From Corbicula japonica (lineage: Eukaryota; Mollusca; Bivalvia; Venerida; Cyrenidae): a DNA stretch of 64,000 nt. Position 1 is the first letter of the stretch. Each line of letters begins with the position of its first letter. The notes under the pieces are model-generated. The model searched no databases. It saw nothing but the letters and a program-made list of their open reading frames with translations, and was not told where the DNA came from. Where the stretch lies: assembly GCA_038501625.1 (NCBI GenBank), contig JAZAYU010000010.1, positions 9,941,380-10,005,379 of the forward strand, written 5' to 3'. Positions 1-64,000 of this stretch are shown here, in pieces. Both the position numbers and the translations under genes were made by a program.

Positions 1-28
1 TATTTCTACTTCATTCTTTTCATTCCAG

Positions 29-117
29 ATGGGTCTGCTCTGTCAAATCTTTTTATAGCTCAACTGAGCCAAAAGGTCATGGCTAGCTATCGAGATCAGA
101 TCTCGGCAGCATCCACT
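29..117 (+). CDS. GRID2IP: Formin exon 1 (first in window), candidate
   Basis: A strong polypyrimidine tract and cattccag end at base 28. The open stretch GSALSNLFIAQLSQKV... runs to a plausible donor ACT|gtaatc, entering with two bases of a split codon and leaving in phase 0, which matches exon 2. It would be the helix ahead of the first HN domain. It has no recognisable domain of its own, so support is phase and splice signals only. Confidence 0.45.
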
Positions 118-3100
118 GTAATCTCTTGTCAACATCTGATCAGGATCTACCTATAACACTGTTTGCTTTAGATTTATTAGGTTATTTCTAACTAAAATGC
201 GACCGATTTAGATCTGGATCAGATGTAGTCACACATGCTATAAAAACTGTGTATATGGAAGTAAAGGGTTAACATTCTAAAGCCACATATTTCATCCAAT
301 TTTCATTTACCTGTGAATAATATCTTAGATGACCTTAACACTGGCTCAAATGAGCTGAAAACTGTCACTCGTTGAACATAAGGAAGACTCTGTAATATCA
401 ATAGATTCCACATTAAAATTTAATCTCCCCCCCCCCCTCCCCCCTCCCCCCTCATTATCAAAATTCCTTGGATTGTATTTTTATGTCATGGATTAATATT
501 TTAAATTTGGGTTGTTGAATTTCAGAAACTAGGTCACTGTATCAAATCATAGAAAATCGTGTCACTACAACAGTGATTCCATTCATGTTACTGGATACCT
601 AAATTTTGTTGGAGATTGTCTTGTTAATAAATGTATGTTTTGAATAGCAAACTACCCATAAGCCTTTCTGATACATTAATTCTGTTGAACTAAATATAAT
701 TCTTAATTGATATAATCATTTTGTTGCTTTCTTATAAATAGTACAATATGCCAAAACCAATCCTTGCCTGCTAATGATATATCCCTCTTTGCTTCTTCTG
801 TGTTGAATTAAATATCTAGAGGGGTAGAAATAACATAATAATCAAGGATTGTTTCCCACTATTTTTGCCAATATTAAACATTTGAAGGGAAGCAGGTGGT
901 AAAAGGTGAATAAGGACTGGTCCAGAATGTTGTTGTTGATTCCCAGTTTTATGCCCCTCCCACCTTTGAACAAGGACATTGTGGTGTGGGCGAATCTGCT
1001 CCAGAAGTGATGAAGCTAACCTTAAATGTTTGTAGGTGGCAGCCCTACCCAGATTTGATTTCATTGGTCAGGAAACTACCAACAAAGAATTTGTTAATTA
1101 TAGGATTGCCTGAAGAAGAAATTGCTGATCATGTTTACTACTTTTAAAGATTTTCACTGAACTTGTGTGGCGATTTTACAGGTTTTGTGTTGCCCTGCCG
1201 AAGAAAAGCTGATACAAAGATACAAAGGGATCGCTTTGGCTGTCTGTCAAAGAACATAACATTTGCTATAACTTTGATATAAATTTCTTAATATTTCTTC
1301 AACATACTTTCAAATCACATTGCATATAACAATAGGATCAAGATGTATATCTAGGAAATAGAAATATTTGAGTATTCCCCTTTTTAGCTCACCTGAGCTG
1401 GCTCAGGGTGAGCTATTAGGATCGATGAATGTCCGTCAGACGTCGTCCGTCGTCCGTCCACACTTAGTTCGTTAACACTCTAGCGGTCACATTTTTGCTC
1501 CGATTGTCATGAAACTTGGTCAGGATGTTTGTCTCAATGATTTCTCGGACGAGTTCGAATATGGGTCATCTGGGTCCAAAAACTAGGTCACTGTTACTAA
1601 AAATAGAATTTTCTTGTTAACACTCTAGCGGTCACATTTTTAGCTCGACTATTCGAAGAATAGGGGAGCTATCCTACTCACCCCGGTGTCGGCGTCGGCG
1701 GCTCCGTCCGTTAAACAAAATATGCACTTTGGTCCATAACTTAAAAACTACTTATGATATCAACTTCAAACTTGAAATATATATTCACCATCAAATTCTA
1801 CATCATTACCAACAAGACCCATAACTCTGCTACAAATATTTTTTAAGTTATGCCCCTTTTTCACTTAAATTTTGCGTTAAGGAAAATATGCACTTTGGTC
1901 CATAACTTATAAACTACTGGAGATATCAACTTGAAATTTGGAATATATATTCACCATCAAATTCTACATCATTACCAACAAGACCCATAACTCTGCTGTC
2001 AATATATTTCAAGTTATGCCCCTTTTTTCTTATATTATGTGTTAAGCAAAATATGCATTTTGCCCATAACTTCAAAACTACTTGAGATATTGCCTTGAAA
2101 CTTGAAATATATTTTCACCATCAAAATCTACATCATAACCAACAAGACCCATAACCCTGCTTTCAATATTTTTCAAATTATGCCCCTTTTCCACTTACAT
2201 TTTGTGTTAAGCAAAATATACACTTGGCCCTTAACTTCATTATTAATGGAGGGATTTCAAAATAACTTGGCACAAATGTTCACCATGACAAGGTGGTGTG
2301 TCGCGTACAATACCTATGCCTGTAGGTCGAAGGTCAAGGTCACTGTTACAAAAAATAGAATTTTCTTGTCCGGGCTGTAACTTTGTTATGAATGGAGGGA
2401 TTTCAATATAACTTGACACAAATGTTCACAATGACAAGGCTGTGTGTCCGCACAATACCCATGGCTGTAGATCCAAGGTCAAGGTGACTGTTACTAAAAA
2501 TAGAATTTTCTTGTCCAGGCTGTAACTTTGTTTTGAATGGAGGGATTTCGAAATAACTTGACACAAATGTTCACTATGACAGGGTGGTGTGTCGCGTACC
2601 ATGCCCATGCCTGTAGGTCAAAGGTCAAGGTCAATCTTACAAAAAATAGAATTCTCTTGTCCGTGCTGTTACTTTGTTATGAATGGAGGGATTTCAAAAT
2701 AACTTTGCACAAACGTTCACTATGACAAGGCAGTGTGTCCACACAATACCCAAGCCTGAAGGTCCAGGTCACTGTTACTTAAAACAGAATTTTCTTGTCC
2801 GGGATGTAACTTCATTATAAATGGACGGATTTCAAAATAACTTGGCACAATTGTTCACAATGACAGGGTGTTGTATCCCATACCATGACCATGCCTGTAG
2901 GTCAAGGTCACTGTTACTAAAAATAGAATTCTCTTGTCCGGGCTGTAACTTCGTTAGGAATAGAGTGATTTCAAAATAACTTGACACAAATGGTCATCAT
3001 GACAAGTTGGTGTGTCCCGTACCATGCCCATGCCTGTAGGTCCAAGGTCACTGCTACTAAAATAGAATTTTCTTGTCAGGGTTTTAAATACATTAGGAAT

Positions 3101-6100
3101 ATAGTAACTTGCCAGAAATGTTCACCATGACAAGCTGGTGAGTCGTGTACCATTTCCATGCCTTTAGGTCAGTTCTTTTCTGTAACATTACTGAAGTGAT
3201 TGATAATTGACTAAAAGTAAATATCTCTAATAAAAAAATTTCTAACAAGTTTTCTAACAACTTCAGAAATATTTCATAGTTATTCCCCTTTTCAGTTTAA
3301 TATTTATGGTACATTAAGAAATTATTTCTGTTATTTGAAATGAATTTTTCCCTTACCATTCACTTGTTAATATTTGTTAATATTTTTACTGATTGCACAT
3401 GAATGTATGGCCATAGTTGTTACTGTTTTAATCTTCAAATTGCATTTGTTTCAAATGATTCGAATAGTCGAGCATGCTGTCTCCTCTGACAGCTCTTGTT
3501 GCTCTGATTGTCATGAAACTTGGTCAGGGTGTTTGTCCCTATGATTTCTCGGACGAGTTCGAATGTGGGTCATCTGGGTCAAAAAACTAGGTCACTGTTA
3601 CTAAAAATAGAATTATCTTGTTAACACTCTAGCGACAACATTTTTGCTCCGATTGTCATGAAACTTGGTCAGGATGTTTATCCCAATGATTTCTTGGACG
3701 AGTTCGAATATGGGTCAACTGGGTCCAAAAGCTAGGTCACTGTTACTAAAAATAGAATTTTCTTGTTAACACTAGCGGTCACATTTTTACTCCGATTGTC
3801 ATGAAACTTGGTCAGGATGTTTGTCCTAATGATTTCTCAGACGAATTCGAATATGGGTCATCTGGGTCCAAAAACTAGGTCACTGTTACTAAAATTAGAA
3901 TTTTCTTGTTAACACTCTAGCGGTCACATTTTTGCTCCGATTGTAATGAAACTTGGTCAGGATGTTTGTCCCAATGCTTTCTCGGACGAGTTTGAAAATG
4001 GGTAATTTGGGTCCAAAAACTAGGTCACTGTTACTAAAAATAGAATTTTCTTGTTAACCCTCTAGCAGTCACATTTTTGCTCTGATTGTCATGAAACTTG
4101 GTCAGGATGTTTGTCCCAATGATTTCTCAGACGAGTTCGAATATGGGTCATCTGGGTCCAAAAACCAGGTCACTGTTACTAAAAATAGAATTTTCTTGTT
4201 AACACTCTAGCGGTCACATTTTTGCTCCGATTGTCATGAAACTTGGTCAGGATGTTTGTCCCAATGATTTCTCGGACAAGTTCGAGTATGGATCATCTGG
4301 GTCTAAAAACTAAGTCACTGTTACTAAAAATAGAATTTTCTTGTTAACACTCTAGCGATCACATTTTTGCTCCGATTGTCATGAAACTTGGTCGGGATGT
4401 TTGTCCCAATGATTTCTTGGACGAGTTCGAATATAGGTCCAAAAACTAGGTCACTGTTACTAAAAATAGAATTTTCTTGTTAATACTCTAGTGGTCACAT
4501 TTTTGCCTCGAATGTCATGAAACATGGTCAGGATGTTTGTCCCAATGATTTCTTGGACGAGTTCGAATATGGGTCATCTGGGTCTTGGTCACTGTTACTA
4601 AAAATAACTTTGTTGTACTCAGGTGAGCGATAAAGGGCCATCATGGCCCTCTTGTTGTACTTAGATCTGGTCGTGAAAATTTCCAAAATAAGAATAATTG
4701 CCAAATTTACTCAACCCATCCTTTGCTGTGTTGTTTTGGGTATTTCTATTTCTGTTTGCTGATATGTTTTTAGTATTTTAAACAGATAAGTAAACTTAAA
4801 CTGCTGTAATTTCTTACTTAGAGCTTGGTTCAAATAACTTGAAATTTGGTGGGCAGAATAACAACTAAACAACACAAGTGAAATTACTGGTAAAAGATAG
4901 GCACCCTTTTTAGAAGAGGGACATTTATTAGAGTAAGCATGGCAAATGTTGATATAATTATGTACAACAAAGCAATAAAATGTTGTTTTTTTCTTTTCCA
5001 GGCAGAATTTCTGTTAACAAACAAGGAGAGATCTCATATCAAAAAGGCATGGATAGAATATGAAAGTACCTGGTTAGTATGTGTTTACTAAATTTTACAA
5101 TAATTAAGGGATGAATAGTGTTTGATTAGTTTTGTCAGTATCTGCTGCAGAATTAAGTAGCAGACTTAACAGGTTATGAAGATTTACTGTAGTATCATTA
5201 TGTCTCCCCCCCTCTGGGAGAGTCATATTGTTTTTGCCCTGTCCGTCCGTCCGTCACTCCGTCTGTCCGTCTGTCACACTTCATTTCCGCTCAATAACTC
5301 GAGTACCCTTTGACCCAGAGCCTCCAAACTTAATAGGGTAATAGCCCTTATTGAGTAGAAGAACCCTATTGATTTTGGGGTCAGTAGGTCAAAGGTCAAG
5401 GTCACAGTGACCCGAAGAGTGAAAACCGTTTCCGCTCATTAACTCAAGTATCTTTTGACCCAGAGCCTTCAAACTTCATAGGATGACAGCCCTTATTGAG
5501 TAGAAGAACCCTATTGAGTTTGGGGTCAGTAGGTCAAAGGTCAAGGTCACAGTGACCCGAAGAGTGAAAACCGTTTCCGCTCAATAATTTGAGTACCCTT
5601 TGACCCAGAGCCTTCAAACTTCATAGGGTGATAGCCCTTATTGAGTAGAAGAACCCTACTGATTTTGGGGTCAGTAGGTGAAAACCATTTCCGCTCAATA
5701 ACTGGAGTACCGTTTGACCCATAGGGTGATAGCCCTTATTGATTAGAAGAACCCTATTGATTTTGGGGTCAGTAGGTCAAAGGTCAAGGCTGGGGCCCGA
5801 AGAGTGAAAACAGTTTCTGCTCCATAACTTGAGTACCCTTTGACCCAGGGACTTCAAACTTCATAGGTTGATAGCCATTATAGAGTAGAAGAACCCTATT
5901 GATTTTGGGGTCAGTAGGTCAAAGGTCAAGGTCACAGGGGCCTGAAGAGTGAAAACCGTTTCCGCTCAATAACTGGAGTACCGTTTGACCCACAGACTTC
6001 AAAATTCATAGGGTGATAGCCCTTATTGATTAGAAGAACCCTATTGATTTTGGGGTCAGTAGGTCAAAGGTCAAGGTCACAGGGGCCTGAAGAGTGAAAA

Positions 6101-9100
6101 CCGTTTCCACTCAATAATAGGAGTTCTATTTTACCCAGACCATTCAAACTTCATATGATGGATGTCCTTATTGAGTAAAAGACGCCGAAGAGTAAAAACG
6201 GTATCCGGTCAATTTCTGGAGTACCGCTTGACCATGTTAAATAGGGTAATAGCCCTTATTGAGTAGAAGAACCCTATTGATTATGGGATCAGTAGGTCAA
6301 AGGTCAAGGTCACAAAGGTCAAATAAGACTGTTTCCCGCTGACGTAAATTTGCGCAAATAAAAAAAAATTAACCAAGGCAAAATCATTATTATTATCATT
6401 ATTTGACCGATCTGTTATTGTAACCTTTTGTTTATTTGATCACGCGAGCCAGTCATGTGTCAGTTGGCCCCTGTCAATTACCGCTTCCTTTAATTTTGTT
6501 AGGCTAGTATTCCATGGTTCCGTGATGCGTGATCCGTGTGCATGTCTGTGCCTGCATCTGTGTCCGCGATTTTTCACTCACCAAAGATATCATTGGGTTT
6601 TTCCATACCTCCGCGTCCGTGTCCGCGGTGTGGAACGGACACAGAGGAATGGAATATACCCAATGATATCTTTGGTGAATGAAAAATCGCGGACACGGAC
6701 GCAGACACGACCACGGATCACGCATCACGGAACCATGAAATACAGGCCTTAGTCAATTATCAGACCCTTGTTTATTCGGTGCCGCTAATTGACGGGACCA
6801 GTTAGATCCATCTATATGGGCCCTAATATAATTGGATTGTTAAATTGCGTACCCGTTTTATGTTCAAAGTGTCAATAAATTGTAAAACAATTACTCAAAC
6901 AGGGTTTATAAATTTAAAAAAAATGTTTTTACGTGTCAAAATAAATAAACAGAATGAGATAACAACGATACATTTTGGTAAAACATGACTTATCGTAACC
7001 TAAATGCACAGACTTATTTGTTGTAACAGTTTTGAAGTAACATTTAAAATATTACAAAAGAAATTCGACAGTAATAACTAATTGTATTTCCTTTATGAAT
7101 ATGATTATTCAATACCTCAAATTTAAATAAAATAGCAATACGAGCAACTAAATACAAAGTGTAGGTAAATTCAGACAGCACGTTTCAGATACGTATGTGG
7201 AACTACATTGTTAAATATTTGCTTAGGTTTTAAATTCACGCACTGGCCCGAGCGTGTAATATGCGAAAATTAAGCTATGGCTAAATAAAATGATACCACA
7301 GTATCAAACTGCCCATATTAGGAAAATATCTGAGGGCTTACCTTTACTACTGGGGCAATAGTTTTTAGATGGCAACTGATCGTAACTATATACATCTAGA
7401 TACACATTTTATTACATGGATGACCAGTGTACATTCAGATCAGATGGCACATTCTTGCCATAGTTCTTAATGCAATTAATAAAATCCTGGTAATGATCAA
7501 TTTTCCATGAAACACCCATTCAAAACAAATGATATGGATGAGATTGTAAACAATAGTATAATAGTAAGACCATTACATTAATTCAGCAGGTAAAGTGTCA
7601 ACCTTTTTTCTCAGGGAATCAGGGCTTATATGCAGTGTAGATCCAGATCAGCCTGCACATCTGTGTTATCTTATCAGAATCTACACAGTCTGCTTCTTCA
7701 TCAGCCTTTCATTACCATGGATACTAAGAGACGTGCATATCATGGTAAGACTGCTTGGATCTGCCATAAGCCCCTGGTCAAACATGGAATATGACCAGTA
7801 TCCATGGTAATGAAAGGTTGAAAAACAATAACAACATTCTATATTTCAGTAACATTGTGAAGTTGTTACATTCTATATTTCAGTAACATTGTGAAGCTGT
7901 TACATTCTATATTTCAGTAACATTGTGAAGCTGTTACATTCTATATTTCAGTAACATTGTGAAGCTGTTACATTCTATTTTTCAGTAACATTGTGAAGCT
8001 GTTACATTCTATATTTCAGTAACATAGTAGAGCTGTTTGAATCAGTGTCTCAAGTTTTAGATACACCTTCGAAGAAAACATTGTGGATGTTTATCCTGGC
8101 ACGACTGTCCCCTCCCCACCAACAGTATTGTATCAACCAGATCTCCATGCCCAGAAATATTCTACTTGGTAAGTGGTATTTGCTTTTAACACTTAACTCC
8201 GGAACATCCTGATCAGATAACAGGGATGTGTTGGCAGATCTGGATCTACACTGGTTGCAGATGCGTAAACATGCGTATATGGAGAAAAGATTTAATTTGA
8301 TTGTTCTGTATTCATACTTTGGTTTTTTGTGTCGCCCTTTCGAAGAAACGGCTATATATAGGGACCGCTTTGTTGGTCCGGCGGTCCGGCACAAAAACTT
8401 AACGTTGGCTATAACTTTGCCATTTCTTAATATTTCTTTATCAAACTTTCAAATTATATTGCTTATGACAACACGCACTAGATGATGCCAAATTCTCAAG
8501 GTCAAGGTCACATTTGATGGAATTATGCCCCCTTTTGTACTTGGATTTTTACACGAAAACTTTATGTTGGCTATAACTTTGTCATTTCTTAACATTTTTA
8601 CTTCAAACTTTCAAATTATATTGCTTATGACAACACACTCATGATGATGCCAAATTCTTTAGGTCAATGTCACATTTGATGGAGTTATGCCCCTTTTTGT
8701 ACTTGCATTTTCATTCTGAGAGAGCACCAGAGGGCGACACAAGTGTTCAACTGAACACCCATCTAGTTATATTAACTTGAAACTTGGAATATATATTCAC
8801 CATTAATATCTATATCGTTTTCAACAAAATCATAAAACTCCATTTATAAAGGTTTTATTAAATTTGCAACCAGCATAGATCAAGTTGAGCTGGCAGATCC
8901 ATCCGATCTGGTTGAACTGTTGTACACTGTTTGCTTCTTGGTCAGAAATATCCTTATAAATATAAAAGTTTACAGCATAGATCTGGATCAGAGGGCATCA
9001 GGATCTACATTGTTTGCCCATAGCACGGAAACCAGTCTCAAATCTCAAGCATCTGATTGGCTGAAATGGCGACCATGTCGCCATTTCAGCCAATCAGATG

Positions 9101-12100
9101 CTTGAGATTTGAGACTGGTTTCCGCCATAAAAGTCATATCTGTGAAGCAGTTTAGTTTAAACTTATTTATTTTACATCAGTTGTTTAACAAGTTTTTCCA
9201 ACTTATATTAATCACGCTCGATGACTGCTTACCAATGTGGATTGGGGAAACTGCATACTTATCTCATCCCTGGTGGGTTTCAAACCAGCAGTCTATAGAT
9301 TTGGAGCCTGACGCTCTACCCATAGACCACTGTTATTTTATAACACTATTGGGTTAACTATTTTATTAAAATAAGTTAAATCAGATGATAAATATTTTCA
9401 ACATGTCATTTATTTGTTATGTTATGATTGTGAATAGTTGAGCATGCTAATAGTCGAGCGTGATGTTTCCTCTGACAGCTCTTGTTTTATATTTCTTCAT
9501 ACATTTCAGAATGTGTGGAGAAACTGGACAAAGAGAACAACAGAGGTCACAGAATGTCTGAAGACAGTAAGTGAGATATAGGTGGTTTGTTTAACACTCT
9601 TAGACTACCAGTGTTTCTAAAATTTCAAAATCCCAATCGGACATTTGCGCCAAAATTTACTATTCTCCGACTTCTGGTTCGCACTAACAGCGACTTCCTG
9701 TCCTCACAAACTGTGACTTACGGTCCCCGCGTTCAGCACATTTAACTCTCCAGACCCCCAGTCCATTTCTCTCTTACAGCATATTTTCTTGCCGGAGATA
9801 TCCTACAACCTCTCAACAGATTTATTTCATGATTTTCGTCTTCAGCGTCTTTGTTTTAATTGACAAGCATCCCATGCATTTAAAACGTGAGGAAATAGTT
9901 CAAAGTTGTAATCTAAATAGTTCAAAGTTGTAATCTACAGCAGTGTTCATATAGATTGTGAAGTGGATTATTTGGTTCATTGAACATGTTTTAACTCTCG
10001 GAATTTCAGGAGGCAAGTATTCGCTTTACGTAAATATACGTCGATTATGTCATGCTTTGTAATAAAATATTATAGTTCTTTGAAATAGGTTCTATTCTTT
10101 ACCGAATGTAGTAATTCTTGAATCTACAAGAACTTGCACGAGTCGGAAATAAATGTTGCGTACGTAGATTTTTGTAAATTTAAAGTTTATTTAAATCGTT
10201 AGGGCCATAAGTAAGCCAGCCGGTCAATCAATTAATATATTCTTTGCGCCTTTTCAACTTTGCTGTGAAAGGCAAATCCGCATTATAGAAGTTTTCTTTA
10301 AATTTGCGAAACAGCATTTTAAACATACTTTATTTTATTTGTTCCTCGGTCATTTTTAATTAAGCACATCAGACTAACGCTTCTTTCAATAAAATGCAAA
10401 CTGTTTTATTCGTTTACGTTAATTATTACAATCACGGGTATTGCCACTTTTAATTCTGACATCAAACAGCCTTTGACTAGCACAGTTCTATGCAAATTAA
10501 ATAAACCCACCCGTTGTTAAAATGAGACAGACCACATCCCATTTTTTCTATGCCGCAGGCTATTCACGGGACATGTAGTCGTGGTAGTCATGGTAGCAGA
10601 GTTGTGATTTTGATAATTGTCAGATTAATAGCTTATTAAGCTGTGAAAAAATGTACATGTTCATAACCGATATCAAAATGTACATGTTGGTAATTTTGTA
10701 ACAATTTATAGGCCACTTTTCATGACCAATTTTTTTCACCAATTTTGAATTTCAATCAGACATTTTTCCCAGACATTTTTCCCGAAAATCGGTCAATGAC
10801 CGGCCTGCCGAAATTTTAGAAACACTTTAGACTTCCATTCTGACAAATATCACAAAATAAATTATAAATCAGGGTGCTGTTTCATCAAACACGATGCTGT
10901 CTTAGCGTAACTTTTGTTGTACAACATTTTTATGACAATTTAGGTGTGAGAATCATAAGACATCTGTCTGTCTTTTCTTTAGACGTTTTCATGAAACAGC
11001 CCCTGATTTGTGAAATTTGCTGGGCAATGCATTTATTTGAGTAACCAACAATTTTTTGAGAGGTTTTCTTTTTGCAAATTCATGATCAGGTTATTAATAA
11101 TTATTATAACTTGGCCACAAAAGTTGACCACTAGTTTTGCATTATATTTTATTTACAATAAATTGTATTTATAATAAATGATGTATATTATAAAAGGAAA
11201 GTAGGGGAAGGGTCTGTATTATATACTCTTTTTGTTTTGAGTCATACCAGAAATTCCATAGAATGTTATCTTTTTTAAAAATCATATTGAAAACAAAACC
11301 AAGTTCTTCAACAGTTTTTTTTATAATTAACAAACACATTCTGTTTATCTTGCAAGCTACTTGTCTTAAGGTGAAATATTTTTTGTAGTGTAGCTGACAG
11401 CCTTAAAATATCAAGCATCTTTAAAATTACATTGATCAGACTAGTAGAACTTTAGCACTGTTGTGGGACTGCTTGAGATTTATAGACTGGGCCCAATGTT
11501 TTAAAACCTAGATTTGAGTCTAGTCTTCATTCTCAGTTTTATAATCTTTGGTCCTGGTTTCAATATCAGTTTTATAACGAGAAAAGGTACCTTCGGACAG
11601 TTGACGTCAATTATTGAAATGACGTCATAATTTTGAGCAGACGACATTCATTATTATGCATTTCGCGGTAAAAATACAATTTTATTGACAAAATTTGTAA
11701 ACAAATCACCTTTTAGATATGAGAAAATAATAGATTGTTGTAAGTTATTTCTAAATATAGTAACAACTAAAATGTCACAAAATATGACCGAATGCACCTT
11801 TTCCCGTGACGACCCCCATATTTTCCCTGATATTCACCACCACCAGTGTAGATCATGATCAGTTTGAACATCTGGGTCATCTGATCTGGACCTACGCTGG
11901 TCAATTTTAAGTTCATATTTTATTATTTTTTACCAAGAAGCAATCAGTGAAGAACATGATCAAACTGCAAGATTTATTGAAAGCGTATGGGTTATAAGCT
12001 GAACCCAATGGTATAAGATTACATGTTTGTATTGGCTGATATATGACAGAAGTAAGTTTACCGATATTCATCACTGATTGTCTTTTAGATGAGTCCTTAC

Positions 12101-15100
12101 ACACCCTGAACCTGTTTTGGGGTCTGTCAGGCATCCTGGCACACACTATAGCTGCTTTTACATTGGTTGCCTCTGCAATGTTTATTTGTGTTCAACAAAA
12201 TAAAAGTATAATATATTTTTTAAACAGGGGACACGGTACCCCCATCTGGCTGGGGATCCAGGAAGTCAAATGTCAAACTGTCGTCCTTCCAGCAGCAAGT
12301 GGAGTATCTGCTTACATCAAGAGAAAGATCCATGCTGAAGAAAGCTCTGCAACTTTATTCTGAAAACAGGTACAAGAATTACATGGGTGAAAGTTTTCAG
12401 GATTATGCCTGAAATTCAGGTTTGGGTGTGTCTAAATATGGTTGATTTTCTTTATTTTTCCTATATAAATTGACAAATTTTCTGGATTAAAGATTTTTCA
12501 GATTTTCTACCTTTCAGCCATGGATTTATATGTGAACAATACAAATGTGAAGGGAATAACAAACTTTTGGAACCACTGTTTGTTGATTTTTTGCCAAATG
12601 AAAAAAAGTTAATCACCCTAAATCAACAATAAATGGACTGGCAGAAATTGAAAAAATTTGAATTTATTACTTTTTTTCTTTTTTATTGAATTTAAAATAG
12701 CAGGTTAACTGTTACACCACTAATGCAAATTTCATCCCATGCGTGACAGAGATAGATGCAGATCAGTCTGCACACCTTTAAAGTCTGATGAGGATCTACA
12801 CACTTAGATTTATTAGGTTATTTCTGATTAACCCTTTCCTTGATATATACGCATTTTTACGCATGTGCGACCAGTGTAGATCCAGATCAGCCGGCACATC
12901 CGTGCCGTCTGATCAGGATCTTCACTGGTCGCATTTTGGTCAGATATAACCTAATGAATCTAAAAGCGAACAGTTTAGATCCTGATCAGACGGCACTGAT
13001 GTGCTGGCTGATCTGGATCTAAACTGTTCGCCCTAGCAATTAAGGTGTGTCTGTACAGGAAAGGGTTAAGAATTGAGCACAGTAGATGTAGATGTTCAGG
13101 GTGATCTGGATCTATGCTGGTCACACAGGAGATATAAGCAATATCTCATTGAGTAAGGGTTTCAAGTTATTACATGAGCTACCAGACTGACTGTAGATCC
13201 AGATTAGCCAACACATCCATGGCCCAAGATCATAAAACTAAGTTTTGAGATCAGTCTCAAATCTCAAGGATCTGATTGGCTGAAATGGCGACTGGTCGCC
13301 ATTTCAGCCAATCAGATGCTTGAGATTTGAGACTGATCTCCAGATTTAGTTTTATGATCTTGGGCATAGGTCATCTTATCTGGATCTACACTGCTTCTTG
13401 GTCAGAAATAACCTAATGAATCCAAAAACAAACTGTGTAGACCTAATCAGTTATTTGCAAGATGATCTAGATCTACACTATTCACCAAAGCAATAACAGG
13501 CACATCTATGTAGTAAACAGTTAAAGGTTAAGGGTTTGTCTAAATTTGCCCAAGATCATAAAACCAAATCAAGAGACCAGTCTCAAATCACAAGCATCTG
13601 ATTGGCTCCAATCTCAGTTTTATAATCATGGCTCATTATTTGCTTTCAGGAATGTTGATCACTTGATAGAAGACCTAGATGTGATTTTAGACACGCCGTC
13701 AAAACGGACGTTATGGATGTACATTGTCCCGCTGTTGACACAGATCCACCAGGATGTTGTTAAAGAAAAAGTGGGCAATAAACAAATGGACAACACCGAT
13801 GTTGCAGGTAAGTAAGTAAGAAATCCAGGATCCAAGATCATAAAACTAAGTTTGGAGACCGGTTTCAAATCTCAAGAATCTGATTAGCTGAAATGGCAAC
13901 CAGTCTCACTGTTTCAGCCAATCAGATGCTTGAAATTTGAGACTGGTTTCAATTCTCAGTTTTATAATCTTCAGCACAGGTTGTTGGTGGTACATTAGTT
14001 TTGGAATCCAGGTCATTAGTACATCATAGTTTAGTACTCTGACTGGGCCTAAGATCATCAAACTGAGATTTAAAACCAGTCTCAAATCTCAAGCATCTGA
14101 TTGGCTGAAATAGTGATCGGTCTCCAATCTTAGTTTTATGATCTTGGGCCTAGGTTGTTGGTGTTAGGTCAGTTTCAGAATCTAGGTCATTAGTACATCA
14201 TAGTTTAGTATTGTGAACAGTGTACCTTCAAAGTTGGTATCCAACTCAATCTCCACCTCCACACACATGCATCAACAGCAACTCTCCCTCTCCCTAGCCT
14301 CAACCCCTTCTCTGACCCCAGATCAAATTTTTAATTTAAAAGTGCCCTGTATATGTTGGATTCAAATATCTAAGTTGATATTTAGAAATCTAGAGTACGT
14401 GACATGCATTCACTGTTTACAGTTACCATTCATTGTCCTTAACCCTGTACTCGATATTTACACATTTTATCCCATGTATGAACAGCATAGATCCAGATCA
14501 GCCAGCACATTCATGCCTTCTGATCAGCTACACCGCTGTTTGGTCAGAAATAACCTATTGAATCAAAAAGCAAACTGTGTAGATCCTATTCAAATGGCAC
14601 AGATGACTGTTCACCCATGCAATAAAGGTGTATCTATTGAGTAAAAGGAGAAAACTATATGTCTTCTTTCTTTTTCAGACCCTGTGCCGTCAGTTCAAAG
14701 AAATATCGCTGGAAAGAAGTCTCAAGTAAGTTTTGTTTTACTTTGAACTATATTTAAGTGAAATTTGGTATTAGATGTTTTTCATGCATTAGATAATAGT
14801 TTCATCATCTCCTCTTTTGAAGAGGGCAATATTACTTTATCCATTTGTCCATCTATCAGCCACAAAAACTTTATGTTGCCTATAACTTTGCCATTTCTAA
14901 ATATCTCTCCATCAAACTTTTAATATATGAAGATGTACCAAAAGCTCTGTAAGTCAATGTCTCCTTTGACAGAATTACACGCTTTCTAATTTAAGACTTA
15001 TTATTATTTGTTATTATGATTAATTATAGGAGGTTGCATGAGTGTTCAAAAACATCCATGTAGTTTTAAATAGTTTTATTTCTTTCTGACAAAAGTTTGT

Positions 15101-18100
15101 TTAAGTATGTTATCACTTTGCTGTAGCAGATATTTTCACAGTCATTTTGGTTGTAAGAATATTGATGTATATATTTTGTATTTCTCAAATGTTACTTGGC
15201 CAAAGTAAAGCCAAACAATATACACCATATTGGTAAAACTTTTACAATTTCTGGTAGTAATGTTTTAGCCCTTTACTCACACATTTATTGTATGAGCTAA
15301 CAGTGTTGATCTAGATCAGCCGGCACATCTGTGCCTTCTATTCAGGATCGTCACCATTCTCTTTTAGATTTATTTGATTTTTCTGACCAATATGTGACTG
15401 AAGCAGAACCAGATCAGATGGCATGGTTGTGCAGGCTGATCTGGATCTACACTAGTCGCACATGCTTTAAAATGCATATACATGTATATGAAGTAAAGTG
15501 TTAAAACATTTATGCCCTACTTTCCAGCAATACCTTTCGTCTGAAGAAGAACAAGACATACAATTGAAGAGCAGTTACAGAAAAACAAAACCTAGGCAAG
15601 CAACAGGTAATCATTGGATCTACAGTGAAACCAGTTTAAGGACTGGAAAAAAGTGGTCTTTACAGTGAGGTTGTCTTTATTTCAGGGTAGAAAATAATGC
15701 AAAACTGCAAAATGGGACATCTGGCCTTATTATTGAGGTGGTATCAATTTTCTTTAATGGGGTTTTACTGTATGTTTAAGTCAAATTTTAGGATCGGATA
15801 AGTTATAAGGACCAAATTTTGTCTTGATGATATCTTTAACACATTTGAAACTGTCATCTGGAGTCTAAAAGTAGGTAAAATCAACAAAAATCTTTGTTAA
15901 TACAAAAGAAGCCACATTTAAAACACATCTGTTTCAAACAGGTAGTCTATGTCATGGATATCTCACGGTGTGTCATTGTCCTTTATAGATTTGGTTAACC
16001 CTTTACTTCATATATACACCTTTAAAGCATGGACAAACAGAGTAAATCTGGATCAGCTGGCAAATATGTGCCATCTAATCAGGATGAACACTGTTTGCTT
16101 TTAGATTCATTTAGTTATTTCTGACCAGTGCAGATCCAGATCAGTTGGCACAGATGTGCCAGCTGATCTGGATCTACACTAGTGGCTCATGCATTAAAAC
16201 ATGTATATATGGAGTACAAAGTTCAGTTTCCCAGAGTGCTCAAGGTTCCATGGAGTACAGAGTTAAGTTTTCCAGAGTGCTCAAGGTTTTGATGATCAAA
16301 ATTGGAAGTTTCACTGTATAGATTTTTTCAACTTTATTATTTAGGTAATATGAAATTACTGAAAAGATTTGCCCATTTTTATCCCACTTAAGTACATGTT
16401 TATTTATTCACAATTGTTTTTGCTGCCTTGTTTATTTGGAATCCAAGGAATACTGATCTAGTTGATAGCCATTTTTAATATAAAGTTTATTCTCAGTGCT
16501 AGAGTAAGTAATGACATCACCATGAATGTCATCTATTAGAACCTGGACCTTGTTGAGGTCTGCAGTGAGCTGCTGAATGTTTTTTGTATCATGGCTACAT
16601 ACATATACATAGCCATGTTTGTCCACAGAAATACCCACAGGATATTTCAGGTCATTATCCTTATAGACGGCCTTGACCTTCCCACCCAAGGTCATACTGG
16701 TAACACTGTTTTTCTTGCTGTCAGTTAAATACAGCGTTTGCCCATCAGGACTAACAGCTATTCTTTCCATGTTACCTTCTTTATCTGTGTGGATGATCGT
16801 TGTGATCTTTTCTGTCATGTTCATTTTATCAATCCTGTGTGGCTTAAGTCCATAAATATTACCTGCACTGTGTACCATGCTGCAATAACAGTCATGTGCG
16901 TGAAACAGCTGGTTGGTTGGCTCTATGACTCCGGATTCAGACACAGTGAAGATTTTTATTTGCTCTTTAAAGTTTGATAATGATACTGATACAGCAAGCT
17001 GATCGTCACTTACTGATGTCACTGAAAAAATGTCGGCTGCATCAACAGTTATCTCTGAGATCACACATTTACTGTTTGCATCTATCACCTTCAACTTCCT
17101 GTTCCCCGTATCAGATGCAGCACAGTAGTGTCCATGCATTGCGGTGATTGCAAGTATATATGGCTCTGTTTCATCTGTTATAGTCTTTATGTCAGTCACC
17201 GACACGAGTCTGGCTGTTGCAAGTTTGCAGATTTCTGTAGTTGTTCTCATCATAGCCTGGATCTGTTCTGATGGAAGCATTGTAAAATTCTGTATGCTGA
17301 GTTCCTCTTGAATTTTGTCAAATTGATCATGAAAAGATCTCATTTTCCCCTGGCTCTGTTTCATTGCAATAAATTGTCCACATTTTTGTCCTGTGTTCTT
17401 TGCCTCCATGTCAATCTTTATTTCATCAAATTCTCTTTTCATGCAATCTAACCTTTCAGAAGCAGCTTTTAGAGTGTCTTTGTTTCTTTCCTCTATAGCT
17501 GTAATTTGTTCATCTATCATTTTCTCCAGTTGATCAAAAAATGAGTTGACAATGGCCCTCTGGCATTTTAGTTCCTGTTTAGCAAGCGTTTTCATTTCAT
17601 AGTTGAAAGTTATATGTGCTTTTAACTTTTCCTCGTGTTCAGAGAATGCATTATCTGTTGACTGAATGTCTTTATGAAACTTCTGGAAGTCTTTGGTATG
17701 TTCTTGATCAAGATCTTTGACAATGTCAGAGATGTGTTTCACTTCCTCACATTGACAATGATCAGTTGTGACACAGATGTGACATGCAAGTTTATTACAT
17801 GTCTCACAGAAGAGTTCTATGATTTCAATGGGATGGCTTGGGCATTTTTCCTCACAGATGTCCAAAAGTCCTCTAATGGAATCGGTAGGAATTGGCATTG
17901 AGTCCTTGTTAAGTAGCACATGGATTTCTGTTTCTCTTTGCTGTTGATGTACCTGGTAACACACTTCACAAAGATATACATGACAGTCCACACAGTAACC
18001 CTCAGCTTTAACTCTAGCTTCATCACAAGAGTAGTAAGAGTCATTGACATCAGATGCTTCAAATGCAGAATGACTGTATTGCTCTGACTCGGCCATTCAA

Positions 18101-21100
18101 CAAGCTATAACCATGTTATTCCTTCAAGATGTTGTATATATTTTTTTTCCCTTTTATTTTCTCAAATTATTCAGGAACATTATCCATTACATTAATCATT
18201 ACAATATTCCAACTTACTCACATTCAAAATTTCCAATAATTTAATTAAATTAATTCAAAAGTTAAATCAAATCTGAATATTGTTTCATATAATGAATACC
18301 TTTCAAACACTAGATACCAGTACATGTGATTATTGTGGTGTTTTTAGTACATCAGGTAGTTTAACTTATTGGAATATTGATTAAACATTTTACGACAGAA
18401 TAGTACTTGATAGTTTTGGTCTGTAAATAAATGATATTTGAGCTGAAATAGTTTAAAGTTATACTCAAGTCATTAACCCAGTTTATGGGTTGTGAAATTG
18501 TAGGCTCCTTATATTTAGCAAGGGTTTAATTTTCATGTATTTCATGGTAGGAAACATGCGTGAAATCAAACTCCATCCATTATTAACCGCATTATGTCTT
18601 GTTAGAATAATACAACTGCACAAATTTATTCCTTACTAAAATGACATTTGTGTCATTTGTGCAAAAATTATACCCTGTGAAATCAAAGGATACCATAGTA
18701 TAGTAGGGGGATGTTTTGTAAGAATTGATTTACTGATATACCCAGATAGTAGATCTTGATGACCTGGGTCTACATTTCTCACCAGTATGGAGTTGTTACT
18801 AGTGTTGTAGACAAGACTTTTAAGCCTTTATTCTCTATCTATGATTTTTAACGCAGGAACTTACAGTGTAGACCCAGATCAGCCGGCACATCAGTGCTGT
18901 CTGAACAGGATCTTCAATGTTCGCTTCTTGGTCAGAAATAGCCTAATAAATCTAAAAACAAACAGTGAAGATCCTGAACAGACAGCACTTTATGTACTTG
19001 GTCCATAACTTTAAAACTACTTTAAATATAACCTTGCTATGTGAAATATATATTCACTGTACAAAATAACCAGCATGACCCATAACTCTGCTACAAATAT
19101 TTTTAAAAATTATGGCCCTTCCTTTCAGTATTTTTATTAAAGTTTTATGCATATGGATAATATCATAAATACCTTTCAAATAGTTGATATGGAACATAAA
19201 ATAAATGAAACTCATGACAACCTGATTTTAGTGTGAGGCTTATAGAGATGTACTCATCTATCTGTCCCTCCATACGTATGTCCCCCTAATCTTGTGGCAT
19301 CAATTAACTATATGCAGATATCTTTTAAATTTGCATAGATGATAAGCAGGATGTGTAGATGACAAGAAAGATTTTGTCCTGGGACTATTTTTACCAGAGT
19401 TAATGCCCTTTGTTACAAATGTTGTTGTAGCAGTGGGGGCATCAGTGTCCGAGGACACATTCAAGTTTTTAAGCAGTTATGCCCCTTTTAACTAAGACTT
19501 CTTTAAAGCTTTCAAGTATTTGGTTGATATCTTTAACATGACTCAAAGGATTTATTTGACCTACTTCATTTCCAATAAGTTCCATAACTATTCTAAGTAT
19601 TTTTTCATAGATTTTTTAACAGTTACTCATAAAGTTTCTTAATCTTCTAAAAATATTTAAAGTTATTCCCCAATTCAGAGAAATATAACAACTATCCTAA
19701 AATAAATATCAATATATAAATTTAATGTACATCAAAGAATCAAACCCTTTCCTCCATATATACGCATTTTTACGCATGTGCCAGCTGATATGGATCTACA
19801 CTGGTCGCATTTAGGTAAGAAGTAACCTGACGAATCAAAAAGCGAACAGTGCAGATCCTGATCAGACAGCACGGATGTGCCGGCAGATCTGACTCTACAA
19901 TCAATCAATCAATGTGTGTCTATGGAAGAAAGGATTAAGCTTGTAATTGAACATAAGTCTTTTCTTAAACAGTACCTCAGTCACTGAGTGGTCTTGATTT
20001 ATCCATCATCAAGGAACTGGAAGAAACCAGAAGGGCTGTTCAAGAAGTAAAGGAATTCCTTGCTAAAGGTCAAGGTCCTGGTAAGTGCATTCTATTTATA
20101 GCCATAACCACACAAGTGTCATGTCAAAGAATGGGTATTGATAGGAAAAATGACATTGTGATCTATTGCGATATTTTACTTACTTATTGCAATATATAAT
20201 TATATGTTACTTATAAAATAATATGCAAAAACACTAAACTAGCTTTATTGGAGGTAAATAACAGTTTGAGGTTTGATTTTCAATAACTGCGCAGAAATAA
20301 ACTTTAAATTAAAACATAAGTGGATCATTTAAATTGTAAACAACTTTGATTGTGAGGATTCTTAAAAGTGTGGCTTGTTTATGCTCAAATTACATTGTTA
20401 ATAATAAGGTTTCAATAAGCATAACTAACACCCGTATTTTAAAATCACATTGGGGTATCGTATCGTCGGCAAATATACTGCACAAAATGGTGTACCATGA
20501 TATATTGCCCACCCCTAGTCAGGTTTAACACCCAGGCTCTTAGGTCTAAGATCAAGTTCATGGCTAACAAAAATACAATTTTCTTATGCAGACTATAACT
20601 TCTTTTATTCTTTCCTAAGTCTAAGGTCAAGGTCACTGTTAATAATCATAGATCTTTCTTGTTCAAGGAACAAGAGCATCATGAGGGATTTCTAAATGAC
20701 TTCGCATATTTAAAGACCATAACAAGACAAAATAGCACCCACAGTAGGTCCAAGGTCAGGGTCACTGTTACTAAATATAGAATTTTCTTGGCCAGGCTTT
20801 AACTTCTTTATGGATAGAGGGCTTTCAAAATCATGTTTCTGTTGTGAGTCAAAATGATTTTTCAGAGCTAGATAGAGATCTTTACAAGTACATCACAGTT
20901 ATACCGGTAGAACGCCAGCTACAACAGAGGTCGCTCCACTCACCTCTGAACATCCAGTTACCAGGTCAAACTTACCCAATGACCTTGACCTCTCCAAACA
21001 TTGCTGGCTTCAGCCAAGGTCAAGGTCAGTACATGTTCAGCCCACAGGAAGCACAAGCACTCAGTGCTAGGCTAGTTTCGCCGCTCTCCAATGGAAGATC

Positions 21101-24100
21101 AGATAGTAAGATAAACATTAACGAAGATTTCGATGAGCCTAGGATAAGATTTCCAGCGAATTTCATGGGTTTAAGTAACAGTGAAAGTGAAAGTACAGTT
21201 CAGAACACGCCCAGTTTTGTGATAAGTAGTCCAGATGATGACAACCGGTTGAAGATTCCTGCTGATTTTATGAGAAGTGGGCGTGAACGTGATAATGAGG
21301 AAGACTCTGCTAAGAAGACAAATTCACAGCAACTTGCATCAAAGTTTGCCAAGATGGGAGGTAACTTTTCTCTGTAATATCTCAGGAGTTTGACAATTGT
21401 ACAAAAGTTAAGTTTGTAATACTATGTGTTATATAGTCTTTATAAATAACAAGACAAGGATGGCAACTTATTACAATAAAATTGCTCATTTTAGTAATTA
21501 TTCATTTCATAAAAAATGTTTAGATCAAGATGTACATCAGTGCCCAAGGTTATAAAGCTGAGATTGGAAACCAGTCTCAAATCTCAAGCATCTGATTGGC
21601 TGAAATGGCGACTGGTCGCCATTTCAGCCAATCAGATGCTTGAGATTTGAGACTGGTTTCCATGCTCAGTTTTATAACCTTGGAGCCAGATTATGAGCTT
21701 TATGGCATGTATGAACGTATGACACTATTGATGTGGGAACAGTGTCAACACATCTGTGCCATCTGATCAGGATCTTCACTGTTCACTTCATTGTGATTAA
21801 TTACATGATGAATAAAAAAGAGAACAGGGTAGATCCTGACCATAGGGCACAGATGTTCCAGCATATCTGGATCTATACTGTTCATCCATGTGATAACAGC
21901 CATATCCCATGGAGTAAAGGTTATAGCAGCTACTAGTATGGCAATCTCACTAAAGTCAGATCTAACAAACTTTTAGATTTGATGATGGCCCACAGACACC
22001 GTACTTAAGTAATAGCAGTTTTCCCAGATTACTATTTGTTATGCAAACTTCTACACTTACTACGTCAACAGTTTTCAAGATATCGACTTGAAACTTTACA
22101 CATATGCTCTTGGTACATTTGCGCAAATTTTTTTTCTCTCATGTAGATCAGTCCATTATTTTTCGGAGGGGAGCACGATTTAACAAAATCTTGTGATGCG
22201 AACTACTTCTACAGTTTTTATGATATTGACTTGAAACTTGATACATATGTTCGGCATGAAGTGTAGATGTGGGTGACATATTTTTCGTGTGGATCAGTCC
22301 ATTATTTTTTGCAGGGGACATGATTTAACAAAATTGTGTTATGCAAACTTCTACACTTACTACGTCAACAGTTTTCAAGATATCGACTTGAAACTTTAAA
22401 CGTATGTTCTTGGTACATTTGTGCAAATTTTTTTCTCTCATGTAGATCAGTCCATTATTTTTCGGAGGGGAGCACGATTTAACAAAATCTTGTGACGCGA
22501 ACTACTTCTACAGTTTTTATGATATTGACTTGAAACTTGATACATATGTTCGGCATGAAGTGTAGATGTGCGTGACATATTTTTCGTGTGGATCAGTCCA
22601 TTATTTTTTGCAGGGGACATGATTAAACAAAATCGTGTTATGCAAACTTCTACAGTTTTCAAGATATCGACTTGAAACTGAAATCATATGTTCTGCATGA
22701 AGTGCGCGTGTTAGTGACATATTTCTTATGGATCAGTCCATTTTTGGTTTGAGGGGAGCATTATTTAACAAAATCTTATGACACAAACTACTTCTCCAGT
22801 TTTCAAACTTTTAACATACGTTCGTGATTAGATTTGCATGACATATTTTTTTTCATTTGGATCAGTCCATTATTTTTTAGAAGGGGAGCACGATTCAACA
22901 AAACCTTCTGACGTCAACTACTTTTACAGTTTTGTTTACATCCGGTGAAAACCCAAGTTGCTATTTTTAAACACAACTTTTGCAGCAAATTTTCAGGATT
23001 TCAATTATTTTTCAACTTTCACCCATGAAAGATGCAAACATCATTTCTGTATACTCTGACAAAGCAGTATTACGGGGGTATTAATCACCTTCAGTGATAG
23101 CTCTAGTTTTAGAAATTGTCAACACAAGAAGCAAAATGACCTGATTTCCATGGTTAAAAATACTATTTTCATTTTTACTTTTGCGATTTTGTAGGCGACA
23201 ATCTGACTGGTTCAAAGGGTAACTGATAAGCACATTTTAGTAACTTGCGTCAGATCAAAATAGAGTAGTGGTTTTCAGAAGATGATTTAATAATCAGATT
23301 GCTAGTACACTGCAACTCCATTATATCGCGGACCTCGGGGTCCAAGCCCGCCAACTGCGATATAAACGGAGCGCGATATAAGTAAATATTCGCGCTGAAA
23401 CAAGGAGAATTCATTTGTTTTTGCTGTCAAATGCATGTATATCGCGGTGTTGCATAATTAACACGCCGTGAGATCTACGAGTACTTCAGGGAGTACGTTC
23501 CGTGCTGGACAAATGTTTTAAAACAACTTTATTTATAAATATAATTTATTAAGTTTTATTTTTAATAAAAAAGAAATTAATTGTACAAATGTACAAAACA
23601 AAGATCGCCGTCTTCAATTTCCAATGGCGGTATAATTGTTTTTGGTACTTTCAACTGATCGACGATCTGTTGGTCGGTCATGGTCGGCGATGTAAGTTCG
23701 TCGTTGTCCGTCGTTTACCAGCTTCATATGTCGATGAGCAGGTAATGTCAAAATAACAAACTGTTTTGACGTTTCCTGCTCATGCCTATTATGGATAGCA
23801 ACTTGCATTAATTGTCACTAATTTGCGGTTTGTCTCGTGAACAAAATTCTGCCAGTACATATCAGCTTGGTGTTTTTCGCACCTATTGTTCGTCACAAAG
23901 GGGGTTTCATGTCAAATCAGAAGCAACAAAATTGTAAAAAAAACAAACTCTAATCTATTTTCGTACGTTTGATGTGAAATTGTATCTTCTGGTGAACGTG
24001 TACATCACCTCTTAAATCCCTGCATACAAAATGTAATAAACAGCCATCGCCGAAAATGACGTAATACGACACGAAAAAAGCATGCGTGAATTTGTCGCCA

Positions 24101-27100
24101 ACGTTGACTTAATCATTTGATCTTTTTTACCACCCACGAAGAATGAACAAACATATACATTGTAAATGTGCAAAAAAATTGGGATCCACGGACCAAGCGC
24201 GATATATTGGATATCGCGATATAACGGATCGCGATATAACGGAGTTGCAGTGTATATATCTCAGTAACTGCTGACTGATTTGATTTGAACATTCCATAGT
24301 GTTTTCCTGAATATAAGACGATAGGGTTCAATACAGTAAATTTCACCAAAAAAAATTTGCAAATTTGGTGCCTGTTGACACAGTCCAACTGATCAGTTTA
24401 CAAAAAATTTAATGCAAAAACAACATTACAGGTTTATGTAGAGTTTCCTCTTTTCTTCAATTATAAAAAGTTGAAAGGAAACAACACTAGGATTTTGAAA
24501 ATATCTATACAACATGTTTCTACTTTTTCAGTCTTCTTCTGGTACAAAAACAAAAAACTTAACATCCATTGCACATAATTAAATCCCAACATGAAATTGA
24601 AACAAACAATACTCCTATCCTTCAACCAATTTCTTATTCACCCCACCTCCTTCATTCCTCTTACTTAGGTAACACATTCAACAGACATGCCCTCACTGCT
24701 TTAAAGCAGTTAGATGCAGCAGTGGCAGCAGAAGTGTCTGATTTTGATGCCAGCCGGAAAACAGGGAACAAGTTATCTGCTGAGACTATGGAGGGGCAAT
24801 CTGAGAATGGAGAGACATTTTTTCAGGTACCTCCGCCACCCCCACCACCTCCACCTCCAGGTTTGTGCTCTTTTTTTATTTTCATATGTGCTGAAGATTT
24901 TTAAACTGAGATTTGAAACTAGCCTCAAATCTCAAGCATCTGATTGGCTGAAATAGCCAGTTGCCATTTCAGCCAATCAGATGCTTAAGATTTTAGACTG
25001 GTTTCTATTCTTAGTTTTATGATCTTGGGCCCTAATCTACCATGACAAAATGGGGCTTATAGTCCATGTGAAGAGCACTGTGCTCTTGTTTTATTCTCAT
25101 CATCTACTATGACAAAATGGGGCTTATAGTCCATGTGAGGAGCGCTGTGCTCTTGTTTTATTCTCTTCATCTACTATGAATAAATGGGGTTTATAGTCCA
25201 TGTGAAGAGCACTGTGCTCTTGTTTTATTCTCATCATCTACTATGACAAAATGGGGTTTATAGTCCATGTGAAGAGCACTGTGCTCTTGTTTTATTCTCA
25301 TCATCTACTATGACAAAATGTGGCTTATAGTCCATGTGAGGAGTGCTGTGCTCTTGTTTTATTCTCTTCATCTACTATGACAAAATGGGGCTTATAGTCC
25401 ATGTGAGGAGCGCTGTGCGCTTGTTTTATTCTCTTCATCTACTATGACAAATTGGGGTTTATAGTCCATGTGAAGAGCACTGTGCTCTTGTTTTATTCTC
25501 TTCATCTACTATGACAAAATTTGGCTTATGGTCCATGTGAAAAGCACTGTGCTGTTGTTTTATTCTCTTCATCTACTATGACAAAATGGGGCTTATAGTC
25601 CATGTGAAGAGCACAGTGCTCTTGTTTTATTCTCTTCATCTACTATGAAAAAATGGGGCTGATGGTTTATGTTACTGGCATAGACCCTGCTCAGCCTATG
25701 AATCCACATATTCTGATCAGCTTGTACACAAGTCACTATTCAGTAAAAGAATCATTCATCATGTATCTAGAAAACAGTTTTAATGGTTCTGACTAAGTCT
25801 AAAATTAGATCACGATTTACAGTTATGGAAAGTCAGTCACAGGTAAACATATACATATGCATTATTTTGTCTTCATTGGCTTTTAATGGTTCCGAAATTA
25901 AATATAATTCTGACTCCTGCGTCCACTTTCCCATCCATGCCTTAGTAACCAGGTGATTTGGACAAGAGCTATTCATTATAAACAAATAAGTAAAAGTTAT
26001 CCCTTAGATCTTTAGACAGGTTCTTGCTGAACAATTGTTTTTATTTTTGTGCCCCCCCTACCTACCCCACCCCCTCTTGGGCAAACTGGGAGAAAACCCT
26101 CTGTATATTTGTCTTCATTTCTTCCAGTTGCTCCGCCCCCTCCTCTACCACCAGTTCCAGGCAATATTTCATCTCCAGATAAAGGGATGAATGTCAAAAG
26201 AATTAATTGGGAGAAATTAGACCAACAGAGAGTTGAGAATACAGTATGGGAACAGGTAAGTTGTTAAATAGAAAGAAACACATTAGGTGTTTTAGAGTAT
26301 GGGAACAGGTATGGTATTTTACAGTATTGGAACAGGTATGGTATTTTACAGTATGGGAACAGGTATGGTATTTTAGAGTATGGGAACAGGTATGGTATTT
26401 TACGGTAAGAGAGCAGGTATGTTGTTTTACAGTGTTGGGAACAGGTATCATTGTGTATTAAATTATGGGAACATGTAAGGTATTTTACAGTATTGGAACA
26501 GGTATGGTATTTTACAGTATTGGAACAGGTATGGTATTTTACAGTATGGGAACAGGACTGGTATGGTATTTTACAGTATTGGAACAGGTATGGTATTTTA
26601 CAGTATGGAAACAGGTGTGGTATTTTACAGTATGGGAACAGGTGTGGTATTTTACAGTATTGGAACAGGTATGGTATTTTACAGTATGGGAACAGGTATG
26701 GTATTTTACAGTATTGGAACAGGTATGGTATTTTACAGTATGGGAACAGGTGTGGTATTTTACAGTATGGGAACAGGTGTGGTATTTTATACAGTATGGG
26801 AACAGGTATGGTATTTTACAGTAGGGGAACAGGTATGGTATTTTACGGTAAGAAAACAGGTATGTTGTTTTACAGTGTTGGGAACAGGTATCATTGTGTA
26901 TTAAATTATGGGAACATGTAAGGTATTTTACAGTATGTGAACATGTGTGTTTTTACAGTAAGGGAACAGGTATGTTGTTTAACAGTATGAGAAGAGGTAT
27001 GTTGTTTTACATGGTTTGGAACAGGTATAACGGTGTTTTAAATTATGGGAACAGGGAAGGTATTTAACAGTATGTGAACAGGTATGTTTTTACAGTATGG

Positions 27101-30100
27101 GGATAGGTATGGTATTTTACAGTATGAGAACAGGTATGTTGTTTTACAGTATGGGAACAGGTAAATTTTTACAGTATGGGAACGGGCATGGTGTTTTACA
27201 GTAAGGGAACAGGTAGGTTGTTTTATAGTAAGGGAACAGGTATGTTATTTTACAGTAAGGGAACATGTAGGTTGTTTTACAGTTTGGGAACATGTAGGTT
27301 GTTTGAAAGTATGGGAACAGGTATGGTGTTTAACAGTAAGGGAACAGGTAGGTTGTTTTATAGTAAGGGAACAGGTAGGTTGTTTAACAGTAAGGGACCA
27401 GGTAGGTTGTTTTACAGTAAGGGAACAGGTAGGTTGTTTTACAGCAAGGGAACAGGTAGGTTGTTTTATAGTAAGGGAACAGATATGTTGTTTTACAGTA
27501 AGGAAACATGTAGGTTGTTTTACAGTTTGGGAACATGTAGGTTGTTTAACAGTGTGGGAACAGGTAGGTTGTTTTACAGTATGGGAACAGGTATGGTGTT
27601 TTACAGTAAGGGAACAGGTAGGTTGTTTTACTGTAAGGGAACAGGTAGGTTGTTTACAGTAAGGGAACATGTAGGTTGTTTTACTGTAAGGGAACTGGTA
27701 GGTTGTTTTATAGTAAGCGAACATGTATGTTGTTTTACAGTATGGGAACATGTAGGTTTTCTAACAGTATGGGAACAGGTATGGTGTTTTACAGTAAGGG
27801 AACAGGTAAGTCATTTTACTGTAAGGGAACAGGTAGGTTGTCTTACAGTAAGTAACCAGGTAGGTTATTTTATAGTAAGGGAACAGGTATGCTGTTTTAC
27901 AGTTTGGGAACATGTAGGTTTTTTAACAGTATGGGAACAGGTATGATGTTTTACAGTAAGGGAACAGGAAGGTCGTTTTACTGTAAGGGAACAGGTAGGT
28001 TGTCTTACAGTAAGTAACCAGGTAGGTTTTATGATAGTAAGGGAACAGGTATGCTGTTTTACAGTTTGGGAACAGGTAGGTTGTTTTATAGTAAGGGAAC
28101 AGGTATGTTATTTTACAGTAAGGGAACATGTAGGTTGTTTTACAGTTTGGGAACATGTAGGTTGTTTTACAGTATGGGAACAGGTAGGTTGTTTTATAGT
28201 AAGGGAACAGATATGTTGTTTTCCAGGAAGGAAGCATGTAGGTTGTTTTACAGTTTGGGAACATGTAGGTTGTTTTACAGTTTGGGAACAGGTAGGTTGT
28301 TTTACAGTATGGGAACAGGTATGGTGTTTTACAGTAAGGAAACAGGTAGGTTGTTTTACTGTAAGGGAACAGGTAGGTTGTTTACAGTAAGGGAACATGT
28401 AGGTTGTTTTACTGTAAGGGAACAGGTAGGTTGTTTTATAGTAAGGGAACATGTATGTTTTACAGTTTGGGAACATGTAGGTTGTTTTACAGTATGGGAA
28501 CAGGTAGGTTGTTTTATAGTAAGGGAACAGATATGTTGTTTTCCAGGAAGGAAGCATGTAGGTTGTTTTACAGTTTGGGAACATGTCGGTTGTTTTACAG
28601 TTTGGGAACAGGTAGGTTGTTTTACAGTATGGGAACGGGTATGGTGTTTTACAGTAAGGAAACAGGTAGGTTGTTTTACTGTAAGGGAACAGGTAGGTTC
28701 TTTACAGTAAAGGAACATGTATGTTGTTTTACTGTAAGGGAACAGGTAGGTTGTTTTATAGTAAGGGAACATGTATGTTGTTTTACAGTATGGGAACATG
28801 TAGGTTTTTTAACAGTATGGGAACAGGTATGGTGTTTTACAGTAAGTAACCAGGTAGGTTATTTTATATTAAGGGAACAGGTATGCTGTTTTACAGTAAG
28901 AGAACATGTTTGTGTTTTTACAGTAAGGGAACAGGCATGTTGTTTTACTGTATGTGAACAGGTATCACAATCAATACCCTTGAAAATACCAAAATACATT
29001 TCTGTATAGCATTTAATGTTCAAATGTTGCCATGTTGTAACAATTTGTCAATGATAATTATGTTGCATTCTTTCCATTTTTTTCAGATTGGAGAAGCTAC
29101 AGACTTGCAGGATGTGGTCAGATATCTGGAACTGGAGCAGTACTTTTCAACCAAATCTCCCAAGCAAAGTATGCTTGATTCTGTTACTGAAATGTTTAAA
29201 GCTTTATTTCAAAGAAAACATTCTTCTGTGGATAGTTAATTTATTCAGTGGGATTTCTAGAATAGTTTGTTTGGCATGGGATAGGGGAGGGTGGGGTTTC
29301 CTGAAGTATGCTCATATTTTTATTGTATTTCAATTTTAGCACAAGGTGGTATGCTCTAAAACCATTTTTTAAAGGACCCAGCGGTCATTATTTTTCTAAT
29401 TGTGTAAATCTGCACAGATCTCATGATGGTTTTATGCTATTACCCCACGCCTTGTTGCAAAAAGTACATGATTGTCTGCTAACAGTTGATCTGTTTCGTG
29501 TTTCTGTAACAGACACTTCCAGTATCTGCTGAACCCTTTTCGTTGAAGGTTGAGATAGGACACAAAGTGTTGGCCGTTTCAAATAACAAATTTGTTATTA
29601 TTGAGAAAGACATTTCTGATATGTATGAAACAATTGCTGCAAATGGTTGGCAAAAGCATTTGAATCTGATGATGTAACAATTTATTAGATGCCAATCACT
29701 ATTCTTGTAATTATAGATTTGTAGATCCAGATCAGCCTCAAATTCATATAGTCTGATCTGGATCTTCACAGATTGCTTGATGGTCAAAAGTAACCTAATG
29801 AATTTTAAAGCCAGAAATGTAGATCCTGATCAGACCACACAAATCTGCAGGCTGATCTAGATCTGTTATAGTATTTTGCAAACAAGAACCCAGTGTTTTT
29901 CTTTAGTGACGGACAACAAATACCAGTGGAGGCGGCCATATTGCTCATGTGTAAAACACAGATTATCACAACTCGGCGCTAAAAGTAATACAGGTCATTT
30001 GTAATAGTACCCTTTAAGGGTGGCTATACAGCGCCACTATTAGAATGTCATGCACACACAAAATCGCTGGCTTCAGGTAGGTTTTTTGCTTATTTCTCAG

Positions 30101-33100
30101 TAATTACTTGACCAATCAGATAAAGAGCACTGTACTCCTGTTAAAAAACATTTTTATCAACATTTAAGTTTCAATATCAATTGGCTGTTGTTTTTTCATC
30201 CATTCAAAGACAAATTTTGTTATAAAATGTCTTTGAATGTTAAAAAAAACAATATTGAAGGTTAAATAATGATGAAAATGCTTTTTTTAACAGGTCTGAG
30301 TACGATGCTCTTTATCTGTTAAAAATCGGTCCAGAAATTCCTGAGAAATAAGCAAAAAACCTACCTGAAAGCAAGTGATTTTATGTGTGCATGATATTCT
30401 TAAAGTCACATGGTATAACCACCCTGCTTTTGCCTGGTGTGAAGAGTTACTAGCGTTTAAGTTTCGTATTCCTCAGTTAACCTACCTGTAATTTTTGGTG
30501 TGTAACATAAGATTGAATTAATTTTAAACATTAACTCAAATCATTTAATGTACTCCTTACTAATCTTAATAAATCTGGAAAAAAATGTTGTGGTTTTGGC
30601 ATTTAAGTTTTGTGTTTCTCAGTAAGCCTGATTGTAATTTTTGGCTTTTAGGGTGTAACGTTGTAACTTATCTTTAACATTAGCATCAGTTTTTTGATTT
30701 AGAATAACTAACCTAGATAAAGTACTATGTTTTGTATTTGAAATTGCAGTAGCCATTAATCTGCTTTTTGGGGCCAAAATTTGGTTCACTTCCTTGCTAA
30801 TAAGATATTATATTATTTTATCTGCTGGTTTAAGTAAAAACTTCTAGTTGAAAAAAAAAGTACTGCATAACTTTTGACCGTCGTTTTCTCTCATGAAGTT
30901 AGATAAGTTTCTCTCATGAAGCTAATTAAGTCTGATTTTTATTTTCCAAATTTAAATTTAAACACCTGTGACAGACAGGTCTTATTATTGAAACATTCCC
31001 AATAATATTCACAAACCTGTGAAACATTCCAAATAAAACTACCAGAACTGTGAAACATTCCTAATAATTTCCTCAGTGAATGGATTTACTTAATTCAAAG
31101 AAAGAGGAAATCCATTTCTATAATTCAGCTCTTGTTATGCAACATATCTTATCTTTACTTTATTAATTTCAGAATTACCAGAAAAGAAAAATGAAGTGTG
31201 TATACTCAACCAAAAAAAGTCTTACAATATTTGTGAGTATTTTAAGAACATTAACCCTTTCCTGTATAGATACACCTTTATTGCTAGGGTGAACAGTTCA
31301 GATCCAGATCAGCCGGCACATCCGTGCCGTCTGATCAGGATCTAAACTGTTCGCTTTTTGATTCATTAGGTTATTTCTGACCAAAATGCGACCAGTGCAG
31401 ATCCTGATCAGACGGCACGGATGTGCCGGCTGATCTGGATCTACACTGGTCGCACATGCGTAAAAATGCGTATCTGTACAGGAAAGGGACAAAGTTTGAA
31501 CTGTTCGGACAATGATTTCTGGGATAAACTTACAGGATCCTGTAAATAAAACATTTCATATTTTACTTTAAAAAATAAATGACAAATGTTGAAATAAACA
31601 AATTCAAACATGGGATTATTTTGGCTTAAAGGTGTTTGACATAAAATATGGACTCAGCATTTCTAAACAAAACAGAAATGAAAGCTATGCCCAAATTTAT
31701 TGCTTTCAGATAGTTTTGTGTTACACTCTGTACCCAAGACTATTAACTGTAAAACAGAGACCAGTCTCAAAGTTAGTTTTGTGTTATACTCTGTACCCAA
31801 GACTATTAACTGTAAAACAGAGACCAGTCTCAAAGTTCTAGGTTTTGATTGGTCAGTTTGGAGACTGAAGTTCTAACCAATCAGCTCCTGGAGATTACAG
31901 ACTGGTACTCTGATTCTCAGTAATTTAATTTTTGGCCCTGATATTTTTCAGCCATTCTTCTGGGACACCTGAAGATGTCGCTAAGTGAGATTCGTCATGC
32001 TCTATATCTACTTGACGAGGAAGTATTGACTCCAGAACTGTTAAGGCAGTTGCTAGCCTACGCCCCGAACAAACAGGAGGTAAGTTATTGTCACCTTAGT
32101 GCAAAAACATTATAAGTGCCATTTAAATAAGGATTTATACCATTTTTGCACTAAGAAAACCAGGTTATTGTAATGCTGATGTTGGCGTCAGGTGGGCAGG
32201 TGTCAACTTTGGTTTCCACTCAATAACTTGAGTTTCTGTGACCTATTGACACCAAAAGTGGTGTGTGGGTAGCTTATATAAAGATGCAACTCTTGTTTCG
32301 CTGCATTGTGGCACTTCTTGTGGCATTTTTTACAGATTGATAGGATTATACAATTGTTTTGAAGGTTGCATTATGTTCTATTTGTTTTCAATTAAAGCAA
32401 GATAATACTAACAACCTCTTAAAATAAATAACTTTTGACAAATAATGTAAGATCAAATGAATAATAATTCGACTAAAATCTTCATTTTTAAAATTACATG
32501 CTCAGTACATGCTATGTGAGGCAAAGTTTTTGTGTGCTTTGTACAGTCAAACCTGTGCCCAAGGTTATAAAGCTGAGCATGGAAACCAGTCTCAAATCTC
32601 AAGCATCTGATTGGCTGAAATGGCGACCAGTCGCCATGTCAGCCAATCAGATGCTTGAGATTTGAGACTGGTTTCCAATCTCAGCTTTATAACCTTCAAC
32701 CCTGTCTTCAAAGACCACTCAGAGAAAATCCCAGAAGTGGTCTTTAAAGGCAGATGATCTTTATTGACAGGTAAATTAGTTCTTTTTACCGTACCATCTG
32801 ATCAGGATCTGCACTGGTCACTATTTGGTCAGAAATAACCTAACAAATCATAAAGCAAACAGTGCAATCCTGATCAGATGGCACGGATCTGCCGGCTGAT
32901 CTAGATATACACTGTTTGCCCACACAATGAAGGTTTTTCTGTAGAGGAAAGGGTTAATCATTGAGTGGGACAAATAAAATACCGTCATTATCCGTAGGTG
33001 ATCTTTTTATAAAGGTGGTCCTCAACACAGGTTGAACTAGTTTACTGTCCACTGAGGACAATATAGCAGGGGCCCTATTAACCCTTTCCTCCATATTTAC

Positions 33101-36100
33101 GCATTTTTATGCATGTGCGACCAATGTAGATCCAGATCAGCCGGCACATCTGTGCTGTCTGATCAGGATCTGCACTAGTCATATTTTGGTCAGAAATAAC
33201 CTAAGGAATCAAAATGCGAACAGTGCAGATCCTGATCAGATGGCACAGATGTGCCGGCTGATCTGGATCTAAACAGTTTGCCCTTGCAATAAAGGTGTAT
33301 CTATGAAGGAAAGGGTTAAGTTACATTCATGGCTTTGCTAACTTCATAACTAGATGTTTGTATGCCAACAGCTTGCACTCCGACATTTTGTGGCATGATT
33401 AAAAGTCCATGGTGTCACCTTGTGCGAAGTAATTTATATCAGTTTGTTAACTTGGCGTATATGGCATAGTTTTCTGGTATCTGTATCAAATTCCTCAAAG
33501 TTCCTCTATTTCAACAACAAAACTGTTAGTTTGCTCTTTTAATAATATAGATGGATTATTTTGCAAGAGTGGTTCACACCAGTGAATAGTTTTTAGAAAG
33601 ATTGGTGTGACATTGACTTTTGAAAAGTGAGAGTTTGAAGATCAGTATCAGCAGAGAAGGCATTTTTTATTCAAACAGTGGGAGATATTCAGTTTATTCT
33701 GATAGCATTAGTTATACTCATTATTCAAAGAAAAGTTGGGAGCTTCCATATATGTTTGTTATGACATGGTGACCAGATTAGCTAAATGCATCTGTGCAAT
33801 GTGATCTGAATCTATACAGGTCACATCTTTGTTAGAAATAAACTTATGAATCTAAATGCAGTGTAAACCCTGATCCGATCTACAATGTTTTTCCTTGCAA
33901 TTAAGGTGTATCTTAAGAAAAGGGTTAAGACTTTTTCAAGGTATTTAGTAACAAAAATTGGGAATTTTCAGTTGGTATAACAATAATATTCTCTCCCTTC
34001 AGACACCTAGCAAATGTCTTCTTTTTCTGAAAAAGGAAAATTTCAGGGGTCTTAATTACTCTTATCAGTGGTTGTCATACATTTTTTGCAGATGGAGCAG
34101 TTTGACTCGTACAATGGAGATATTGAAGAGTTGAGCAAGCCGGACAGATTCACATATGAGGTGCAGTACTATATTTTCTTCTACATGAGTGAGGTTCAAA
34201 TAAGCAAATCATACATTCAGGAAATGTATTATTTTTTACGTGATCCCCATTTCACTTAACTGCTTTGAGCTATGTCCTATAAGCACAATGGTTGGAATCT
34301 GTCATCTACATAAGTAAAGCTAATTCTGGTATCAAAAAGGATAACTCCTGAATGACCTTGTATAGGTTATGTCTCTTTCAAATGATTTCTAACTTTAAAC
34401 CTAATGTTGCTTAGTACACTCCCTAATGGTACAATATTTGGAATATCATTAATGTAGCAATTGCTGAAAACAAGAATGATAACTCCTGATTAACTCATGT
34501 TTTAGTTATCCCCCTTTCAAATGACTACTACTCCTGAAACACACTGTTGCTGTTATTTTTAGCTCACCTGTCACATAGTGACAGGGTGAGCTTTTGTGAT
34601 CGCCCTTCGTCCGTCGTCCGTCCATCCGTCGTCCGTTCACAATTGTTGTCCGCACTCTAGCGATCATAATTTTGGTCCGATCATCTTCAAACTTGGTCAG
34701 AATGTTTATCTCTATGATATCTAGGTCAAGTTCGAAACTGGGTCATGTGACCTTGAAATCTAGGTCACTGGGTCAAATTATAGAAAAAGCTTGTCTGCAC
34801 TCTAGCTGTCTTCATTTTGGTGCGATCTTCTTTAAACTTGGTCAGAATGTATATCTCAATGATATCTAGATCAGGTTTGTAACTGGATCATGTGACCTTG
34901 AAATCTAGGTCACTAGGTCAAATTATAGAAAAAGCTTGTCTGCACTCTAGCAGTCTTAATTTTGGTGCGGTCTTCAGTAAACTTTGTCAGAATGTTTTTC
35001 TCAATGATATCTCCAATACTTGTTTTACTATAAGATCTCAGTTCCTTTCTTGAACCAGCTAGATTCCATAATGGGTTCCGGAGTTATGGCCCTTGAAAGA
35101 GCCAAAGCATGCTATTTTGACATTTTCTCCACAATAGCAGCTTTATTTTTTGAGTTGATTTTACCACACTTGCACAAAACTCTTGCAAGCATTGAGTAGT
35201 TGTTGACAGGTGAGCGACCCAGGGTCCTATGGACCCTCTTGTTAAAAGTTTTGGCTCTGTTGGCACAATACTGGGGGTACATATTGTCTAATTATGTTAA
35301 ATTTTAATTTACAGTTTTTGCTGAATGTGATGAACAAGAACAAGAACATTCTTGTTTCTTTATTTTCAGATGAGCAGAGTTCCAGGATATGAGCAACGGT
35401 TGAAGGCTCTTATATTCAAAGGCAACTTCCAAGAGAAAATCAGCGAAATGAAAGAGGTAAAATACCATAACTATTCCAAGATTTAGAAAGGGGATATGTA
35501 GCATATTCTTCAATCTGTCTGTCATGTTTTATGTCTGCTCCATATCTTAACCCTTTCCTCCATATATACGCACTTTATGCATGTGCGAATAGTGTAGATC
35601 CAGATCATCCGGCACATCGTGCCGTCTGATCAGGATCTGCACTGGTCGCTTTTTGGTCACAAATAACCTAGTAAGAAATCAAATAGGGAACAGTGCAGAT
35701 CCTGATTAGACATGGATGTGCCAGCTGATCTGGATCTGCAGTGTTAAATAACCCTTTACTCCATGGATATGGCTTGTATCATAGATAGAGCTTGTATTCG
35801 TAGATATGGCTTGTGTCCCATGTGACCTGTGTAGATGTTCACTTGTTAGTTGATACAAACATCAGTTTTTTTAATGACCATATCAGCCATAACAACACTC
35901 TGACCACACACACACAGGGCTCTCACTAGACTTGCAAATCAGGGAGAAGTTTTGTCATAATTTTACTGAATTATGGAGAAGTTTGCAGTAAACAGCATCC
36001 TTTCCCTATATAGTCTATACAAAGTGACTTCTCCCATAGCTCAAAGAAGGGAGAAGTCTAGTCACTTTTCCGAGACCACTTCTCCCAAGTCTCCCTCAAG

Positions 36101-39100
36101 TGAGAGCCCTGATTTGAATAATATTGCATTTACATAAAAATTTATCCACGTTGTAACAAATTGTAACACCTGTTGTGAACATCTGTAAACTTAACAACAA
36201 GTTAAAATATTGGATCAATGACAATGAGAAAGCAGTGCATGTGTATTACAAAGTTGTATCACATAACATGCAGGTGTTACAATCAACAGGTACCTTTTAT
36301 CATGAGAATCTGAATCAGTTAGAACAGCCTTTTATCACATGGGCAAACAGTGTAGATCCAGATCAGCCAGCATATTAGTCACAAGTGTCATCTGATCAGG
36401 ATATTCCCTGTTAATGTTTTGATCAGAAATAACTAAATAAATTCAAAAGCAAACAGTATAGATCCTGATAAGATTGAAGGACGTACCTGATCTGGATCTA
36501 CACTGTTTGCCCGCGCTAAAAAGAAATATATATCGAGGAAAGGGTTAACAGGAACATATCACCATGAAAATCTAGATCAGTTTAGAACTTTTTCTTTTAA
36601 CCTTTTACTCCATATTTATGCATTTTAACATCTGTGCAACCAGTGTAGATCCAGATCAGGTGTGACATCCATGCGATCTGATCTGCATCTACACTGGTAA
36701 CATCTTGGTCACAAATAAGATAATGAATCTAAAAGGAAACAGTGTAGATCCTGATCAGACAGCACAGATTTTGATGAACACCTCCATTAACATGACGTTA
36801 TTGGGTAATCCTGTGCATTGTACCTGAGTTCAATTCTCAGTATTGTGACTTTTCATTTGTCCTCGATTTTAATAAAAAACAAATCTGAAATTAATTCACT
36901 TATTTCTTTATTCTTTCAGCACCTGCAGTGTATAAGGAAAGCTTCTTTAGAACTCCGACATAGTAAGAAGCTGTCCAAAATTCTTGAGGTATGAACATTG
37001 TATCCCCATTCAGGTTTGAGCATTTTTATACCCTTGTTGTAAGCATGGCATTATACAATGTTATTCCTTAGAAAAGAGCATAAAGCATTGTCCTACCCTT
37101 GGGGTAAATGCTGCACTGAGCCACTGTGGTTAGAGCTTTGTCGCATATTTGAAATAAGCACAACATTGTACCACTGAGATGAAAGCATTCTCGTACCTAT
37201 GAGGTAAGCAGAATATCATATTACTGGGATGAGAGCATTGTCTTACCATGTGCCCATGATCATAAAACTAAATCAGATGCTTAAGATTTGAGACTGGTCT
37301 CCAATCTTAGTTTTATGATCTTGGGCCCTTGAGGTGAGAGCAGCATTATACTGTTAAGATTTAAGCTTTTTACGATACTCGGAAATGTCATATGGAATTG
37401 TCTTGTGATTGAACATCAAATGGATTTAACATTTAAACATGCCCATTAAATACATGGAAGCATTTTATTGTCTTTTTAGAGAAAATTTTAATCATATATG
37501 TTCATTTTCTATTTTCAGTTGATTTTGGCAATGGGAAACTACATGAACCAAGGCAACCAAAGAGTGGGTGAAGCTGCAGGCTTCAAAATCAAATTCCTAT
37601 CACAGGTAATCAATGTACTGTAAATGCTTTGTATTGGCCGCACTTGAGTGTCGGCCACAATCCAAAATTAAGCTTAGAATCAGTATAAAGGCCGGGTTCA
37701 AAGGCTGATGTACCTATATACAATGAAGGTGTGGACTATACATGAATGAGGATGGTAATTGTGGCTTAGACAGAATAATAGCATCAATTTTTAGCAAAAA
37801 TTTTTTTTTTGGGAACATTTACAGATTACAGTCAAACCTGTATTAAGCAGCCACCTAAGAGAAGCAACTGCTTAACACAGATGTCTGTTTAAAAAAGGTT
37901 AAAATGAGATGTGTATTTATTTCATCACACAATCATTTCTTTTAAATAGAGGTACAGGTTTTCTTCAAGAAATGTTGGCACTTGTTTGTTGATATAACCT
38001 ATCCCTCATTGAACAGTGGCATCAAGTTTAAAACACAAAAAAAGTTTAGATGAATTTACACATTTCTAGGGTGAATTGCGAAAATTAGCAGAAAAAGTGA
38101 TAAACTTGAATCGTGGTTTTATAACTGTGGATTAGGTTAAATGTTCACACACCGTAAACCTCTGCTTTCTCGCCTAGCATAATCGTGTCATAAGAAATTT
38201 ACAGGCAGTATTCTTGTAAAATTTATTCCTAGAGAAATAAATGATACTGTGATAGCATTCAGTTCATAGGTACATTGTTAAAAGTTTCCTTTTTTTTGCA
38301 CAATATAAAATTGGTGCATTATGGCAGTCAATGATACCTTCAAATCAGCCTTTGCATAATGTAACATTTCATATACATACTTAGCCCTTTCCTCCATAGA
38401 TACACCTTTATTGCAAGGGCAAACAGTTTAGATCAAGATCAGCTGGCACATCTGTGTCATCTGATCAGGATCTACACTGGTCGCACATGCGTAAAAAATT
38501 CGTATATGTGGAGGAAAGGGTTAACTGGTAATTCCATGGACACATCTTCTCATGGTAACCAGTGTTATATCCAGATCTGCTGGCCCACCATACCATTTAA
38601 TCAGAATCTACACTCTCCTTAGTCAGAAGTAACCCTTTCCTCCATAAATACTCATTTTTACACATGTGCGACCAGTGTAGATCCAGATCAGCCGGCACAT
38701 CCATGCCATCTGATCAGGATCTGCACTGGTCGCATTTTTATAAGAAATAACCTAATGAATAAAAAAGCTAACAGTTTAGATTCTGAACAGACAGCACAGA
38801 TGTGCTGGCTGATCTGGATCTAAACTGTTTGCCCATGCAATAAAGGTGTATCTACGGAGGAAAGGGTTAATAAATCTAAAAGCAAACTGTATAGATTCAG
38901 ATCCAATTTCATGTATGTGCTGGCTAATCTAGATGTACTCTGTTAACCCATTGATAAAAAGTCTATCTTTGGAGTAAAGAGCTAAAACTTGACCAGAGTA
39001 CAGAAAAAAAAGTTGTAAATTTAGTGCAAAGGATGCGATTTGTTTTCAAATTTGGGAAAAAAAAAACTAGCTATTTTATGCCCCCCATAAAGTGGGAGGC

Positions 39101-42100
39101 ATACAGAGATGCACTCATCCATCTGTCCATACATATATTGGTAAGTTCTTAAAATCTTGTGGCATCAACTCCTTAACTATCAGGCGGATTTCTTCCAAAC
39201 TTGCACAGATGATCAAGCAGGATGTGTAGATGATTGTATAAAAAGGATTTATTTCCTGAGGCCATTTTTACCAGATTATGGCCCTTTGTTATTACAAATA
39301 TTGTTGCAGCAGTGGGGACACATTCTACTTTTATTTTGCAGAGATTCGATGATTTTAGAGTTAAAATTTAGGAAAGAAAAAAATTATAGTTCATTTTATT
39401 TAATTCCTTTATAGCTTGAAATCACAAAGACTTCGGACAACAAGTTGACGTTTCTACATGTCCTGGCCGAGGCAGTGTTCAACAAGCTACCAGAACTAGT
39501 GGCTGTCGGTGAAGAACTGACAACTGTACCTGAGGCTGCGAAATGTAAGGTTTTACTTTGAAGAAAAAGTGATATTTTGTCACAAAAGCATAATGTTGGG
39601 TATAACTTTGTCATTTTTTATTGTTTCTTCATGAAACTTTCAAATTATATTGCTTACGACAATAGAGTCATATTAGTGTCAAAAATTTCAGGTCAAGATC
39701 ACATCTGACAGAGTAATGCCCCTTTTTTTATTGGATTCGTCACAAAATTATAAAATTGTCTATATCTTTGTCATTTCTTAACCCTTTACTCCATTTGGTT
39801 TTATTGCATGTGTAACCAGTGTAGATCTAGATCAGCAGGCATATACATGTCATCTGATCTGGATCTACACTGGTAGCATTTTGGTCAGAAATAATCTAAT
39901 GAACCAGATAGCTAACAGTGTAGATCCTGATCGTACAGCGTGGATATGCCTGCTGAAATAGATCCACACTGTTCGCCAATTGGATAAAAGTGAAAATATG
40001 GAGTTGAGGGTTAAGAATACTGCCAATATTTATCAAATATGTAAGCAATGAAGTTAAATTTTTTCTTTGTAAAGAAGTATAATAATAAAAAATTTGCTTG
40101 TTTTTCTTTTCAGTCTCCAATGTTCTACTTAATCAAGAACTGCAGGACTTGAGAAAAGTTTTACAGGTATATGGGTTTTTTTTACTTTTCTATTGTACTA
40201 TAAACCAATAACTATTTTTGGAGTTCAAATATTCAAAAATGCAGTGCCCAAGGTTATAAAACTGAGCATGGAAACCAATCAGATGCTTGAGATTTGAGAC
40301 TGGTTTTCAATCTCAGCTTTATAACCTTCAGCCCAGATAAATTTAACTCTTTACTCCATATTGTCTTTATTGTCTGGGGGAACAGTTTAGATCAAGATCA
40401 GCCGGTACATCCGTGCCGTTTGATCAGGATCTAAACTGTTCGCTTTTACATTCAATAGGTTATTTCTAGCCACAAGACAAATATTGTAGATCCAGATTAG
40501 TTGGCAATGATGTGCTGGCTGATCTCAATCTAAATTGGTCACCAAAGTGGTAAAAAACATAAATATGGAGTAAATGATTAACAAGATATAATTAAATTAT
40601 GAATACTAGTATTAAGCCATAAATCTCATTGTCAGCACTAAACAGAAAACTAATTTAAGTTAAAAAAAATTCAATAAATTTGCATCCATTAATACAGCAA
40701 AAATTAATTGGTAACATATGTTGGTTTATTGTAAATTATTGTGTAGACACAAAGGGATCCTATTGTCCGGCGGCATCGTACAGTAGTCCCACAACTTTAA
40801 CATGAAACAAAATGTTGCTTATAACTTTAAAAGTACTTGTCCTTTTCACTTAATAACTTGGAATAAATCATGTGCATGAACAAAGAATTTGATAGCAACA
40901 TGAATAATGACTCATTTTCCACTATTTTTTTAGTAGTGCTTCTTCCATATGCAATTTTTAGGTGACACATTTGTTCCATCAAACACTAAATTCTTGTTCA
41001 TTTAAGATGGCACAGATGTGCCAGCTGATTTGGATCAACACTGGGCATATAGGCATAAAAACACGTATATGGAGTTAAAGGTTAAATACTCACCAGGAGT
41101 TGTTAGTTTGTCTTTTAGGAAACCTCCTAAAACATACCTTCTATTTTGTACTCTTCTTCAAAATCCAAAATATGTGATGCTTTTTATGAATGGTGTGTAT
41201 GATGCATTTTTGAACGGCACCTTAAATTCACGCCATATGTTGTTTGTTTGCCTTTTAGGAAGCTTTCTACAAAATACCTGCTATTTAAAACTCCAGAACA
41301 AAGGGTGTTTTTTTATGCCCCCACAAAGTGGGAGGCATATAGAGTTGCACTTGTCCGTCCGTACGTACGTCCGTACGTCCCCAAATCTTGTGGCATCAAC
41401 TCCTCCTAAACTATAAGGCAGATTTCTTTTAAACTTGCACAGATGATCAAGCAGGATTTTTAGATCATCGTAAAGAAAGGAATTTTTCCTGCAACCATTT
41501 TTACCAGAGTTATGGCCCTTTATTATTACAGATTTTGTTGCAGCAGTGGGGGCATCAGTGTCCAAGGACACATTCTAGTTTGTAACCAAGTTGCTTCTTC
41601 ATCAAAATAACAAAAAATTGATTTTACGTCGAAACCCAAAAAATATGATGCAAATAATAAAGGGTGTGAAGGGTGCCTTTTCAAACGGCACCTTAAATTC
41701 ACACCAGGGGTTGTTTGTTTGCCTTTTTGGAAACTTCCTATAACAAAAAAATTATCAGCTTTTGTTAAATAAACAATCTCTAACTAGTCTCTAAAAATAC
41801 TTTCTGTTTTTTTCCCCCGTGCAGACAGTGTCTTTGTCTTAGAAAATTTCTTAACCAAAGATCAAAACAAGTACTTTTATAGTCAGATGTGTGTGTGAGT
41901 GGAAATTCCTGTGACCTCCCCTGTAGGTAGCGGTATTTATCCATTTACTTCATAGATACACCTTTATTGCAAGGGCGAACAATCTATGTCAGATCAGGAA
42001 GCACAACCGTACCATCTGATCAGGTTCTACACTGTTCACTTTTAGATTTGTTAGGTTATTTCTGATCAAGATGTGACCAGTGCAGATCTAGATCAGGTCT

Positions 42101-45100
42101 GGATCTTGGTGGCACATCCATTAAAATGCAAAAATTATGGAGAATAAGGTTCGACGTAAAGATTTTAACCCTTTTCTTCCATGGAATATGGTAGTTATAA
42201 ATGGGCAGTATAGATCCAGATCAGCCAGAATGTATGTGCCATCTGATCAGGATCTACACTTTTTGCTGTTAGATTTATTAGGATATTAATTATTATACCA
42301 AGAGCCTATAGTGTAAATGGGTTTCAAGTTTAATTTAACATTCTAGAATTGTTATTTTTTAAACTGAAAATTCAGGAAAATCATTTTAAGAGAAATTTAG
42401 AAATTGCAAATTTGAATATTTTCAAAGATCTCTGACCTATCCAAACACACAAAATTAAATTAATGCTTTACACTTTTCTCCATATACATGCCTTTATGGC
42501 ATGAGTGAGTAGTGTAGATCCAGATCAGCAAGCACATTTGTGCTTTTTGGTCAATATCTGCACTGTTGGCTTTTTTATTTATAAGGTTATTGCTGAACAA
42601 AAGGCTAACAGTGCAGATCCAGATCAGACAGCACGGATGTACAGGCTGATAGGAACCTACACTGGTTGCACAAGCGTAAAAAGGGTTTAAGGCACATAAA
42701 TGAAGTAAACGGTTGTTAATATTTTGGGTTTACAAGGAATCGGTTATAAGTTGGTATCACTATTGTCATTTGTCAAGACATGTATTTTTTGTATGTTATG
42801 TTTTTAAAACTGTGCCCAACCTCCGCAATAATGTCTCTTTTCTTTCATATGATACCGCATAACATCTCATACAATAAAATTGTTTAAATATGGTAGCTTA
42901 ATATGGCAAGCAAAATTTAACATTCGTGGTCCCACCTTGATTTATGCTACTTCAGAAAAATTAGACATTGTTTTGCTTGCTTTTACAGTATGACTGAAAG
43001 TGCTGGTCCCAAGATTATAAAACTGAGTGGAAACCAGTCTCAAACCTCAAGCATCTGATTGGCTGAAATAGCGACTGGTCACCATTTCTGCCAATCAGAT
43101 GCCTGAGATTTGAGACTGGTTTCTAATCTCAGTTTTCTAATCTTCAGCTTAAGTAATAAAAATATTTAGTTAAAAGGAAACTCATCTCCTGCAGGAGTGC
43201 TTGTATTAATATAAAATAAATTAAATTGCTTTAATTTTAATTCAGTGTTTGATCTGTTATGAAACAGTTCCTATGCACCTCTGTAGCAAGGAATGTTTTT
43301 TATATGAAACAAAATGTTAAAATAGGAGTGTTAACAGTTTATAATATTTCCCATTTAGAGGTTTGTTTTCTACTTTTTGACTCCTGGTTACAATGTTGTT
43401 AATTTCAGTGAGTGAGTCGTGTCATTTCTTAAGCTATTTATATCTGTTGTTGTTTTTTTTGTACATTACCAGTAAAAACAAGTACATTTGTTGGATTTTT
43501 TGTTAATGCTTGCTTTTTTACCATGACATTTTTAATTCACCTGAGCTGAAGGCTAATGTTAAGGGATTGTGACCTGTCTATGTCTGGTATCCATAGTGCG
43601 TCTTTCCTGGATCCTTCAACTATTTGCTTGAAACATCATATCCTCCAAAACCACTGGATAGATTTTTACCTAATTTGTCTTGAAGTATCTTGGGATTGAC
43701 CTCTTCGAAAGTTGATCAAGTAATGACACCGGGGTTAACCATTATTAACCAAAATCATTAAAAAATATTCTTCTCAAAAACTGCCAGCCAGAGTTCAGAA
43801 ATATTTTAAAGGAGCATTACTTTAACGATCTTCATTTAAAGTTCCTTCTTAGAAAAACATGGCTTCCAAGAGGGCAGGAGTTGCTCCATTCACCACATAC
43901 ATTAAAATTTTTAAAATCTTCTCAGAAACTGCCTGTCGCGTGGAAATTTACTGATGTAGAAAGATCAAAACAACCTTGGGTGGGGTGGAAATGTACTGAA
44001 GAAGACTTTTGGTGGAGCTTTTGAAATCCTGCTGTTGTTTTCAATTATACAACTTCTTCATCCCTTTACTCCATATACACGTCTTTTTATGCATCTTTTT
44101 GGGCTCTTTTCTGCCAGTAATATTTTTGTTACAGCAGTTTCTCATTGCACTGGTATTTAGCATAATTATAGGTGAAACTGGAAATTTCAATTAATTTTGT
44201 TCTTTAAATAAGTAAGTTGAAAAAATAAAATGTGCTCTTTATCCACAGGTGATCCCTGCTTACAGGTGGTCTAAGCTCAGATTCGACTGTACTTAAAGTA
44301 GTAATATCATCATCATTTAACTCTTTCTTCCATACACCGTTATTGCATGGGCAAACAGTTTAGATCCAGATCAGCCAGCACATCCCTGACGTCTTATCAG
44401 GATCTAACCTTTAAAAATGCATATAATATGGAGGAAAGGGTTAAAATAGTCATCATCGTTTAAATGTTTCTGATTTCAGGACATATCAACCACATTGGAG
44501 AAGTTTGGTTCACAAAAGACGAGTCTTGGCATTAACGATAAATTTCAAGATGTGATGGGGCATTTCATATCACAGGCTTCTGATGAAATCCAAAGTCTGT
44601 TTCGTCTGAACGCTAATACAATGGAAGAATTCCAGAGTACTGTGCAATACTTTGGTGAAGATCCGAAGAAAGTAATTACTACTGAGCTTTTCGGGGTGTT
44701 TGCGGAATTCATCACAAAGTTTGAGGTAAGGCCAGTCATTATAATTGTAATGTATCATCTTTTTAACACTTTACTCCATATATACACCACATTATTGTTC
44801 ACCAATCTTCATGAAACTTGGGGAAAATGTTTATGGGCATAATATCTCGGCCAAATTTGATAACCAGCCAAATCGCTTCAGCCACTTCAGAGTTATGGCA
44901 CTTTATTGGTACAAAGTAATGGCAAATTCTTTGATGGGCGTATTCTGTGGCAATTTTGTTATCCAGAACATTTGTTCAATTGTTTACAGACATAACCTAA
45001 CGGCTTTTCTGAGAAAGTTAACATCATTGATCAAAATAGATATATAAGATATGGTCAGGGAGTCATAATTTTTGTAAAACTAAAAGGAAAATGACAAAAA

Positions 45101-45796
45101 CATCTTGTTTTTATGACATAACAGTAGCATTACCTAGACTTGCACTTTTCCCCTGTGCAGATTTTTTAATCCTTGTTTATCTGACTCATTTTATTTATTT
45201 ATTTTTGAAGCATGTGATCAACAAGAACATGACAGTCCTTGTCATGTCAAATATATATTAAATATTTCTAGGAAATATATCAATAATCTCCCCTAAGAGC
45301 CTCACTTATTAAGGATTTTTCCTGAACTTATTAAACCTTTCTGACATATATCTCCCTTTATAGCATGGGCAAACATTGTAGATCCAGATCAATTGGCACA
45401 TCCATGCCATCGGATCAGGATCTGCACTGTTCACTTCTTGGTCAGAAGTAATCTATTTAATCAAAAAGTGAACAGTGCAAATCCTGATCAGATGGCACAA
45501 ATCCTTTACTGCATGGGATTTAGCTGTATTCAGCATCTTCACTGTTCACTTCTTGGTAAGAAATAACCTAGTGAATCAAAAAGCAGAACAGTTTAGATCC
45601 TGATCAGATGCCACAGATGTGCAGGCGAATCTGGATTTACATTGTTCTACCATGGACAACAGCCATTTCCCATGGAGTGTATGGTTAACCTTATGATTAG
45701 ATGGTTTATTCAGGGTAATTGTTAACACTATTTATTTTGCAGAAAGCACATCGCCACAACATGATGTACAAGAGATATGCAAATGAGAAGACTTGA
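29..45796 (+). CDS. GRID2IP: Delphilin (GRID2IP)-type formin, 23 exons, 5' partial
   Basis: Actin-nucleating formin acting at the cell cortex; in vertebrates the homologue is a synaptic scaffold of Purkinje cells. Joining exons 29-117, 5002-5072, 8020-8168, 9510-9566, 12228-12369, 13650-13807, 14679-14725, 15528-15606, 19973-20080, 20866-21360, 24669-24860, 26128-26255, 29087-29168, 31173-31232, 31952-32079, 34092-34160, 35370-35456, 36920-36988, 37519-37605, 39415-39544, 40114-40166, 44480-44725 and 45743-45796 gives one frame of 925 residues plus stop. Domains: HN repeat 1 about residues 30-90, HN repeat 2 about 142-205, acidic low-complexity linker 265-517, FH1 518-540, FH2 about 548-915. 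FH2 hallmarks are lasso tryptophans W556 and W569 and GNYMNQGN at 742-749. Two HN domains plus FH1-FH2 is, among families I know, specific to delphilin. The PDZ part must lie upstream. Introns are crowded with repeats, and a TRIM-like gene sits antisense in intron 8. Confidence 0.88.
128..275. repeat. Double-hairpin repeat (family A), partial
   Basis: Contains catctgatcaggatctac, a gattcattagg-like middle, a decayed second hairpin and the terminal aaagggttaac. Confidence 0.6.
427..458. repeat. Poly-C/CCCCCCT tract
   Basis: Low-complexity C-rich run with a few T. Between about 460 and 1185 nothing further is recognised. Confidence 0.8.
1186..1384. mobile_element. 5' fragment of HINE-like family E
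   Basis: Similar to the left end of the copy at 8328 (tgtgttgccctgccgaag...). Its right half is missing where family C begins. Confidence 0.5.
1386..4656. mobile_element. Helentron/HINE-like element, family C (interrupted)
   Basis: Begins with the hairpin agctcacctgagc...gctcagggtgagct. The inverted copy ctcaggtgagc lies at 4618-4628, followed by the hairpin agggccatcatggccct and end cttgtt. GTCCGTC-rich sequence follows the left end, then about 145-bp tandem units. Family D (1642-3500) is inserted inside. Confidence 0.75.
1642..3500. mobile_element. Helentron/HINE-like element, family D, nested in C
   Basis: Left GCTCGACTATTCGAA (1643-1657) has a perfect 15-base inverted copy at 3459-3473; then comes a hairpin gctgtc...gacagc and end ctcttgtt. 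Internal units are about 147 bp. It splits a family C unit between cacattttt and gctctgattgtc. Confidence 0.75.
5002..5072 (+). CDS. GRID2IP: Formin exon 2, start of HN domain 1
   Basis: Acceptor tcttttccag, then AEFLLTNKERSHIKKA... in phase 0, ending TG|gttagt in phase 2. The peptide aligns with VEYLLTSRERSMLKKA of exon 5, the same part of HN domain 2. A second donor four bases later (gtatgt) would break the phase with exon 3, so the earlier one is chosen. Confidence 0.8.
5199..6330. mobile_element. HINE-like element, family I, right end lost
   Basis: Left end tatgtctccccccctctggg with a small hairpin, then GTCCGTCCGTCC and about seven tandem units of roughly 120-165 bp (tttccgctcaataactcgag ... 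gtcagtaggtcaaaggtcaa). No inverted right end or terminal hairpin was found. Confidence 0.65.
6501..6750. mobile_element. Palindromic MITE, about 250 bp
   Basis: The two halves are inverted copies: ttccgtgatgcgtgatccgt on the left and its complement at about 6713-6733. Ends are aggctagtatt.../...aatacaggcctt. No clear target duplication was found. From 6751 to about 7600 nothing is recognised. Confidence 0.75.
7705..7817. repeat. 20-bp perfect inverted repeat, 73-bp loop
   Basis: cctttcattaccatggatac (7705-7724) is repeated inverted at 7798-7817, beside a family A fragment (7636-7700). Confidence 0.75.
7834..8019 (+). repeat. 34-bp tandem array of the exon 3 acceptor
   Basis: Unit starts at 7834, 7868, 7902, 7936, 7970 and 8004. 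Each carries acattctatatttcag, a complete acceptor, then TAACATTGTGAAGCTGTT, a near copy of the first 18 bases of exon 3. The last acceptor is the one that keeps the reading frame open. Confidence 0.95.
8020..8168 (+). CDS. GRID2IP: Formin exon 3, end of HN domain 1
   Basis: Begins after the last of six tandem ttctatatttcag acceptors; one base completes the split Cys codon. Reads NIVELFESVSQVLDTPSKKT..., matching NVDHLIEDLDVILDTPSKRT of exon 6. Donor G|gtaagt, phase 1. Using any of the five upstream acceptors puts an in-frame TAA at the next repeat copy, so only the last one keeps the protein open. Confidence 0.88.
8328..8768. mobile_element. HINE-like element, family E, complete
   Basis: Left tgtgtcgccct (8328-8338), inverted copy agggcgacaca (8731-8741), then hairpin gtgttcaactgaacac (8743-8758) and end catctagtt. 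It contains about one and a half internal units (ggctataactttgccatttc...). Confidence 0.8.
9026..9123. repeat. Long-palindrome repeat (family B)
   Basis: Near-perfect 98-bp palindrome: ggaaaccagtctcaaatctc ... gagatttgagactggtttcc, with centre ggcgaccatgtcgcc. Confidence 0.9.
9210..9330 (-). repeat. tRNA-like sequence, possible SINE head
   Basis: The minus strand reads tggtctatgggtagagcgtc, close to a pol III A box, and ggtttgaaaccc, close to a B box, about 35 bases apart. The cloverleaf stems are poor, so it is not a working tRNA. Confidence 0.35.
9433..9486. mobile_element. Right-end fragment of HINE-like family D
   Basis: aatagtcgagcgtgatgttt cctctgacagctcttgtt matches the family D right end; the rest is absent. 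Confidence 0.65.
9510..9566 (+). CDS. GRID2IP: Formin exon 4, linker between HN domains
   Basis: Acceptor tacatttcag and donor A|gtaagt are both strong. Reads ECVEKLDKENNRGHRMSED, hydrophilic and charged, with no domain. It enters and leaves in phase 1, so skipping it would keep the frame. Confidence 0.75.
9610..10826. mobile_element. Candidate hAT-like non-autonomous element
   Basis: A 17-base inverted pair AGTGTTTCTAAAATTTC lies at 9610-9626 and 10810-10826. The motif CAGTGTTTC resembles hAT ends. Flanks share TTAGACT, giving an 8-base duplication with one mismatch only if the ends are set unevenly. No transposase frame inside. Confidence 0.45.
10869..11006. mobile_element. Small MITE with about 20-bp inverted ends
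   Basis: Left tcagggtgctgtttcatcaa, right end ...catgaaacagcccctga, its near complement. 138 bp, non-coding. Confidence 0.6.
11007..12227 (+). other. Rest of intron 4
   Basis: AT-rich. A degraded family B copy (about 11490-11600) and a family A hairpin fragment (11847-11905) are visible; nothing else. Confidence 0.6.
12228..12369 (+). CDS. GRID2IP: Formin exon 5, start of HN domain 2
   Basis: Acceptor tttaaacag. Reads a Gly/Ser/Lys-rich lead, then FQQQVEYLLTSRERSMLKKA and ...LQLYSEN with a split Arg codon AG|G. Donor gtacaa. The helix is the equivalent of exon 2, and the closing intron lies at the same residue and phase as in HN domain 1. Confidence 0.87.
12829..13069. repeat. Double-hairpin repeat (family A), full copy
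   Basis: TTAACCCTTTCCT... to ...AGGAAAGGGTTAA ends. Inside are hairpin 1 (gcgaccagtgtagatccaga / its complement), a linker, and hairpin 2 (gcgaacagtttagatcctga / its complement). Degraded copies precede (12740-12828) and follow (13075-13150). Confidence 0.9.
13222..13364. repeat. Long-palindrome repeat (family B), complete
   Basis: gcccaagatcataaaact ... ttttatgatcttgggc, nearly perfect over both 70-base arms. Confidence 0.9.
13548..13633. repeat. Family B copy just upstream of exon 6
   Basis: Internally deleted copy; its right end lies 16 bases before the exon 6 acceptor junction. Confidence 0.85.
13650..13807 (+). CDS. GRID2IP: Formin exon 6, end of HN domain 2
   Basis: Acceptor gctttcag, donor G|gtaagtaagtaag (phase 1). 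Reads NVDHLIEDLDVILDTPSKRT..., the most conserved HN segment, then a charged tail. The exon is bracketed by copies of the long palindromic repeat on both sides, 16 bases before the acceptor and 23 bases after the donor. Confidence 0.9.
13831..13974. repeat. Family B copy just downstream of exon 6
   Basis: Full-length but diverged copy starting 23 bases after the exon 6 donor junction. Confidence 0.85.
14045..14152. repeat. Family B copy in intron 6
   Basis: Internally deleted copy (gggcctaagatcatcaaact ... tatgatcttgggcc). Confidence 0.8.
14439..14648. repeat. Family A copy
   Basis: Diverged; keeps agatccagatcagccagcac, the middle linker and a decayed second hairpin. Confidence 0.75.
14679..14725 (+). 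CDS. GRID2IP: Formin exon 7, linker
   Basis: Excellent polypyrimidine acceptor (tctttctttttcag), donor CAA|gtaagt. Reads DPVPSVQRNIAGKKSQ. No domain. It enters phase 1 and leaves phase 0, consistent with both neighbours. Confidence 0.75.
14812..15067. mobile_element. Degraded HINE-like family E copy
   Basis: Left gaagagggcaat..., one internal unit (acaaaaactttatgttgcct), right gagtgttcaaaaacatccat gtagtt. Confidence 0.5.
15267..15505. repeat. Family A copy
   Basis: agccctttactcacac ... aagtaaagtgttaa ends with both hairpins, diverged. Confidence 0.75.
15528..15606 (+). CDS. GRID2IP: Formin exon 8, charged linker
   Basis: Acceptor ccctactttccag, donor G|gtaatc. Reads QYLSSEEEQDIQLKSS..., rich in Glu, Lys and Gln. 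No recognised domain; phases fit exons 7 and 9. Confidence 0.72.
15994..16225. repeat. Family A copy
   Basis: ttaaccctttacttcatata ... gcattaaaacatgtatatat; the second hairpin (agatccagatcagttggcac) is well kept. Confidence 0.75.
16432..18096 (-). CDS. TRIM-like protein: two B-boxes, coiled coil, propeller C-terminus
   Basis: Single-exon reading frame of 554 residues. A first B-box-like zinc motif uses C35, C38, C43, C46, H50 and H59. A canonical type-2 B-box follows (C85, H88, C97, C100, C105, C108, H113, H121). Residues about 125-260 are Lys/Glu-rich and look like a coiled coil. Residues about 300-550 look like NHL/propeller blades, for example SPDGQTLYLTDSKKNSVTS and GISVDKHGYVYVCSHDTKNI. 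There is no RING, so ubiquitin-ligase activity of its own is not expected; scaffold or immune roles are possible. The start is the first ATG. AATAAA hexamers on the minus strand overlap the stop and recur 25-33 bases beyond it. The gene lies antisense within formin intron 8. Lack of introns could reflect retroposition, though single-exon members are common in bivalves. Confidence 0.88.
   Translation of the reverse strand: MAESEQYSHSAFEASDVNDSYYSCDEARVKAEGYCVDCHVYLCEVCYQVHQQQRETEIHVLLNKDSMPIPTDSIRGLLDICEEKCPSHPIEIIELFCETCNKLACHICVTTDHCQCEEVKHISDIVKDLDQEHTKDFQKFHKDIQSTDNAFSEHEEKLKAHITFNYEMKTLAKQELKCQRAIVNSFFDQLEKMIDEQITAIEERNKDTLKAASERLDCMKREFDEIKIDMEAKNTGQKCGQFIAMKQSQGKMRSFHDQFDKIQEELSIQNFTMLPSEQIQAMMRTTTEICKLATARLVSVTDIKTITDETEPYILAITAMHGHYCAASDTGNRKLKVIDANSKCVISEITVDAADIFSVTSVSDDQLAVSVSLSNFKEQIKIFTVSESGVIEPTNQLFHAHDCYCSMVHSAGNIYGLKPHRIDKMNMTEKITTIIHTDKEGNMERIAVSPDGQTLYLTDSKKNSVTSMTLGGKVKAVYKDNDLKYPVGISVDKHGYVYVCSHDTKNIQQLTADLNKVQVLIDDIHGDVITYSSTENKLYIKNGYQLDQYSLDSK
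18100..18815. other. Intron 8 between TRIM-like gene and repeats
   Basis: AT-rich, single-copy looking. It may hold the promoter and 5' UTR of the minus-strand gene, but no clear element was found. Confidence 0.4.
18818..18990. repeat. Family A copy, partial
   Basis: agacccagatcagccggcac and gatcctgaacagacagcac hairpin arms present; right end replaced by HINE-like sequence (to about 19120). Confidence 0.65.
19230..19470. mobile_element. HINE-like family H, single-unit copy
   Basis: atctgtccctccatacgtatg, then one unit (cttgtggcatcaattaact...), agtgggggcat, hairpin gtgtccgaggacac and end ttcaagtt. Confidence 0.65.
19742..19939. repeat. Family A copy
   Basis: aaccctttcctccatatata ... gaaaggattaa; 34 bases upstream of the exon 9 boundary. 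Confidence 0.8.
19973..20080 (+). CDS. GRID2IP: Formin exon 9, amphipathic helix in linker
   Basis: Acceptor ttttcttaaacag, donor G|gtaagt. Reads ...LSGLDLSIIKELEETRRAVQ..., which looks like a short coiled-coil or amphipathic helix. It follows a 4.4-kb intron containing the antisense TRIM-like gene. Phase 1 in and out. Confidence 0.8.
20520..20820. mobile_element. Degraded HINE-like family D units
   Basis: Two to three decayed units (ggtccaaggtcagggtcact gttactaaatatagaatttt), ends not found. Confidence 0.5.
20866..21360 (+). CDS. GRID2IP: Formin exon 10, long acidic/serine linker
   Basis: Largest exon, 164 whole codons. Acceptor gatttttcag; donor GGAG|gtaact. The frame is also open 22 bases upstream of the acceptor to an ATG at 20844, but that ATG is intronic. 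If the donor failed, translation would stop six codons later at TAA (21375-21377). Content is Ser, Asn, Asp and Pro-rich, with repeated IPADFM and FPANFM motifs that may be short linear binding sites. No folded domain is recognised. Confidence 0.83.
21542..21684. repeat. Long-palindrome repeat (family B), complete
   Basis: Both arms nearly perfect; centre ggcgactggtcgcc. End variant gcccaaggttataaagct. Confidence 0.92.
21700..21925. repeat. Family A copy, diverged
   Basis: catctgatcaggatcttcac and agatcctgaccatagggcac arms remain. Confidence 0.65.
22000..22940. repeat. About 300-bp tandem repeat (dimer of about 150 bp)
   Basis: atgcaaacttctac recurs at 22041, 22341 and 22640. Each 300-bp unit contains two related halves, both with gatcagtccattattttt. 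Confidence 0.85.
23308..24252. mobile_element. Tc1/mariner-superfamily (pogo-like) non-autonomous element
   Basis: Ends cactgcaactccattatatc / ...ataacggagttgcagtg, inverted; TA duplicated on both sides (23306-23307, 24253-24254). Subterminal gcgatata motifs. No transposase frame recognised in 945 bp. Confidence 0.75.
24669..24860 (+). CDS. GRID2IP: Formin exon 11, first half of FH1
   Basis: Acceptor cctcttacttag, donor CCAG|gtttgt (weakish). Reads GNTFNRHALTALKQLDAAVA... and ends with ten consecutive prolines, the profilin-binding FH1 tract. The FH1 is split by intron 11. Confidence 0.85.
24891..25031. repeat. Family B copy downstream of exon 11
   Basis: Starts about 30 bases after the exon 11 donor; arms diverged but palindromic. 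Confidence 0.8.
25036..25667. repeat. 67-bp tandem repeat, about 9 copies
   Basis: Unit tggggcttatagtccatgtg ... ctcatcatctactatgacaa; contains the palindrome agagcactgtgctct. The rest of the intron to 26127 shows nothing clear. Confidence 0.9.
26128..26255 (+). CDS. GRID2IP: Formin exon 12, end of FH1 and FH2 lasso
   Basis: Acceptor catttcttccag, donor CAG|gtaagt. Reads VAPPPPLPPVPG, completing FH1, then MNVKRINWEKLDQQRVENTV and WEQ, the FH2 lasso with two conserved tryptophans thirteen residues apart. The last 15 exon bases (TVWEQ) and the donor are the first copy of the 27-bp array that fills intron 12. Confidence 0.93.
26243..28968 (+). repeat. 27-bp minisatellite grown from the exon 12 donor, about 100 copies
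   Basis: The unit reads acagtatgggaacaggta plus ggtatttt or ggttgtttt. The exon 12 end (ACAGTATGGGAACAG|gtaagttgtt) is the first copy; a decayed second copy follows, and regular 27-bp spacing starts at 26296. Early copies are mostly the tatggtatttt type, later ones the taggttgtttt type. Longer duplications are visible: a block at about 26401 recurs 443 bases later, and one at about 28221 recurs 320 bases later. Each unit has an acceptor-like ttttacag, 11 bases, and a donor-like cag|gta. It fills about 96% of intron 12. Long open frames here only reflect the period being a multiple of three. Confidence 0.95.
29087..29168 (+). CDS. GRID2IP: Formin exon 13, FH2 knob region
   Basis: Acceptor ccatttttttcag, donor A|gtatgc. 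Reads IGEATDLQDVVRYLELEQYF and STKSPKQ. It joins exon 12 in phase 0. Confidence 0.88.
29715..29880. repeat. Family A copy, partial
   Basis: Hairpin arms gatccagatcagcctcaaat and gatcctgatcagaccacaca present; terminal TTAACCC lost. Confidence 0.7.
30016..30426. mobile_element. Foldback element, about 180-bp arms
   Basis: Left agggtggctatacagcg..., right ...ggtataaccaccctg. Internal pairs include caggtaggttttttgctta with its complement near 30345. From 30427 to about 31140 nothing is recognised. Confidence 0.75.
31173..31232 (+). CDS. GRID2IP: Formin exon 14, FH2
   Basis: Acceptor ttaatttcag, donor T|gtgagt. Reads KLPEKKNEVCILNQKKSYNI, the FH2 segment ahead of the conserved I-L-L-x-H-L-K helix found in exon 15. 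Confidence 0.88.
31251..31488. repeat. Family A, best-preserved full copy
   Basis: ttaaccctttcctgtataga ... ctgtacaggaaaggg. Each hairpin has arms of about 30 bases; the two hairpins are also mutually complementary. Confidence 0.92.
31711..31940. repeat. 63-bp direct duplication plus family B variant
   Basis: tagttttgtgttacactctg recurs 63 bases later (31774). The duplicated part is the left arm of a family B-like palindrome (gagaccagtctcaaagttct / ggagattacagactggtact) ending about 12 bases before the exon 15 acceptor. Confidence 0.75.
31952..32079 (+). CDS. GRID2IP: Formin exon 15, FH2
   Basis: Acceptor atatttttcag, donor GAG|gtaagt. Reads SILLGHLKMSLSEIRHALYL then LDEEVLTPELLRQLLAYAPN and KQE, a classic FH2 segment. 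Confidence 0.93.
32557..32702. repeat. Long-palindrome repeat (family B), complete
   Basis: gcccaaggttataaagct ... agctttataacctt; arms almost identical. Confidence 0.92.
32780..32957. repeat. Family A copy, left end lost
   Basis: Second hairpin and right end aggaaagggttaa kept. Confidence 0.75.
33078..33319. repeat. Family A, full copy
   Basis: ttaaccctttcctccatatt ... gaaggaaagggttaa, both hairpins intact. A decayed copy lies at 33770-33928; 33320-33770 shows nothing. Confidence 0.9.
34092..34160 (+). CDS. GRID2IP: Formin exon 16, FH2
   Basis: Acceptor attttttgcag, donor GAG|gtgcag, which is a poor donor. Reads MEQFDSYNGDIEELSKPDRF TYE, the expected FH2 segment before the exon 17 sequence. 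Phase 0 both sides. Confidence 0.86.
34561..35243. mobile_element. HINE-like element, family G, complete
   Basis: Left gctcacctgtca (34562-34573), inverted tgacaggtgagc (35204-35215), hairpin agggtcctatggaccct (35221-35237), end cttgtt. gtccgtcgtccgtccatccg near the left end; about 150-bp units (cactctagcgatcataattt). Lies within intron 16. Confidence 0.85.
35370..35456 (+). CDS. GRID2IP: Formin exon 17, FH2
   Basis: Acceptor tttattttcag, donor GAG|gtaaaa. Reads MSRVPGYEQRLKALIFKGNF QEKISEMKE, the highly conserved FH2 P-x-Y-x-x-R-L-x-x-L-x-F motif. Confidence 0.93.
35547..35745. repeat. Family A copy
   Basis: ttaaccctttcctccatata start; both hairpins present; right end lost. Confidence 0.8.
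35915..36111. mobile_element. MITE with 13-bp inverted ends CAGGGCTCTCACT
   Basis: 197 bp; right end agtgagagccctg. Internal gggagaag/cttctccc inverted motifs. The CAGGG-type ends suggest hAT, but no 8-base duplication was found. Confidence 0.6.
36330..36548. repeat. Family A copy
   Basis: gatccagatcagccagcata ... gaggaaagggttaa. A further copy at 36598-36780 has lost its right end. Confidence 0.75.
36920..36988 (+). CDS. GRID2IP: Formin exon 18, FH2
   Basis: Acceptor ttattctttcag, donor GAG|gtatga. Reads HLQCIRKASLELRHSKKLSK ILE, the helix leading into the G-N-x-x-N motif. Confidence 0.92.
37251..37327. repeat. Family B copy, internally deleted
   Basis: gcccatgatcataaaactaa ... ttttatgatcttgggccc; centre lost. 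Confidence 0.75.
37519..37605 (+). CDS. GRID2IP: Formin exon 19, FH2 GNxxN motif
   Basis: Acceptor ttctattttcag, donor CAG|gtaatc. Reads LILAMGNYMNQGNQRVGEAA GFKIKFLSQ. The GN-x-x-N-x-G-N and G-F-x-I-x-x-L motifs are FH2 signatures. Confidence 0.95.
38381..38524. repeat. Family A copy reduced to one hairpin
   Basis: ttagccctttcctccataga ... ggaggaaagggttaa, but only a single hairpin between the ends, as if the middle was deleted. Confidence 0.8.
38630..38870. repeat. Family A, full copy
   Basis: aaccctttcctccataaata ... cggaggaaagggttaa; followed by a partial copy to about 38990. Confidence 0.88.
39077..39330. mobile_element. HINE-like family H copy, degraded right end
   Basis: tatgccccccataaagtggg left end, one unit, then gcagtggggacacattctac; the terminal hairpin is deleted. 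Confidence 0.65.
39415..39544 (+). CDS. GRID2IP: Formin exon 20, FH2
   Basis: Acceptor attcctttatag, donor T|gtaagg. Reads LEITKTSDNKLTFLHVLAEA ..., matching the FH2 pattern L-x-x-T-K-(x)n-L-x-x-x-L. Phase 1 out. Confidence 0.92.
39778..40014. repeat. Family A copy
   Basis: ttaaccctttactccatttg ... gttgagggttaa; preceded by a HINE-like E fragment (39575-39740). Confidence 0.8.
40114..40166 (+). CDS. GRID2IP: Formin exon 21, FH2
   Basis: Acceptor gtttttcttttcag, donor CAG|gtatat. Reads FSNVLLNQELQDLRKVLQ, a post-region helix. Confidence 0.86.
40246..40334. repeat. Family B copy, internally deleted
   Basis: gcccaaggttataaaactga ... agctttataaccttc. Confidence 0.78.
40345..40582. repeat. Family A copy
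   Basis: ttaactctttactccatatt ... gagtaaatgattaa; hairpin 1 (cgaac..gttcg) well kept. Confidence 0.75.
40744..41000. mobile_element. HINE-like family J copy, degraded
   Basis: gacacaaagggatcctattg left region, one unit (acatgaaacaaaatgttgct), right ggtgacacatttgttccatc ... ttcttgtt. Confidence 0.55.
41314..41580. mobile_element. HINE-like family H, complete single-unit copy
   Basis: atgcccccac left, gtgggggcat inverted right, hairpin gtgtccaaggacac, end attctagtt. Inserted between two of three copies of a roughly 130-base repeat (gtttgccttttaggaaac) at 41095-41750. Confidence 0.8.
41945..42293. repeat. Two adjoining family A copies
   Basis: First about 41945-42160, second about 42164-42293 (right half lost). 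A third lies at 42470-42716. Confidence 0.7.
43006..43147. repeat. Long-palindrome repeat (family B), complete
   Basis: cccaagattataaaactgag ... ctcagttttctaatctt; arms slightly diverged. From 43148 to about 44310 nothing clear. Confidence 0.88.
44316..44444. repeat. Family A copy, shortened
   Basis: ttaactctttcttccataca ... ggaggaaagggttaa; 35 bases before exon 22. Confidence 0.75.
44480..44725 (+). CDS. GRID2IP: Formin exon 22, FH2 post region
   Basis: Acceptor tttctgatttcag, donor GAG|gtaagg. 82 codons in phase 0, including QSTVQYFGEDPKKVITTELF and ...FITKFE, the conserved FH2 post motif (Y-F-G-E-D). Confidence 0.93.
45335..45690. repeat. Two adjoining family A copies, decayed
   Basis: gatccagatcaattggcaca and gatcctgatcagatgccaca arms mark the two; intron 22 otherwise AT-rich with a HINE-like remnant near 44800-44900. 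Confidence 0.65.
45743..45796 (+). CDS. GRID2IP: Formin exon 23, C-terminus and stop
   Basis: Acceptor tatttattttgcag. Reads KAHRHNMMYKRYANEKT then TGA. The protein ends soon after FH2, as expected for delphilin; the tail is basic and has no obvious DAD motif. Confidence 0.9.
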   Translation, partial: KAHRHNMMYKRYANEKT

Positions 45797-46310
45797 TTAC
45801 CAAGATTGTGTTGGCTACCAAAGAACATGTTCCAAGACTTGGTCAATGAGGTCTGAGTTTGAGGAGAAAGTGTGGCCTGTGATAATTTGTTCCAAAAAAG
45901 AAGTTAATCAATGCCAAGAAATTAAGGCTATATATATTACTATGAGTTTATGATAATGACATGTAAGAGTGACTGGCCTTTAAAAGAACATTGCTAAGAA
46001 GTCATTTCCATGCCACAGTTGTGATAGATGTTCCTATCTCTCTGAAAACCAGTACATGTAGGCTGCTCTTAAATCTGCCTTAAAAGGATCAGGGCCCAAG
46101 ATCATAAAACAAAGATTGGAGACCAGTCTCAAATCTCAAGCTTCTGATGTGGCTAGTTTTATGATCTTAAGCCCTGGTTGGCTGGAGAGATACATATGAA
46201 TTTACTTTATTTGCTGTATACTTTTTTTATCATCAATTTTGTTGGTCCTTATCTTTATCCTTTTAAACTGTTTGCTGTATGTAATAAATGTTGTGCAGTG
46301 CTAAATATTG
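45797..46310 (+). other. Formin 3' UTR with candidate poly(A) signal
   Basis: Non-coding sequence after the TGA. AATAAA lies at 46283-46288, followed by a GT-rich stretch, so cleavage near 46300-46310 is likely; later signals could extend it. A partly deleted long-palindrome repeat (46092-46174) lies within the UTR. Confidence 0.45.
46092..46174. repeat. Family B copy inside the formin 3' UTR
   Basis: gggcccaagatcataaaaca ... agttttatgatcttaagccc; centre deleted. In the transcript it would fold as a hairpin. Confidence 0.75.
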
Positions 46311-46804
46311 TTAAAGCTTGCTGGGTCACCATAAATAATTTCCATATGACTTACAGATGGTTTAAATTCTATTTATGTATCCTAATGAAGAACCTGTAAA
46401 CTGTTACAGAAGTTTTGATAAAATTTTCAATTTTTGGTGTGCAAATTTACTGGTACCTAATGAAATGAAACAGAATAACTCTTGCAGTCTTATGTTTTAC
46501 TATCAGTAATTATCTCCCTTACCCCCAAAATCAAATTTGTTTAATCAGAGAAAGCTACATAGAAAGCTACATAGATTTCTCTAAAGAAAATAGCTGTATA
46601 TTTTGAGTAGAAGTATTTAAAAAAATCCATCAAAAGTTTTTAACTCATATGTTTGATTCTGAAGAACTAATGTTAAAGCTTCCTCAGTGTATACCATATA
46701 TTTTTACTATCACTGGTGTAAAGGGTTAATAACACTTCGGTGAACAGAATTCTCTTTTTTTATGAAAGAACAATGACATTTTACAATATTATTATTGAAT
46801 ATTA

Positions 46805-46955
46805 TATTGTTATTAATCAAGTATTTTCATATTGGCTTTGTTATTGGGCCGAGGGTATACATATTAGCCTGAGGCTCTAGGCCGAGGGCTAATGTGACTG
46901 CCCAAGACCCAATAACATGGCCAATATGAATTCACTTGATTAATGACAATTTTAT
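46805..46955. repeat. Palindromic element, 150 bp
   Basis: ttaatcaagtattttcatat tgg... pairs with ...ccaatatgaattcacttgat taa; ttattgggc / gacccaataa inside. Confidence 0.65.
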
Positions 46956-46997
46956 TAATTAACAGACTAAAACCAACAAACTCATATGAAGACTAAA

Positions 46998-47095
46998 CTG
47001 GGCCAATATGTGATTTACTGGGCCAATATGAGAATTACTGGGCCAATATGAGAATTACTGGGCTAATATGAGAATTCCTGGGCCAATATGAGATA
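46998..47095. repeat. 20-bp tandem repeat, 5 copies
   Basis: ggccaatatgagaattactg at 47001, 47021, 47041, 47061 and 47081; the seed sequence is shared with the preceding palindrome. Confidence 0.9.
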
Positions 47096-47336
47096 GTTAT
47101 TAATAATATGTCATACTGATCTTAAAGTTGCAGATGTTACCCAGGTTTTATAACATTCTGATACAATGAAAAAACCTGACAATATCCAGGTGTAAAAATT
47201 ATGTTAGCTTTTTTTCTTCAAGACTTTGATAGAAATTTTTCTTTCTATCCCTGGATTTTAATTGTATAACATAATTGGTCTGCGACATTCCTATAAAACA
47301 ATGACATTAAGATTTTTTTAATTCATGAAAGGAATA

Positions 47337-47517
47337 AGTCAAACCTGTATTAAGCAGCCACCCAAGGGAGTGACAAAAAGTGGCTGCTTAACACAGGTGG
47401 CTGTTATAGGCAGTTAAAAATAAGAACAAAATGTCAGTTTAGTACATATTCAAACTGGCTGTTCAAGACAGGTGATTGCTGAATGCATGTGGTTGCTAAG
47501 GCAGGTTCAACTGTATT
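47337..47517. mobile_element. MITE remnant with cAAACCTGTATTAAGCAGCC end
   Basis: Left gtcaaacctgtattaagcag, right ggcaggttcaactgtattta, imperfectly inverted. A fragment of the same family lies at 37830-37910. Confidence 0.55.
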
Positions 47518-48178
47518 TATACCAACTGTTTTTTTACCGATACAAAATTTGAGGAAAGGGACTTTTGGTCTGACTACTGGCGCTTGACCAGCAGCCCCAT
47601 TCCCTGGCAACCCTTACTAATACGCCTTTTTTTGTAAAAATGGTGTCAAGTCACTAATATTATTCCATTCTGTCAAAATATGCCAAAATACACCGTCAAA
47701 ATCGTATTCTAAAAAAAAAATTATTTCTAAGTATATAATTGAATAATGGTCAAGAACGGCTCCAGACCCCACCCCTGTTTGAGAGGCTGTTTTTCATAAA
47801 ATACGGCAGGTTCCAGCCTTACATCTGTTTGGTTCAATGCAACAGTGTCTGATCTAACAGTAAATGTCAAAAATTCTCACCAAAAGCTCAAAATACGCGT
47901 AATATTCAACAGAAAACAGCCTCCGAAATGCAGGTTATTTTTTCATAGATTCTTCTCCGCTGTACGACTTCCGGAAATCCTCGACGCTTTTGTTAGAAGC
48001 GTTCTGATTGGTCAAACGATTTGTGTGCAAAGTATTTCCCGGACTTCGTCAATAGTTCTACCAATCAGAACGCTCCGAACAGAAGCGTTGGGGATTTTTG
48101 GAAGTCGTACGGGGCTGAAGAATCTATGAAAAAATAACCTGCATTTTGGAGGCTGTTTTCTCTTGAATATTACGCGTA

Positions 48179-49191
48179 CGAGGGTTGTATGATAAATTCG
48201 TGGACTTTTGTTATAGAAAGTACAAACAAACTCATATCAAGATAATTTTTATATCGTCATTATCGTCAATTCATTGCAAACAAAGTAAAGAAAACCGCTA
48301 GTCAATACATAAAATAGTTTACAAATAACAAGGGTAAATACAAAGGCTATCAACGTGCACCGGAGCACGCCGTTAACAAAAGACGCTCACAACGTCTAAA
48401 AAATCGCATTAATAGCGAACGTTCATTTCTCAATGTAATCACCTCCAAGATGAATGCACTTTTCATGTCTATGTATCCATATTTAATTCGTCTGCAATTA
48501 CTCTGTGCACGGTATTTATAGACATATCGACATTTTCCGAAATTTCACGCACAGTAAGGCGACGGTCGTTATCAAGCAACGCCGTAACTTTCTCTTTAAT
48601 TGATGTTGAAATCTTCTTAGGTTTTCCGCTTCGGACATCATCTTCTAAACTTTCTCTACCCTTTCGATATCGATCGTGCCATTTAAATACCAGAGATCTA
48701 CAGCAAGGTGTATGTTTCGCTTCCCGAAGTTTTTCAAGCGTCTGTGTCGGAGTAAAACCTAAATTCACGCAAAATTTAATATTTGCACGGACTTCGTGGT
48801 CAGTTTTTGACGTCATGCTTTTTAGACACCTTAGCTACAGTTTTTGCAATTGCTTTGTATGTTTATAACATAGAGCGCTGAAAATTAACGGAAATGACGT
48901 TCAGACGTCACATAATCATGTGACAGATTCCCGTGAAAATTGACATTCGTATACATACTTTGATTGTCGTATGTTTTCTGTACAAAACGTATAAAAACGG
49001 AGTGCTCCAGCAACCGTTACCATGGATCCGTTATAGCTATTTAATCATAGATTATGATGCAAATATAAGTCTTAATATATGATTTTAGGATAGCAGGCAC
49101 ATTAAATTATAACGTGTGCAAAATACATGTATCTACGGCACATATTAAAGTTTTAGCAAACAAAGTCCGCGAATTTATCAAACAACCCTCG
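48179..49191 (-). mobile_element. Truncated mariner element with intact ends
   Basis: Inverted ends cgagggttgtatgataaatt (left) and aatttatcaaacaaccctcg (right); TA duplicated at 48177-48178 and 49192-49193. Length 1013 bp, shorter than a usual autonomous mariner of about 1.3 kb. It carries the N-terminal part of a transposase only. Confidence 0.9.
48469..48816 (-). pseudogene. Mariner transposase, N-terminal DNA-binding part only
   Basis: 115 residues from Met to a stop. The paired helix-turn-helix domains of mariner transposases are seen, for example SLVFKWHDRYRKGRESLEDD, then RSGKPKK and RRLTVREISENVDMSINTVH. The family usually has about 345 residues with a DDD catalytic core; none of the core is present and only about 290 bases remain to the element end, so the 3' part has been deleted. 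It could at most bind element ends. Confidence 0.9.
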
Positions 49192-50474
49192 TATTTCAAG
49201 CTTTTGGTGAGACTTTTTGACATTTACTGTTAGATCAGACACTTTTGCGTTGAACCAAACAGCTGTCAGGCTGGAACCCGCCGTATTGTAGGAAAAACAG
49301 CCTCTCAAACGGGGGTGGGGTCTGGAGCCATTCCTGACCATTATTCAATTATATACTTAGAAATAATCTTTTTTTAGAATACGATTTTGACGGTGTATTT
49401 TCGCATATTTTGACAGAATGGAATAATATTAGTGACTTGACACAATTTTTACAAAAAAAGGGTGTATTAGTAAGGAATGGCAGGGGTGGGGCGGCTGGTC
49501 AAGCGCCAGTGGGTCTGACAGTTAATTTTAAATTCATATGGTATTGTAATAATTTGTTAAAACATAATACTGATCTGTGAGAGACTGCCATTTTTGAACT
49601 GAACTTTTGTTTTTGAGGGTTTATTAAGTTTTCTACTTGTTACTTTTTATGCTTTGAGTGTTGTTTATTTATACATGGCCTAAGGCTTAAAAGTGAGTTA
49701 TTGTAAATAAATTTGGCCAGATTTTCACCCAACTTTATCAGAATTTTTGATTTGATGATTTCACCTTGTATCAGGCATACAGAATAAGGTCAAATTTAAG
49801 AACACCTTTTTTGTTGCCTGCGAAAGCAGGTAGACACATAGGGATCCTGTTGTCTGGTGACGGCGTCATTGTCCAGTAGTCCCCCAGCTTTAACAAGAAT
49901 TTTAATGTTGCCTATAACTTTGAAAGTACTTGTCTATTCACTTCATACTTGGAATATATCACCAGCATGAACAACGCCAACTGTCACAACAAAAATGATA
50001 ACTTCAGTTTCAGTATTTTCTGAGTTATGCCCCTTTCAAATACAACTTTAACATGAAAATTAATGTTGCCTATAACTTTGAAAGTACTTGTCCTTTTCAC
50101 TTCATACTTGGAATAAATCATCAGCATGAACGACTGCATCTTTTGACAACAAGAATACTTTTTGAGTTCTGCTCCTTTCAAATACAACTTTAACATGAAA
50201 CTTAATGTTGCCTATTTCTTTCAAAGTACTTGTCCTTTTCACTTCATACTTGGAATATATCATCTTTGTGAACAATGACATCGGTTTCAACAAGAATTAA
50301 AACTCCTGTTTTACTTTTCTTCAAGTTATGGCCCTTTCAAATGCAACTTTAACATGAATCTTAATGTTGACTTTAACTTTGAAAGTACTTGTTCTATTCA
50401 TTTAATACTTTGAATACATCATCTGCATGCACAAAGCTATTGGTGAAGAATGATAACTCAGGTTTCACAATTTT

Positions 50475-51584
50475 TATGCCCCCACAAAGTGGGAGGCATA
50501 TAGAGTTGCACTACGTCCGTACGTCCCCAAATCTTGTGGCATCAACTCCTCCTAAACTACAAGGCAGATTTCTTGCAAACTTGCACAGATGATGAAGCAG
50601 GATGTGTAGATAATCGTGAAGAAAGGATTTCTTCCTGCGACCATTTTTACCAGAGTTATGGCCCTTTGTTATATTCATTAATTAAATCTTGTGGCGTCAG
50701 CTCCTCCAAAACTATAAGGCAGATTTCTTGCGAACTTGCACAGATGATGAAGCAGGATGTGTAGATGATCGTAAAGAAAGGATTTTTTCCTGCGACCATT
50801 TTTACCAGAGTTATGGCCCTTTGTTAATTTCAGTAATTAAATCTTGTGGCATCAACTCCTCCAAAACTATAAGGCAGATTTCTTGCAAACTTGCACAGAT
50901 GATGAAGCAGGATGAGTATGATGATCGTAAAGAAAGGATTTTTTCCTGCGACCATTTTTACCAGAGTTATGGCCCTTTGTTAATTTCAGCAATTAAATCT
51001 TGTGGCATCAACTCCTCCTAAACTACAGGGCAGATTCCTTGCAAACATGCACAGATGATGAAGCAGGATGTGTAGATGATCGTGAAGAAAGGATTTTTTC
51101 CTGCGACTATTTTTACCAGAGTTATGGCCCTTTGTTTTTTTCAGTAATAATATCTTGTGGCATCAACTCCTCATTTACTTTTGGACAGATTTCTTTCTAA
51201 CTTGCACACATGATCAAGATGGCTGGGTAGATGATCATAAAAAAAAGATTTTTTTCTGCTGCCATTTTTACCACAGTTATGGCCCTTTGTTTATTTCACT
51301 TACAAAATTTTGTGGCATCAACTTCACATTTTCTATTTGGCTGATTTCTTTCAAACTTGCACAGATGATTAGACATGATGTGAAGATTGTTGTAAAGGAC
51401 ATTGTCTTGCAACAATTTTCACCACAGTTATGGCCTTTTGTTTATGTTAGTTATTGAATTTTGTGGCACTTACTCCTCATTAATAATCATGATCACCACA
51501 TGTTGTTAATACCTGGTACAAAATTTTGTAACAAATGTTATTGCAGCAGTGGGGGCATCAGTGTCCTGTGGACACAGCCTAGTT
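50475..51584. mobile_element. HINE-like element, family H, multi-unit copy
   Basis: atgcccccac left; six units of about 155 bp (cttgtggcatcaactcctcc at 50534, 50690, 50844, 51000...); gtgggggcat right (51549-51558), hairpin gtgtcctgtggacac, end cctagtt. Open frames here are repeat artefacts. Confidence 0.85.
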
Positions 51585-51736
51585 TTAGTTATGTCCCTTT
51601 CAAATGCTATTTAGGTGACACATGTGTTCTGTGGTGTAGTATTGCAACCGACTTGAATTAAATCTTTTTATCTTCTATGATTAAACAGAGGCCAGCATTT
51701 CAACTTTTTGCAAGGAAGCGACACATGTGTTCCGTG

Positions 51737-52475
51737 TAGGGATGGGAACGAGTAATCGAGTACTCGGGTACTCGATTAACGTCCGAGTACCCGAGTAGTT
51801 CATGAAGTATTCGAGTAACCGATTAAAAAGGTAAACAGAAAAATCAACCAATTTTTATAAAAGTTGTCTTTATGGAATCTGACTGACAGTTAATTGTCAA
51901 CACCTCGCACCTGGTTTCGAATAAACAAGATGACACTTAGGGGCACAAATATCCAATAATTGGCGCCTAATTGATGTTATTGTTTGATGTTGTAACACAG
52001 ACAATTTGCAATCATGAAAATTAGTTCCTGAATATTTTAACCACAACGCTTCCCTCATCGGCTTTTTATTTGATTTTGTTTATTCAATAATTATATTCAA
52101 ATGCGATTGTTGATTGTAAGTTTGCAAAACTGAAATAAAATCTGATCGGAGAACATACACTTTTTTCACGATGTGTCCATTTTACGGTGATGTTCTAGTT
52201 TGTGGCACGGGCTAATTAATAATTGTTAAGTTAAATTTTTTCAACGTTGATAATCGAAATACATTAAATATCATTAAGGTATTTTTGTTTTCTGTAAATG
52301 TGTATCTTCTTGAATAATCGATAAAGCAGGCAGTCTGGCATTATCATATCCGGTACGATCGTTAAAACTTATGGAAGCTGATATTTCCTCTTACGTTAGA
52401 GAAAGGTTTCGAGTACTCGATGGGAACAAGGTCCAAGTACCCGAGTACCGATTTTGCTACTCGTTCCCATCCCTA
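51737..52475. mobile_element. hAT-type MITE with perfect 8-bp duplication
   Basis: Ends TAGGGATGGGAACGAGTA / TACTCGTTCCCATCCCTA; flanking 8-base duplication GTTCCGTG at 51729-51736 and 52476-52483. 739 bp with many cgagtactcg subterminal motifs; no transposase. Sits in the terminal hairpin of family J. Confidence 0.93.
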
Positions 52476-52502
52476 GTTCCGTGGAACACCAAAATCCTAG
52501 TT

Positions 52503-54169
52503 ATGCTCCCCCCGAAATTCGGGGGAGCATATAGTTGTCGCTTTGTCCGTCCGTCCGTCCCGTTCGTCCGTCCGTTCGTCCGTCCGTCCGTCCGTCCGTC
52601 ATAATATTGTCCGGACAATTACACAAAAACTATGAGAGGTATCAAGACTAAACTTCATAGGTAGTTAGATCTCGTTGAGGAGCAGTGCAGTGCACAAGAA
52701 CTATAACTCTTGCTTTATTCATTTTTGAGTTATTGCCCTTTGAAATTTCTCATACTTACTTTTTGTCCGGGGCATATCTCCCAAAGTCTAAGAGTTATGA
52801 AGTTGAAACTTCATAAGTAGATAGATCTCAATGAGGAGCAGTGCAGTGCACAAGAACCATAACTCTTGCTTTATTCATTTTTGAGTTATTGCCCTTTGAA
52901 ATTTCTCATACTTACTTTTTGTCCGGGGCATATCTCACAAAGTATAAGAGTTATGAAGTTGAAACTTCATAAGTAGATAGATCTCAATGAGGAGCAGTGC
53001 AGTGCACAAGAACCATAACTCTTGCTTTATTCATTTTTGAGTTATTGCCCTTTGAAATTTCTCATACTTACTTTTTGTCCGGGGCATATTTCACAAAGTA
53101 TAAGAGTTATGAAGTTGAAACTTCATAAGTAGATAGATCTCAATGAGGAGCAGTGCAGTGCATAAGAACCATAACTCTTGCTTTATTCATTTTTGAGTTA
53201 TTGCCCTTTCAAATTTCTCATACTTACTTTTTGTCTGGGGCATATCTCACAAAGTATAAGAGTTATGAAGTTGAACCTTCATAACTAGATAGATCTCAGG
53301 GAGGAGCAGTGCAGTGCACAAGAACCATAACTCTTGCTTTATTCATTTTTGAGTTATTGCCCTTTGAAATTTTTCATACTTCCTTTTTGTCCGGGGCATA
53401 TCTCACAAAGTATAAGAGTTATGAAGTTGAAACTTCATAAGTAGATAGATCTCAATGATGAGCAGTGCAGTGCATAAGAACCATAACTCTTGCTTTTATT
53501 GATTTTTGATTTATTGCCCTTTGAAATTTCTCTTACTTATTTTTTGTCCAGGGCATATCACACAAAGTATAAGAGTTATGAACTTGAAACTTCATAAGTA
53601 GAATGAATTCGTTGAGGAGCAGTGCAGCACACAAGAACCATAACTCTTGCTTTATTCATTATAGAGTTAATGCCCTTTGAAATTTACCATACTTACTTTT
53701 TGTCCGGGGCATATCTCACAAAGTATAAGAGTTAGGAAGTTGAAACTTCATAAGTAGATAGATCTCAATGAGGAGCAGTGCAGTGCACAAGAACCATAAA
53801 TCTTGCTTTATTGATTTTTTATTTATTTCCCTTTGAAATTTCTCTTACTTAGTTTTATCTGGTGCATATCTCACAAAGTATAAAAGTTTCTGAACTTGAA
53901 ACTTCATAAGTAGAATGATCTCAATGCGGAGCAGTGCAATGCACAAGAACCATAACTCTTGCTTTATTCATTTTTGAGTTAGTGCCCTTTGAAATTTCTC
54001 TTTTTTTTTTGTCTTATTTTTGTACAATATTGTAAAATGCTTTCTGTTTGAATCGTAAAGGAAACTTTCAAATACAATATCTTTCTTACAAATTCTTCCT
54101 GTTCTAACAAAAAAGTATTTGTGACAAAGCGGCGTTGGGGAGCATAACCCGTCTCTGACGGCTCTTGTT
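52503..54169. mobile_element. HINE-like element, family F, complete
   Basis: Left atgctccccccgaaattcgg; inverted ggggagcata at 54137-54146, hairpin ccgtctctgacgg (54149-54161), end ctcttgtt. A long GTCCGTCC tract near the left end, then units of 156 bp (gtccggggcatatctcacaa at 52766, 52921, 53077, 53233...). It abuts the right end of family J. Confidence 0.87.
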
Positions 54170-54773
54170 TGATACTGTAGTGTCATTAATTTTTTTGTGC
54201 ATGAATTTCTGCTTACAAACTGCAAATAAGATTTTCATGCAAGCAACAATGCCCACAGTTGTTATCACTAATTAAATATTCATTTTGTGTTTTGCTGGGT
54301 TTTTAGTATTACCTAAAGTGAAATATGGAAAAATTAAACCTTTGCAAAAAATAATGATAACAAACAAGAGGTCTCAGATGCCGTCTCATTGTCAAAACTT
54401 ACTGAGGTTTATTTTGACTATATTTTGTATACCTGGTAGAGTTTAGGTCAATTCAAAAGTAATTGTTGTAGAAACAAAAAAGGCCACAGTTTTCACTTGA
54501 TTATTATGAAACTTGATACTAAAATTGTTAATTTTGATGTAAGTCCAAGCATATTGATAATCTAATTTGAGTTCAAAATATGTTTGGTAAAAAAACTCTA
54601 TTTTTTCATCCCATTATCACCAAAGTTACTCAGAATGCTTTTATTGATAATATCTAGGTCAAGATAATATCTTGGTAATTTTTTACATAGTAGTGGTCAC
54701 ATTTTTCATCTTATTATAAAACTAGAATTTCTGAGTCTTTTAAAGTTCAAAAAGATTTTAAGTCTAGGTACAG

Positions 54774-54920
54774 GGCCCAAGATCATGAAACTGAGATTAG
54801 AGACCAGTCACAAATATCAAGCATCTTATTTGCTGAAATGGGAACCCATCACCATTTAAGGCAATCAGATGCTTGAGATTTGAGACTGGTCTCTAGTTTT
54901 AGTTCATTGATCTTGGGCCC
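54774..54920. repeat. Long-palindrome repeat (family B), diverged
   Basis: gggcccaagatcatgaaact ... agttcattgatcttgggccc. A half copy lies at 55338-55375. From 54170 to 54773 only a vague HINE-like remnant is visible. Confidence 0.82.
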
Positions 54921-55056
54921 AGTTTAAGGATACAATGATGACCTTTCTGCAGCTCACAATTTATAATGCCATCTATGTTATCAATGTTTAAATCAACAAC
55001 ATAATATTGTTTTTGCATACTGATGACTAATAATAGAATTATGTACCTTTCTTATG

Positions 55057-55264
55057 TAACCCTTTCCTCCATATATATGCATGTGCGACCAGATCTGTGC
55101 CATCTGATCGGGATCTGCACTGGTCGCATTTTGATCAGAAATAACCTAATGAATAAAAAAGCGAACAGTTAAGATCCTGATGAGATGGCGCAGATGTGCC
55201 TTCGGATCTGGATGTAAACTCTTTGCCCATGCAATAAAGGTGCGTCTATGAATGAAAGGGTTAA
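55057..55264. repeat. Family A copy
   Basis: taaccctttcctccatatat ... gaatgaaagggttaa; first hairpin partly deleted. Confidence 0.82.
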
Positions 55265-55516
55265 ACACTGAATTACTGTAGTGGATGTCTGCACTTTCCT
55301 ATCAATTGAACAGAACCAGTGCATTTATTGTTCAGGGTCCAAGATCATAAAACTAAGATTGGAGACCAGTCTCACTGTTTGCATTAGGATTTAATTAGTT
55401 ATATCTGACCAAGAAAGGGTACAATTGTAGATCCAGACCAGACAGTACCTATTTGATGGCTGACCTGAACCTAAACTGGTCACCCAAGTTACAAAAGGGA
55501 TATCCCAGAGTAAAGA

Positions 55517-55757
55517 TTAACCCTTTCCTCCGTATAAACGCCTTGTGGCGTGTGCAATCAGTGTAAATCCAGATCTGCTGGCACATATGTGCCATCTGAT
55601 CAGGATCTGCAATGTTCACTGTCTGATTTATTAGGTTAATTCTGACCAAATTGTGATCAGTGCAGATTATGATCAGATGGCACTAATGTGCGGGCTGATC
55701 TGGATCTACACTGGTTGCACATGCTATAAAATGTGTATATGTGGAGTAAAGGGTTAA
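55517..55757. repeat. Family A, full copy
   Basis: ttaaccctttcctccgtata ... tggagtaaagggttaac; preceded by a partial copy (55385-55517) and followed by another fragment to about 55830. A further copy lies at 56143-56385. Confidence 0.85.
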
Positions 55758-56699
55758 CTGAAAGCCAACATTGTAGACTCTGGTCAGATGGGCTTGCTGA
55801 TCTAGATCTATACTGGTCAGAAGTTTGGCACGTCCGGTGCTTAATGGTTATCAAAAACATCAAACCAGTATTCAGCAAGTATCATTATTCTTCAAAACAA
55901 AATATGGGAACTGAAGAAGAATTTGTGGAAGCACAACAACAACAACATCATAAAAACAGTTAGATACTAAAAAATCTTTGCATTTTGAATGACAAAGTTT
56001 TTCATAGGCCTGCAGTAATACATAAAGTGCTAACCCCAGCATGCAGTCTGAAAGGGGGCAACATTCTCAGCTATTTCAATGTACTTTTTTTAAAACATAC
56101 CATTTAACAATAATGGTTCAATTTGATAGAGAGAAAAGTTCATTTAACCCTTAACTCCATAGTCCATATGTACCCATTTTATTACATCTGTGACCAGTGT
56201 AGATGTAGGCACCTCCTTGCCTTCTGATCTTGTTCAACACTGGTCACCTTTCTTTTGGTCACAAATAACCAAATGAATCTAAAAGCAAATAGTGAAGATC
56301 CTGATCAGACAGCATAAATGTGCCAGCTAATCAGGATCTACATTGTTCATCCGTGGAACAGCCTTATTCCATCAGTAAAGGGTTTACTAATTCATTAAGC
56401 AGGGTGATTACTTTGCAAAAAACATATATTGATTGATATGTTTTAGTATTTATTTCATTTTTATGGTTTTGTTATTAATTAAATTGACTTGTTAGAAAAA
56501 TATATGACATCTGTGCAATATTATGATGGATTAATACATGTGCAATATAATGTTATACATTTATTTGTGTCAAAGACAACAGAATTAAATTGTTATATGA
56601 TATTTGTTGTTATATTTGTATGCAATTGGTGTTCATTTCATTTGATTATAATATCATAGCAAACTATGAAACAAAACAGTAAATCTCATTTGGGTTTTT

Positions 56700-57070
56700 T
56701 TTTTAGTTTTAGTCAGTAAATCTTAGTAGGTTTAAAATGCTTCACTTTTAGTCAGTAAATATCATAGAGTTTTAAATGCTTCACTTTTAGTCAGTAAATT
56801 TCATAAAGTTTAAAATGCTTCAGTTTTAGATAGTAAATCTCATAGGGTTTTAAATGCTTCAGTTTTAGTTAATAAATCTCATAGGGTTTAAAATTTTTCA
56901 GTTTTAGTCAATAAGTAACGTACAGTTTAAATGCTTCAGTTTAAGTCAGTAAATTTCATAGGGTTTTAAATGCTTCAGTCTTAGATAGTAAATCTCATAG
57001 GGTTTTAAATGCTTCAGTTTTAGATAGTAAATCTCATAGGGTTTAAAATGCCTCTGTTTTAGTTAGAAAA
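56700..57070. repeat. 39-bp tandem repeat, about 9 copies
   Basis: Unit ttttagtcagtaaatctcat agggttttaaatgcttcag, moderately diverged. Confidence 0.9.
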
Positions 57071-57089
57071 TCTCGTAGGGTAATAAATA

Positions 57090-58880
57090 AGTTACAGGAG
57101 CGGCAACTCTTGACAGACATTGGCGGCAACTTCTTAAAAAGGCAAACATGCGGCAAAATTTCATGAAAATAGGAGCAAATTTGAATAAGACAGGTTTGTA
57201 TATAAGGTCTGCAGAGAACATTTGAATAAAGCCGAGCCAGAACGTTTTTTTTCATGGATGAATTTCGAATCCCCTTTGTCTGAAAGAAAAGGAGCTGATA
57301 ATTTTGTGGGCGTTTTTTTTATCTTAAATGCAGCTATTATTGTACTTCATACAAAATTGAAAAAACAATGGATGTGTTTTATCCTATCCCTAAACAACCA
57401 AAATACAATCTGACCACGTTGACCATCGTCATTGTAAATCTTCCATGTTGCGTTTGGAAAAAAACAATAGGCTATTAACTGCAGTCGCTCCCAGGTTTAA
57501 AATTGCGAAAATGACGATTACGCTATATTTTCACGTAAAAGCCACCGGCAATTGAAAGAAACCACAATTTGTTATCGCAAAGAAAAAAACATCTTCAATG
57601 AAAGCACCTCAAATAATTCCAGACGTCATCTTCATTTTACTTGTCGTTTATTGAAAGATGAGGTTCAATGGTCGCTGATTTGATAAATTATTGCCGTTTG
57701 CAGAACTCGAAATCAAAATCTGAGCCGGAATTCAAGTCAGTGTAGTTCGACTAAGGCAGCGGCGCCATTCAAGTAGCAATTAAGTCCCTTTTTCAACGAC
57801 GAAATCTCTTGTCGTTAACGAGACTGCAAGGAACGACAACTCTGTATGGAGATTGGGACTTAATAGGTAACAACAAGAAATTTGAAAGAAATGCAGAGAA
57901 TAGTAAACCGTTTAAAGCGAGTTAAGGAGCGACAACTCTGGATAGAGATTGATTATTTCCCTTTACTTAACCTTTCAGCTCTACTACTGCAAGAACTACA
58001 TGGACAGTGGTCATTACGTACAGCAAACATTTGAAGGAAACGGTTTACTCTTCTCTGCACTGCAATCTCTGTATCCTTTCTGTCTCTTAGCGAGTTAAAA
58101 GAGCGACAGCTCTGTATAGAAATTGGCGGCAAATTCTTCGAAAATGTTCAAATGCGGAAACATTTCATGAAAATAGGAGCAATTTGAAAAGGGCAGGTTT
58201 GTAATTATGTCGGCCTAGAACCTTGTATAAAGCCCTGCCAGAACATTGTTTTTCATTGCTGAATTTCGAGTCCCCTTTGTCTCGGAAAGAAAATGAGTTG
58301 GTTATTTTATGGTTTTTGATCGTAAATGCAGCTATTTTCGCACTTCATACAAATTTGAATAAAAAATAGATAAGCTTTATCCGATCCCTAAACAAACTCA
58401 AATTCAATTTGGCCATCTTCATGGTAAATCTTCCGTGTCGATCTCAGACATGACCAATAGATAGCCATACAAGAACCGTTTAATCAGTCGGAGTTCAAGT
58501 CAGTTTAGTTTAACTATGGCAAAGGCGCCACCCGAGTTGCGGTTGAGTCCCTTATTGAACCCTTTTCAGACTTGCTGGTATGAAGTCTCTTGTCGATACA
58601 TGCACTTATTCAGGCAAACAATTATTTTGTCCCCTTGCTAAGCCGTTCGAAGGCGCTGCTACTAGAAGGTTCGCGTAAACAGCAACCAGCATACGTTTAC
58701 TCACCGGACAATTCAATCAGAGTTGTCGTTCCTTGCTATACGTATCAAGCCAAATCTGCAAAAAATTGTGAGACTTTTTTCTGAAGACTTACATGCTGCA
58801 ATTTCATGAAAACCGGATCAAAATTTAAAAAATGTCAGGTTCGTGGTTAGGTCGGCCTTGAACCTGTGAATAAAGCAAAC
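57090..58880. repeat. Diverged large direct duplication, two long and one short copy
   Basis: aatttcatgaaaataggagc near 57155 recurs near 58160, and a weaker version near 58800. gaatttcgaatcccctttgt at 57260 recurs at 58260, and a segment around 57730 recurs at 58497. Offsets differ (about 1000 and 760), so one copy has a deletion. No protein recognised; may be an old retroelement or a satellite-like unit. Confidence 0.6.
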
Positions 58881-59680
58881 TGTGGTTGTACATCTCTTCG
58901 TATCCATTTATGGCTGTGCCGTTTCTAGCGCCGGCACAAGAAGTAGGGGCCTATACCCAACATTAAGTGCAAGTGTTGTCCAAGACACTCGTTCTTTTCT
59001 GTGGCCACTGAACATATCGCCTGGCCACCACCGACTTATCTTTTGGTTAGCTGCAGCCGGAGTTTTCTAGCTCGTGCCTATTCATTCTGTGATCGTTGTT
59101 AGGGCTGTTACAAGCTGAAACTTTTACCCAGGGAAACAGAGTTAAACGACTAAGTTACCGATCACTGTCTGTTCGAACCCCTATCCGATGACACCGACGT
59201 ATCTTAAACAATTTGTGCCATGGAAGGAACAGTTCCTATGGTCTATCAGTAATATAGACTACTATTCCTGGGCCTATGCACAGTTATAATTGTGCCGGAA
59301 TCTAGATAGGGCTACAGCCAATTATTCAGTTCCGGCACATTTTATTAAACTGAGTTTAAAGAATCGAAAAATTGATGAGAAATCATTGTTCTAGCAGCAT
59401 TACTCAAATTTAGAGTAATGCTGCTAAAACACACCATGATTTCTCAACATTTGTTTCGGGTTTTAAATTAAGATTATGAAGATGTGCTGGAACTGATTGA
59501 ATGCCAGAACTGATTGGCTGTATTGCGCGGCTGTATTCAGTTTATGCCTAACCAAGTAGATGCACACTGAAGCAGTTGCCTCCGTTAAATATTGCAAATG
59601 AAACGTGCATAAATATGTACGAACATCTTTGTCGCAAAATTTATTATTAACGTTCAATAAGACTATAGGGACTTCTTTCA
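58881..59680. other. No gene recognised; one 75-bp hairpin
   Basis: An inverted repeat lies at 59375-59450 (tagcagcattactc / gagtaatgctgcta with longer imperfect arms). Otherwise unique-looking sequence. Confidence 0.5.
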
Positions 59681-60138
59681 ACGGCGCCCTCTATCGGATA
59701 CTATACGTGGGAAAGTAAAGTTACTACGACGCAGAATTCATTGTTTGTTGATGCAACACTGGGCGGACTTACTTATGTTAAACGGTTTTTGATTGGCTAA
59801 ACCTGTTGCGCGCGAGACGGAACACACAAACATAAACTTTGCAATACACTACCAAAATATCCTTATATTTAGCTTAATCTCGATTACTTTGTCTATAGGA
59901 TACATCGTCTGTATGTATCGAAGGAAAATAATCGTATAACAATTTCATATTCGCCACAGTATTCAGGAATATTTGTCTTATCGGATAAAATATCGACTGC
60001 CACTCAGTAAAGCTGACTCATCAGTTTTAAACTGCGTCAATAACAAAGTGGTAACTCCGTGGCGCAAAGCAAGCAAAAGGCGGTCGAGTACACGACAAAC
60101 TACGTAATAAGCAGTTTTTCACACATTCAACTGGTGGT

Positions 60139-60232
60139 TATAAGAGAGTTTCAGAGGCTGAGAAGACAGTATCTTATTGGAATTTAAGTGATAAAGTTAT
60201 AGAAACTGTTGAATAGAAAAAAGGAGTACAAA
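60139..60232 (+). promoter_or_regulatory. Candidate core promoter and 5' leader
   Basis: TATAAG at 60139-60144 lies about 90 bases before the ATG at 60233. The preceding 400 bases are free of the repeats that fill the rest of the window and are richer in CpG. The TSS (about 60170) is inferred from TATA spacing only. Confidence 0.35.
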
Positions 60233-60244
60233 ATGAGCAAAAAG
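60233..60244 (+). CDS. Candidate first coding exon (MSKK) of a gene leaving the window
   Basis: ATG AGC AAA AAG followed by a near-consensus donor gtgagt. The ATG is the first in the presumed leader: from 60170 to 60232 there is none. No matching downstream exon was recognised up to 64000, so the product is unknown and the first intron would exceed 3.7 kb. Confidence 0.4.
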
Positions 60245-61410
60245 GTGAGTTGATTGATAACAATAATAATTTCAGTGTCCTAAATTTAGACGGGCGGCGT
60301 GGTTTACCTTTCTTTGTTTACGTTTCGTTTTACCTTCTTTGTTGAATTTAAAATGAAATGGAGGCATTTGTTAATTATGTAAACGTTTGAAATGATTTAA
60401 TTTAACATTATTTTTATTGAAAAACTGTTGTCAGATTTATATGTTATTTATGAAGAGATACAAAATGCGCATTATCGACATGTTTCAATGTTTATCTCAT
60501 GCATATTTTGGGAAACACGTGACCTGGTGATTGCCAATTTATTTTGCGTCGAAATAGCACATAATGTCCTTGGAAAGATAAAATTTACCATCGGATTATT
60601 CCGAATGTGTAAAATATTTTATTTGGGTGATGAGTGGAAAACATGAACAGGTCTTTTCACATATGTAGAAAGCAATTTTGTATTGTTGCATAACCTTTAC
60701 TTTCAGTTTGAATATATTTGGTATTTCAATATATAAGTCTCTCTTCAATTTAGTTGTGCAAGTACTGGTTTGAAACCCAGGAAGCAGCATGAATCTGAAC
60801 ACAACCCCACCAAAACTATTGTTTGGGATTAAGAAATAGAAAGCTTAAAAATGGTTTCATTTACATTTGGGTTATAATATCTATATTATAACCCAGTTTA
60901 CATGTAGTTCATAAGATAGATCAGGTTCTAAAAACAGATCACAGTCACCATCACCATTTATTCTACAACACATTCTCGGGTATTTCTTCTCATTCCTGAA
61001 TTTTATAAGATTGGTTATGAATCAAAAATAATTTTTGCCCCCTTCTTTTTTTCATGTCATTGTACATAGCATTGTAAATACATATAAAGATTTTCCAGGG
61101 ATTTTTCTTTCACTTAATAGACTATTGAAATAGTGGCAGGTAAAAACAAAAAATTTGTATGGACCTAAACTAATTACTTAAAAATTTATTTGAATTAAAA
61201 AAAAACAGATTGATTTTCATATTTAATGCCAAAATTGATTATTGCCAAAAATTGGATAATTTGGCATTTTGGCCAACTTAGAGTGAAAACGTTCTATGAG
61301 ATGTTTGAGATTAAGCAGATGTTTTTTCAAGGAAAAAATTTACCAGGTTCCATGTTTAACAAAAATAATTATTAAGGTTACAGTGCCCAATTACTAAAGC
61401 TTTGCAAAAC
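60245..61410. other. Presumed first intron of the MSKK gene, part 1
   Basis: AT-rich, no recognisable element or exon. Confidence 0.4.
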
Positions 61411-61411
61411 T

Positions 61412-62345
61412 TAAACCTCTTACTCCTTAAAAAAACTTTTATTGCGAGGCCAAAAAGTGTAGAACCAGATCAGCCGGCACATTCTTGCCATTTAAACATT
61501 ATCTAAACTATTTGGTTTAAGATTCATTATGATTTTTCTGACCAAGAAGCAAACATTGCAGATCCAGATCAGACAACACAAATGTGCAGTATAAGTTAAA
61601 TCAACACTGCTCGCTTACAAGTTACATGATAAAACCTGTATACATGTATATCATTATATGAATGTAAAGTGATTAAAGTTAATTTCTAAAACTTTAACAT
61701 TTCATCTAGATCAATGCCAAAAATGACTCGCAGTTTATTGCAGATGGAATTTTTATCCCAAGGGAAAATTTGGCTTGTTTTCATTTATGTGTGAAATAAA
61801 AATAAAACTGCTCTTTAAAATGTGTTGACATGCATTCCTGGAATGAAAATAATAGGAATGGGAGTCAAATTGTTCAGTAGTGTATCATAAGTGATATATT
61901 TCATCAGTAAATTGATGATGCAATGTTGTTTTAGTAGAAACACTTAACCCTTTACCAGCGTAGACCCAGATAAGCATGCGCATCCGCAGTCTGATCAGGG
62001 TTTACTCTGTTCACTATTCAGATAATAAATACAGTAGATAAATATCTGTAACAGACCCCTATGAACGATGATTGTACCAATTTTGATAGGGAGGTGGGGA
62101 GGCCATTACATTAACTTTTTTCCGCATGGATTTTATCATGTGTGTGACCAGTGTAGATCTACTTCAGCTGGAACATCTATGCCATCGGATCAGGATCTAA
62201 ACTGTTTGCTTCTTGGTCAGAAATAAGTCTAATGAATAATAAAGTGGGTAGTGTACGATTAAAAATGGCACAGATTTTCTGGCTTATCTGGTTTTACACT
62301 GCTCTCCCATGGATAACAGCCTTACCCAATGTAATCAAAGTTTTG
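61412..62345. repeat. Three decayed family A copies
   Basis: About 61412-61680 (agaaccagatcagccggcac), 61940-62030 and 62110-62345 (agatctacttcagctggaac). Confidence 0.65.
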
Positions 62346-62802
62346 ATTATTACTGTGTTTGGTCTTGGTATTCTGTTGAATGATTTGTACCAATATTTGT
62401 ACAAACTGTCTAACAGTTGCACTGATTCACACAAATTTTTGTTGGATTGTACAAAATTCTTTAAAGATAAACCATAACTTATTTTTGGATGTCACCTCAG
62501 TCGTTTACTTGGATTTATATAAAAATGCTGTTACTTAATAACATTGTTTACATGGAAGCCATACTTTGCTATAGGGACTATGTAAATATTTGTCATAGCC
62601 TAAAAATAGGTCTGTTTAATCCATGTTGCTACATCTACTACTTGGCGATCAATTAAATTTATTGGTTTTTAATATGCAAGCCTTTGACTGAAACCAAGTA
62701 TACGAATACAGGTATACAGTGTTCTACTTACTGCCAAATCAGCAGTTTGTGAGATCTAAGTAATTCAATGAAATAGTTCACCAAGTGTCATAAACCTAAT
62801 AC

Positions 62803-62855
62803 CCGCAAATCAGTTACTTGTAGTGTACCGCAAATCAGTTACTTGTAGTGTACTG
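62803..62855. repeat. Short direct repeat, two copies
   Basis: cgcaaatcagttacttgtag tgta occurs twice in a row. Confidence 0.85.
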
Positions 62856-62995
62856 TAGACACGTAACCACTGACATACCACAACACTTGAGATATTTCAA
62901 AATTTGGTTCATACAATGCCTGGGGGATTGTGAAGACAATTATTTGGGATTGTAACGGCTCAATCAAAATATTTTCCTTGTGTTATTTCCATTTG

Positions 62996-63142
62996 ACTAG
63001 ACCAACTTTTTTGCTTTTACCCTACCTGGAATTTCGAGGGAGGGTAAGAAGGGAAATTTTTTACCTACTAGACCAACTTATTTGCAGTTGCCCTTCCCTC
63101 GAATTTTCAGGGTGCGTAAGATGGAATTTTTTTTAACCTATT
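62996..63142. repeat. About 75-bp direct duplication
   Basis: ctagaccaactt...cctggaatttcgaggg and its diverged second copy starting near 63069. Nothing further is recognised to 64000. Confidence 0.7.
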
Positions 63143-64000
63143 TATTTGAGTTAAATTTTCACTTTTCTGAAGTGAATATCATCGATATGTTCAGCATAGT
63201 CCATATAGACCATAAAAAAATTAAATAACATTTGGGCAATCAATATTTTTGGCAACATTTTATTTGGCAGATTCAACAGTGATTGAGAAACTTTTACTAG
63301 AAAATTTAACTCAAAACAATCATGTCTCAATTTGAAGATTTATCAAAATTAACTTTTGGATAATTTATTGCATTTACATTCATTTTAATATATATAAACA
63401 AATTAAAATCCATTATTTTGTTGTAGTCAATTAGGAAAACTACTTGCTATTTATACTTCAGAAATACTTCTTGAAATACTATCGTTCTTTTCTTGTCACA
63501 AAGTCTTAAAAATAACCAAACAGTCTTGCTGGCTTCAATTTTGTTACATTTGAGACAGTTTCTAATTCTAGTATTATAAATCTGTATATGGTAACTACGA
63601 GCTATTTTCTGCTGTCGCAGAGATATTCTTAGAAGGTAATCAAATGATCATGAATCGTGATTGTTGCTTTTAATAAACTGGAAGCTTCTCGGAAAATATG
63701 TTTGACATCATAGGAGAAATTGCCGGAGTTATTGCAAAAAAGACTCTTAAGACCTATACGAGCAATGACGTCATTTTGTCATTCATCGGAGAACGACGAC
63801 AAGCCTTAGATTATTATATAGTCTCAGCAGAGTGTCAAATGATCTAAATTAGAAACTATTAGGTTGTATTTAGAAATGACAGAAATGACGACAAGGCTGG
63901 ATTTTTACAGCTAAGCTGATTTTGAATTATTTTTGTCAACAGACATGATGATTCTCTATTGATTTATACGCCCTCACCACCTAATCTTAAAACAAAGCTT

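Follow-up and report, generated by a model that had tools for sequence, protein, structure and literature searches.

The closest described relatives of the array reported here are the mirages of amphioxus, minisatellites which repeat an exon-intron boundary (PMC3087553, in the part available). Examples named in the accessible parts of two reports are Adh3, the globin genes BflGb6 and BflGb9, PGBD5, and TnC; the Adh3 units measure 10-72 bp, and regular splicing is described there as undisturbed by the mirages (PMC3087553; PMC3902484). Elsewhere, splice signals were found to be created by tandem duplication of AGGT (PMC3443670), and human genes to have gained new introns out of variable internal repeats (PMC2812944), both according to the available portions of these papers. 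As far as these portions permit comparison, the array in the clam Corbicula japonica is, like an amphioxus mirage, a boundary-crossing tandem duplication, part coding and part intronic, with AG and GT signals in many, but not all, units (both signals in 78 of 101 in the clam). Edge units of an amphioxus mirage escape homogenisation, and the clam array has a decayed unit beside the exon. The two differ in copy number, about 100 in the clam against 3 and 6 in two BflGb6 haplotypes, and in the way they are known: splicing and instability were studied in amphioxus, a member of another phylum, while the clam array is known from sequence alone. An array of this kind is already known, and what is new is its recurrence within one genome. 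The locus suggests that boundary-spanning minisatellites are present in a bivalve too. Leaving aside a paper on Conus gene structure and introns, we recognised no such minisatellite from a mollusc in the open-access literature searched, which does not prove absence. With intron gain by AGGT duplication, as far as it is set out in the available text, the clam array shares the making of splice signals by tandem duplication; there, however, a new intron arises, whereas the clam intron is apparently older than the array and no new intron was seen. Intron gain by AGGT tandem genomic duplication and human introns derived from tandem arrays were reportedly described by Rogers in 1989 and Zhuo in 2007. 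Recursive-splice (ratchet) sites also repeat donor and acceptor signals within an intron. They consist of a pyrimidine tract-AG and then GT, a form which the clam units lack, with 0 matches to TTT[TA]ACAGGT in the array. The VNTR of 38-bp repeats in TERT intron 6, which is said to affect splicing, is an intronic minisatellite like the clam array.

The window, i.e., the whole stretch of DNA analysed, comprises 64,000 nucleotides. The array is situated between two exons, labelled by numbers carried over from the preliminary description:

26128..26255, + strand: 'exon 12', end of the proline-rich FH1 and start of FH2, ending in ...RVENTVWEQ (tblastn, Pfam, Mytilus delphilin)
29087..29167, + strand: 'exon 13', beginning IGEATDLQDVVRYLELEQYFSTKSPK..., 3' end provisional (exon model, tblastn)

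Pfam recognised FH2 in the joined exons (7.5e-66), and the top of 16 matches was Delphilin from Mytilus edulis (E 1.4e-112, 59% identity). By these matches the gene with the array is a delphilin-type formin, its FH2 being nearest to delphilin. 'Exon 12' is 128 nt long and is flanked by introns of about 1,267 and 2,831 nt. The coding part of the repeat unit is FH2 sequence, found as NTVWGQ in Mytilus delphilin and as GTVW in DAAM1 (PDB 2z6e); as these coding bases are found in relatives, the exon preceded the array. Protein model P0016 has the same exon end as NTIWEQ, followed by 42 codons, apparently of intron, and in this single model those codons contain no 9-residue repeat and no array.

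The array and its parts were delimited as follows:

26240..28965, + strand: 27-bp donor-seeded minisatellite of mirage type, about 100 copies (TRF, wraparound alignment)
26240..26266, + strand: founder-type unit, the 16 last coding and 11 first intron bases (consensus match)
26272..26297, + strand: decayed unit adjoining the exon, donor GT gone (row 3 of the wraparound alignment)
28136..28586, + strand: 131-bp exact internal duplication, 28136-28266 occurring again at 28456-28586 with a shift of 320

TRF reported a single array of period 27 with 100.7 copies and 81% matches, and wraparound alignment gave 102 rows, the first and last being partial. The array occupies approximately 96% of the 2,831-nt intron, in agreement with the preliminary description of about 100 tandem copies filling it. 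The same description had the array begin with the coding end of 'exon 12' (...NTVWEQ) and its donor, and this was borne out. The exon-intron boundary lies inside the unit, and the first unit, TACAGTATGGGAACAG before the boundary and GTAAGTTGTT after it, is identical to the array consensus in 25 of 26 bases, versus 17 of 26 for its best match outside the array on either strand of the window. The decay of the edge unit is clearly visible, but this is one case only. The units are heterogeneous, the 5' part of the array is unlike the 3' part, and internal copies are nested. Length instability is hinted at by nine internal repeats, exact over 62-131 bp, in the one haplotype, and the 131-bp duplication is segmental growth of the array.

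The following splice signals are referred to below:

26253..26261, + strand: genuine donor CAG/GTAAGT, GT at 26256 (U1 pairing, donor matrix)
26265..26267, + strand: in-frame TAA, so that a downstream array donor would give ...WEQVSC and stop (translation)
27803..27811, + strand: the only other CAG/GTAAGT of the array (GT-site scoring)
29067..29086, + strand: genuine acceptor attctttccatttttttcag, score 14.25, exceeding all 262 array AGs

Sites were scored with a donor and an acceptor matrix, and donors also by U1 pairing. The genuine donor was the top of 361 GT sites between 26231 and 28970, equalled only by the one at 27806. Signals in the units were counted in 101 rows, with the exon unit included and the first partial row excluded. 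The donor position holds GT in 93 rows, CAGGT in 64, CAGGTA in 60 and CATGT in 25, so the statement that every unit has kept cag/gta does not hold. At the acceptor position AG was found in 84 rows, jointly with GT in the 78 mentioned above, and exact TTTTACAG in 53. An acceptor-like motif 11 bases upstream of the donor had also been ascribed to every unit; the spacing was confirmed by 47 occurrences of TTTTACAG precisely 11 nt upstream of GT, but not the presence throughout. No separate gain of this acceptor-like motif is required, as it arises at the junction of intron GTTGTT with exon TACAG in the next copy.

The acceptors of the array are weak. The best of its 262 AGs scored 8.94, against 9.11-14.25 for seven scored acceptors of the gene (the one near 31936 fell outside the scoring, with no AG in the range examined), and most have a further AG 4-16 nt upstream. 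The genuine acceptor, in turn, lies about 120 nt past the array end, and the AG before it is 77 nt upstream. Over the 100 complete rows, the splice columns were slightly more conserved than the others (0.94 vs 0.86), but 17% of random four-column sets equal them, and selection on these columns was rejected on that ground. The intron had been likened to about 100 consecutive 11-nt micro-exons, adjacent ones of which would need 16-nt introns; because the splice columns are ordinary and the array acceptors weak, that reading is unsupported. A single 11-nt inclusion would indeed shift the frame, as had been pointed out, but it had been overlooked that the use of any array donor with the frame kept leads to an in-frame stop.

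We consider it quite probable that the array is a neutral, self-masking minisatellite of mirage type, which was born at the donor of 'exon 12', is spliced out with the intron and has no function itself. It would have started as a 27-bp tandem duplication over the boundary of exon 12 and intron 12, taking in the final 15-16 coding bases, the donor, and some 11 bases of the intron. Every new junction would then place T-rich intron bases before the exon TACAG, giving an acceptor-like motif with scarcely any further change. Neutral growth to about 100 units presumably followed through slippage or unequal exchange, in part by copying whole segments, of which the longest exact one has 131 bases. Between long introns the 128-nt exon would be recognised by exon definition, with the first donor used and the array removed with the intron, while stray use of a later donor would meet an immediate stop. 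The array would be tolerated because it is self-masking. The strength of the donor at 27806, equal to the genuine one, stands against this explanation; the array may nevertheless be spliced out because an upstream donor can win under exon definition, even against an identical donor.

The choice of the true donor had been put forward as an open question, but a rule has been published, that of the upstream donor under exon definition (PMC9225289, in the part available). In exon-definition minigenes with two identical CAG/guaagu donors the upstream one was used exclusively; the unfiltered human events, whatever their architecture class, lean towards the downstream donor, the upstream one being favoured only in strength-matched exon-definition events and in minigenes (same part of PMC9225289). 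In that part of the source, the rule was derived in human genes and in minigenes where two donors compete, compared with about a hundred here. Choice by U1 strength alone was also considered. It nearly fits delphilin, but most of the other arrays measured have some later donors which are equally perfect, and therefore it is not a general rule; in array C292 the first donor, CAGGTTAGT, is weaker than later ones.

The 1.07-Gb genome contains 20 perfect-donor arrays versus 5 for the reversed motif, as raw counts in a census where true donors make CAGGTAAGT common and which left GAGGTAAGT arrays outside. Nine of the 20 start at an apparent coding-exon end, as judged by translation; three of these (C7, C44, and C101) were missed by the automatic criterion, spotted by eye and then translated. 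An acceptor with an open frame of 60 nt or more precedes the first donor in 10 of the 20 arrays; among 115 donor-like sites in the window, 16 have one (Fisher 0.0007). For frames of 110 nt or more the figures are 8 of 20 and 10 of 115 (Fisher 0.001), the 115 control sites still including real exons outside 26000-29100. A similar census of one acceptor motif gave no excess, 15 hits vs 18 in the control, where hits were not merged into arrays. Families were searched by exact reference for ten exons, including C58 and C251, and with hand-typed peptides for C6 and C7. Four of the nine exon-edge arrays had a family match at E <= 3.8e-7, namely G6PD, HSP70, LRP2-type EGF, and glucosidase II beta; the PRKCSH-like C44 scored 3.8e-7, yet below the Pfam cut-off. 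The match of C99 to TMEM230 was weak (0.0076) and under the cut-off, and C36 had no family match. The hand-typed peptides of C6 and C7 gave no family; for C6, a candidate MTHFD1, C-1-tetrahydrofolate synthase was matched weakly in the PDB (E 0.39), behind a chance match to tau (0.036). For C322, a candidate JIP3/4, the PDB search returned nothing relevant and Pfam just 0.063, to another family. In these arrays the exon is followed by a handful to about 100 more donors, some of them letter-for-letter identical to the real one. The arrays are probably of different ages, since unit identity ranges from 74% to 100% (TRF matches).

It is possible, but rather doubtful, that minisatellites in this genome arise preferentially at splice donors. 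A donor-linked mutational process, connected, e.g., with transcription or with DNA structure at the exon-intron step, would then keep seeding arrays at exon ends, and trains of tens of perfect donors would stand in many genes because exon definition hides them. The splicing field asks how the right donor is found among look-alikes, and the minigenes cited, as available, compare two at a time. The clam exons, with a handful to about 100 extra donors in unrelated genes, make a natural test of donor choice. If their RNA is spliced cleanly, exon definition would be much sturdier than tests with two sites are able to reveal; otherwise, array length would be a source of variable output.

The neutral minisatellite was weighed against four other explanations. 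The array could act as a regulator: U1 snRNP would bind to its dozens of donor-like sites in the nascent RNA and so retain the transcript or prevent premature polyadenylation, with length tuning the formin output. CAGGTA is dense in the array (21.75 per kb, elsewhere in the window 0.294 per kb), and the scored region has 25 copies of CAGGTAGGT, the 13 listed having a duplex energy of -11.8 compared with -12.1 for the genuine donor. Nevertheless, regulation is improbable: the splice columns are no better kept than chance sets, CAGGTA is missing from 41 of 101 rows, P0016 has no array past the same exon end, and unrelated genes host similar arrays. Real alternative splicing, with appreciable use of array sites giving 11-nt micro-exons or an extended exon 12, mostly ending in stops, is decidedly improbable. 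The 47 regularly spaced motifs and the one array donor as strong as the genuine donor would suit it; the 16-nt introns, the low acceptor scores and the preceding AGs would not, nor would the amphioxus mirages, which reportedly leave splicing undisturbed (PMC3087553, in the part available). That the assembler made or inflated the copy number or unit order appears very improbable, given the heterogeneous units, the 5'/3' difference, the nested copies and the position within a 13-Mb contig, although short reads cope badly with arrays of this size and the length in the assembly may be inexact. The least credible is an older intronic minisatellite which gave rise to the exon end or moved into it: the shared sequence by itself would allow it, but the coding bases in common belong to FH2 sequence present in relatives, and P0016 has the exon end without the array.

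A second copy or haplotype of the locus was rejected, as a DNA search of the clam's own genome (query bases 1-139) matched the end of 'exon 12' at one place, the window's own locus, among the best candidates, which were the ones scored. Two weak matches to the array part (C221 and C6) turned out to be simple TATGG-type repeats and were rejected too.

The array in intron 12 was recovered as a single, clearly seen feature at 26240-28965 (TRF; period 27, 100.7 copies, 81% matches), and wraparound alignment to its consensus gave 102 rows, the first and the last of them partial. It occupies approximately 2,710 of the 2,831 nt of intron that separate the donor (26256) from the acceptor (29086). The first unit lies within exon 12, where it reads TACAGTATGGGAACAG (codons ...T-V-W-E-Q) and is followed by GTAAGTTGTT. 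This exon-end unit and the array consensus agreed in 25 of 26 bases, versus 17/26 for the best match outside the array (64-kb window, both strands), which bears out the proposal of the preliminary description that the array originates from the end of exon 12 and its donor. Motifs were counted in 101 rows, a set that takes in the exon unit but not the first partial row. GT stood at the donor place in 93 rows, CAGGT in 64, CAGGTA in 60 and CATGT in 25; AG was found at the acceptor place in 84, the exact acceptor-like motif TTTTACAG in 53, and GT together with AG in 78. The row adjoining exon 12 had lost its donor GT. The statement that every unit keeps cag/gta and carries ttttacag was therefore too broad. 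The array has grown by segmental copies and contains nine internal repeats that are exact over 62-131 bp. A 27-bp tandem duplication would set the intron bases GTTGTT before the exon's own TACAG, and because this junction would give the acceptor-like motif, the separate gain proposed earlier is unnecessary.

The joined exons, first located with a probe, matched Pfam FH2 at 7.5e-66, and the best of 16 protein matches was Delphilin of Mytilus edulis (E 1.4e-112, 59% identity), so the gene was assigned to the delphilin-type formins. The coding bases common to exon 12 and the array are the start of FH2. The exon end has the counterparts NTVWGQ in Mytilus and GTVW in DAAM1 (PDB 2z6e; weak match, E 0.0094). 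Since these bases are FH2 sequence found in relatives, exon 12 is taken to predate the array. In the protein model P0016 the exon end is NTIWEQ and the frame continues for 42 codons, apparently into the intron; no 9-residue period was found in these codons, so this site seems to have an intron without the array.

The array had been likened to about 100 consecutive micro-exons, which is an overreading. The exon 13 acceptor scored 14.25, a value attained by none of 262 array AGs, and the highest of these (8.94) stayed below the weakest of seven scored acceptors of the gene (9.11). Most array AGs are preceded by another AG at a distance of 4-16 nt, while the AG preceding the real exon 13 acceptor is 77 nt away. 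Neighbouring micro-exons would need 16-nt introns between them, shorter than any known to be spliced in animals. Conservation at the four splice columns was 0.94 versus 0.86 elsewhere, equalled by 17% of random column sets. The genuine donor, CAG/GTAAGT, ranked highest among 361 GT sites both by U1 pairing and by a donor matrix, tied with 27806 alone. With an in-frame TAA at 26265-26267, use of a later donor would stop translation three codons past exon 12.

Similar arrays were sought in the own assembly (1.07 Gb, 1,630 contigs) as three perfect donors CAGGTAAGT at spacings of 5-35 nt. The 81 matches merged to 20 arrays, against 19 matches and 5 arrays for the reversed motif (20 vs 5, p 0.002); the delphilin array is missing from the 20 because it has just two perfect donors. 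An acceptor motif census gave no excess (15 matches, 18 for control). Nine of the 20 arrays, named here by contig (C6, C7, C14, C18, C36, C44, C99, C101 and C322), start at an open exon bounded by an acceptor, and their units repeat the final 5 nt (C101) to 34 nt (C6) of that exon. A stop follows at most 16 codons past the first donor in eight of them; in C18 none was seen in the 30 codons viewed. Four arrays were doubtful (C11, C58, C251, C292). In seven (C12, C23, C41, C115, C138, C182, C310), either inspection by eye showed no exon at the array edge or that edge was not covered. Under a fixed criterion (an acceptor plus at least 60 nt of open frame), exons were found at 10/20 arrays versus 16/115 donor-like window sites (p 0.0007), which is partly expected, since CAGGTAAGT is a frequent sequence at true donors. 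Donor-seeded arrays recur in this genome; the claim is recurrence, not preference. Ten edge exons were submitted to a Pfam family test, in which C36, C58, C251 and C292 gave no family match.

Pfam results for the array-edge exons (contig: family, value)
C101: HSP70, 2.8e-17
C18: EGF_LRP2, 2.2e-17
C14: G6PD_C, 1.3e-13
C44: PRKCSH-like, 3.8e-7 (30.5 bits, under the Pfam cut-off of 34.9)
C99: TMEM_230_134, 0.0076 (under cut-off)
C322, presumably JIP3/4: best 0.063, to another family

C6 aligned weakly with C-1-tetrahydrofolate synthase (27/28 residues, E 0.39). The C58 array (piece L054, from 1534) has a 42-bp period with VSLNDTVIYDISTQ repeated and a frame open for the 30 codons viewed, and may be coding repeats, not intron. 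The exon frame of C251 is likewise open through 30 codons viewed past the donor. Units in C251 (L060), C115 (L057) and C310 (L062) consist of a pyrimidine tract and CAG/GTAAGT, e.g., CTACACTTTTTTCTACACAG/GTAAGT, and resemble recursive-splice sites, with acceptor and donor back to back. Arrays of TTTTTGCAG at C246:70029 and C38:3437430 (assembly G000) may be acceptor-side mirages.

In most of the perfect-donor arrays measured, some of the later donors equalled the first in perfection, and the choice of donor therefore cannot in general rest on pairing strength. According to Carranza and co-workers, the donor closest across the exon is preferred between long introns when strengths are similar, and minigenes with two identical CAG/guaagu donors used the upstream one exclusively; human events unmatched for strength lean to the downstream donor, and the stronger site was dominant in 86% of events (PMC9225289). 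Exon 12 (128 nt) is flanked by long introns (approximately 1,267 and 2,831 nt), so the upstream-donor rule applies to it as far as a human-gene rule can. Copies arising downstream of the donor would then be spliced out, which would explain the persistence of such duplications.

The first report of mirages is said to be that of Canestro in 2002. In amphioxus, these tandem duplications across exon-intron boundaries are described in Adh3, globin genes, PGBD5 and TnC, with Adh3 units of 10-72 bp, AG/GT in many units, edge units that escape homogenisation, and regular splicing reported as undisturbed (PMC3087553; PMC3902484). The delphilin array agrees with them in anatomy, with a unit that spans the boundary and AG/GT in many units, and it belongs to this already described kind. 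No mollusc case was recognised in the open-access literature searched. The value of the array lies in its copy number, its phylum and, above all, the fact that such arrays recur in unrelated genes within a single genome.

Other features of the window were as follows.
16432-18096, - strand: intact 554-aa frame, which we take to be TRIM-like; B-box zinc finger and C-terminal SGL family match, both barely above the Pfam cut-off
48469-48834, - strand: open frame presumably resembling a mariner-type transposase N-terminus
1709-6182, 25035-25660, 50529-54000 and 56705-57081: further tandem arrays with periods of 39-385, none overlapping a placed formin exon
31298-31555 and 33036-33272, among others: dispersed repeats encoding a ...DPDQPAH.C.LIRI... 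peptide, by eye probably a short interspersed element
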